This document shows positions 1 through 39,218 of a stretch of 39,218 nucleotides of DNA, piece after piece. Position 1 is the stretch's first letter. Every line of letters starts with the position of its first letter. The position numbers and the translations under genes were made by a program. The notes under the pieces were generated by a model that made no database searches, had not been told where the DNA came from, and saw nothing but the letters and a program-made list of their open reading frames with translations. This DNA comes from Thermoanaerobaculia bacterium (GTDB lineage: Bacteria; Acidobacteriota; Thermoanaerobaculia; Thermoanaerobaculales; Sulfomarinibacteraceae), in the NCBI GenBank assembly GCA_027067575.1, contig JAMOVQ010000101.1:1-39218 (forward strand), written 5' to 3'.

Positions 1-146
1 GAGGGCTGGACAAGGTGGGAGCGGGACGGTTTGCGGGAGAGGTGTGTCTGGAGACGGGCTGGGGAGGGGGGCTGGTGGGGGGAAGGGTGGGGATTGGGAG
101 CGGAGGGGGGGAGGATAAAGACACTGTCCCCGATTATGGAAAGATT
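1..146. other. Non-coding left edge with G-run cluster
   Basis: No credible gene is seen left of mscL. Positions 61-117 on the plus strand hold a dense series of G-runs (runs of 3 to 7 G separated by 1-6 bases), which fits the pattern of a G-quadruplex-forming sequence. The ORFs that cross this stretch are shadows with implausible composition. The element lies beyond the 3' end of the leftward osmotic-stress cluster. A role in transcription ending or DNA structure is only inference. Confidence 0.5.
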
Positions 147-179
147 GGCGGCCGGCCGGGGGATCCCGGTTCGGCCGCC
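147..179 (-). terminator. Possible terminator downstream of mscL
   Basis: A nested inverted repeat lies 32 bases past the mscL stop. The outer arms are GGCGGCC (147-153) and GGCCGCC (173-179), and an inner CCGGG/CCCGG stem sits at 156-169. Reading leftward, the stem is followed by a weak AATCTTTCC tract. The T-run is short, so it is only a moderate candidate for intrinsic termination. Confidence 0.35.
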
Positions 180-210
180 GCCGAGTTTTCATCCGGTTGG
201 TTCGTTCAGG

Positions 211-648
211 TCAACGCAGGTCGGCCGTGCAGTGGCCGCACCGTGTGGCCTCGATGGGGATCTCCATCAGGCAGAACGGGCAGTTCTTCGTCGTCGGTTC
301 GGCAGGAGCAGCTTCTTCCTGACGCTTCATCCGGTTGATCTGCTTGACCACGATGAAGATGGCGAAGGCAATCAGGATGAAGTCGATCACCGTGTTGAGG
401 AAGACGCCGTAGGCGATCACCGGCGCTCCGGCCTCACGTGCGGCTTCCAGTGTGGCGTACCCCTTGTGACCGAGGTCGATGAACAGGTTGGCAAAGTCAA
501 CGCCACCGAGCATCATTCCAAGCGGCGGCATCAGCACATCCTTGACGAACGACGAGACGATCTTGCCGAACGCCCCGCCGAGGATGATACCGATCGCCAT
601 GTCCATGACGTTGCCCCTGAGCGCGAACTCTTTGAACTCCTTGAACAT
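211..648 (-). CDS. mscL: Large-conductance mechanosensitive channel MscL with C-terminal zinc ribbon
   Basis: MscL is the inner-membrane safety valve that opens under high membrane tension and releases solutes during hypo-osmotic shock. The 145-residue protein starts with the family N-terminal amphipathic helix ([20 protein letters not shown]), followed by TM1 at about residues 15-40 and TM2 at about 74-102. After TM2, the usual cytoplasmic helical bundle is replaced by a short linker and a CPFC...CGHC motif (C123, C126, C137, C140), which predicts a small zinc ribbon. The ATG follows a GAGGAGG ribosome site that overlaps the upstream gene's stop region, and the gap to that gene is only 10 bases, so the two are probably co-transcribed and coupled. 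The family call is certain. The function of the ribbon is unknown. Confidence 0.97.
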
Positions 649-658
649 AACTACCTCC

Positions 659-1123
659 TCAGGCCTCGTCGAGCTTTGGGATTCGGAGTTTCTGACCGAC
701 CCTGATCATGTTGGGGTCGTCCAGGATGTCCCGGTTGGCCTCGAAGATTTTCGGGTACAGGCTCGCCTTGCCGTAGAACCGCTTGGCGATGGCCCCCAGG
801 GTATCCCCGGGCTGGACCTCGTAGATCTCCTCCGCCGCCGGTTCTTCCGCCGCGGGCTCCGGAGTGGGAGCGGCTTCCGGAGCGGGGACGGGCTCCTCGA
901 CACGGATCCGGTTGATCACGTTGTCTGCGTCCTTGAGCCTCGACGACAGCTCCATCATGGCCCGTGTTTTCGCGTCACGATCCTTTGCGGTGCCGTATAC
1001 CGTGACGACCTTTCCGTCGATGGAAACATCGAGATTTTCCACGGCAAGCCCCAGCCCGCGGACCTCCGCGAGCGCCTTCTTTACTTTCTCGTCGAACGAC
1101 TCGAACAGCCCGAACAGTCCCAT
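659..1123 (-). CDS. kbp: BON-LysM protein, Kbp/YgaU-like potassium-binding protein
   Basis: This 154-residue protein has an N-terminal BON domain (about residues 20-75), a Pro/Ala/Glu-rich linker (about 76-100) and a C-terminal LysM domain (about 100-150, with motifs [18 protein letters not shown] and [13 protein letters not shown]). Length, domain order and several motifs match E. coli YgaU/Kbp, a cytoplasmic protein that binds K+ and changes conformation on binding. There is no signal peptide, which supports a cytoplasmic role despite the LysM domain. The ATG is preceded by AAGGAGGG. It lies 28 bases after the DUF481 gene and 10 bases before mscL. A general peptidoglycan-binding role is the alternative. 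K+ binding here is inferred from family resemblance. Confidence 0.88.
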
Positions 1124-1147
1124 TGTGTACCCTCCTTGTGTCGCCGT

Positions 1148-1166
1148 GTGGTCAGAACTTGACCAC
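1148..1166 (-). other. Hairpin overlapping the DUF481 stop codon
   Basis: A perfect 7-bp inverted repeat, GTGGTCA/TGACCAC with a 5-base loop, spans the stop codon of the DUF481 gene and the gap before the BON-LysM gene. It has no T-tract. It may protect or process the transcript between the two genes, but nothing in the sequence proves a role. Confidence 0.3.
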
Positions 1167-1904
1167 GAGAGAGATGGTTGTGGTGGTATCCGTCTCGTCG
1201 AACCCGGGGACCGGATCGTTGTCGTAGCGGAGGAGGTACCCGAGCTTGAGCGCGAACTTCGAGCTCAGGGAGGCCTCGATGGAGGTCTCCGATCGGAGCC
1301 GCCAGTCGCTCGACTCGTCAAAGTTGGGGAACCAGACGAGCCGTTCCCCGATTGTTGTTCCCTCGCTCGGGTGCCAGGCCCAGTCGAGGCCGAGGAGACC
1401 TCCGAGAAAATCGCGGTCCTCCACACCGATCAGATCTTCACTGGTCCAGGTCAGCCCGCCGTCGAACGACAGCTCGTGCGTCGGGCCGGCCAGTGCGATG
1501 TACTTCGCACCGGCGCCGACGATGGCGCGCATGTCGTAGCCTGCAAAGGCATCGTGCTCGCCGCTGATCCCGGTCCAGAGGCTCCACCGTTCCGAGAGCG
1601 CCCGCTCGCCACGGAGCCGTGCCCCGTACCGTTCGGCTGTGGTGTCACCGTTGTTCTCCGATTTCAGGTAATAGGCACCGGCATCGAGTCCCCACGGCTG
1701 GGGTTTCCTCGTGACGGCGAAATCCAGGCCGATGGTCTGGGTGTCGCTGTTGCCGCTCGTGGAGACGAAGGAGAATCCGAGCGAGCTCTCCCACGGATTC
1801 TCGGCCGTGGCCTCGTCCTCTCCGGCCACCGCAGGACCGGCGAGAAGGAGAGCCGTGATCAGGAGCAGGGGCACCATCATCTGGATCGAGTCTCTTCGAA
1901 ACAT
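1152..1904 (-). CDS. DUF481 family outer-membrane protein (YdiY-like)
   Basis: The 250-residue protein begins with a signal peptide (hydrophobic MMVPLLLITALLLAGPAVAG). The rest consists of alternating beta strands rich in Trp, Tyr and Phe and ends in ...VVKF, with the C-terminal Phe typical of beta-barrels inserted by BAM. The mature region resembles DUF481/COG3137 proteins such as YdiY, described as salt-induced outer-membrane proteins. The start at 1904 is preferred over the ORF-track start at 1952 because a GGAGAG ribosome site sits just upstream and the signal peptide then begins properly. It heads the likely DUF481-kbp-mscL unit. Its exact transport or structural function is unknown. Confidence 0.85.
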   Translation of the reverse strand: MFRRDSIQMMVPLLLITALLLAGPAVAGEDEATAENPWESSLGFSFVSTSGNSDTQTIGLDFAVTRKPQPWGLDAGAYYLKSENNGDTTAERYGARLRGERALSERWSLWTGISGEHDAFAGYDMRAIVGAGAKYIALAGPTHELSFDGGLTWTSEDLIGVEDRDFLGGLLGLDWAWHPSEGTTIGERLVWFPNFDESSDWRLRSETSIEASLSSKFALKLGYLLRYDNDPVPGFDETDTTTTISLVVKF

Positions 1905-1923
1905 TGGCTTCTCTCCTTGCGTG

Positions 1924-1952
1924 ATGATTCGTGATCTCTCCAAGAATCTCAA
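1924..1952 (-). promoter_or_regulatory. Sigma70-type promoter for the DUF481-kbp-mscL unit
   Basis: On the minus strand there is TTGAGA (1952-1947), a 17-base spacer, and AATCAT (1929-1924). This gives five and four matches to the consensus hexamers. The predicted start lies about 13 bases before the ATG at 1904, leaving just enough leader for the GGAGAG ribosome site. Confidence 0.55.
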
Positions 1953-2022
1953 GGTTCCTCTACCATGCCGGCACGGCCTGGCTCCCCCGTCCGGGTAGCC
2001 GGAGAGTGCCGGATGATCGGCG

Positions 2023-2424
2023 TCAGAACATCTTACCCAGAGTACCCAGCAGAGAGCCCAGTCCCCCGCCTTCGCCGGCCGACTGGAGCGCCTTCATGAC
2101 GAGCGGGAGCAGAGCCTCCAGGATGCCCGAGGCCTTCCCTGTGTCGACACCCAGCGCCTGAGACAGTGACTGGGCCGCCCCGGCGTGATCGGGAAGCGCG
2201 TGTGCGTTTCCGCCCCCCATCAGGTTTCCGAGCATCTCCATGCCCCCCTCGAGCAGGTCGCCGAGGCCGCCCTGTGCCGCTCCACCGAGCTGACTCGTGA
2301 TGACCTCCACTGCGGAAGGCACTGCCTTTTCCGCCGTGCTCCGGTCAAGTCCGAGCTGCGAGGTCAGCTGACTCACAGCGTCGCCGCCGATCATTTCAAC
2401 GATCGTTCCGATCAGATCCTGCAT
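2023..2424 (-). CDS. DUF937 domain protein
   Basis: The 133-residue protein is rich in Gly, Leu and Ala, with a central glycine-rich stretch (about residues 48-72) and a C-terminal glycine-rich tail. The helical, Gly-Leu-rich pattern with ITSQLGG and GILEALLPLVM segments matches DUF937 (YidB-related) proteins, whose function is not established. The start at 2424 is chosen over 2457 because GGGAGGAACG immediately precedes this ATG. It is transcribed leftward, 118 bases ahead of the DUF481 gene and divergent from the HerA-like ATPase gene. No signal peptide or membrane segment is evident. Confidence 0.75.
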   Translation of the reverse strand: MQDLIGTIVEMIGGDAVSQLTSQLGLDRSTAEKAVPSAVEVITSQLGGAAQGGLGDLLEGGMEMLGNLMGGGNAHALPDHAGAAQSLSQALGVDTGKASGILEALLPLVMKALQSAGEGGGLGSLLGTLGKMF

Positions 2425-2452
2425 CGTTCCTCCCGTTCCTTGTTCTGACACC

Positions 2453-2458
2453 ATCATA
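2453..2458 (-). promoter_or_regulatory. Candidate -10 for the DUF937 gene
   Basis: TATGAT on the minus strand lies 28 bases upstream of the DUF937 ATG. No good -35 hexamer is visible at 16-18 bases, so it is a weak or activator-dependent candidate. Confidence 0.3.
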
Positions 2459-2560
2459 CCGCAACACCTTCAGCACAGCAGCTTCCGTGCCAGCCTGACG
2501 CCGTGGCTGACGTCCCCCATCATGGTGATCCTGCCCCGTCCCGGGACGCCTGTCCGGCCC

Positions 2561-2569
2561 TGCTACACT
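2561..2569 (+). promoter_or_regulatory. Extended -10 promoter for the HerA-like ATPase
   Basis: TGCTACACT forms an extended -10 (TG-N-TACACT) ending 25 bases before the ATG at 2595. The -35 region is GC-rich and poor, which fits extended -10 promoters. The leader carries a strong GGGGAGGAG ribosome site. Confidence 0.45.
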
Positions 2570-2594
2570 CCGCCAGAGACAGGGGAGGAGATCC

Positions 2595-4916
2595 ATGGCT
2601 TCGGGAAAGCTCTACCTTGGAACACACGACGGTGAACGGGTATTTCTCAAGGGCGACCATCTGACGACCCACGCGGTCTGCGTCGGGATGACCGGGTCGG
2701 GAAAGACGGGTCTGGGGATCGTGGCGCTCGAGGAGCTGGCGCGGCAGGGGATTCCGCTGCTCGTGGTGGACCTCAAGGGCGACATGGTCGACCTGCTGTT
2801 GCAGTTTCCGGCGCTGGAGCCTGCGGAGTTCGAACCGTGGCTTCCGCCCGGCGAGTCGGACGACCGGCGCGCCGCGGCCGAGCGGGTCGCGGCGATGTGG
2901 CGGAAGGGACTGGAGGGGAGCGGCCTCGGCGGGAGCGACATCGCCGCCGTTCGCGATGGGCTGCGGTGGCAGCTCCTGACGCCCGGTCTGGAACAGGGGG
3001 CCCCGCTCGACATCCTTCCGGCGCTCTCCGCCCCGGCAGGATGGAGTCCGGAGACCGATCCGGACGGTGCCAGGGAGCGCGTCAACGACGTGACCTCCGC
3101 GCTGCTTTCGCTGATCGGCCGTGGCGGGGATCCGCTCTCCGACCGGGATCAGGTGCTCGTCGCCTCGGTGATCCTGGAACACTGGCGGCGCGGGGACCCG
3201 CTCGACCTGCCCACGTTGCTGGGAAGCCTCGCCGAGCCCCCGCTGGAACGGCTCGGCGTCCTACCGTTGGAGACCGTCTACCCGCGCAAGGAGCGGATGG
3301 AGCTCGTCCTCGCGCTCAACACGCTGCTGGCCAGCCCGGCGTTCGCCGCATGGACGAAGGGCACGCCGCTCTCCATGGAGGCGCTCCTCGGGCCCCCGGG
3401 GGAACCTCGGGGGTCCATCGTCACGCTGGCGCACCTGGACGAGCGGGAGCGGCTGTTCGTGCTGGCGCTGCTGGCCTCGGAGCTGGCCTCCTGGATGCGC
3501 GGCCAACCCGCCTCGGACGGCCTGCGCTGTCTGCTTTACATCGACGAGGTCCATGGGATCCTCCCGCCCTACCCCGCCAATCCGCCCACCAAGCCGCCAC
3601 TCCTCACGCTGCTCAAGCAGGGCCGGGCGTTCGGGGTCGGGGTCTGGCTGGCAACCCAGAACCCCGTGGACATCGACTACAAGGCACTGGGCAACGCGGG
3701 GGTCAAGCTGATCGGCCGGCTCGTCACCGAGCGGGACCGCGATCGGGCCCTCGAGGGGTTCGGGATGCGCACCCTGCCCGACGGCACCGACGCCCGCCGG
3801 ATCGTGGCCGGTCTGGCCAAGCGTCAGTTCCTGATGGACGACGTCCGCGCCGAGCCGAGAGTCCAGATTTTCTCCTCTCGGTGGGCCATGAGCTACCTCA
3901 GAGGGCCGGTCACCATCGCCGAGATGGGGCCGCTGCTCGAGCGGTTCCGCCCGGCGGATCTTCCGGCGCGGTCCGAGACTGCACGGAAGGAGCGGCCGGC
4001 CGCGGAGGCCCATCCCGGCGGGGACGCCACCTCGCCCCCCGTCCTGGCGGCACCCCTCCCCGTGCGGTTCGGCCCGGAGCCTGGTGAGGCGGCTCCCGCC
4101 GTCCTCGCCCGCCTCCGTGTGACGGTGGAACGGAAGACGCTCGGGCTGTTCCGGACCGTGGAGGAGACCTGGTGGATCCCCGCCGTGGAGGAGGGGCTCG
4201 ACTGGGAGAACGCGACAACGCTCGAGGAGGAGCCTACCGTGCTTGAGGAGCCGCCCCAGGGGATGACGTTCCCACCCGCGGTTCCGCCCGGGCTCGAGAA
4301 GGACCTCTCGCGGCTCGATCGCGAGCTCGTCTCGTGGCGCGCCCGGCGTCCCGTCACCGTGCTGGCCAACCGGAAGCTGAAGCTCGTGGCGGAGCCGGAC
4401 GAGGACCGGGAGGCGTTCCTCCAGCGGTGCCTGGAGGCAGCCGATCGCGCCGACGACGCCCGTCAGGAGCGCGTTCGCGCCCGGTTCGAGCGACGGATCA
4501 GCACCGTCCGGCGCCGCCTCGAACGGGAGAGGGAGGAGCTCGAGCGCGACCGGCGGCAACTCGAGGCTCGCAAGGCCGAGGAGAAGCTCGGCATGGTGGA
4601 GGGGCTGTTTTCGGTCCTGCTGGGGTCGCGCAGCCTCCGGTCCGCGGCGGGCAAGGCGGGGACCCGTGCCCGGGGCGTGGCGTCGAAGCGCCGGATGCGG
4701 GCCCGGGCCGAGGGTGCCGTTGAGGAGTCGGTCTCGGAGATCGCCCGGCTCGAGGCCGAGCTCGAGGACCTCGCGGAGGCGATGCAGGAAGAGATCGACC
4801 GGATCGCCGCCGAATCCGAGGCCATCGCCGAGCAGATCGAGGAGATCCCGGTCCGTCCGAAGCGCGCCGACGTCACCGTGGGCACGACGGTCCTCGTCTG
4901 GAGCGCCGATGCCTGA
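2595..4916 (+). CDS. HerA/DUF87-type P-loop ATPase with C-terminal coiled coil
   Basis: The 773-residue protein has a Walker A motif GMTGSGKTGLG at residues 31-41, a Walker B-like LLYIDEVHG (D317/E318), and a downstream LATQNP segment with a conserved Asn/Gln (about 352-356). This is the pattern of the HerA/FtsK-like DUF87 ATPases. Those are hexameric motors that move DNA or other polymers. From about residue 600 to 750 it is strongly charged and predicted to be coiled coil, interrupted by a basic Gly/Ala/Arg-rich stretch that could touch DNA or membrane. The start has GGGGAGGAG just upstream. No NurA nuclease or defence partner lies beside it, so its substrate is unknown. The ATPase assignment is firm. 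Motor function and DNA as substrate are family-based inference. Confidence 0.85.
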   Translation: MASGKLYLGTHDGERVFLKGDHLTTHAVCVGMTGSGKTGLGIVALEELARQGIPLLVVDLKGDMVDLLLQFPALEPAEFEPWLPPGESDDRRAAAERVAAMWRKGLEGSGLGGSDIAAVRDGLRWQLLTPGLEQGAPLDILPALSAPAGWSPETDPDGARERVNDVTSALLSLIGRGGDPLSDRDQVLVASVILEHWRRGDPLDLPTLLGSLAEPPLERLGVLPLETVYPRKERMELVLALNTLLASPAFAAWTKGTPLSMEALLGPPGEPRGSIVTLAHLDERERLFVLALLASELASWMRGQPASDGLRCLLYIDEVHGILPPYPANPPTKPPLLTLLKQGRAFGVGVWLATQNPVDIDYKALGNAGVKLIGRLVTERDRDRALEGFGMRTLPDGTDARRIVAGLAKRQFLMDDVRAEPRVQIFSSRWAMSYLRGPVTIAEMGPLLERFRPADLPARSETARKERPAAEAHPGGDATSPPVLAAPLPVRFGPEPGEAAPAVLARLRVTVERKTLGLFRTVEETWWIPAVEEGLDWENATTLEEEPTVLEEPPQGMTFPPAVPPGLEKDLSRLDRELVSWRARRPVTVLANRKLKLVAEPDEDREAFLQRCLEAADRADDARQERVRARFERRISTVRRRLEREREELERDRRQLEARKAEEKLGMVEGLFSVLLGSRSLRSAAGKAGTRARGVASKRRMRARAEGAVEESVSEIARLEAELEDLAEAMQEEIDRIAAESEAIAEQIEEIPVRPKRADVTVGTTVLVWSADA

Positions 4917-4983
4917 CGCCCCGGCCCGTCTCCCGTGTCAGGGCCGAGGCGATCGGAACCGGCGGGCCGGGGCCCGCGCCATC

Positions 4984-4997
4984 TTCAAGATTCAAGA
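4984..4997 (+). repeat. Perfect tandem heptamer before the micro-ORF
   Basis: TTCAAGA is repeated twice with no spacer, ending just before the AAGGAGG ribosome site of the 22-codon ORF. It is the only AT-rich patch in the surrounding GC-rich gap. It could be a regulator half-site pair or chance. Confidence 0.5.
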
Positions 4998-5013
4998 CCG
5001 GAAGGAGGACACC

Positions 5014-5082
5014 ATGCCAACCGAAGCCGCCCGGCAGGCTCTCGCCATCCTGGTGTTCGGCGTCGTGCTCGGCTGGCTCTGA
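5014..5082 (+). CDS. 22-residue hydrophobic micro-protein
   Basis: This short ORF is missed as an independent gene in the track, where it appears only as the tail of a shadow ORF. It has an excellent GGAAGGAGG ribosome site seven bases before its ATG. The product begins with a short polar helix-like segment (MPTEAARQ), followed by an uninterrupted hydrophobic stretch (ALAILVFGVVLGWL). This predicts a single-pass small membrane protein. It lies 97 bases downstream of the HerA-like ATPase and upstream of the heparinase-like gene, in the same orientation. I do not recognise a family. Translation is supported by the ribosome site and composition, not by homology. Confidence 0.5.
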   Translation: MPTEAARQALAILVFGVVLGWL

Positions 5083-5084
5083 GC

Positions 5085-5162
5085 CCGGCCACACCCGGTG
5101 ATCCTGGTCTTCGTCTCGGCGGGGCGAACGGCCGTGGAGCACGCCTTCCCACCGGTGGCCGG
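5085..5162 (+). other. Long imperfect inverted repeat after the micro-ORF
   Basis: CCGGCCACACCCGGTG (5085-5100) pairs with CACCGGTGGCCGG (5150-5162), apart from a small bulge, across a 49-base loop. The right arm also contains the 10-bp palindrome CCACCGGTGG. It may fold the 3' end of the micro-ORF transcript. No T-tract follows. Confidence 0.3.
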
Positions 5163-5190
5163 GGTCACTGCGGCGGGGGCGGGGCGGGTG

Positions 5191-5196
5191 TAGAAT
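5191..5196 (+). promoter_or_regulatory. Candidate -10 for the heparinase-like gene
   Basis: TAGAAT matches the -10 consensus at five of six positions and stands out in a G-rich stretch 31 bases before the ATG at 5228. The -35 region is poor. A GGAGGGGG ribosome site follows in the leader. Confidence 0.4.
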
Positions 5197-5227
5197 GACG
5201 GCCTTCCGGGAGGGAACTGGAGGGGGC

Positions 5228-8200
5228 ATGGCACGCTGCAGGGGACGTTGGCTCATCGTGCTCGTGACCGCGGCATTCCTGAGCGTCACACCGGCGGTCC
5301 GGGCCGTGGAGCAGACCGTAGTCTTGCAACTGGGGCTCGACGGCTACTCGGGGGTGGCCGACACCGACGTGGAGACCAACGACTGGGACACGCCGCCGCA
5401 GTACACGGTCAACTACGGCCAGAACGAGGTGCTGCACCTGGACCGTGACGGCGGCGCGAACGTCCTGATCCGGTTCGACCTCTCGGCGATCCCGTCGAAC
5501 GCCGCGGTCCGCTCAGCGACGCTCGAGTTGTACAACACGACGGACTCCTCCGGCCACGAGCGGCGGATCGAGGCGTTCCGGGTGCTCGCCGACTGGGACG
5601 AGGGCAACCAGGTGGCGTCGCCCATCGACGAACCGGGCAAGCACGGCGCAACCGGCGACGACGCCTTCGACTGGTGGACGGGGGAGGGGACCGACGTCCC
5701 GTGGCACGCCAGGGGCCTCGAGGCCGGGACCGACTACGACGCCGCGGTGCTCGATACCGCCGCCGTCACGGACGAAGGGTGGTCCACCTGGGACGTGACG
5801 GCCACGGTGCAGGCGTGGGTGCGGGGGAGCGCCCCCAACCACGGGCTCGTGCTGCGGGACGCCACGGGGTGGGTCGACGGCAACCCGGACTGGCGGGACT
5901 TCGTCTCGAGCCAGTCGGGGGACGCGGCACACCGGCCGGTGCTTCGGATCGTCTACGACCCCGACACGCCGATGGCCGACGCCGGGCCGGACCAGGAGGA
6001 GCTGCACTGGGACGGCGGGCCGATCACGCTGGACGGCTCGGGCAGCCACGACCACCCCGGAGGCGACGACGCGACCCTCCAGTACTCGTGGCGGGTCGTA
6101 CGGTCCGCGTTCGGCGCCTCGCTCGCCGGTGAGGTCTGTACCACGGCTGTCTGCACCGTCCAGCCGGACGCCGCGGGCGACTGGACGTTCGAGCTCGTGG
6201 TGACCAACGCCGTGGGGTCCTCGGCGGCGGACACGGTGCGCGTCCACCTGCTGTCGATCCCGGCGGGCCACCCGAGGCTCCTCCTGACGCCGGAGAAGCT
6301 GGCGGCGCTCAGGGCGCGCGCGGTCTCCACGAATCCGCGGTGGACGGCGCTCCTCGGCCAGGCGGACGCCTCCGACGGCGACAAGCTGGCCAAGGCGCTC
6401 GTCCGGCAGGTGCTCGACGAGCCGTCGTACTGCTCCGGGACGGACGGCGCCATCGCCATGGCGCTGGCCGAGATCCAGTCGGGCCAGACCTGGTCGACCC
6501 AGGCCGGGGACATCGCGCTGGTGTACGACTGGTGCCACGGCGAGCTGTCCCAGACCGACCGCGACACGATCCTGGACTGGTTCGCGACGGTCTCGAGCGA
6601 CGGCGACGACATCCCCGGCTGGGGCAACTACTGGCCGCGCTGGGGGTACTCCTTCGCGTTCATGGGGCTTGCCGCCCTCGGCGAGGCCCCGGACGCCCGC
6701 TCGTGGATGGACGAGTTCCGGGAGAACCGGTTCGGCGCGTACGACGTCGACAACCTCGACCGGATCGCCGCGGGCGGCGGCTGGCCCGAGGGGACCGTGT
6801 ACGACTGGATCGCCAACCTGTGGCGGGTCAAGGCCGCCGCGGGCTGGCGGACGGCCACGGGCGAGAACCTGTTCGAGGCGACGGCGTGGTTCCGGGAGCG
6901 GCTGGCGTACCTGCCGACGCTGTGGCTGCCCGGCACCGCCGACTCCTGGGGGCACCTCTACCACCCGTACATCGGCCACGGCGACGCCGAACGCAACCGC
7001 GGCCCCATGGCCGACTACGGCCGGATCATGGCGGAGATCCTGGTCGAGGCGTTCCCGGACGACCCCGACGCACGCGCGCTCCAGGGGTACCTTGCCGCGC
7101 CGCCCGTGGACCGGCCGGACGACTTCCTGGCCCACGAGGAGTTCCTGTTCTTCGACCCGGACCTTCAGGGAACCGCGCCGTCCGCCACGGGGCACCTGGC
7201 CGCCGGCACCGGTGAGGCGTTCTTCCGCAGCGGCTGGCCCGCCGGGGCCGGGGACGACTCCACGGACGTCACCGTGATCCAGTTCCACTGCGGCGACCGG
7301 TTCTCCTACCACCAGCACTACGAGCAGGGCGCCTTCACCCTGTTCTCCGGCGAGCCGCTCCTGCTGGACTCCGGCGTCTACTCGGGAGAGGGGCTGTCCA
7401 GCCACGACGTCAACTACTACGTGCGGACCGTCGCTCACAACACGCTGGTGGTGTCCAACCCGTCCGAGGACCTGACCGCGGCGCGGCCCGACGCCGTCTC
7501 CAACGACGGCGGCCAGCGGCCCCCGTACCCGGGCACCCGCGCCCCGACCTCCGTGGCGTACCTCGAGGAGCACGCGCCGATCTACGAGACCGGCGACCTC
7601 CTCGCCTGGGAGAACGGTGCGGACCTCGGCTACGTGCGCGGCGACGCCACCGCCGCGTACAACAGCACCCTCTGGGCCCAGGCGGACCACACCGACCTGC
7701 CCGGGAACGTGGCCAAGGTCTCCCGGTTCCATCGTGAGCTGGTGTACCTGCGCGCCGACGCAACCCGCCCCGGCGAGGCCGTAGTGCTGTACGACCGGGT
7801 CGGCGTGACCGACCCCTCGTTCAGCGGGGAGAACACGAAGCTCCTGTTCCACACGCTCCGCCAACCGGTGGTGGACGGGCCCTCGACGAACGTCTCCCCC
7901 GGGGAGATCCTGTTCACCGCGCCGTCCGAGGCCGTGGCCACGGCGCCCGGCGGGGCGCGGGTGACGCTGCGGTTCGTGCTGCCGGCGTCCCGCCACGTCC
8001 GGCGGGTCGGCGGGAGGGGCGAGAAGTCGTTCTGGGTGTTCGACGCCAACTACGACTGGCACTGGAGCTCGAACGAGCCCCAGCCGCGTCCCGTCAACGA
8101 CTTCGAGGACACGCCGTGGGGCGAGTGGCGGCTCGAGCTCGAGCCCGCCGACACCGGCCTCGACCACCGGTTCCTGACCGCGATCCTCCCCGACCGGACG

Positions 8201-8698
8201 GGGACGTCGGCGTCGCCTGCCACCACCGCCGTCTCCGGAACGGGCGTGGAGGGCGCCCTGCTCCGCTGGGCGGACGGTGCCGACGCGGTGCTGTTCGCCG
8301 CCACGGACGACGGCGCGCCACTGCCGGACACCGTGGAGTACACCGTGCCCTCGACGGTTCCCGTCCGCCACACTGTGGTGGACGCCCCGCCGGGCTCCCA
8401 CTGGAACCGGACCGTGACCAGCGGCGTGGGCACCCGGACGGTCACGCTGACCCGCGACGGCACCGGGGAGCTCACGGCCTCCGACGCCGGCGTCCTGCGG
8501 TTCACCACGCCCGGCCCCATCCGGTGCGACGTCGTCGTGGACGGCCTCTGCGACTGCCGGGATCTGGCGGGCGAGATCCGGGCGCTGACCGACACCACGT
8601 GGAACCCGGGTGGCGACCCCGACGTGGACGGCGACGGACACAGGACCGCAGAAGATCTGGCCACCATCGTGGACCACATCTACGGCGGTGGCCGGTGA
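5228..8698 (+). CDS. Secreted heparinase II/III-like protein with DNRLRE, PKD-like and dockerin domains
   Basis: The 1156-residue exported protein starts with a signal peptide (about residues 1-26, LIVLVTAAFLSVTPAVRA). A DNRLRE-type beta-sandwich follows at about 30-245 (VLIRFDLSAIP, ATLELYN, WDVTATVQAW), then a PKD/REJ-like domain at about 248-342. An alpha-rich region from about 346 and a C-terminal part with SYHQHYEQGAFTLFSGEPLLLDSG (near residue 693) match heparinase II/III-type polysaccharide lyases. The last 60 residues contain DPDVDGDGHRTAEDLATIV, a dockerin-like calcium repeat. The start at 5228 gives a proper signal peptide and follows GGAGGGGG; the track start at 5195 does not. Probable role: cleavage of uronic-acid-containing polysaccharide outside the cell. 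The substrate cannot be read from the sequence. Confidence 0.85.
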   Translation: MARCRGRWLIVLVTAAFLSVTPAVRAVEQTVVLQLGLDGYSGVADTDVETNDWDTPPQYTVNYGQNEVLHLDRDGGANVLIRFDLSAIPSNAAVRSATLELYNTTDSSGHERRIEAFRVLADWDEGNQVASPIDEPGKHGATGDDAFDWWTGEGTDVPWHARGLEAGTDYDAAVLDTAAVTDEGWSTWDVTATVQAWVRGSAPNHGLVLRDATGWVDGNPDWRDFVSSQSGDAAHRPVLRIVYDPDTPMADAGPDQEELHWDGGPITLDGSGSHDHPGGDDATLQYSWRVVRSAFGASLAGEVCTTAVCTVQPDAAGDWTFELVVTNAVGSSAADTVRVHLLSIPAGHPRLLLTPEKLAALRARAVSTNPRWTALLGQADASDGDKLAKALVRQVLDEPSYCSGTDGAIAMALAEIQSGQTWSTQAGDIALVYDWCHGELSQTDRDTILDWFATVSSDGDDIPGWGNYWPRWGYSFAFMGLAALGEAPDARSWMDEFRENRFGAYDVDNLDRIAAGGGWPEGTVYDWIANLWRVKAAAGWRTATGENLFEATAWFRERLAYLPTLWLPGTADSWGHLYHPYIGHGDAERNRGPMADYGRIMAEILVEAFPDDPDARALQGYLAAPPVDRPDDFLAHEEFLFFDPDLQGTAPSATGHLAAGTGEAFFRSGWPAGAGDDSTDVTVIQFHCGDRFSYHQHYEQGAFTLFSGEPLLLDSGVYSGEGLSSHDVNYYVRTVAHNTLVVSNPSEDLTAARPDAVSNDGGQRPPYPGTRAPTSVAYLEEHAPIYETGDLLAWENGADLGYVRGDATAAYNSTLWAQADHTDLPGNVAKVSRFHRELVYLRADATRPGEAVVLYDRVGVTDPSFSGENTKLLFHTLRQPVVDGPSTNVSPGEILFTAPSEAVATAPGGARVTLRFVLPASRHVRRVGGRGEKSFWVFDANYDWHWSSNEPQPRPVNDFEDTPWGEWRLELEPADTGLDHRFLTAILPDRTGTSASPATTAVSGTGVEGALLRWADGADAVLFAATDDGAPLPDTVEYTVPSTVPVRHTVVDAPPGSHWNRTVTSGVGTRTVTLTRDGTGELTASDAGVLRFTTPGPIRCDVVVDGLCDCRDLAGEIRALTDTTWNPGGDPDVDGDGHRTAEDLATIVDHIYGGGR

Positions 8699-8978
8699 AC
8701 GGAACCCCCGGGTACGGTCCGTTGGGGGGCGGTGCAGAGTGACGACAGGATGTTTCTGGGTTGTTCGTGGGAAGCTCGGCGGGGGCACGATGAATGATGT
8801 GGTGTGGGTCCTGATGCGGACGAAACCCGTTGGGCGGTCACCACGACACGGCGGATGTGACGCCGGTGGAGGAGGCCCTGCGGGAGCTCGCGGGGTGGCG
8901 GCTCTCATGGGCGCCGTGGGTTGTGGGCCGCTGGTTCACGGGGAGGGCACGGCATAACGTCTCCGAGACCTCTGCCGG
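8699..8978 (+). other. Gene-free interval before rplS
   Basis: I see no supported gene here. An ORF starting at the ATG near 8790 (MNDVVWVLM...) has a weak G-rich leader, but its composition degenerates into glycine and arginine and I do not call it. Another frame runs into L19, but the true L19 start is later. The rplS promoter lies at the right end. Confidence 0.5.
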
Positions 8979-9007
8979 TTGCCCGTCGTGGAACAAGTGT
9001 GTATACT
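8979..9007 (+). promoter_or_regulatory. Promoter of rplS
   Basis: TTGCCC (8979-8984), a 17-base spacer and TATACT (9002-9007) form a good sigma70-type promoter. The leader of about 47 bases ends in a GGGAGGAAACG ribosome site. This gives the rplS-rnhB-TPR group its own start. Confidence 0.65.
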
Positions 9008-9060
9008 CCGCGTCCCGGCAGTGCAGGCGGGACGGCCGGGTTCAGCATCGGGAGGAAACG

Positions 9061-9414
9061 ATGGATCTGCTGAGAGAGGTGACGCAGGATCAGCTGCGCA
9101 GTGATATTCCGGACTTCCGGCCAGGGGACACGGTCAAGGTTCACGTGCGGCTGAAGGAAGGCAACAAGGAACGGATCCAGGTGTTCAAGGGGCTGGTGAT
9201 CGCCCGCAAGCACGGCGGGATCAACGAGACGTTTACCGTCAGGAAGATCTCGTACGGCGTCGGCGTGGAGCGGGTCTTCCCCCTCCATTCGCCGAACGTC
9301 GCAAAGATCGAGGTGGAGCGGTTCGGCCGGGTCCGGCGGGCGAAGCTCTACTACATCCGAAACCTGCGCGGCAAGGCTGCACGGATCCCGGAGGCTCGCC
9401 GGAACTCCCGGTGA
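9061..9414 (+). CDS. rplS: 50S ribosomal protein L19
   Basis: The 117-residue protein matches L19 throughout: [32 protein letters not shown], the [13 protein letters not shown] segment and the C-terminal [16 protein letters not shown]19 sits at the interface of the 30S and 50S subunits. The ATG follows GGGAGGAAACG. Its stop overlaps the GTG start of rnhB in a GTGA overlap, so the two genes are translationally coupled. In many bacteria trmD lies directly upstream; here a large secreted lyase gene and a dedicated promoter take that place. Confidence 0.99.
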
Positions 9415-10016
9415 GGCCGGCGCTTGGTGAGCTGGACCGGGGCCTCCTTCGGGAGGCTCCTGCCATACTCGGAATCGACGAGGTCGGACGGGGCGCACTG
9501 GCGGGTCCGGTTGTTGTGGCCGGCGCCGTCTTCGGCACCATCCCCGACACGCCCCTCATTCAGGACTCGAAGCAGCTGACACGGCTTCAGCGGGAACGGG
9601 CCGCCAGATGGGTACGGAAGAACGCATTGCGGTGGGGGATCGTCGAGATCGGTGTGGAGACCATCGACCGGACCGACATCCTGAGAGCCGTCAGAATGGC
9701 CATGACGGCCCTCGTTCGGGAGCTCGCATCGGAGGAGACCGCCGTGGTCTGTGATGCGGTTCGTCCGAGCGATCCTTCTCTCGACGTGCTCGCTCCGGCG
9801 AAGGCCGACGAATCCTGGTTCTGTGTCGCCGCGGCCTCGGTACTGGCGAAGGTCCACCGGGATGCTGTCCTCGCCGAACTGTCGGACCGGTGGCCGGGAT
9901 GGGGCTGGGAGACCAACGCGGGGTACGGGACCCGGCACCACCGGGCTGAGCTCGACCGGAGAGGACGGAGCATTCTTCATAGGACCACGTTCAGGTGGGG
10001 GCCTGTGTTACCATGA
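9411..10016 (+). CDS. rnhB: Ribonuclease HII
   Basis: The 201-residue protein carries the RNase HII signature [19 protein letters not shown] near residues 21-40, including the first catalytic Asp-Glu pair. A later Asp lies in AVVCDAVRP and the C-terminal part has [10 protein letters not shown]. The enzyme cuts the RNA strand of RNA-DNA hybrids and removes single ribonucleotides from DNA. The GTG start overlaps the rplS stop by four bases, and the rplS-rnhB order is common in bacteria. The length fits the family. Cytoplasmic. Confidence 0.97.
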
Positions 10017-10050
10017 CGTTTGCGGAGTTCCGCGGGGAGTTGTGGGCCTG

Positions 10051-12912
10051 ATGGCTGTCAAGCGCGACAAGATTCTGCGCGAGGCGGAGAAGCTGGTCCA
10101 GAAGGGCCGGATCGAGCAGGCTATCAAGGAGTACGAGAAGCTCCTCAAGGTCAACCCGAACGACCCCAACACGATCAACAGGATTGGCGACCTGTACGGA
10201 CGCATCGGGAAGGTCGACCGGGCCGTCGAGCTGTACGAACAGATCGCCGATCATTTCACTCGGGACGGCTTCATCACGAAGGCCATCGCGATCCTCAAGA
10301 AGATCAACAGGATCGCGCCGGACAGGCTGGACATCTTCGAGAAGCTGGCCGACCTCTACCAGCAACAGGGTCTCGTGGTCGAGGCGAAGAACCAGCTCCA
10401 GATGCTCGCCGACTGGTACACGCAAAACGGCGACACGGCAAACTCGATCAGGGTTCTCGAGCGGATCGTCCAGATCGACCCGAACAACCACATGGCACAG
10501 CTCCGGCTCGCGGATCTGCACATCACGCAGGGCGAGGCGGAGAAGGCCGTGGAAGTCTACGACCGGCTCGGCACCATGCTGCTCCAGCACGACAGGCTGG
10601 AAGAGGCGGAGCGTCTCTACCGGCACGTGCTCGAGGCGGATCCGCCGGCCGGCGAGGTCTTCGTCCCGATCTGCAGGGCGCTCATGGCAGCCGGGCGGGC
10701 CGAGGCCGCCCGGGAGTTCATCGAGGCCGCTGCGGCCCGCTCCGGTGACAACCCGGAGATCCAGGCCCTGAAGATCGAACTGGCCGTGATCTCGGGCGAG
10801 GGTCAGAAGGCTGTCAGGGCTGCCGAGACGGCGCTCGATACCTCGCCCGAGTCCACCGAGATTCAGCTGGCTGCTGGTCGGGCCTTTCTTGCCACGGGGG
10901 AGGGCCGGCGGGCGAAGGAGCTACTCCTTCCGGTCGTCGATCGGTGGCTCGAATCTGGGGCGGTCGAGGACGCGAGGGGACTGGTCAACGAGCTACTCAA
11001 GGCACAGCGGACCGACCGGGAGGTTCTGGAACGGGCCGTTCGTGCCTGGGAAGGTTCCGGGGACGGTGAGACGGCGCTCACGCTGAAGGCGGCGCTGGCG
11101 GATGCCTGTTTCCGCGGCGGTGATCGGAAGGCGGCCGAGGGGCTGTACCTCGAACTGACCCGTCAGGCGCCGGATCGGCCCATCTTCAGAGAGCGTCTGG
11201 CCCAGCTCCGGGGGGGAGAGGTGGAGCCGGCCCCCGCCGAGCCGCGGCCACTGGAAGTTCCTCCGCTGGAGGATCAGACCGCCGCCGAGATGGCGGTTCC
11301 CGGCGGGGACGCGAGGTTCGATCCCGAGGAGCGGTTTGCCGAGGCAAACGTGTTCGCGAAGTACGGTCTCATCGACAAGGCCATCGACCACCTTCGCGAG
11401 ATCCTGTCGGCGTTTCCCGAGATGCACGAGGCGAGGGAGAAGCTGGTCACGCTGCTCGTGGAGCGTGGAGACCTCGATGGCGCCCGGGACATCGCCGGTC
11501 CGCTGGAGGGCCACTACCGCCGCGAGGGGCTGTTGAAGGAGCTTCGGACGCTGCGGGAGGTCCTGGGGACGGCCGAGGCGAAGGGTGTGGCCGGAGCGGT
11601 GGCAGAGGAGGAAGAGGAGGAGATCCTCTACATCGAGTTCGATGAGGAGCCGGGAGCCGTGGAGCCCGGGGAGGAGCCCGCCTCGGCAGCAGCGGCTTCA
11701 GCAGAACCGTCCATGGAGCTGGAGTTCGAGATCGAGGAGGAACAGACGCCTGAGCTCGGCGGTTCCGAACCGGCGGCGGGAGGGGAACTCGAGGAACAGC
11801 ACCTCTCCGGGGAACCGTCCGCGGTGGAATCGGTTCCTTCGGCGAGACCGTCGCCGGAGACGATGGAGGGCGCAGGCCAGGACGCCGCGGCCGGAGAGCC
11901 GCCCCTGTCCGATCTCGACGGGCTCGAGGCGGTTCTGCGATCGGAGGCGGCAGCGAATCCGCCCGCTGCAGACCGGCGGTCCTCCACCTCGGCGGTGGAG
12001 GAGCTTCTCGGTTCCATCGGTCTCGACCTCGGTACGGCACGCAGGACAGAGCCGCAGACGCCGCCGCATGAGGAGTCTTCCGGTGCGGCCTCCGAACCTC
12101 CCGTCGAGGCCGGGCCGACACTGCACGAGCCGGATGAAGAGTTTGTCGAGATCACCGATGATGTGGCGGGTCCGGGGCTGGGTGACCTCCAGCAGGTGGA
12201 CTTCTTCATCTCGGAGGAGCTGTACGACGATGCGTTACGAATCCTCGAACGGCTGGAGGAGGAGTTCCCGGGTCATCAGGAGATCATGGAGCGCCGGGCC
12301 GTTCTCAAGGCTCGGGGTGTCCTGTTCGAGGATGTAACTCCCGTTGGCGGGGAGGCTGCCGAGGAGCTCTTTGCCGAGGAGGAGGAGTACATCGATCTCG
12401 CTGCGGAGCTCGAGGCAGAGCTCGATGCCGAGGAGGCGATGGTTGAGGAGGCCACCGGCCACGGGCAGGAGGGGGCCCTGCTCGAAGAGGTGTTCCGGGA
12501 GTTCCAGAAGGGAGTTGCCGAGCAGCTCTCGGAGGAGGATTCCGATACCCACTTCAACCTCGGTATCGCCTACAAGGAGATGGGCCTCCTTCCCGAGGCG
12601 ATCGGCGAGTTTCAGATCTCGGCCAAGAACCCCGCGTACGAGGTGGAGAGCCTCTCGATGATCGGGCTGTGCTTCGTGGAGCAGGGACTGCTCTCCGAGG
12701 CGGCGGAGTGGTACCGGAGGGCGCTCGAATCCCCGCAGATCAGTGACGACGCCCGGCTGGGTGTCCTCTACGACCTTGGCAGCGCGCTGGAGCAGGCGGG
12801 CGAGCTCGAGGAGGCGGCGGAGGCGTTCAATACGATTGTTTCACGATCGCCCGCTTACCGCGATGCCGCGGGTCGCCTGCGCCGCCTGGAGGAGCTCCGG
12901 CAGGCGAACTAG
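10051..12912 (+). CDS. Large cytoplasmic TPR protein with acidic linker
   Basis: The 953-residue protein begins MAVKRDKILREAEKLVQKG and has no signal peptide. TPR helices fill about residues 1-385 and resume near 420-500. A long acidic, low-complexity linker rich in Glu, Pro, Ala and Ser covers about 505-710. The C-terminus has further TPRs (VDFFISEELYDDALRILERL and SDTHFNLGIAYKEMGLLPEA). This layout matches TPR proteins common in deltaproteobacteria and Acidobacteriota, without a defined function. The track start at 9751 lies inside rnhB and is rejected. ATG 10051 follows GGGGAG, 34 bases after rnhB, so it is probably in the rplS operon. It is likely a scaffold for protein assembly. Confidence 0.85.
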   Translation: MAVKRDKILREAEKLVQKGRIEQAIKEYEKLLKVNPNDPNTINRIGDLYGRIGKVDRAVELYEQIADHFTRDGFITKAIAILKKINRIAPDRLDIFEKLADLYQQQGLVVEAKNQLQMLADWYTQNGDTANSIRVLERIVQIDPNNHMAQLRLADLHITQGEAEKAVEVYDRLGTMLLQHDRLEEAERLYRHVLEADPPAGEVFVPICRALMAAGRAEAAREFIEAAAARSGDNPEIQALKIELAVISGEGQKAVRAAETALDTSPESTEIQLAAGRAFLATGEGRRAKELLLPVVDRWLESGAVEDARGLVNELLKAQRTDREVLERAVRAWEGSGDGETALTLKAALADACFRGGDRKAAEGLYLELTRQAPDRPIFRERLAQLRGGEVEPAPAEPRPLEVPPLEDQTAAEMAVPGGDARFDPEERFAEANVFAKYGLIDKAIDHLREILSAFPEMHEAREKLVTLLVERGDLDGARDIAGPLEGHYRREGLLKELRTLREVLGTAEAKGVAGAVAEEEEEEILYIEFDEEPGAVEPGEEPASAAAASAEPSMELEFEIEEEQTPELGGSEPAAGGELEEQHLSGEPSAVESVPSARPSPETMEGAGQDAAAGEPPLSDLDGLEAVLRSEAAANPPAADRRSSTSAVEELLGSIGLDLGTARRTEPQTPPHEESSGAASEPPVEAGPTLHEPDEEFVEITDDVAGPGLGDLQQVDFFISEELYDDALRILERLEEEFPGHQEIMERRAVLKARGVLFEDVTPVGGEAAEELFAEEEEYIDLAAELEAELDAEEAMVEEATGHGQEGALLEEVFREFQKGVAEQLSEEDSDTHFNLGIAYKEMGLLPEAIGEFQISAKNPAYEVESLSMIGLCFVEQGLLSEAAEWYRRALESPQISDDARLGVLYDLGSALEQAGELEEAAEAFNTIVSRSPAYRDAAGRLRRLEELRQAN

Positions 12913-12924
12913 ACGTTCATCGCC

Positions 12925-12979
12925 CGCTCCCGGGGAAACAGTGTGGCACGGGATCCCACTGCGAATCGGGCGAGATCTC
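12925..12979. other. Inverted repeats between convergent genes
   Basis: The 105-base gap between the TPR gene and the convergent anchor-domain gene holds CGCCCG and CGGGCG as outer arms and an imperfect AGTGTGG/CCCACT stem with GGGATCCC inside. It could act as a two-way stop for transcription, but no T-tract is present on either strand. Confidence 0.25.
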
Positions 12980-13017
12980 GCGGCTGGGGCGTGGGAGGGT
13001 TCTGGCGCTCCGGTCCG

Positions 13018-15888
13018 TCACCTCCGCAGAACGGCGAGGCCGCTCCCGAGCAGGATGAGGACGAAGAGCAGGATCCCCCCGCCGGAGAGCGCCGGAATCG
13101 GAGGCGCCTTGCCGGAGGCGGTCCCGGCACCCTCGTCCGGGGATGGCTCCGTCTCGCCGGGTGGGCCGGTACGGCCGGGGACTCCTCTCTCGAGGAGTGC
13201 GTCCGGCGGTTCGAGCCACGGCCAGGCCAAGGTGTTCGCCGCGTCCCTGGCCGTCCGGTTCCCGACGACGAACGCCAGGTCGGCGGCGTTGGTGCGGCAG
13301 TCCCAGCTGGCGTCCGGTGGGTCCCCGGGCGGCGTCGGGTCGGTGAAGAGCCAGGCCAGCACCGCCAGGTCGTCCCCGGCGGTCACCTCGCCGTCCCCGG
13401 TCACGTCGCCCCGCACGGCGATGCCGTCGCCGAAGCCGGCGGCCACGGTCGTGTCGGCGTCGAGGGCCAGGACACAGGGTTCCGCCCCCTCGCACCCCCC
13501 GCCGGACCAGCCGCCGAACGCCGACCCGGGATCGGGATCGGCGAGGAGGACGACCGTCTCGCCCCTGCCGAAGACCGCCGAACACTCGCCGGCGCAGGCG
13601 ATGCCGCCGGGGCTCGAGAGGATCTTTCCCGAACCGGGGCCGCAGGCCCTGACCGTCAGGGTCGCCCGGTCCTCGAGGTCGGGTTCGAACAGGGCGGTGA
13701 CCGTCCGGTCGGCGTCCAGGAACAGCTCGAGCGGTCCGGTCCCTGCGACGGCGCCGGCCAGGTTCCACGCCCCGAGCCGCCAGCCGGGCGAGGGGGATGC
13801 CTCGAGACGGACCGCCGTTCCCGGCTCGAACTCCGCCGTGCAGTCGGGCGGGCACGCGATCCCGGTGGGGGAGGAGGTGACGGTCCCGGCCCCCTCGGCG
13901 CCGACCGTCAGGAGGACCCGTTCGGGCGGGGCGGGACCGAACTCGGCGGTCACCGTGACCGGCGCCGTCACGGTCAGGGTGCAGGGGGCCGTCCCCGTGC
14001 AGCCTCCCCCGGACCATCCCGCGAACACCGAGCCGGGCTCCGGGCTCGCGGTCAGGGTGAGCTCCTCGCCGTTGGTCACGGGCACGGAACAGGTGCCGCC
14101 GCAGACCAGGCCGGCGGCGGACGCCACGACGGTCCCGCGTCCGGCCCCGGTCCGGTTCACGGTCACGGTGTGCTCCGCCGGGATCTCCTCGAAGACGGCG
14201 ACGAGGGACGGCGGGCCGGTCGGATTGCTGTTCATCGGGCTGGGGAACGCCAGGAACCCGGACGACGTGCGGATCGTGACCGGGTTCCGGTAGTCGAGCG
14301 CGGCCCACTCGTACGATCCCAGGTTGAGGGTCTCCCACCGCCAGATCCACTGGCGGAAACGCCACCCTGCCATGGGCGTGGCCGTGAAGTCCGCGGGAAA
14401 GGCGCTGGCGGCGAGGGACACGGTGCATTCGCCGGTACAGTCCACTCCCGGGGCCGTGGAGGTGATCCGGCCCTGACCCTGGACGAGAAGGTGTGCATCG
14501 ACGGGGTCCGGTTCCGGGTCCGAGGTCTCGGCCCCGGAGGGGTTGATCTGGGCCAGCACCGACGGGTTGTACGGGTTCTGGTCCATCACGTACAGGGGAC
14601 TCATGTGCTTGAACCCTCCGTTCGGTGTGAACCGGATGCGGACGGTACACCGTTCACCAGCCGGAAGGGTCCTGTTGGAGCAGTTCTCCTCCTCCCGGGT
14701 GATGGTCGGGTCGTTGGAGGAGGGTTCCCCGAGGAACTCGAGGGGGCCGATGCCGATGGCGCCGTGGCCGACGTTGATGATCTCCACCTCGATCTCGCTC
14801 CAGCTCCCCACGGGTGTCAGGGGGAACTCGTTGATGAACGTGTCGTCGAACTGCCCGGGAATCCATGCGGTCCGGGGCACGACCACGAGCTCGGGGTCGC
14901 CGTTCAGGGCCGGTCCCCCGGGGTCCACCACCACGCCGTTGGCCGTCAGGTCGGCGTCCCCCTCGAGACCGTCGCAGAAGGAGAGGGCGATCCGCATGGA
15001 GCCGTCCGGATCGGCGTGGAACCGTGCGCCGCGGCCGTTCTGGAAGTCGAACCGCCACCAGTGGTCGGACGGATCCTGCGGTGTGGGACCGTACATCCAG
15101 TACGAGACCAGCTCGGGGTCACCGGGCATCCACAGGTTGGCCGTGAAGCAGCTCCCCGGGACCATTCCCGAGAACGTCATCTCGAAGAAACCCAGGGGAA
15201 AGCGATCGACGGGAGCGTCGTCCGGGGACGGGTTCGGCACCGCGGCGGCGTGGGCGAGGGTGATTCCCTCCGGGGCCTCCAGGGTCACGTACCGTCCGTC
15301 CAGCGAGGGGAACGAGGCCACCCGGGCCTGGATCACGTCGGGGATCCCGTCGCCGTTCCCATCCCACCCCGGATCGTCCCCGTCGGGTCCCATCTCCAGG
15401 GCGTCGTCCACCCCGTCACCGTCGGTCTCCCCTCCATCCCGGAGGAAATGGGCCCGGACCACCGTGTCCCAGTGGACGGTCACCGTGGCCGTCGCGCCGG
15501 TCCCGGCCGCCGCCCCCGACCACCCCGCGAACCGCCATCCCGGCGCGGGCACGGCCGAGAGCGTGGCCGTGAACCCCTGGGTTCCCGTCTCGACACAGTC
15601 GGCGGGGCAGTCGATCCCGGGGCCCGTGACCGTGCCGCCGTCCCGCGGGACGACGACGACCCGCAGGGAGATTCCGCCGGTCTCCCGCCGGGCGCGGACC
15701 ATGCCGCCGGCGGTGTTCCAGCCGTACGATTCACGGGTCGCTCCGGACTCCACCCGTACGAGCCGTCCCGCGGCGTCGTACCGGTAGGTCAGGGTTTCCT
15801 GAGCTCGGGTGACGGCCGGAGCGAGGAGCAGTGCGACGGCCGCCGCCGCAACGAGACCGGGTCCGTAACGGAAGCCGTGTCGTTCCAT
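13018..15888 (-). CDS. Exported repeat protein: YD repeat, choice-of-anchor U-like domain, InlB-like repeats, dockerin, IPTL-CTERM-like tail
   Basis: The 956-residue protein has a signal peptide (about residues 1-30, ending TRAQ), then one lone YD/RHS repeat (LTYRYDAAGRLVRVESG). A divergent InlB B-type repeat follows (about 75-150), then a calcium-type Asp-rich segment (DGDGVDDALE) and a choice-of-anchor U-like domain (SCFTANLWMP... DLTANGVVVDPGG). Next come an ASH/choice-of-anchor D-like region, four more InlB-like repeats with paired Cys residues (GIDCPADC-type motifs), a dockerin-like segment (GDVTGDGEVTAGDDLAVL) and a C-terminal IPALS-hydrophobic helix-RR tail resembling IPTL-CTERM sorting signals. 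The ATG at 15888 follows GAGGAGGAACC; the track start at 16038 lacks a signal peptide. Likely a surface protein processed by an exosortase-like system, which is not seen here. Confidence 0.75.
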   Translation of the reverse strand: MERHGFRYGPGLVAAAAVALLLAPAVTRAQETLTYRYDAAGRLVRVESGATRESYGWNTAGGMVRARRETGGISLRVVVVPRDGGTVTGPGIDCPADCVETGTQGFTATLSAVPAPGWRFAGWSGAAAGTGATATVTVHWDTVVRAHFLRDGGETDGDGVDDALEMGPDGDDPGWDGNGDGIPDVIQARVASFPSLDGRYVTLEAPEGITLAHAAAVPNPSPDDAPVDRFPLGFFEMTFSGMVPGSCFTANLWMPGDPELVSYWMYGPTPQDPSDHWWRFDFQNGRGARFHADPDGSMRIALSFCDGLEGDADLTANGVVVDPGGPALNGDPELVVVPRTAWIPGQFDDTFINEFPLTPVGSWSEIEVEIINVGHGAIGIGPLEFLGEPSSNDPTITREEENCSNRTLPAGERCTVRIRFTPNGGFKHMSPLYVMDQNPYNPSVLAQINPSGAETSDPEPDPVDAHLLVQGQGRITSTAPGVDCTGECTVSLAASAFPADFTATPMAGWRFRQWIWRWETLNLGSYEWAALDYRNPVTIRTSSGFLAFPSPMNSNPTGPPSLVAVFEEIPAEHTVTVNRTGAGRGTVVASAAGLVCGGTCSVPVTNGEELTLTASPEPGSVFAGWSGGGCTGTAPCTLTVTAPVTVTAEFGPAPPERVLLTVGAEGAGTVTSSPTGIACPPDCTAEFEPGTAVRLEASPSPGWRLGAWNLAGAVAGTGPLELFLDADRTVTALFEPDLEDRATLTVRACGPGSGKILSSPGGIACAGECSAVFGRGETVVLLADPDPGSAFGGWSGGGCEGAEPCVLALDADTTVAAGFGDGIAVRGDVTGDGEVTAGDDLAVLAWLFTDPTPPGDPPDASWDCRTNAADLAFVVGNRTARDAANTLAWPWLEPPDALLERGVPGRTGPPGETEPSPDEGAGTASGKAPPIPALSGGGILLFVLILLGSGLAVLRR

Positions 15889-15948
15889 CGTCGGTTCCTC
15901 CTCACGGTGCGGTGAAGACGCAGGTCCGGAAAGAACCCCCGGGACCCC

Positions 15949-15979
15949 GGCCCACGGACTCGTCCTCCGTCCGTGGGCC
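15949..15979. other. Eleven-bp perfect hairpin between the RHS and anchor-domain genes
   Basis: GGCCCACGGAC (15949-15959) and GTCCGTGGGCC (15969-15979) form a perfect 11-bp stem with a 9-base loop. The stem extends with a single mismatch. On the coding (minus) strand the loop reads GGAGGACGA. It lies in the 146-base gap between the RHS gene and the next gene on the same strand, so it may end, slow or protect the RHS transcript. Confidence 0.5.
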
Positions 15980-16034
15980 CGGACGGGGCCCCGGGGGGCG
16001 CGGCCGACCACCTGACCGCCCGCCTGCCGTCGCA

Positions 16035-19000
16035 TCACCGTGCCTCACGCATCTGACGCTGCCACTTGGCGTAGGTGCTCCAGGAGATCCCGTTGGCCTG
16101 GAGCAGATCGCGGATGAACCGCGCCTCGTCGGCCGGGTCGTATGGGTCGGCGGTGGGGGACATCAGGTGGACGAGGATCTCGTCCAGCGTGATCGCCCGG
16201 CCTTCCGAGTCCCACCACACGTGCGCATGACCGATCGCCCGTCCCACGAGCCACCCCGCTCCGCCGGCCGCCAGCGGGCCGAGCACCAGCGGTCCCACGG
16301 ATGCCTCGCCCAGGGAGACGACGAACGTCTCCGCCAGCGTCTCCTCCAGGTAGACCTTGAACACCATGTAGTTGACCGTCAGGTCCTTCCCCGCGCCGCG
16401 GAGCCAGGCGCCCGCTCCCCGGACGGTTCCCGAGGAGAGTGCCCTCTGGAGGAGCTGCTTCGCGGACTGGACGATGCCGGGGTTCCGGCCGAGGATGCGT
16501 TCCCCCTGGGCGATCATCCGCTCCGGCGGCCCCAACGCCATCTCGAACTCGGCCGCCACCTGCTCCGTCACCGAGATTCCCTCGTTCTTCAGGACGTCCA
16601 CCGACCACTCCATCGGGACGTGGTACGCCTTGATCCCCTCCGTCAGCCCCGAGCCCAGGGTGGCCTCCTCCATCAGGTGCACCGGCGCGCCCATGGACTC
16701 TGCGGCGCTGGCCTCGATCCAGCCGTGGAGCGCCCCCACGTCGCGCACGCCCATCTGTGCCCCCTCGGTCACCCACGTCTTGACGAACTGGTAGAGGGAC
16801 GGATCGGTGAGGGGGCCGGCCTCGAGGCCCGTCGGATCGGCGGCGTCGATCGGGTCACCGTGGGCCCAGGAGTACAGGTTGCCCGCCAGCCTGATCCCGG
16901 CCGGGTCCTCCGAGAGGAACTGCCGCAGCCGCGGGTCGTACAGGCGCGCCGCGGTCACGGCGAGTCCGGTGGAATCGGTGAAGACACCCCACGTGCCGGC
17001 GAACCCGAACGGCTGATCCGTCAGGGAGCCGGTGGCTCCGGTCCGGTTCCCGAAGGCGTCCCACGACGCGGTCTGCACCACCGTGCCGGAGCCGTCGGTG
17101 ACGGCCGCCACGTTGCCGCGCGCATCGCCGAGGTAGACCCGGACCTCCCCAGCGGGGCCGACGGAGTACAGCAGGATCGACCCGGCCCACACGTGCCGCC
17201 ACAGGACGGCACCCGTGCCGTCCATCGTCGCCACCGGGTGGCCGTCGAGGCGGAGGAACCGTCGCGTGACGCCCTCCGAGGCGATCTCCACGAGATCCCC
17301 GGCGGGGTCGTACCGGTAGTCCGCCCGGACCCCGTCGCGGGTGACGGTGACGGGGCGGGAGAGGACGTCCCATGTCACCTGGAGGCCGGGCGCCGAGACC
17401 AGGTTCCCCGAGGGATCGTGGGCGACGGGACCAGCCACCCCCTCGGCGGCCACCGATTCGAGCCGGTCGGCGGTCCCGCGTTCGAAGGCTGTGGATTCCT
17501 CGTCGGGTCCGGGGACGGCCCCGCCGGTGCGCGTCTCGGAGACCACGCGACCCAGGGCGTCCCGCACCAGGGTGATCTCGAGGATCGTGGCGCCCCCCGG
17601 CGCGGTGTGCCGGACCGAGACGAGCCGCCCGGCGGGATCGCGGCCGTAGGCCGTCCGTACGCCGCCGGGGAGGTCGACCGACGACACCCTGCCGGCGGTG
17701 TCGTAGTGGAAGACCGTGGTGTTCCCCGCCCAGTCGACGATCCGGTCGAGCCGCCCGGCCGTGTCGTACCGGTAATCCGCCGTCACGCCGCCCGGGTACT
17801 CCACGGCGTCCACACGTCCACCGGCGGTCCAGCTCCGCCGGACGGTGTCGCCCCAGATTCCCGTGTGGGCCACGGGGCGGCCGAGGAGATCGTACCGGTC
17901 GGTCACGGTCTCCGAGCCGTCCGTCACGGAGACGGTCTCGCCGGAGCCGTCGAACGTCCGTGTCCGGCCGAGCACCGTTCCGCCGGGAAGGGTCGTGGAG
18001 ACCAGTTCGTCGTCGGCGTTCCATGCATACTGGATCTCCCTGCCGTCGGGCAGGATCGTCCGGGTCCGCCGTCCGCCCTCGTCGTACACGTACCGTTCGG
18101 CGAGCCGGTCCGGTCCGGTCTCGCGGACGAGCCGTCCGCCGGGATCGTACCGCCAGGTCCAGACGGAGCCGAGCGGGTCCCGGAGGGAGATCAGGCGTCC
18201 GCGGGTGTCCCAGTCCAGGACCGTCTGGGCCCCTCCGGGAGACTCGATGGAGCGTGGGAGACCGTCCTGGCCCAGGACCTGGACGGTCTCCCGGCCCAGG
18301 GCGTCGGTGTGCACCACCCGGAGCCCGTCCTCCGAGGCGCGGAACGTCTCCCGGTTACCGAGGGGATCGGTGATACCGGTCAGAACACCGTTGGCGTCCC
18401 GCTCGAACGTCCACCGTCCGCCGTCCGGTTCGACGATGGCCGTCACCCGGCCCGCGGGATCCCTCTCGTACCGTCTCCGGCCGCCGCCGGGCAGGACGAC
18501 CTCGGACAGGGCGCCCCGCCCGTCGTAGACGCGGCTGAACGTGACGCCGTCCGGATCGGTGACCGAGACGAGGTTGCCGTCGTCGTCGTAGGTGTAACGG
18601 GTCTCTCCCCCGAGGGCGTCCCGCACCGTCACGAGCTGGCCCGCGTCGTCCCGGATCCAGGTGGTGACCGCACCCGTGGGCTCGAAGGTCCGGGTCGCCA
18701 CGTTCCCCTCGGCGTCGTGGGTCCACAGGATCCGCCGGCCCTCGGGGGTCCGCAGCCACTCCAGGCTGCCCGCGAGGTCCCACGAGAACGTGCTGGTCCC
18801 GAGCGAGCCCGGCCGCTGGATCGAGGCGAGGCGCCCGGCGGCGTCGTAGGTGAACGACACCGTCGCGCCGGTCTGGAGCTGGATCGACTGGAGCTGGCCC
18901 GAGCCGTTCCAGGTGAACCAGCGCCACTCGTAGTCGGCGCGGTCCGAGGTTCTCTGGACCCGGCCGTCGGTGTCGTAGTCGAGGATCAGGTCCTGACCTC

Positions 19001-21146
19001 CGGCCGAGGTCAGCCGGGTGAGCCGCCCTGCGGCGTCGTGCTCCAGGCGGTCGAAGCCGCCCGAGGGGCGGTGCAGCTCCGCCGGTCTGCCCGAACCGTC
19101 CCGGACCAGGGAAGCCGTGGCCCCGTCGGGGCCGGTTGCGGAGAGGATCCTGCCGTCGGCGTCGTAGTGCAGTGCGAGGGTCCCGCCGGCCTTGTCGGTC
19201 ACGCTCGCCAGCCGTCCCTCCTGCCAGGCGAACCGGGCCGCATGACCGAGGCCGTCCACCGCCTTGACCAGCCGGCCGGCGGCGTTGTACACGCGCCGGA
19301 CCGCCCGGCCGGAGGGCGGCGTGATCGTCACCTCGAGGCCGCCCCCAGGGAGAGCCGTTCTCGAGAACGTCGTGGTCTTGCCCAGGGCGTCGGTCTCGGA
19401 GAGGACCTTCCCCTCAGCGTCATACACGACGGTCAGCACCGTCTTGCCGCGGCGGTCCGTCTCCGTCAGGAGGCGGTGGGAGGTGTCGTACGTGAACTGC
19501 CACGAGTGGCCCAGGGGATCGGTCACCGTGACGAGGTCGCCGGAACCGTCGTACGCCAGGGTCACCAGATCGTTCGCCGTGATGGCGGCGCACCGGACGG
19601 ACGCGAGGCGCCCCGCCGCGTCGTGTGTGAAGTCGAACTGGCGTCCGAGCGGGTCCGTGACGTGGTCCACACCGGAGGCGCCCCGGGTCACCGTCATCTC
19701 CGCCCCGGTCCCGTCGCCCATCGCCGTCAGGGCGCCCGAGGCGTCGAACTCCAGGATCACCCCGCCGGCCAGGCGGGCCCGGACGCCCCCGCCGGCGGCG
19801 TCCTCGAGCACCGCCAGGGTGGCCCCGCCCGCGGGTTGCCACGGGTCCCCGGCCTGGGCCCGGACGAACCGCTGGACGTGCCCGTCGGGGAAGGAGATCG
19901 AGGCCTCCGTCGCCGAGAGGGTCGCCCGCATCGCCCACGAGTGGGTCCACCCGTGGCCCACGGGGCCGTCCTTCGAGGCCGCGAGGGAGTTGTACGCCAG
20001 GGTGAACCGGAACCCCAGCACCGGGGTGGCCGGGTAGGCGCAGACGGTCCTCCGGAGGTGGAGGTTACCCGTGTATGCGTTGACCGGGTCGTCCTCGTCG
20101 TCCGGCTGGTCGCCCAGGCGGTGGTCGTCGTCGTCCGGCACGTCGTCCGGCGCCAGGACGAACGCCAGGTACGCCGAGGTTTCCTGGCCGTCCGAGACCT
20201 CCACGTGCATCGAACCCTGCCGGTACCCCGGCTGATCCGCCGTCACGTCGTAGCTTCCCGGGGCCGGAACCCGGACGAGGAACACCCCTTCGGGCGCCCC
20301 GGCGCGGCCGGCCCGGCTCCCCGACCCGTCGGCGGCCACGACCGTCGCGCCGACCAGCGGTTCTCCGGTGTCGGCGGCGTGGACGGTCCCCACCAGGGCC
20401 GCGCACGGGGAGACCGTGTACGACCCGGAGGCCGAGGCGTGGGCGTCCCCGCTGCGGCCGGTCACCGTCACCGTGTACGTCCCCGGCTCGCGCCAGCGGT
20501 GGTGGACCGTCCGGCCCGAGGCGGTGGAACCGTCGCCGAAATCCCATGTGACGGTGTCGGCACAGCCGGTGAAGGTGAACCCGGCCTCCTCGTCGTCGCA
20601 GATCCCGGCCGAGGAGGGCCCCTCGAAGCTCGCCGTGGCGTACCCGGTGATCCGGAACGTCTGGGGCTCGGTCAGGAACGGCCCCTCGTGCTGGCCGCCC
20701 CACACGGAGAAGCGAAGCGAACCTTCGCCGCACCCCGTGACGAGGAACTCGAAGGTCGGGCCGCCGTACCACGTGGAGGAGAACTCGTGTCCTTCCGACC
20801 AGACGCAGGGCAGGCAGTACGGGCCGAGGCAGGAGACGACCTGGTGGTCGTATTCCATGATCTTCCCGTCCACGAAGCACGGGTGGTCCGACCAGCCGTA
20901 GTGGTCGAACCAGGCCCGCAGGAGCTGGAGGCCCTCCGCGATGGGTGTCACCCCCTCCGAGGTGACGGCGGATGTGTGAACGAGGATCGTGTCCCCGTGG
21001 CGGACCGATCCGGGCACGGTGAACGTGAACCCGGCCGGGTTCGGTTCCGAGGCGGGAGCGAGTTGCGGCAACGCGAGGCACAGGGCCACGGCCAGGTACC
21101 GGCCCGCCAATCGTACGATCGCGTCGTGCAACGGGATCTGGGCCAT
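16035..21146 (-). CDS. Giant exported RHS/YD-repeat protein with PKD domain and novel C-terminus
   Basis: The 1703-residue protein has a signal peptide (VRLAGRYLAVALCLALPQLAPASE) and a Cys-rich N-terminal domain (about 40-170). A PKD-like domain follows (about 180-247, TWDFGDGSTASGRTVHHRW), then a carboxypeptidase-regulatory-like fold (about 250-332) and an Asp-rich linker. NAYTGNLHL opens the RHS shell, whose many YD repeats (about 360-1440) end in the RHS core motif YDPRLRQFLSEDPAG...DPTGL. The last 262 residues follow this core, where polymorphic toxins carry their effector, but I recognise no toxin family. The ATG at 21146 follows GGAGG and is preceded by a hairpin; the track start at 21428 is rejected. 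RHS shells encapsulate their C-termini and are exported. A toxin role here is inference, and no immunity gene is obvious. Confidence 0.85.
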   Translation of the reverse strand: MAQIPLHDAIVRLAGRYLAVALCLALPQLAPASEPNPAGFTFTVPGSVRHGDTILVHTSAVTSEGVTPIAEGLQLLRAWFDHYGWSDHPCFVDGKIMEYDHQVVSCLGPYCLPCVWSEGHEFSSTWYGGPTFEFLVTGCGEGSLRFSVWGGQHEGPFLTEPQTFRITGYATASFEGPSSAGICDDEEAGFTFTGCADTVTWDFGDGSTASGRTVHHRWREPGTYTVTVTGRSGDAHASASGSYTVSPCAALVGTVHAADTGEPLVGATVVAADGSGSRAGRAGAPEGVFLVRVPAPGSYDVTADQPGYRQGSMHVEVSDGQETSAYLAFVLAPDDVPDDDDHRLGDQPDDEDDPVNAYTGNLHLRRTVCAYPATPVLGFRFTLAYNSLAASKDGPVGHGWTHSWAMRATLSATEASISFPDGHVQRFVRAQAGDPWQPAGGATLAVLEDAAGGGVRARLAGGVILEFDASGALTAMGDGTGAEMTVTRGASGVDHVTDPLGRQFDFTHDAAGRLASVRCAAITANDLVTLAYDGSGDLVTVTDPLGHSWQFTYDTSHRLLTETDRRGKTVLTVVYDAEGKVLSETDALGKTTTFSRTALPGGGLEVTITPPSGRAVRRVYNAAGRLVKAVDGLGHAARFAWQEGRLASVTDKAGGTLALHYDADGRILSATGPDGATASLVRDGSGRPAELHRPSGGFDRLEHDAAGRLTRLTSAGGQDLILDYDTDGRVQRTSDRADYEWRWFTWNGSGQLQSIQLQTGATVSFTYDAAGRLASIQRPGSLGTSTFSWDLAGSLEWLRTPEGRRILWTHDAEGNVATRTFEPTGAVTTWIRDDAGQLVTVRDALGGETRYTYDDDGNLVSVTDPDGVTFSRVYDGRGALSEVVLPGGGRRRYERDPAGRVTAIVEPDGGRWTFERDANGVLTGITDPLGNRETFRASEDGLRVVHTDALGRETVQVLGQDGLPRSIESPGGAQTVLDWDTRGRLISLRDPLGSVWTWRYDPGGRLVRETGPDRLAERYVYDEGGRRTRTILPDGREIQYAWNADDELVSTTLPGGTVLGRTRTFDGSGETVSVTDGSETVTDRYDLLGRPVAHTGIWGDTVRRSWTAGGRVDAVEYPGGVTADYRYDTAGRLDRIVDWAGNTTVFHYDTAGRVSSVDLPGGVRTAYGRDPAGRLVSVRHTAPGGATILEITLVRDALGRVVSETRTGGAVPGPDEESTAFERGTADRLESVAAEGVAGPVAHDPSGNLVSAPGLQVTWDVLSRPVTVTRDGVRADYRYDPAGDLVEIASEGVTRRFLRLDGHPVATMDGTGAVLWRHVWAGSILLYSVGPAGEVRVYLGDARGNVAAVTDGSGTVVQTASWDAFGNRTGATGSLTDQPFGFAGTWGVFTDSTGLAVTAARLYDPRLRQFLSEDPAGIRLAGNLYSWAHGDPIDAADPTGLEAGPLTDPSLYQFVKTWVTEGAQMGVRDVGALHGWIEASAAESMGAPVHLMEEATLGSGLTEGIKAYHVPMEWSVDVLKNEGISVTEQVAAEFEMALGPPERMIAQGERILGRNPGIVQSAKQLLQRALSSGTVRGAGAWLRGAGKDLTVNYMVFKVYLEETLAETFVVSLGEASVGPLVLGPLAAGGAGWLVGRAIGHAHVWWDSEGRAITLDEILVHLMSPTADPYDPADEARFIRDLLQANGISWSTYAKWQRQMREAR
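16827..20069 (-). repeat. YD/RHS repeat array inside the RHS gene
   Basis: This coding stretch holds a long series of degenerate repeats of the type YDxxGRLxxVxxPxG (examples: YDAAGRLASIQRPGS, YDTAGRVSSVDLPGG, YDPGGRLVRETGPDR). They form the spiral beta shell of RHS proteins. The repeats are diverged at the DNA level, so this is a protein-repeat region, not a recent tandem amplification. Confidence 0.8.
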
Positions 21147-21158
21147 CGCAACCTCCAC

Positions 21159-21179
21159 GGACCCCTCTCCACGGGGTCC
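21159..21179 (-). promoter_or_regulatory. Leader hairpin next to the RHS ribosome site
   Basis: GGACCCC and GGGGTCC form a perfect 7-bp stem with a 7-base loop ending two bases before the GGAGG of the RHS gene. A competing pairing, CCACGG (21155-21160) with CCGTGG (21183-21188), would occlude part of the same region. Two alternative folds next to the ribosome site suggest possible control of translation. Confidence 0.4.
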
Positions 21180-21188
21180 CGACCGTGG

Positions 21189-21492
21189 CGGGAGCAAACG
21201 GTGTTCCAACCGGACCGTCGTCCGGAATGCGCGAGGAACGGGGGCGACTGGTCCGGCCGTCTTCCGGAGCCCGTACCGCAGCGTACGATCTTCGTACCTC
21301 CCGGTACGGGTTTTCTCGTCCCCGGCGGGACCGGGGGCACTCGAGGCGGCGTTCAGGGCGCCGCGGGTGGGAGACCGATCGACGGCCCCCGGCTGCCGGG
21401 CTCCCGTTCGCTCAACGGCCCGGGGCACCGGCCGGCCACAGCGGTTCCCGCTCCTCGTCTCGGATTCCGGCGGACGGTCCTCGAGTCCCGGC
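21189..21492. other. Gene-free structured interval upstream of the RHS gene
   Basis: No gene is supported between the RHS leader and the M50 stop at 21493. The interval contains a nested palindrome at 21270-21310 followed on the plus strand by TTTTCT, and a second hairpin CCCCGG-CGGGA-CCGGGG at 21320-21336. No convincing sigma70 promoter for the RHS gene was found on the minus strand. Confidence 0.5.
21270..21316 (+). terminator. Nested hairpin with T-tract, terminator-like on the plus strand
   Basis: Outer arms CCCGTACC (21270-21277) and GGTACGGG (21303-21310) enclose an inner perfect hairpin GTACGA-TCT-TCGTAC (21283-21297). TTTTCT follows directly on the plus strand. This is the form of an intrinsic terminator, yet all known genes nearby run on the minus strand. 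It either ends an unannotated plus-strand RNA or serves another structural role. Confidence 0.45.
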
Positions 21493-22452
21493 TCAGGGCA
21501 GGATGGCCGCGACGATCCGGACGGGCTCGGGCATGAAGCAGAGGACGAAGAGGAGGAGCGCGAACCAGCCGATCCTTCGGCGCCTGGGATCGAGTGGGAG
21601 CGCCTCGTCCCACAGGGGCGGGTGGACGACCCCCATGACGAGGGCGAAGAGGGCCCAGATCCACCAGCCGGTCCAGCGGAACCCGAGAAGAAACAGGATG
21701 ATCCACAGCGGCCATGCCGCCTTGCGATGACGGGCCCCGAACATGGCGTACGCGACGTGACCTCCGTCGAGCTGGGCGAAGGGGAGCATGTTCAGGGCGG
21801 TGACCAGGAGGCCGAACCAGGCCGCGAACGCCGTGGGGTGCAGGTAGATGTCCTGCCCGGGGCCGAGGGCCGGAAGGACCAAGCGCTCGACGGCGGAAAA
21901 CAGCAGCGGCTCGCCGAAGACGACGATCCCCTTCTGGAGGGGCACCTTTGCGATCCGCGATACGGCGATGCCCCAGACGAGGAAGGGAAGGGTGACGACG
22001 AACCCGGCGATCGGCCCGGCCGCACCGATGTCGAGGAGCTGGCGCTTGTCGCGGATCGGCTCCTTGATCCGGATGACCGCTCCCAGTGTCCCGATTCCGA
22101 ACGGCGCCGGGATGAAGAACGGGGGTGTCACGCGGAGCCCGTGGCGGCGCGCCATGACGTAGTGGCCCATCTCGTGGCAGAGAAGGATCGTCAGGAGGGG
22201 CACAGAGAACTTGAGCCCCTCGAACCAGAAGCGTGGGGAGCGCAGCACGGACCGGGCACCCGCCCCGATGAGCTCCTCGGGAAGCCAGCCCGCGAACAGA
22301 GCGCCGAAGAAGGTCGTGCTGAGGAACGTCAGGGCGAAGAGGAGTCCGTGCAGCCACCACCGTGGCCGGTACGGTGGGGCCGATGTGGGAACGGCCCCGA
22401 GGACGGAGCCGTCGGGGCCGAAAACGGTCTCGGGCTGGAGCGGGTCGCTCAA
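21493..22452 (-). CDS. Site-2 protease family (M50) intramembrane metalloprotease
   Basis: The 319-residue multi-pass membrane protein has the zinc-binding HEMGH motif (H93, E94, H97) inside a hydrophobic helix and the third-ligand motif QLDGGH (D229), the hallmark of M50/site-2 proteases. The layout without a PDZ domain resembles the EGY-like and short bacterial S2P group. Such enzymes cleave membrane-embedded substrates, including anti-sigma factors. Translation starts at a TTG whose bases overlap the stop codon of the HU gene (TTGA), so it is coupled to HU. Coupling of a nucleoid protein to an intramembrane protease is not an arrangement I know well. Substrate unknown. Confidence 0.92.
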   Translation of the reverse strand: MSDPLQPETVFGPDGSVLGAVPTSAPPYRPRWWLHGLLFALTFLSTTFFGALFAGWLPEELIGAGARSVLRSPRFWFEGLKFSVPLLTILLCHEMGHYVMARRHGLRVTPPFFIPAPFGIGTLGAVIRIKEPIRDKRQLLDIGAAGPIAGFVVTLPFLVWGIAVSRIAKVPLQKGIVVFGEPLLFSAVERLVLPALGPGQDIYLHPTAFAAWFGLLVTALNMLPFAQLDGGHVAYAMFGARHRKAAWPLWIILFLLGFRWTGWWIWALFALVMGVVHPPLWDEALPLDPRRRRIGWFALLLFVLCFMPEPVRIVAAILP

Positions 22453-22718
22453 CGCAGGTTCCGCAGCGCCTTCCCGGGCTTGAACCGCACGGTCTTGCCG
22501 GGCGGGATCTCCACCTCGACGCCGGTCTTCGGGTTGCGTCCGATGCCGCGCTTGCGGTCCTTGACCTGGAACACGCCGAAGCCGCGAAGCTCGATCCGCT
22601 CTCCCGACAGCAGCGCTTCCTTCATACCCTCGAACAGGGCGTTGACGGCCTTCTGAGCCTCGGGCTTGGAAAGACCGGTTTCCGCCATCACCTTCTCCAC
22701 CAGATCAGACTTGATCAT
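22449..22718 (-). CDS. hup: HU-family DNA-binding protein
   Basis: The 89-residue protein begins MIKSDLVEKVMAETGLSK and contains GFGVFQVKDRKRGIGRNPKTG, the HU/IHF DNA-binding arm signature with the Arg-Asn-Pro tip that inserts into the minor groove. It is a nucleoid-shaping dimer. A strong AAGGAGGAGCG ribosome site and a strong promoter precede it. Its stop overlaps the TTG start of the M50 protease gene. Whether it acts as HU or as an IHF-like subunit cannot be decided from this sequence alone. Confidence 0.96.
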   Translation of the reverse strand: MIKSDLVEKVMAETGLSKPEAQKAVNALFEGMKEALLSGERIELRGFGVFQVKDRKRGIGRNPKTGVEVEIPPGKTVRFKPGKALRNLR

Positions 22719-22745
22719 CGCTCCTCCTTCCTTCGGGGCACCGAC

Positions 22746-22773
22746 ATTACCGGGGGTGCTGCGGCATTGTCAA
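22746..22773 (-). promoter_or_regulatory. Strong promoter of the HU-M50 unit
   Basis: On the minus strand a perfect TTGACA (22773-22768) is followed by a 16-base spacer and GGTAAT (22751-22746), with four of six -10 matches. The leader of about 20 bases contains AAGGAGGAG. Confidence 0.6.
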
Positions 22774-22775
22774 GG

Positions 22776-22790
22776 CCCTGATCATCAGGG
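22776..22790. promoter_or_regulatory. Perfect palindrome abutting the HU promoter -35
   Basis: CCCTGATCATCAGGG is a perfect inverted repeat (7-bp arms, one central base) lying two bases upstream of the TTGACA of the HU promoter. Its size and place fit a dimeric regulator's binding site. No regulator can be named. Confidence 0.5.
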
Positions 22791-23135
22791 ACCTACCGGG
22801 CTCCGGCTGGCCTGTCCTGGTCACACAACGTCCCGTGCCGGTTCTCGTGAGCACCAGACCGAGGCACGGTTCCGTGAGGATCGTCACGGGTCCCGCGAGG
22901 GCCTCACCACGGCCGCGGTCGGGAGTTCGGCCGTTGGCTGTCCAGGAGTGAGTGTCCATGCTCCCACGGCCTCTGGGATCCATGGGGAAGCCGGGGCGAT
23001 TCGGCTCCGTCGTTTCCGCACTAGCAGCGGCCGCGGAGCATCGGCCGGGAGGGGGTTTCGGTGAGGAGGCTCCCTGCATGGTGGCCATGTTTTGTGGCGG
23101 CGGGATGGGTCACCGATTGTGATAGGGTGGCGGGA
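22791..23135. other. Gene-free interval between HU and PrsW
   Basis: No gene is supported here. A CCGTGA-GGATCG-TCACGG hairpin lies at 22872-22889. A plus-strand GTG at 23061 opens the track ORF for PrsW, but the extra 25 residues look unlike the family. No clear promoter for prsW was found; a TTGTGG near 23092 has no good partner hexamer. Confidence 0.45.
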
Positions 23136-24128
23136 ATGGACAGCCGTGAGCTTCTCGAGCGGTACCGGGCCCTTCACGAGCAGGGGCTGATCAGTGAGGA
23201 GGAGTACCAGCTCCAGGTCGGCCGGATCAAGGCGGCCGAGCGGGCCCGGATCCTCGAGGAGGGCGGCGTGGCGGCGCTGTTCCATCTGGAGCCGGGCATC
23301 GCCGGGCGGGTGCTGAGCTCTCAGGTGTTCTGGGTCGTCCTGGTGCTGGCCATGATGCCGTTCATTCTGGCGTTCCTCGGGATGCCTCCCGAACAGGGGA
23401 TGATCCTGTACTTCGCATTCCTGTGGTTCTTCCTCTACCTGAAGCTGTTCCGGTTCAACCTGATCGGGGCGTTCCCGCTGGACTTCGGGACGGCGGCGAT
23501 GCTCGTGGTGTTCCCCGGGCTGACCCTGTTGCTTCCGGCGTTTCAATGGCTGCTCGGCGGCTTCTACGCGCTGACGGCGACGCGGGTGCCGCTGCTCCAG
23601 TGGCCGGGGTTCGTGTTCGGCGTGGGGATCGCGGAGGAAACCACCAAGCTCGTCCCCGTGGTTCTGGTGCTCTGGCTCGCCCGGCGAGGCGGCAGGCGCC
23701 TGGGGCTCCAGGCTTCCATCGTCCTCGGGATCACTGCGGGCCTCGCGTTCGCGGGGTTCGAGAACATCCTCTACACCGAGCGGTTCGGCGCTCGGCTGTT
23801 CGGGTTGAAGTTCACGCTGCAAGACGTGGTGCTCTCGCGGCTCCTGATGACCCCGTTCCTTCACTCGGTGTGGGCGGGGATCACGGGGTTCGGAGCGGGT
23901 GTTGCAGCGGCGGCCGGTCCCGGCTCGTTCATCCGGGGCCTCCGGATCGTCGTTCCGTGGCTTCTGTTCGCGGCAGTCTTGCACGGGACGTACGACACGT
24001 TCTCGTTCTCTCCGGTGTTCGCCCTGGTGACGGCGGCGGTGTCCTACCTCGTCCTGACGGTGGCGGTGGTCGTGGCGAAGCACTGGGAGGGCGATTCGGC
24101 GGCCTTTCTGGGGGGGAAGGTCTTGTGA
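23136..24128 (+). CDS. PrsW-family intramembrane metalloprotease with N-terminal SHOCT-like segment
   Basis: The 330-residue protein opens with LLERYRALHEQGLISEEEYQLQ (about 6-28), a SHOCT-like helical motif, then several membrane helices from about residue 60. PrsW motifs are present: AEETTK (E167, E168), FAGFEN (E209), FLHSVWAG (H243) and HGTYD (H283). In B. subtilis PrsW cleaves the anti-sigma factor RsiW at site 1. The ATG at 23136 is chosen because residues then match the SHOCT start. The acidic unknown gene follows 25 bases later, probably in the same operon. The SHOCT segment at the N-terminus, rather than the usual C-terminus, is an odd but plausible domain arrangement. Confidence 0.88.
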   Translation: MDSRELLERYRALHEQGLISEEEYQLQVGRIKAAERARILEEGGVAALFHLEPGIAGRVLSSQVFWVVLVLAMMPFILAFLGMPPEQGMILYFAFLWFFLYLKLFRFNLIGAFPLDFGTAAMLVVFPGLTLLLPAFQWLLGGFYALTATRVPLLQWPGFVFGVGIAEETTKLVPVVLVLWLARRGGRRLGLQASIVLGITAGLAFAGFENILYTERFGARLFGLKFTLQDVVLSRLLMTPFLHSVWAGITGFGAGVAAAAGPGSFIRGLRIVVPWLLFAAVLHGTYDTFSFSPVFALVTAAVSYLVLTVAVVVAKHWEGDSAAFLGGKVL

Positions 24129-24153
24129 AACGGACGACACGGGGAGAACGGCG

Positions 24154-24735
24154 ATGAGCGATTCGACACGGTGGGAGGATGCGTGGGCCCTGGATCTTCC
24201 GGGGGAGACGGCCGAGCAGATCCTGTTCGGGCTGGTGCTGAAGGACCTGGCGCACGGGACGTCGTTTGACGTGGAGTTTGGAGAGGACGGGCCGGTGCTC
24301 GAGGTGGACTTCGTCTGCGGCGACGAGCTGGAAGGGACGACCTACCGGCTGCTTCTGGTGGCCGAGGTCGCGGGGCCGGAGGAACGGGATCTCCTGACGG
24401 AGTTCGCGGAGGAGGCGCTGGGCGAGATGGCAGCCACGGCGCAGGAGGCGGTCGATGGCGCCGAGCTCCTCGACGAGGCGGTGCTCGACGCGATCGAGGT
24501 CCGGGCGGTTCCGGAGGACGAGGAGCGGTGGGACCTCGTGTGTCCCGACTGGCTGGCGCCGGATGGGGCCGAGGTGCCGTTTGGGTTCAGGCCGTTCCGG
24601 AAGACGGACGGTTCTCCGTGGCCTTCGGACGAGATGCTCGGGCGGTTCAGCCGTGTCGTCGTCGTGCCCACGGAGAGGGGATACCGGCTCTACGGCGTCA
24701 ATCTGCCCTCGGAGGAGGAGCCGGCGGAGGACTGA
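24154..24735 (+). CDS. Acidic protein of unknown function
   Basis: The 193-residue protein is strongly acidic, without signal peptide or membrane segment. It contains FGLVLKDLAHGTSFDVEFG near the start, an acidic helical centre and a C-terminal segment GFRPFRKTDGSPW followed by VVVPTERGYRLYGVNLPSEEE. I do not recognise a family. GGGGAG precedes the ATG, and the gene follows prsW by 25 bases in the same direction, so a linked role with the protease is possible. It is probably cytoplasmic. Confidence 0.75.
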   Translation: MSDSTRWEDAWALDLPGETAEQILFGLVLKDLAHGTSFDVEFGEDGPVLEVDFVCGDELEGTTYRLLLVAEVAGPEERDLLTEFAEEALGEMAATAQEAVDGAELLDEAVLDAIEVRAVPEDEERWDLVCPDWLAPDGAEVPFGFRPFRKTDGSPWPSDEMLGRFSRVVVVPTERGYRLYGVNLPSEEEPAED

Positions 24736-24777
24736 GCCGGCCGGGGAGAGGTGTGGGAGAGGCGGTCCGTCGCAGTC

Positions 24778-25920
24778 TCACGCAAGGCGGGCCCGGAGCG
24801 TCCGTGCGGCTGCGAACGCCAGGACGGCGGCCAGCAGGGAGAGCCTGAGGATCGCCGGCACGACGGAGGCGGTCCCCTCGTTCCAGACCGTCAGACGGAC
24901 GAGGGCGTCCATCGCCTGCCCCGTGGGGAGGGCGAGCGCGACGGTCTTCAGCCAGCCGGGCATGATCTCGAGGGGCCACCAGCACCCGCCCAGCGCGGCG
25001 AGGACCAGCGTGAGGAACAGCCCGGTGGCCACGGCCTGGCGAAGGGTGCGCAGGATGGACGCCAGGAGGACCGCGGCGCCGGTGGCGACGGCGACCAGCG
25101 CGGCGAGGACCGCCACCACCGCCCACGGGTGGGGGCCGGGGGAGCGCCCGAAGATCAGCCGCGCCACGAGGAGGAAGTAGACCGCCTCGACGAGGCCGAG
25201 GAGCCCCAGGGAGAGGAACTGGGCGGTCACGACGGTTCCGTTCGAGACCGGCCAGGAGAGCATCCGCCGGAGGTGCCCCAGCTCGCGGTCCTGGACGAGG
25301 CGGACCGCGCCGGTGACGAGCACCGACATCAGCACGAACATCACCATGTTTCCCGGGATGCTCTGCTTGAACCCCGCCGGTACCTCCCGGTGCGGCCCCC
25401 AGTCCCGGGCCTCGACGTGGATCGGGGGCGCCTCGAGCGGCCGGCCGAGGGCGCCGGGTGAGACGGTTCCCGTCTCCAGGAGGGCGGCCAGCGCCCGGGC
25501 CCGCAACTCCATCGTGCCCTGCCGCAGCTCCACCTCGAGCCGGCCGAGGTCGGGTCCGGCCTCCCGGGCCCGGACCGTGATGGTCGCGGGACGCCCCTCG
25601 AGCAGGGCGGCGCCAGGCGCCGGAGGGAGGTCCACGCGGAACCCGGCCTTCGGGTACTCGTCCTGTCCGTTCCATTCCGGAACCGTCGTGACGGCGTATC
25701 CGGCCTTCCCGAGGGCGTCCGTCAGGACGGCCGTGCCCGCGTCGGGGGAGGGGACGACCACCGTGACGGGGGTCGGCTCCTCCGGCGCCTCCCGGAAGGC
25801 GACGCCGAAGAACCAGGTGTACGGCAGCGGCATGAGCAGGAGCCAGAGGATCGTGTCCTTCCGGCGGAACGAGCGCCGGAGATCGGTCAGGGCGATGGCG
25901 GACAGCGCGCGGAGGTTCAT
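24778..25920 (-). CDS. ABC-2 type transporter permease (second subunit)
   Basis: The 380-residue membrane protein begins MNLRALSAIALTDLRRSFRRKDTILW, followed by TM1, a large extracytoplasmic region (about 50-195) and five more membrane segments in the C-terminal half, including GGCWWPLEIMPGWLK before the last ones. This is the usual ABC-2 membrane-domain layout. The ATG overlaps the stop of the upstream permease (ATGA), so the pair is coupled and probably forms a heterodimer with the ATPase of the same operon. The track start at 26511 is inside the neighbour and rejected. Direction is expected to be export. The substrate is unknown. Confidence 0.9.
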   Translation of the reverse strand: MNLRALSAIALTDLRRSFRRKDTILWLLLMPLPYTWFFGVAFREAPEEPTPVTVVVPSPDAGTAVLTDALGKAGYAVTTVPEWNGQDEYPKAGFRVDLPPAPGAALLEGRPATITVRAREAGPDLGRLEVELRQGTMELRARALAALLETGTVSPGALGRPLEAPPIHVEARDWGPHREVPAGFKQSIPGNMVMFVLMSVLVTGAVRLVQDRELGHLRRMLSWPVSNGTVVTAQFLSLGLLGLVEAVYFLLVARLIFGRSPGPHPWAVVAVLAALVAVATGAAVLLASILRTLRQAVATGLFLTLVLAALGGCWWPLEIMPGWLKTVALALPTGQAMDALVRLTVWNEGTASVVPAILRLSLLAAVLAFAAARTLRARLA

Positions 25921-27161
25921 GTCCCGACCACCCTCCGGGCCAGGAGCCGGGCGGCCACGAAGAAGCAGGCGACGCCGCACGCCGCCAGGGCGGCTGAGTG
26001 CGCGGCGGGCGACCCGACGTCTCCGGCCCATGCGCTCCCCTGGAGCGCGATGAACCCGTCCACGGCCCACCCGGTGGGGATCCACCGCGCCGTCTCGCGG
26101 ATGAACGCGGGAAGCAGCGGCGTCGGGATGAAGCAGCCACCGAGGAAACCGAGCCCGACGAGGATGCCCGAGGCGGCGGCCCCGCCGGCCTCCGGGTTCC
26201 GGGTCATGGATCGCAGCAGGAGCGCCAGGCCCGAGAACGCTGCTGCGGTGGCCAGCGTGTGCAGCGCGACGGGTACGGCGGGACCGGGCCGCCACCCGAG
26301 AACCGCGGCCAGCAACAGCTCGAGCAGCGTCGCCGTCGCCCACACCGACAGGACGATGGCGCAGCCCTTGGCCGCGACGGTGAACGCGGCCGGACGCGGC
26401 CAGGAGAGGGCCCTGCGGAGCCGGCCCGCCAGGAGGTCCTCCTGGATCTCCTGGCTCTGCCCGCTCGCGAGGAACAGTAACGAGAGGGCGACGAACCCCG
26501 GGGCGAACCACCCGACGATCTCCGAGCGGCTCCGGCCCGCCGGGACCTTCCGCTTCACGGCGAGGGAGTCCAGCGAGAGGAGGTGGCTGGTCCGCTCATC
26601 GGACAGGAGAGCATGGAGCCGTTCCGCGACGCGCTGGAAGTCGCCGGCGGAGGGAAACGTCCCGTCTCCGCCGTCCCCGGTTCCGGCGAGCAGCGGGCGG
26701 ATCAGGGCGCGGAGGAGCTCGCCGTCCCTCGCGAGGATCCGGACCACGTCCTCCGCCACCGCCGGAAGGACCGTCTCGGCCGGGTTCCTCCGGACGTGCA
26801 GGGTCACGGGCTCACCGTCGGCGAGCGAGCGCGAAACCCCCTCGGGGATCTCGATGACGAGGGACGCCTCGCCGGAGGCCATCCGCCTCTCCGCCTCCTC
26901 CGGCGTGACGGTCCTGCTGTCGAGGATCTCCGCCAGCGCGGGGCTCGCAAGGGCCCCGGCCAGCAGACGTCCGGCGATGCCTCCGTCATGGTCCACGACG
27001 AGCACCGGGATCCTCGGAATGCCGGCCTCCCCATGACCCCCGAAGACGACGACGAGAATGCCGATCAGGGCGAAGGGAATGGCGAGCCACACGAGGAGCG
27101 CGACCGGCTCGCGGAGGCGCCGGACGAGCTCGAGACGGACGACGGTCAGGAAGGCGGTCAT
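25917..27161 (-). CDS. ABC-2 type transporter permease (first subunit)
   Basis: The 414-residue protein begins MTAFLTVVRLELVRRLREPVALLVW and has TM1, a long extracytoplasmic domain (about 45-225) and C-terminal membrane helices with FLGGCFIPTPLLPAFIRETARWIPTGWAVDG, typical of ABC-2 permeases. Its start overlaps the ATPase stop (ATGA), and its stop overlaps the next permease start. It is distinct from the second subunit, so the exporter is likely a heterodimer. Confidence 0.92.
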   Translation of the reverse strand: MTAFLTVVRLELVRRLREPVALLVWLAIPFALIGILVVVFGGHGEAGIPRIPVLVVDHDGGIAGRLLAGALASPALAEILDSRTVTPEEAERRMASGEASLVIEIPEGVSRSLADGEPVTLHVRRNPAETVLPAVAEDVVRILARDGELLRALIRPLLAGTGDGGDGTFPSAGDFQRVAERLHALLSDERTSHLLSLDSLAVKRKVPAGRSRSEIVGWFAPGFVALSLLFLASGQSQEIQEDLLAGRLRRALSWPRPAAFTVAAKGCAIVLSVWATATLLELLLAAVLGWRPGPAVPVALHTLATAAAFSGLALLLRSMTRNPEAGGAAASGILVGLGFLGGCFIPTPLLPAFIRETARWIPTGWAVDGFIALQGSAWAGDVGSPAAHSAALAACGVACFFVAARLLARRVVGT

Positions 27162-28102
27162 CGGTCCCGGAGCTCCCGGCCGGTCAGTGTCAGGAACAGG
27201 GTCTCCAGGGTGGGGCGTTCCACCATCGCCCGGTGGACCGGGATTCCGGCAGCGGTGGCCCGCTGGAGGATCGCGGGGAGGATCGATGTACCCTCCGGGA
27301 CCCTGGCCACGAGGCGCCCGTCCTCCGAGGCCAGGAGTTCAACGGGAAGCCCGTCGATGAGCTCGGGAATCCGGCCGGTGTCGAACCCTCCCTCCACCGT
27401 GACGAGGTCCCGCTCGCCGACCGAGGCCCTGAGCTCGTCGAGGGTTCCCTCGGCGATCAGCTCGCCGCCGTCGAGGATCCCGATCCGGTGGGCGAGCTGC
27501 TCGGCGTCGGCGAGATCGTGGGTCGTCAGCAGCACGGCCGTGCCCCCTCCCGCGAGGTCCGCGATCATCTCCAGCAGGTAGGCGCGGGTCTGCGGGTCGA
27601 TACCGACGAGCGGTTCGTCGAGAAGGAGGACCGGCGGCTCGTGGACCATCGCCATCGCCAGGTGGAGGCGCCGTTTCATCCCCCCGGAGAACGTCCCGAC
27701 CCGATCCCGGGCCCGGTCGGCGAGGCCGACGGTCTCGAGCAGCGCGGCGATCCGGCCGGGGGTTCCCCCACGCGGCACGCCGGCCAGCGCGCAGGCGAGG
27801 GCCAGGTTCTCACGGGCGGTCAGGTCGTCGTAGACCGAGGTCTCCTGTCCGGCCCACCCCAGGTGACGGCGCGCCTCGACGGGGTGGGCGAGGGGATCGG
27901 CCCCGGCGATCCGGACTGTGCCCGCGGTCGGTGCCCGGAGGCCGGTGAGGATCGTCAGGAGCGTGGTCTTGCCGGCGCCGTTGGGGCCCAGCAGGGCGTA
28001 GATCTCGCCGCGCGCGACGTGGAACGAGACGCCGGCCAGGGCCCGGATCCCGGGGTATTCTTTGACGAGCCCTTCGACCGTGACGGCGGAAGCATCACCC
28101 AT
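27158..28102 (-). CDS. ABC transporter ATP-binding protein
   Basis: The 314-residue ATPase has Walker A GPNGAGKTT (39-47), Q-loop Q86, signature FSGGMKRR (138-145), Walker B VLLLDEP (158-164) and H-loop TTHD (H195). It has a C-terminal extension (about 215-314) of the kind seen in drug and lipid exporters of the NatA/CcmA-like group. A GAGGAGG site precedes the ATG. Three genes follow head to tail with 4-bp overlaps. It follows the PKD/dockerin gene by 54 bases, so it may share its transcript. Substrate unknown. Confidence 0.95.
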   Translation of the reverse strand: MGDASAVTVEGLVKEYPGIRALAGVSFHVARGEIYALLGPNGAGKTTLLTILTGLRAPTAGTVRIAGADPLAHPVEARRHLGWAGQETSVYDDLTARENLALACALAGVPRGGTPGRIAALLETVGLADRARDRVGTFSGGMKRRLHLAMAMVHEPPVLLLDEPLVGIDPQTRAYLLEMIADLAGGGTAVLLTTHDLADAEQLAHRIGILDGGELIAEGTLDELRASVGERDLVTVEGGFDTGRIPELIDGLPVELLASEDGRLVARVPEGTSILPAILQRATAAGIPVHRAMVERPTLETLFLTLTGRELRDR

Positions 28103-28156
28103 CGCTGTCGCCTCCTCGTGTCCCGTTCTACGGAAGAAGGCGTCCGGGGGTTCTGC

Positions 28157-29767
28157 TCACTCTCCCGGGTTGGCGAAGAGGGCGTCCAGCACGACCTGGA
28201 GGTCGGCGGCATCCACGGCACCGTCCACCGTGGCGTCGGCTCCCGGCGCGATCCTGATGCCTCCGCCCGAATCAGGAACCTGATCGCCATCCCCATCGGC
28301 CAGCTCGAGCACGATGGCGGCAAGGTCGTTGCCGTCAACCGTGCCGTCCAGGTTCGCGTCGCCGGAAGGATCGCCGCAGTCGACACCGACCACGGTGAAG
28401 TCCACCGTGCCCCAGCAGCCGTTGCCGTCGTTCACCGAGGCCCAGAAGGCGCCCCCGATCGAGACGTCGGCGGTGGGTCCGGTGGAGCCGGTGCTCCAAA
28501 GGAACTCCGTCCCCGTGCCCCCGGGGAACGTTGCCACGAGCGTGTCACCCCAGCAGGCGCTTCCGGGCACGATGGTTCCGGAGACGGAGGGCACGGGCGG
28601 GGCCCAGCAGCTCGTGACCTCGACGTTCGATGTGCTCGTGTCGTTGCCGGAGACGTTCGTGACCGTCAGTGTCACGGTGTACGTCCCGGATCGCCCAAAC
28701 GCATGGCTCACCGCCTCGCCAGAGGCCGTCGTGCCGTCGCCGAACGCCCACGACCAGGAGCAGCCCCCGGAACAGCTCCCCGTGGACTGGAAATCGGCGG
28801 CGGTCATCGGTTCGAGGCCGCTGGGCGGCGTCACGGAAAACTCCGCCGTCGGCGGCTCAGGGACATCACCCACCGGGACCGTGTGGCTCGACGAGGTCTC
28901 CACCTGGGTGTCGGTCGTCACCGTCACGCTCACGGTGTACACCCCATCACCGCCGTAGGTGTGGAGGATTCCGGTCATGCAGTTGGACACCTGACAGTCG
29001 TAACTCGCGGGGGCGGAGCCATCACCGAAATCCCACACCGTTGTCTGTGGTGTGGCCGTTGGGGGTGTCAGCGTCGCGTCGAACGTCATCCGACGGGGAA
29101 TGAGCGTGTCCTCGGTCCATGTGAAGTCCACGGCCAGCGTGTCGTCCATCACGTCGAACGTTCCGGCCGTCTCGTCCTGGTGGTACTCGTCGGGATCCTC
29201 TCCGTCGAGGAGCGTCAGGGTGACGGTGTGCTGGCCCGTCTCGGCGTACGTGTTCGCCGGGACCGTGCAAATGAGGTTTCCGTCGCACCCCCAGGTGGCA
29301 GGTACGGGGGAGCCGTCGATCCGCCACATGACAGTCGGCGTCACGCCTGCACCGATCCGGGAACCGCTGCCGTCGAGAACGACGGCCTCATCGAGCGGAA
29401 CGGGATCCTGTGGCGTCAGGAGGTTCGCAACGACGGAGGCGACCTTGATGGTCTGGGTGACGTCATCGGTGTACAGGACACCCGCCGATACCTCGTGGGC
29501 GTACCGGGCCAGGAGACGGATGTTCCACTGGCCGACCGTGTCGAGTGTGAGGGTGACCGTCGCTCCCATGAAATCCGGGCTCTGGGGTTCTGTGCCGCCG
29601 GGAGGTGTCACGTACCACTCGAACGATGTGGGATGGCCTTGCGATGCACCGGCATCGAGCGTCACCTGCTCGCCCTTGAGAAACGTCGGTATCCCGTCCG
29701 CCAAAGCCGCCGGAACGACGATCACCGCAGCGAGAAACGCCGCAACGGCACGAGACATGACCCCCAT
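28157..29767 (-). CDS. Secreted PKD/dockerin protein
   Basis: The 536-residue protein has a signal peptide (MSRAVAAFLAAVIVVPAALADG, two to three residues after the chosen start). Several immunoglobulin-like domains follow, including two clear PKD domains with VWDFGDGSAPAS and SWAFGDGTTASGEAVSHAFG motifs. The C-terminus carries a dockerin-like pair of calcium loops (DANLDGTVDGNDLAAIV and DATVDGAVDAADLQVVL). The start is uncertain: 29767 and 29758 are both possible, and the track start at 29818 lacks support. The GGGGGAGG stretch lies 14 bases upstream, in a hairpin, and a TATCAT sits eight bases before the ATG. It is probably a surface or secreted binding protein. Confidence 0.72.
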   Translation of the reverse strand: MGVMSRAVAAFLAAVIVVPAALADGIPTFLKGEQVTLDAGASQGHPTSFEWYVTPPGGTEPQSPDFMGATVTLTLDTVGQWNIRLLARYAHEVSAGVLYTDDVTQTIKVASVVANLLTPQDPVPLDEAVVLDGSGSRIGAGVTPTVMWRIDGSPVPATWGCDGNLICTVPANTYAETGQHTVTLTLLDGEDPDEYHQDETAGTFDVMDDTLAVDFTWTEDTLIPRRMTFDATLTPPTATPQTTVWDFGDGSAPASYDCQVSNCMTGILHTYGGDGVYTVSVTVTTDTQVETSSSHTVPVGDVPEPPTAEFSVTPPSGLEPMTAADFQSTGSCSGGCSWSWAFGDGTTASGEAVSHAFGRSGTYTVTLTVTNVSGNDTSTSNVEVTSCWAPPVPSVSGTIVPGSACWGDTLVATFPGGTGTEFLWSTGSTGPTADVSIGGAFWASVNDGNGCWGTVDFTVVGVDCGDPSGDANLDGTVDGNDLAAIVLELADGDGDQVPDSGGGIRIAPGADATVDGAVDAADLQVVLDALFANPGE

Positions 29768-29775
29768 CACAGAGA

Positions 29776-29806
29776 ATGATACCTCCCCCCGCCACCGGGG
29801 GGAGGT
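29776..29806 (-). promoter_or_regulatory. Perfect 10-bp hairpin and -10-like box between the subtilase and PKD genes
   Basis: ACCTCCCCCC (29781-29790) and GGGGGGAGGT (29797-29806) form a perfect 10-bp stem with a 6-base loop. On the minus strand the 3' arm reads GGGGGGAGGT and thus contains the only Shine-Dalgarno-like run upstream of the PKD gene. It overlaps TATCAT, a -10-like box. It may end the subtilase transcript, hide the ribosome site, or both. Confidence 0.5.
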
Positions 29807-29835
29807 GAGGACGGTCACGCTGGCGTCCGGTGACG

Positions 29836-32800
29836 TCAGTACGCCCGTGCGGGGATGGCGATCGCATCCCCCGAATCGTGGTCGATCACCGACGCGTAGG
29901 CCGTGAACGTCCCGTCTCCGCCGTCGAGGAAGAAGTCGACCCGCGCGTTGTCGGTGGCCGGAGCGCCGACCGCCGAGAAGATGTCGTTGATCTGTCTGAC
30001 CTCGTAGGGGCCAAGCTCAACGGAGCCGGTCCCGAGCGTCGCGCCGCTGGAGTCCTTGAGCGCGTACCGGACCACCACTGCACTTCCCGAGACCTCGGCG
30101 ATTCCGACGTTGGTCCGGTAGTGTGCGTTCTTGTCCAGGTGGAAGACCACGGCGGACTCGCCCCGCCCAAATCCGTTCCGGACGCCGCCGATGAACTGGC
30201 CGTACGTCCCGCCGGCGACCTGGTTGTAGGTCCGTGAGGTCACGATGAGGGCAGCGTCTCCGTCCGGAACGATCCGGATCGAGCCCGTGGCGTCCGCCTG
30301 GCCGAACGCCTCGCCGAGAACGTCGTCGAGCGCGAGGACGCGGCCGCCCTCCACGGTGCGCGTGATCGTCCGGGGGCTGCCGCCGGTCCCGTTCTCGGGC
30401 CGGTACTCCAGCGTCAGCTCCGCCGGAGAGGAGGAGCCGTTGAACACCCTGAGGTCCGTCACCCAGTTGGTGCCCGCCGATCCGGACTTCTTGGCGGCGA
30501 TGGGTACGAGGACCGCTCCGGTTCCGGGTTGCCGGGCGGGGATGTAGATGGCGTCGCCGGTGGCGTTGTCGACGACGGAGGCGTAGGCGACGACCCGTCC
30601 CTGGCCCGATGTCACCGTGATCCGTGCGTAGGCGTTCGGGGACGATCCGGCTCCAAGGTCCTCGAAGATCCTGTTGACCTGAGTATTGGAAAACGGCCGG
30701 ATCGTGTACTGCTTCGGGGAGCCCAGGCCGGAGCCGGTGACGCCGTCGAACAGCTCGACGCGGACCGTCGCCTCGTGGCCCGTGACCTCCGAGAACCCGA
30801 TGTTCGTTCGGAACGCGCCGTTCCTGGCCAGTTGCACGAGGTACGCGGCGGCGTCGCCGGCTCCGAGGGCGTCTGCGGCGCGCACCATGTCGATGTACTG
30901 TCCGTACGTTCCGGAGCCGCCACCCGTGTTGTAGGTACGTGACGTGGCGAGGATGTGCGGATCGTCCGTCTCGAAGATCAGGTTGCCCTGGAGCTGGTCC
31001 ACACCGAACCGGTTGGCCAGGATGTCCGGCAGGCTGACGATGGTCTGGGGCGGTACGGTAACGTTGGTCTGCTGAAACTCCACGGTACCGTCGGTATCCT
31101 TCGGGATGAGGTACACCTTGAGGTTCCTCGTGTCGCCGAACGACGGGTTGAACAGACGAACGTCCGTGACCCAGAAGGTTCCGCTGGACCCGGGCGCATG
31201 CACGCCCACCGGGACGAACAGGCTCGAGCCGCTCGGCGGCTGGGGCGCCTCCTTCGTCGAGACCTGGATCGCCCATCCGATCAGGACCGGATCGACGCCG
31301 CTCTGGCTTGCGGACTGCTCGTCGAGCACCTCCAGGGTCCACGTGCCTGACGCCTCGAGATCCTTGAAACCGTCCAGGTTCTCGGCGGGCGTCAGGATGT
31401 CGGGGTATGTGCCGAAGATTCCGTTGGATCCGAAGGTCGCGTCGATGGAGTCCGGCGGGGTGGTCCCGTCCTGGTGGTCGTGGAGCTTCACCCTCGTCCC
31501 GTCCGGGGAGATCAGCGTGACCACGAGGTCCGTCGGCTTTGGATGGGCGATCTTGACCATCACACGGACGGTGTCCACGAACCCGTTCTGGGTGACCTCG
31601 GCCGTGGAGATCGCCGGGGATCCCGTGCCGTTCGGGATTGCGACCCGGAACCGGTTCGCCAGTGCCACGTCCGAGCTCTCGACGGCGGCCGCGAGATCGG
31701 CCAGCGGGTGGGTCTCGCCGTTGCCCAGATCGACGATGGGCGCGCCGGTCATCTCGAGGAGCATCCGCGCCGCCGTGGCATCGATGCCGGGAATCGCCTG
31801 GGCGATGAGGGCGATGGAACCCGTGATGTACGGAGCGGCGCCCGAGGTTCCGCCGAAGTCCGTCGTCGTTCCGCCCGAACGTGCCGCCGTCAGCTTTTCC
31901 GAGGGCGCCAGGATGTCGAGGTACGGGTCGCTGTTGGCGTAGCAGGTCGGCGTTGTGGCCGGCACGTTGGCGTCGGTACAGAGGATCTCGCTGCAGCTCG
32001 CATTCGCACAGTAGGAGTAGCCGGGGAAGCCGATGTCCTTGTCGTAGACCGAGCCGACGCTGATCGAGTTGGAGATGCAGGCGGGAGCCGAGATCTGGTT
32101 CTTCTTGCCGTCGTTGCCGGAGGAGACCACCACCGCGATTCCGGCGTCGGTGGCGTCCTTGATGGCGTTGGCGTAGGCCCTGTTCCGGTTGTCGCAGGGG
32201 CCGGAGTAGAAACCGCCACCCAGGGACATGTTGATCGCCACGACGTTGAACTCGTCCCGGTGGAGAATGGCGTCCTCGATGGCGGCGACCACCGCCGAGT
32301 CGGAGAACGATCCGCACGAGCTATTCCTGCTGGCCTTGTAGGCGAGGATGGCGGCTCCGGGTGCGACGCCACCGGCGAACTTCCGGACGGAGCTCCACTG
32401 GTGTGGAAGACCGGCGGCGACGGAGGCCGCCGCGGTGCCATGAGTGTCGCAGTCCATCGGATCGTCGTCGTTGTCGGCCGTGTCCTTACCGTAGACCACC
32501 TTATCGTTGGGGATCGGTCCGCCACCGAGCGATGGATGGCTGTAGTCGACACCGGTGTCGATGACGGCCACGGCCGTGCCGGTGCCATCGATCCCCATGT
32601 CATGGAGCACGTCGGCATGGATCATCGGGATCCCCTGCGCCGTGTGGGCGTGCCGGACGTGGTCCAGCTCGATCGACTCCACGACGTCGAGGCCGGCGAG
32701 GGCGAGGATCGCCTCGGCGGGTCCCCTGGCGGCGAACGCCGGATAGAGCCGGAAGGTCCGTTCGATCTCGAGGCCGGCATTCGCCGTGGCGTCCCGGACC

Positions 32801-33066
32801 ACATCGAGTCCCGTATCCAGAGCGCGTTCCACGGCTCGAAGCCGGGTCTTGGGGACCGGAACGCCGCGGCCGCCGAGAGCCGTCCGCGAGTCCGGGGCGG
32901 CGTGAAGCCTGACGATGACCGGGATCGAGGAGTCGCCCGCCTCGATCCTCGCGAGGACGTCAGGCGCCAGTCTGGCCCGCTGGGCGGGCGTCACGGCTGT
33001 GGTTGCCGCCGCGAGAACAGTTGTCACGGAAAGAAGAACGAACGTTACGAGTCTCGTCTTGGTCAC
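29836..33066 (-). CDS. S8 subtilisin-like serine protease with P-domain and duplicated C-terminal modules
   Basis: The 1076-residue exported protein has a signal peptide, an inhibitor-I9-like propeptide (about 35-140) and a complete S8 triad: Asp170 (VAVIDTGVDYSHP), His209 (DCDTHGTAAASVA) and Ser408 (GGTSGAAPYITG), with oxyanion Asn318 (SSGND). A P-homoB domain follows at about 470-603. Two copies of an unnamed module of about 220 residues follow (about 614-840 and 845-1076), each starting with (F/L)VP(V/I) and containing NWVTDLRVFN-type and YGQ(Y/F)I motifs. The GTG start at 33066 has GGAGGG seven bases upstream; the track start at 33876 is a shadow extension. Likely secreted. The substrate is unknown. 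Confidence 0.92.
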   Translation of the reverse strand: MTKTRLVTFVLLSVTTVLAAATTAVTPAQRARLAPDVLARIEAGDSSIPVIVRLHAAPDSRTALGGRGVPVPKTRLRAVERALDTGLDVVRDATANAGLEIERTFRLYPAFAARGPAEAILALAGLDVVESIELDHVRHAHTAQGIPMIHADVLHDMGIDGTGTAVAVIDTGVDYSHPSLGGGPIPNDKVVYGKDTADNDDDPMDCDTHGTAAASVAAGLPHQWSSVRKFAGGVAPGAAILAYKASRNSSCGSFSDSAVVAAIEDAILHRDEFNVVAINMSLGGGFYSGPCDNRNRAYANAIKDATDAGIAVVVSSGNDGKKNQISAPACISNSISVGSVYDKDIGFPGYSYCANASCSEILCTDANVPATTPTCYANSDPYLDILAPSEKLTAARSGGTTTDFGGTSGAAPYITGSIALIAQAIPGIDATAARMLLEMTGAPIVDLGNGETHPLADLAAAVESSDVALANRFRVAIPNGTGSPAISTAEVTQNGFVDTVRVMVKIAHPKPTDLVVTLISPDGTRVKLHDHQDGTTPPDSIDATFGSNGIFGTYPDILTPAENLDGFKDLEASGTWTLEVLDEQSASQSGVDPVLIGWAIQVSTKEAPQPPSGSSLFVPVGVHAPGSSGTFWVTDVRLFNPSFGDTRNLKVYLIPKDTDGTVEFQQTNVTVPPQTIVSLPDILANRFGVDQLQGNLIFETDDPHILATSRTYNTGGGSGTYGQYIDMVRAADALGAGDAAAYLVQLARNGAFRTNIGFSEVTGHEATVRVELFDGVTGSGLGSPKQYTIRPFSNTQVNRIFEDLGAGSSPNAYARITVTSGQGRVVAYASVVDNATGDAIYIPARQPGTGAVLVPIAAKKSGSAGTNWVTDLRVFNGSSSPAELTLEYRPENGTGGSPRTITRTVEGGRVLALDDVLGEAFGQADATGSIRIVPDGDAALIVTSRTYNQVAGGTYGQFIGGVRNGFGRGESAVVFHLDKNAHYRTNVGIAEVSGSAVVVRYALKDSSGATLGTGSVELGPYEVRQINDIFSAVGAPATDNARVDFFLDGGDGTFTAYASVIDHDSGDAIAIPARAY

Positions 33067-33098
33067 GTGAGTCCCTCCACAGGTTGCACGTCCGACGC

Positions 33099-33128
33099 AG
33101 TATACACCCGGGTGGCCGTGCCGGTCCC
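33099..33128 (-). promoter_or_regulatory. Promoter of the subtilase gene
   Basis: On the minus strand TATACT (33104-33099) lies 18 bases after GGGACC (33128-33123), a weak -35. The same TATACT box appears in the rplS promoter. The leader to the GTG start is about 26 bases and carries GGAGGG. Confidence 0.45.
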
Positions 33129-33236
33129 GGCTGCCGAACGAGCCGGCCCGGCCAGTGACCCGTTTGCAAGCGGTTGGGGAGAGGTGGAAGGCTACGATGG
33201 TGAGCGGATCTCGGACGATCGTGGCTCCGCCTCGCT

Positions 33237-33938
33237 TCAGCCCGCCGCGCCGCAGGGCGGGAGGCCGGGCAGGGGCGGCAGCACGGTGCTCGTGTCCCAC
33301 TCCAGGCGGACCAGCTCCAGAGTGAACCAGGTCCCGTCCGGCCGGGTGATCCGGACGCGGCCGGGGACCGAGGCGGTGTGTGAGGAGAACGTGATCCGTG
33401 TCCCATCGGGCGTCTCCAGCGCGACGACCCGCCACGGCTCCGGTGCCAGGCGGACGCGGCACCGCCAGCCCGGGGCGGCGAGGGCGACCCACCCGCCGCC
33501 GGCCGGATCCTCCGTGATGTGGCCCGCAGGGAGCCGGCCGCCGAGCAGGAGCGGCACGGCGGAAAGGGGGAGGCTGCCGAGGCCGAGGATCCTGGCCGCC
33601 CGCGCGGGGTCGCGCTCGCACCCGGCGTGGAGATCGAGGAGCCGCACGACCGGCGGATTCCAGGCCGCGATCATGACGGCCCCGCCGAACTGGCGCGAGA
33701 GGACGATCCGCCCCGTCCCGCCCCGTGTCGTGACGGCGACCCGGAGGCCGCCTCCGCGGGAGGTCGCCATCCGGTAGAGCGCGGCCATGTCGCCGGGCAG
33801 CGGCCGCTGGAGCGAGGCCGCTCCATCGAGAGGGTTGGGGACGGCATGTCCTGGGCCTGCGGTGGTGCAGCCCCACGCGAGGGCGAGGGCCGCAAGAGCG
33901 GCGGCGAGCGCCGGCCTACTGCTTCTTCCCGGACCCAC
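33237..33938 (-). CDS. LolB-like outer-membrane lipoprotein
   Basis: The 233-residue protein starts at GTG and has a lipoprotein signal (ALAAALAALALAWGC) with Cys24 as the likely lipidated residue. The mature part is beta-rich and includes ASLQRPLPGDMAALYRMA, an amphipathic stretch, and hydrophobic strands, in the style of LolB or DUF4292. LolB receives lipoproteins from LolA and places them in the outer membrane. Overall identity to LolB is not strong by eye, so a general LolA/LolB-fold call is safer. The GTG overlaps the TPR gene's 3' end by 23 bases, which couples their translation. A TPR gene followed by lolB is a familiar order in proteobacteria. Confidence 0.6.
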   Translation of the reverse strand: MGPGRSSRPALAAALAALALAWGCTTAGPGHAVPNPLDGAASLQRPLPGDMAALYRMATSRGGGLRVAVTTRGGTGRIVLSRQFGGAVMIAAWNPPVVRLLDLHAGCERDPARAARILGLGSLPLSAVPLLLGGRLPAGHITEDPAGGGWVALAAPGWRCRVRLAPEPWRVVALETPDGTRITFSSHTASVPGRVRITRPDGTWFTLELVRLEWDTSTVLPPLPGLPPCGAAG

Positions 33939-35826
33939 TCGCGGCCTCTACCAGCTCGCGGACGTGATCGGAATGTTCGCAGCCGAGGTCGAGCGCCCTC
34001 CGGAGCAGCTCGAGCGCCTCATCCTTCTTGCCCCGCCGGAGGAGGACCTCGCCGAGGTGGGCGAGGACCGTCCCGTCGATGGCGCCTTTCCGGACGGCCA
34101 TCCGGAGCCAGTGCTCGGCCTGTGCCAGGTTGCCCTTCCTGAAGTATACCCAGCCCAGGGAGTCCAGGTACGCGCCGGAGTCCGGATCGGCGGCCACGGC
34201 CCGCTGGATCAGCTCCAGCGCCTCGTCCAGGTGCTCACCCGCGTCCGCCCACATGTACCCAAGGTAGTTGGCGGCATCATCGTCGTCGGGCGTCTGCTCG
34301 AGGATCTTCCGGAACACGGTAGCCGCCTCCTCGCGCCGGCCGAGCCGCTCGAGGGCCGAGGCCTTCGAGAACAGTGCGGAACGGTCGCCGGGGAACCGCT
34401 CGAGGACCGTCTCCGCCGTGGAGAGGAGGGCGTCCCACATCTCGAGAGTCTGGCAGACCTGGAGCGCCGCCATGGCGCCCTCGTGACTCCCGCTCCGGGC
34501 GAGTCGCTGGATGGTATCGAGTCCCTTCCGGTCCCCGCTGCGAAGGCGCATCTCCGCTTCGAGAGCCTGGGCGGCCTCCCTGGCCTCGCCGGAGAGGCGG
34601 GGTTGCAGCCGCAGGAGCGCCCCGACACCCTCGCGCCAGTCCCCGCTCCGGCGGTACGTCTCGGCGAGAAGGACGGGAAGGTCCCGTCCGGCAACCTCGG
34701 GTGATCCGATCCGGCCCAGCCATTCCCGGGCCGCGCCGGGGTGCCCCGCCAGCAGCTCCACTCGGGCGCCGGTCAGGGCCACCTGGATCCCGGCCGGTGA
34801 CGTCCCGTCCTCGCCGGCGGCGCGCCAGGCCCTGCCGAGCTCCCGGCGCGCCTCGGGGAAACGGTTCCGGGCCATGGCGGCCCAGACGAGGATCAACCGC
34901 AAGCCGATATCGTCGGGGTTCTTCTTGAGCAGCTTGCGAACCGTCCGCTCCGCCTCCTGTACGCGGCCCAGATGGACCAGTGCGCTGGCACGGAGTCCGA
35001 GGGCGTCGGTGGAGTCCGGCGCGACGGCGAGAACCGCGTCCAGGATCCGGAGCGCCTTCCCGGCATGGCCGTGATCCAGGAGGAGGGAGGCGGCCTCGAT
35101 CCTGGAGGCCGTGTCCTCCGGTGGGGTGAGGTCCAGAAGCTCCCGTGCCGCCTCGTCGGACCGTCCTGCCTTCTCGAGGAGCGCCACGAGACGCGCGCGG
35201 CACCGGCTGCCGACGCCACTGTCCGGTGCGCACAGCCGGTAGAGGTCGATCGCCTCTTCGAAGCGGCCCGCCTGTTCGAGGGCACCGGCGTTGAGGAGCT
35301 GGAGCCGGGCGACACCGGGTCGCTGCCGGCGGACGGCAGTCAGTAGCTCCGCCGCCTCTGCGCTCTTGCCCTCCTGCATCAGGACACGGGCGAGATCGAT
35401 CTGGACGTTCGGATCGTCCGCTCGTTCGCCGAGGACGTCCCGGAGGAGTCGTTCCGCCTTCGGGAGCAGTCCGGGACGGTTCAGCGCCTGACGGACCATG
35501 GCCGTGGCCAGCACCTTTCGCCCGTACCAGTCGAGGTCGTTCCGGCCTTCGAGGAGCTCCATCGCCTGGCCGGACATTCCGAGATTGTTGAGAAGCGACG
35601 CATAGGCGATCCGGATCTCCACGTTCCGGGCATCCTCGTTCATCGCTTTCCCGTAGAGCTCCAGCGCTTCCCGGTACTGACCGGCCGTCTCGGCGAGGCG
35701 GGCCTGAAGATAGTGGTCCAGCGAGGGTGGAATGGCCACCGGCTCCGGAGTCTCCTGCGAGACGGCGAAGGGTGCCAGCAGGCCTGTGAGGAGCGCCACG
35801 GCAAGAGCGAGGGTCGTCGTCTTCAT
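33916..35826 (-). CDS. Exported TPR-repeat protein
   Basis: The 636-residue protein has a signal peptide (MKTTTLALAVALLTGLLAPFAVSQ) and then TPR helices throughout, e.g. LAETAGQYREALELYGKAM and NYLGYMWADAGEHLDEALELI followed by AYLDSLGWVYFRKGNLAQA. The last motifs match the TPR protein often found next to lolB in proteobacteria. It is expected in the periplasm or at the outer membrane, acting as a scaffold. There is no Shine-Dalgarno site; the ATG lies seven bases after a TACACT box, suggesting leaderless translation. It overlaps the LolB-like gene at its 3' end. Confidence 0.88.
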   Translation of the reverse strand: MKTTTLALAVALLTGLLAPFAVSQETPEPVAIPPSLDHYLQARLAETAGQYREALELYGKAMNEDARNVEIRIAYASLLNNLGMSGQAMELLEGRNDLDWYGRKVLATAMVRQALNRPGLLPKAERLLRDVLGERADDPNVQIDLARVLMQEGKSAEAAELLTAVRRQRPGVARLQLLNAGALEQAGRFEEAIDLYRLCAPDSGVGSRCRARLVALLEKAGRSDEAARELLDLTPPEDTASRIEAASLLLDHGHAGKALRILDAVLAVAPDSTDALGLRASALVHLGRVQEAERTVRKLLKKNPDDIGLRLILVWAAMARNRFPEARRELGRAWRAAGEDGTSPAGIQVALTGARVELLAGHPGAAREWLGRIGSPEVAGRDLPVLLAETYRRSGDWREGVGALLRLQPRLSGEAREAAQALEAEMRLRSGDRKGLDTIQRLARSGSHEGAMAALQVCQTLEMWDALLSTAETVLERFPGDRSALFSKASALERLGRREEAATVFRKILEQTPDDDDAANYLGYMWADAGEHLDEALELIQRAVAADPDSGAYLDSLGWVYFRKGNLAQAEHWLRMAVRKGAIDGTVLAHLGEVLLRRGKKDEALELLRRALDLGCEHSDHVRELVEAASGSGKKQ

Positions 35827-35833
35827 CGAGCCC

Positions 35834-35839
35834 AGTGTA
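35834..35839 (-). promoter_or_regulatory. -10 box at leaderless spacing for the exported TPR gene
   Basis: On the minus strand TACACT is followed by exactly seven bases and the ATG. Transcription would start at or next to the A of the start codon, and no ribosome site is present. The -35 region is GC-rich and weak. Confidence 0.4.
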
Positions 35840-35944
35840 GCGGGGCGGGGCGTCCGGTGCAGCGTGTCGCGGCGGTCTGGAATCGGGAGCGCAACCCGGG
35901 TTTTCCGTGGTGTTCGTCACGGGGTGAGCCGTCGCGCGGGACTC

Positions 35945-35990
35945 CTATTGCGAAAGATTCCTGGACAACGGCTAGGGATTGTGCAATAGT
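35945..35990 (+). promoter_or_regulatory. Promoter and inverted repeat upstream of the Fur-family gene
   Basis: TGGACA (35962-35967), a 17-base spacer and AATAGT (35985-35990) form a plausible promoter. CTATTGC (35945-35951) and GCAATAG (35983-35989) form a perfect 7-bp inverted repeat whose right arm overlaps the -10. This would suit control by a dimeric regulator, perhaps the Fur-family protein itself, although the arms are 31 bases apart. Confidence 0.4.
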
Positions 35991-36023
35991 CGTTCGGGGC
36001 GAGGGCGCCCGGAGGGAGGACCG

Positions 36024-36422
36024 ATGCCGGAAAGAGCACACACGCGGGAGACCAGGCAACGCAAGGTCGTCTACGACGTCCTGTGCCGGACGAGGAGCCA
36101 CCCGACGGCGGACTGGATCTACGAGCAGGCGCGGCAGCGCATGCCAAAGATCTCCCTCGGCACTGTGTACCGGAACCTCAACGTCCTCCGGGACGAGGGG
36201 ATGATCCGGGAGATCCACGGCGTCGACCGGAAGACCCATTTCGACGCGGACATGCAGCCCCACGCCCACTTCGTCTGCACCCGATGCGGGGCGATCCGGG
36301 ACGTGTTCCCCGCACCGGAGGTCGAGTGGCGCAGCCTCAAGGATCTCGTGGGGTGCGAGGTCACCCATCAGGAGATCCAGTTCCGGGGCGTGTGTCCTGC
36401 CTGCCGTCGCCGGGCCCGCTGA
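36024..36422 (+). CDS. Fur family transcriptional regulator (PerR-like)
   Basis: The 132-residue protein has a winged-helix DNA-binding half (TRQRKVVYDVL, KISLGTVYRNLNVLRDEGMI) and a metal-binding half with HFDADMQPHAHFVCTRCG and CPACRRR, giving two CxxC structural zinc sites and His/Asp ligands in the PerR arrangement. The Asp in FDAD and the absence of an EFH-type Fur motif favour a PerR-like peroxide sensor, but this is not settled by eye. The ATG at 36024 follows GGAGGGAGGACCG. DUF2905 follows after 13 bases. It may repress its own promoter and nearby stress genes. Confidence 0.92.
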   Translation: MPERAHTRETRQRKVVYDVLCRTRSHPTADWIYEQARQRMPKISLGTVYRNLNVLRDEGMIREIHGVDRKTHFDADMQPHAHFVCTRCGAIRDVFPAPEVEWRSLKDLVGCEVTHQEIQFRGVCPACRRRAR

Positions 36423-36435
36423 GGAGTGACGTCCC

Positions 36436-36666
36436 GTGCCGCAGGGGGCGACGGGCAACCTCTGGCGTGTTCTCGTCATGGCGGGGGTGGTCCTCGTCGC
36501 CGCAGGCTTTGCACTCCGCTGGGCTCCCCGTGGGCTCGTCCCCGGCCGGCTCCCCGGAGACCTCGTCCTCCGTGGAAAGCACATCACGGTCTTCCTGCCA
36601 CTGGCCACGTCGCTCCTGCTCAGCCTTCTCCTGACGCTGCTCTTCAACTTGCTCCGCAGACGGTGA
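36436..36666 (+). CDS. DUF2905 small membrane protein
   Basis: The 76-residue protein has two membrane helices (VLVMAGVVLVAAGFAL and FLPLATSLLLSLLLTLLF) joined by GRLPGDLVLRGKHITVF, the defining central motif of DUF2905, and ends in Arg residues. The start codon is GTG; GAGGAG lies nine bases upstream, overlapping the Fur-family stop. It is in the same operon as the regulator. The function of the family is unknown. Confidence 0.9.
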   Translation: MPQGATGNLWRVLVMAGVVLVAAGFALRWAPRGLVPGRLPGDLVLRGKHITVFLPLATSLLLSLLLTLLFNLLRRR

Positions 36667-36687
36667 GTGTGCTCTGAACCGATCCGC

Positions 36688-36924
36688 TCAGACCTGGCGG
36701 ACTTCCTCGATCTCCGGCGCATAGAGGAGGATCCTCTCGGTGACGAACTCCCGGAGGGTGTTTCGGGCCATGGGGCACGTGGAGCACGCGCCGCAGAGCT
36801 CGACGGTGACCACACCGCCATCGACCGAGACGAGCCGGATGTCGCCGCCATCCCGTACGAGGACCGGACGCAGCTCGTCGAGCGCTCTCGCGACCCGTTC
36901 CTCGATCGTTCCCCCGATTCCCAT
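36688..36924 (-). CDS. NifU C-terminal domain Fe-S scaffold protein (Nfu type)
   Basis: The 78-residue protein has RPVLVRDGGDIRLVSVDGG and CGACSTCPMA (C44, C47, C50), the NifU C-terminal/Nfu signature, in which the CxxC pair binds an iron-sulfur cluster for delivery to apo-proteins. It is a stand-alone Nfu domain. GGGAG precedes the ATG at 36924; the track start at 37161 crosses the divergent sigma-factor gene and is rejected. It converges with DUF2905 and is divergent from the ECF gene. Confidence 0.95.
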   Translation of the reverse strand: MGIGGTIEERVARALDELRPVLVRDGGDIRLVSVDGGVVTVELCGACSTCPMARNTLREFVTERILLYAPEIEEVRQV

Positions 36925-36999
36925 GGCATCTCCCTTCGCGGCCGGCTCCGCCGGTCTCCCGGGACAACGCGGAAAGCCGTTGCACGATTCCGGATCCGA

Positions 37000-37025
37000 G
37001 AACTTTTCGTTTCCGGTTTCCGTTA
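37000..37025 (+). promoter_or_regulatory. ECF-type promoter upstream of the sigma gene
   Basis: GAAC (37000-37003), a 17-base spacer and CGTTA (37021-37025) match the general GAAC-N17-CGT form of ECF sigma promoters. It is the only T-rich stretch in the region, and a short leader containing GGAGG leads to the ATG at 37044. This placement suggests autoregulation. Confidence 0.45.
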
Positions 37026-37043
37026 CTCTTCGTCGGAGGCACG

Positions 37044-37619
37044 ATGGGGGACCTGGAGACCACGGTGGAACGGTGCAGGGCCGGGGATGACGCGGCGTGG
37101 AACGCCCTGGTGGCCGCGACCATCGGACCACTGTACCGGCTCGCCGCCAGCTACGCTCCATCGGCCGCGGAGGCGGAGGAGCTGACCCAGGAGATCTACC
37201 TCAAGCTGTGGCAGAACCTCCACCAGTACCGGCCCGGGAGCAGCTTCATGGCGTGGGCGTGGCGTGTCGCGAGGAACCTGCTGGTGGACGCCTGGCGCCG
37301 GAGCCGGATGGAGAGGCGGCAGGCATGGCTCGACCCCGAGATTCTCGAACGCCTGCCTTCAGCAGACGACCCGCACCATGCGGCGGAGCGCCGGCAGCGG
37401 CTCCAGCTCGTCGCCCGTGGTCTGCGCCGGCTCGATTCAGAGCTTGCAGAACTCGTGCTGCTCCGGGATTTCGCGGGCTGGTCGTACCGGGAGATCGCGG
37501 ACTCACTGGAGCTGCCCATGGGGACGGTGAAGTCACGCCTCAACAGGGCCCGGTTGGAGCTCGCAGAGGAGGTCCGCCGCCAGGTCAGACTTCGCGTGGT
37601 GGGAGAGGTGACGGCATGA
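37044..37619 (+). CDS. ECF (sigma70-family) RNA polymerase sigma factor
   Basis: The 191-residue protein has region 2 (AEELTQEIYLKLWQNLHQYRPGSSFMAWAWRVARNLLVD, about 42-85) and region 4 (AELVLLRDFAGWSYREIADSL...MGTVKSRLNRARLEL, about 135-175), without regions 1 or 3, as expected for an ECF sigma factor. GGAGG precedes the ATG. Its stop overlaps the start of the anti-sigma gene (ATGA). A candidate ECF-type promoter lies directly upstream. Confidence 0.97.
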   Translation: MGDLETTVERCRAGDDAAWNALVAATIGPLYRLAASYAPSAAEAEELTQEIYLKLWQNLHQYRPGSSFMAWAWRVARNLLVDAWRRSRMERRQAWLDPEILERLPSADDPHHAAERRQRLQLVARGLRRLDSELAELVLLRDFAGWSYREIADSLELPMGTVKSRLNRARLELAEEVRRQVRLRVVGEVTA

Positions 37620-38338
37620 GTTGCACGGATCCGCTCCGGAATCTGCTGCCGGCATGGGTCGCCGGGGAGCTCGACGGCCCTGAGGCCGGACGTGTCGAGG
37701 CGCACGCCGCGGCCTGTCCGGAGTGTGCCGGGCTTGCCGAGACGCTCCGGGAGATCGCGGGGGCGACGGAACCCTTTGGGACGGTCGAACCGCCGGATGG
37801 TCTCGAGACTACGGTTTCGGGCCGTTCGTGCCCGCGCTGGCAGGCTGCGCTGACGGCGGCCCTGGATGGGGAGCTTCCGGAAGACCGGCTCGGCCAACTG
37901 TTGGAGCACATGGAGTCGTGTGCTGGATGTTCGGCGGTGTGGACGGCCCTGACGGTGCTCCGCGAGGCGGGCGAGGCGCTCACCGTTCCCCCGGGGCTCG
38001 AGGCGCGGTGCCGCGCCGTTCCCGGTGCGGAAAGATCGTTCAGCTTGCCGGGTACCAGAACGGCCGTGGCGGTGGCCTACGCGGCGGCGCTGGTGGTCTC
38101 GCTGGTTCTCGGGAACCCGGTCGCCCTGGCCCGGAACCAGATGCATGCGGTGACCGGACACATCGGGCGAACGGTCCGCACCGGCGTGGTCACGCTCCGC
38201 GACGAGGGACGTGGCGAGCTGAGGATGCTCGTCTGGCGTGCCTGGCGCATGGGGAACGGTGTGGCCGCGGTGGTTCGGAGTGCGTTCAGGCCCGTGACGG
38301 GGTCTGGACCGGACGACAGGAAAGGAGAGAGAGCATGA
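37616..38338 (+). CDS. Anti-sigma factor with two zinc-finger (ZAS) domains
   Basis: The 240-residue protein has two zf-HC2/ZAS motifs: HAAACPEC (about 29-36) with an early Cys, and HMESCAGC (about 101-108) with a preceding Cys. A single membrane helix follows (about 144-160, AVAVAYAAALVVSLVL), and the C-terminal region is basic and extracytoplasmic. Cytoplasmic ZAS domains hold the ECF sigma factor inactive. Two ZAS domains in one chain is less usual. The track start at 37097 is a shadow; ATG 37616 overlaps the sigma stop. The stop overlaps the next gene's ATG. Confidence 0.9.
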   Translation: MSCTDPLRNLLPAWVAGELDGPEAGRVEAHAAACPECAGLAETLREIAGATEPFGTVEPPDGLETTVSGRSCPRWQAALTAALDGELPEDRLGQLLEHMESCAGCSAVWTALTVLREAGEALTVPPGLEARCRAVPGAERSFSLPGTRTAVAVAYAAALVVSLVLGNPVALARNQMHAVTGHIGRTVRTGVVTLRDEGRGELRMLVWRAWRMGNGVAAVVRSAFRPVTGSGPDDRKGERA

Positions 38339-38883
38339 ACAATGACGTTTCACTTCCACGGACGGGCCCGGAGCCGGGACAGGTGCCCCGCCCGCTTCCA
38401 GCGGTGCCGGCGTCCGAGGTATCACCTGGTGCGGCGGTGCTCCTCTCGTTTCTCCCGGGACTCGGCCACGTGTACCTCGGACTCTACGAACGGGCGGTGG
38501 TGCTATTCGTGACCTTCCTCGCCGCCGTGGCACTGGCGGGGCACGCTGACAGCTTCGGGCTCGTGGCGGCGTTCGCCTGGTTCTTCGGACCGATCGACGC
38601 CTACCGTCAGGCACGCCTGATCAACCTGACGGGGCGGCGGGAGGAGGCTCCGCGAACGGGAACGCGGGGGGGGAGCCTGGGCCTTGGTGTGTTCCTGACG
38701 GTTGTCGGAGTGCTCCTCCTGCTCGACCGGTTCTTCGAGATCGATCTGAGCTGGGTGGTGGACTGGTGGCCCGTGCTGCTGGTCGCCGTGGGGCTCTACC
38801 TGGTGGGATCGGCGATCGTGGAGATGCGGCGCAGCCGGCTCCCGGACGAACCGGAACCGTGGGAGCCTTCCGGGGAGGAGTGA
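38335..38883 (+). CDS. DUF5668/LiaF-like membrane protein with N-terminal TM2-like region
   Basis: The 182-residue protein has a polar Pro-rich N-terminus, then a TM2-like membrane region (LLSFLPGLGHVYLGLYERAVVLF, FGPIDAYRQARLI) and a second part matching the LiaI-LiaF-like DUF5668 domain (LGVFLTVVGVLLLLDRFF...WWPVLLVAVGLYLVG). Its ATG overlaps the anti-sigma stop (ATGA), and AAAGGAG precedes it. Such proteins tend to be found with envelope-stress regulators. It is likely part of the same stress response. Confidence 0.85.
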   Translation: MNNDVSLPRTGPEPGQVPRPLPAVPASEVSPGAAVLLSFLPGLGHVYLGLYERAVVLFVTFLAAVALAGHADSFGLVAAFAWFFGPIDAYRQARLINLTGRREEAPRTGTRGGSLGLGVFLTVVGVLLLLDRFFEIDLSWVVDWWPVLLVAVGLYLVGSAIVEMRRSRLPDEPEPWEPSGEE

Positions 38884-39218
38884 GGGTGCGCGGCGGTCTG
38901 CCAGAGCGAACATCTGCCAGGGGAAGGTGGTTGCACTGCCGGCTAGTGGTGAGGTGATCACGGGGAGAGAGAGGAGCCTGGCGTCGATCCTTCGGGGCGC
39001 GCCGAGCAGGGCTTGTATCCAGGCTGCGGAAAACCCGCTCGGCCGGGGGGCGAACCGGCGGCCGGCCCCCGCGCTTCGCGCGGGCTGCGCGCCTCGCCCG
39101 CGCGTCCCGGTGGGAGCGAGCTCCCCCCGGGACGCCCGTGCGACGCGCTGGCGCCGCCTGCGGCGTCGCTGCCGGCCGCCTGGGCTTCGTTGGAGGGCTT
39201 CGAGTCATCGTCTTTGGA
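38884..39218. other. Gene-free right edge
   Basis: No gene is supported after the DUF5668 protein. The main content is a run of GC-rich palindromes (39068-39169). The arginine- and proline-rich ORFs here are shadows. Confidence 0.55.
39068..39169. repeat. Cluster of three GC-rich palindromes
   Basis: There are three stems in a row: CCCGCGC-TTC-GCGCGGG (39068-39084); a 14-base arm pair with one mismatch around a 2-base loop (39104-39117 and 39120-39133); and GCGACGC/GCGTCGC (39140-39146 and 39163-39169). There is no T-tract. The set resembles an extragenic palindrome (REP-like) block behind the sigma-factor operon. Confidence 0.5.

What the first reader, a model, noticed from the sequence alone, without database searches (positions are those of the whole stretch)
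16038..16823. Unrecognised 262-residue C-terminus on a giant RHS protein
After the RHS core motif (DPTGL) the protein continues for 262 residues with no toxin family I recognise. The tail contains GWIEASAAESMGAP, a hydrophobic stretch VGPLVLGPLAAGGAGWLVG, then HVWWDSEGRAITLDEI and a C-terminal YAKWQRQMREAR. RHS shells typically enclose and release a variable C-terminal effector. The next gene downstream is a large anchor-domain protein, not a small immunity gene, so this could be a non-toxic adhesin tip, an orphan toxin, or a new effector class. The membrane-like stretch would be odd for a nuclease and could mean membrane insertion.
Basis: partly seen in the sequence, partly recalled or inferred. 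Interest (0 to 1): 0.65.

Follow-up and report, generated by a model that had tools for sequence, protein, structure and literature searches.

The report
Orphan two-module tail on RHS protein
A very large exported bacterial protein ends in a 262-residue tail of a family matched in no library searched here; the tail turns out to be two exchangeable modules that always occur beside the same second surface gene, which suggests a lineage-specific, contact-type surface device rather than an ordinary toxin with its antidote.

Summary
The minus-strand RHS gene (start ATG 21146, stop 16035) ends in 262 residues after DPTGL that match nothing in Pfam, NCBIfam, PHROGs, PADLOC or PDB. The tail is not a one-off. 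The genome has a second copy of a two-gene cassette (RHS plus the next gene; core 61%, tail 39%, partner 61% identical), and three related genomes of the order carry four more tails. All six cassettes pair the RHS gene with the same kind of partner: signal peptide, YD repeats, choice-of-anchor domain, and a C-terminal IP-hydrophobic-RR end resembling an exosortase-H sorting signal. No immunity-like gene was found between or beside them.

Leave-one-out profiles split the tail in two. The N module (residues ~8-90) is in four of six and absent in a genus whose core is 73% identical to a carrier's; the break falls at the DPxG cleavage motif. The C module (~114-262) is clear in five of six. In the closest pair the tail is more constrained than the core (dN/dS 0.16 against 0.36).

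A classic toxin/immunity pair is not supported, and the "membrane-like stretch" is no more hydrophobic than shuffled sequence. I favour a surface-displayed, self-cleaving RHS with modular cargo; an adhesive tip is a close rival.

The parts
16035..21146 (-). RHS protein, 1703 aa: signal peptide, PKD, carboxypeptidase-regulatory-like domain, DUF6531, YD-repeat shell, Rhs core, 262-aa tail
   Evidence: GGAGG before ATG 21146; paralogue start agrees
16824..17060 (-). Rhs-associated core with the two DPxG motifs (EDPAGI...DPTGL), the aspartyl self-cleavage signature
   Evidence: resembles the two-DPLGL motif described in PMC8636562
16038..16823 (-). 262-aa tail, 28.3 kDa, a family not matched in any library searched
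16554..16802 (-). N module of the tail (about residues 8-90), shared by 4 of 6 cassettes and missing in G029/G026
   Evidence: leave-one-out profiles; alignment
16038..16484 (-). C module of the tail (about residues 114-262), clear in 5 of 6 cassettes, includes GxxxGxxxG and the conserved D...M.P region after it
   Evidence: for the glycine pattern
16227..16325 (-). Glycine-rich hydrophobic stretch of the C module (around VVSLGEASVGPLVLGPLAAGGAGWLVGRAIGHA)
   Evidence: KD19 1.52, shuffle p 0.44; GxxxGxxxG at tail residues 190-198 kept in 5 of 6
13018..15888 (-). Partner protein, 956 aa: signal peptide, YD-type repeat, InlB-type repeats, choice-of-anchor U domain, dockerin-like stretch, C-terminal IP-hydrophobic-RR end
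   Evidence: same partner in 6 of 6 cassettes
15889..16034 (-). 146-nt gap between the two genes with a strong hairpin (about -88 kcal/mol for 149 nt, z -1.95); gap is 143 nt in the paralogue and 10-12 nt in the other four cassettes

Best explanation
This is one of two copies of a lineage-restricted, two-gene surface cassette. Gene 1 is a Sec-exported RHS protein whose shell ends in the usual two-DPxG self-cleavage signature and carries a two-module tail of about 28 kDa. Gene 2 is an exported protein with a YD repeat at its mature N-terminus and an exosortase-type anchor at its C-terminus. Shown: the genes, their co-occurrence in six of six cassettes, the two modules and their separate inheritance, purifying selection on the tail in the one pair that could be tested, and the absence of an immunity-like gene. 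Inferred: the RHS shell is displayed at the cell surface, perhaps docked by the YD repeats of the anchored partner; the tail is cut from the shell at DPTGL and delivered on contact; the C module is the constant functional part, possibly membrane-interacting through its GxxxGxxxG stretch; and the N module is an exchangeable part just behind the cleavage site (entry, plug or second activity).
For: Tail homologues sit only on RHS shells of this cassette: 2 in the own genome, 2 in G021, 1 each in G029 and G026; none elsewhere in 149 class or 396 phylum genomes (the single weak hit is an unrelated protein). The partner is present in all six, 10-12 or 143-146 nt downstream. Leave-one-out profiles: N module E 4e-12, 4e-7, 2e-4 and 3e-3 in four members but 11 in G029/G026; C module E 8e-18 to 1e-42 for four members left out in turn (G026, near-identical to training member G029, 4.5e-61) but 1.1 in G021b, with shuffles and other Rhs tails as decoys. 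G021a against G029: identity 76-88% per 25-column block up to DPxG, then 8-24% for about 125 columns, then 44% rising to 60-96%. Both Asp of the DPxG pair are kept in 6 of 6. The distance from the first Asp to the cut Leu (27) equals Tse5 D1141 to L1168; D1141A reduces Tse5 killing and C-terminal cleavage is reported essential for toxicity (PMC10684867). dN/dS of the tail is 0.155 against 0.362 for the core. The own genome has an exosortase H above the curated cut-off (117 against 86 bits).
Against: No activity is shown. No fold: AlphaFold with 6 sequences gave mean pLDDT 50 (residues 1-100 mostly 57-90, the rest mostly below 50), and Foldseek against PDB found nothing (best E 0.87). At 28.3 kDa (about 34,000 cubic angstroms) the folded tail would about fill or exceed the ~32,000-35,000 cubic angstrom cavities reported for Rhs shells of similar length with ~15 kDa cargo (PMC10684867), so full encapsulation is doubtful. 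The hydrophobic stretch is not exceptional in this protein. No self-protection gene has been identified. The partner's C-terminal end matches no curated sorting-signal model; exosortase anchoring is by resemblance.
Confidence: 0.45

Rival explanations
1. The RHS protein is a non-toxic adhesin or matrix protein (teneurin-like in role): the tail is a structural or adhesive tip, and the partner tethers it to the surface.
For: Tail kept and under strong purifying selection in the testable pair; no immunity-like gene in any cassette; adhesive-type domains (PKD, Big_1, carboxypeptidase-regulatory-like, choice-of-anchor, InlB repeats) in both genes; tail is about twice the usual Rhs cargo mass.
Against: The self-cleavage signature is kept in 6 of 6, which a permanent tip would not need; N module exchanged exactly at the shell boundary, as for cargo.
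Confidence: 0.33
2. It is a standard Rhs polymorphic toxin, with the partner (or an unlinked gene) acting as immunity protein.
For: Sec-exported RHS with Asp self-cleavage motif; other Rhs proteins in the family's genomes carry many unrelated tails; in bacterial teneurin-like proteins the gene immediately downstream is the immunity gene (PMC13018210).
Against: The partner is 481-966 aa, exported and anchored-type, and does not track the tail's divergence: partner 61% against tail 39% identity in the paralogue pair. Whole-tail replacement is not seen among the six; no known toxin domain.
Confidence: 0.15
3. The tail is a decayed or fast-drifting remnant without function.
For: Low identity of the inner part between cores that are 73% identical.
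Against: Full-length open frames in all six; dN/dS 0.155; C module recognisable at 38% core identity.
Confidence: 0.04

Closest known systems
Rhs polymorphic toxins with self-cleaving shell (Photorhabdus Rhs1, Pseudomonas Tse5)
   Same: YD-repeat shell of similar length, two DPxG motifs before the C-terminal region, shell sequence matched to solved Rhs chains including Tse5 and Tre23
   Different: Signal peptide instead of T6SS parts, 28-kDa tail instead of ~15 kDa, no adjacent small immunity gene, tail family conserved in the lineage, constant large partner gene
Bacterial teneurin-like proteins (PMC13018210)
   Same: Exported YD-shell proteins thought to be displayed at the surface, C-terminal domain after the shell, extra gene directly downstream
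   Different: No NHL domain found; Teneurin YD-shell model only partial and below cut-off; tail not hypervariable in the same way; downstream gene is a large anchored-type protein
CdiA-CT bipartite toxins (from general knowledge, not tested)
   Same: C-terminal region made of two modules that reassort independently
   Different: Different scaffold; here the inner module is exchanged and the outermost one is conserved; no immunity gene
Glycine-zipper effectors and pore formers (Tde1, CdzC/D, Tse5)
   Same: GxxxG pattern or membrane activity in an exported effector (PMC10240207, PMC5380434, PMC10684867)
   Different: No sequence similarity found by the tools; hydrophobicity of this stretch is not above shuffles

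Membership tests
RHS/YD-repeat protein | Tandem YD repeats and Rhs-associated core | tested here: met
   PF05593 E 5e-104 with 14 stretches; TIGR03696 53.8 bits over cut-off 32.5
Rhs polymorphic toxin | Two DPxG motifs with aspartates for tail release | tested here: met
   Present in 6 of 6 by sequence; cleavage itself not tested
Rhs polymorphic toxin | Conserved shell with abruptly different C-terminal region in relatives | tested here: inconclusive
   Inner half swapped at DPxG in G021a/G029; outer half conserved; sister paralogue keeps the whole tail
Rhs polymorphic toxin | Small immunity gene directly downstream | tested here: not met
   Large exported partner in all six, 10-146 nt downstream; no shared ORF in the 3 kb after it where sequence is held
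Rhs polymorphic toxin | Recognisable toxin domain or toxic activity | tested here: inconclusive
   No family or fold match; activity not testable here
Bacterial teneurin-like protein | FN-plug, NHL and YD-shell together | tested here: not met
   No NHL hit; TEN_YD-shell 23 bits against cut-off 50
T6SS-exported Rhs effector | PAAR/VgrG-type N-terminus | tested here: not met
   Signal peptide and PKD/carboxypeptidase-regulatory N-terminus, no PAAR hit
Exosortase-H substrate (partner gene) | IPTL-type C-terminal signal recognised by its model | tested here: inconclusive
   IP-hydrophobic-RR ends in all six but no sorting-signal model hit; exosortase H present in the genome

The most novel reading that the evidence does not exclude
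A new kind of surface RHS device: shell and anchor are two separate proteins joined through YD repeats on the anchored partner, and the shell carries a combinatorial two-module tail in which the inner module behind the self-cleavage site is exchanged while the outer module is fixed, so that the delivered part can be changed without losing a constant (perhaps membrane-acting) end, and without a linked immunity gene.
Probability: 0.2. Interest if true: 0.75.

Novelty: new variant of a known kind. Interest (0 to 1): 0.48.

Why it matters
RHS proteins are usually read as toxin plus immunity pairs. This cassette keeps its tail, reshuffles it in two pieces, lacks a linked antidote and is tied to a second, separately anchored surface protein that has its own YD repeats. 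If the inferences hold, it would be a split, surface-anchored RHS system with testable rules for how cargo is exchanged, and a candidate intermediate in role between bacterial toxin shells and teneurin-type contact receptors.

Tried and rejected
1) Single-sequence scan of genome contigs and a two-row profile scan found no relatives; the useful route was the partner gene, which led to G021 and G029. 2) The weak tail hit in G194 was checked and rejected: a 371-residue protein that is not an RHS, sharing only a short hydrophobic stretch. 3) AlphaFold with 2 then 6 sequences was too weak for a fold assignment, and Foldseek hits were noise. 4) HTH_23 (E 0.09) and DUF4585 (0.12), each in one member, were judged chance. 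5) A membrane helix in the tail: not supported over shuffles. 6) A conserved gene downstream of the partner that could be an immunity gene: none shared (the G029 contig ends there, G026 has only 2 kb). 7) Plasmid and phage origin: no tblastn match. 9) Partner coordinates for two loci were first given out of frame and redone.

Full report
What is there. The minus-strand frame 16035-21428 encodes an RHS protein; the best start is ATG 21146 (GGAGG upstream, signal peptide after it), giving 1703 residues. Domains are PKD, a carboxypeptidase-regulatory-like domain, DUF6531, 14 scored RHS repeat stretches and the Rhs-associated core. After DPTGL come exactly 262 residues. These match no model in Pfam or NCBIfam, nothing in PHROGs or PADLOC, and no PDB chain at a meaningful E-value; profiles of two and six members did not change that.

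A duplicated cassette. A whole-genome search of the host assembly (3.08 Mb, 191 contigs) found one further tail at 40% identity. Its locus repeats the whole arrangement: an RHS gene of 1706 residues followed by a homologue of the window's downstream gene. Identities between the two copies are core 61%, tail 39% (N half 32%, C half 46%), partner 61%. So the tail diverges faster than the shell here, but it is the same tail, with no sharp replacement.

Relatives. Direct tail searches in 20 family and 37 order genomes failed. Searching with the partner gene found two copies in G021 and one in G029, all matching from the signal peptide and YD repeat of the partner onwards. Each lies directly behind an RHS gene with a 37-38% identical core. 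A profile of five tails then found a sixth in G026 and nothing else in 149 class and 396 phylum genomes. All six tails have the partner next to them, with 10-12 nt between genes in four and 143-146 nt in two. By contrast, the other Rhs cores inspected in the family's genomes carry unrelated tails, and none of these ranked as a relative when used as decoys.

The partner. In all six it has an export signal, one or two YD-type repeats at the start of the mature protein (PF05593 35.9 bits over cut-off 22 in G021a; only 16 bits in the window copy), an InlB-type repeat, choice-of-anchor domains, and a C-terminal IP-hydrophobic stretch-RR end. The host genome has exosortase H (TIGR04177, 117 bits against a cut-off of 86). 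That the partner is its substrate is inferred from resemblance; no sorting-signal model matched.

Two modules. Pairwise alignment of G021a and G029, whose cores are 73% identical, keeps 19-22 identities per 25 columns up to DPxG, then drops to 2-6 per 25 for about 125 columns, then 11, 18, 22, 15, 15, 24 per 25. Leave-one-out profiles with shuffled and unrelated-tail decoys show an N module (about residues 8-90) in the window protein, its paralogue, G021a and G021b, and not in G029/G026; and a C module (about 114-262) in all but G021b, where only a register-consistent trace remains. Because G021b and the window share the N module at 38% core identity while G029 lacks it at 73% core identity to a carrier, simple drift is a poor explanation and replacement or loss is likely. 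Six sequences from four genomes are few, and the exact history is open.

Selection. G029 and G026 are close enough for dN/dS: core 0.362, tail 0.155 (both halves alike), partner 0.293. In that pair the tail is the most constrained part. This is not the signature of a diversifying toxin tip, though it is one pair only.

The hydrophobic stretch. In the window its best 19-residue mean is 1.52, reached by 44% of shuffles; the paralogue and the G029/G026 members reach 1.86-1.99 (p about 0.05-0.06). A GxxxGxxxG pattern is kept in five of six. Membrane action therefore remains a possibility by analogy with glycine-zipper effectors (PMC10240207; PMC5380434) and the pore-forming Rhs toxin Tse5 (PMC10684867), not a result.

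Mechanism. The pair of DPxG motifs that in characterised Rhs proteins goes with release of the C-terminal fragment (PMC8636562; PMC10684867) is kept in all six, with Gln instead of the final Leu in G029/G026. I therefore favour a released, delivered tail over a fixed tip, at modest odds. The tail is 28.3 kDa, roughly twice the cargo of shells of similar length, so it may not be wholly enclosed (inference). Structure prediction did not settle the question.

Comparison and verdict. It is an RHS protein. It is not a bacterial teneurin-like protein by the tests here (no NHL, YD-shell model below cut-off), and it fails the immunity-gene feature of Rhs polymorphic toxins (compare PMC13018210), so it is not filed as one, although it may well work like one. 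It is best placed as a new variant of the RHS surface kind, restricted to one bacterial order in what could be searched.

Noticed in passing
window 15889-16034 (minus): Strong long hairpin in the gap between RHS and partner (149 nt folds at -88 kcal/mol, z -1.95); the paralogue's gap is of the same length and shares a GGGTCCCGGGGG...TTTC end. Could be a processing or attenuation site.
   Followed up: partly
L038 (about 5303-5614) and L037 (about 5886-6198): Two other RHS genes of the same genome are 85% identical in DNA over the last ~310 bases of the core; one continues into a 213-residue tail, the other ends mid-core as AYALGSR-stop.
   Followed up: partly
L037 and L039: The genome carries further RHS proteins with unrelated unrecognised tails (213 and 256 residues).
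   Followed up: no
L079 8239-8982: The G021b tail keeps the N module but the C module is barely recognisable; both G021 cassettes share a closer N module (Z 16) than their 40% identical cores would suggest, as if exchanged within the genome.
   Followed up: partly
window 9751-12912 (+): 1053-residue TPR-repeat protein converging on the partner gene.
   Followed up: no
window 5195-8698 (+): Large protein with CBM96-like, heparinase II/III C-terminal-like and PKD-like domains.
   Followed up: no
window 28157-29818 (-): Another PKD-repeat protein (553 aa).
   Followed up: no
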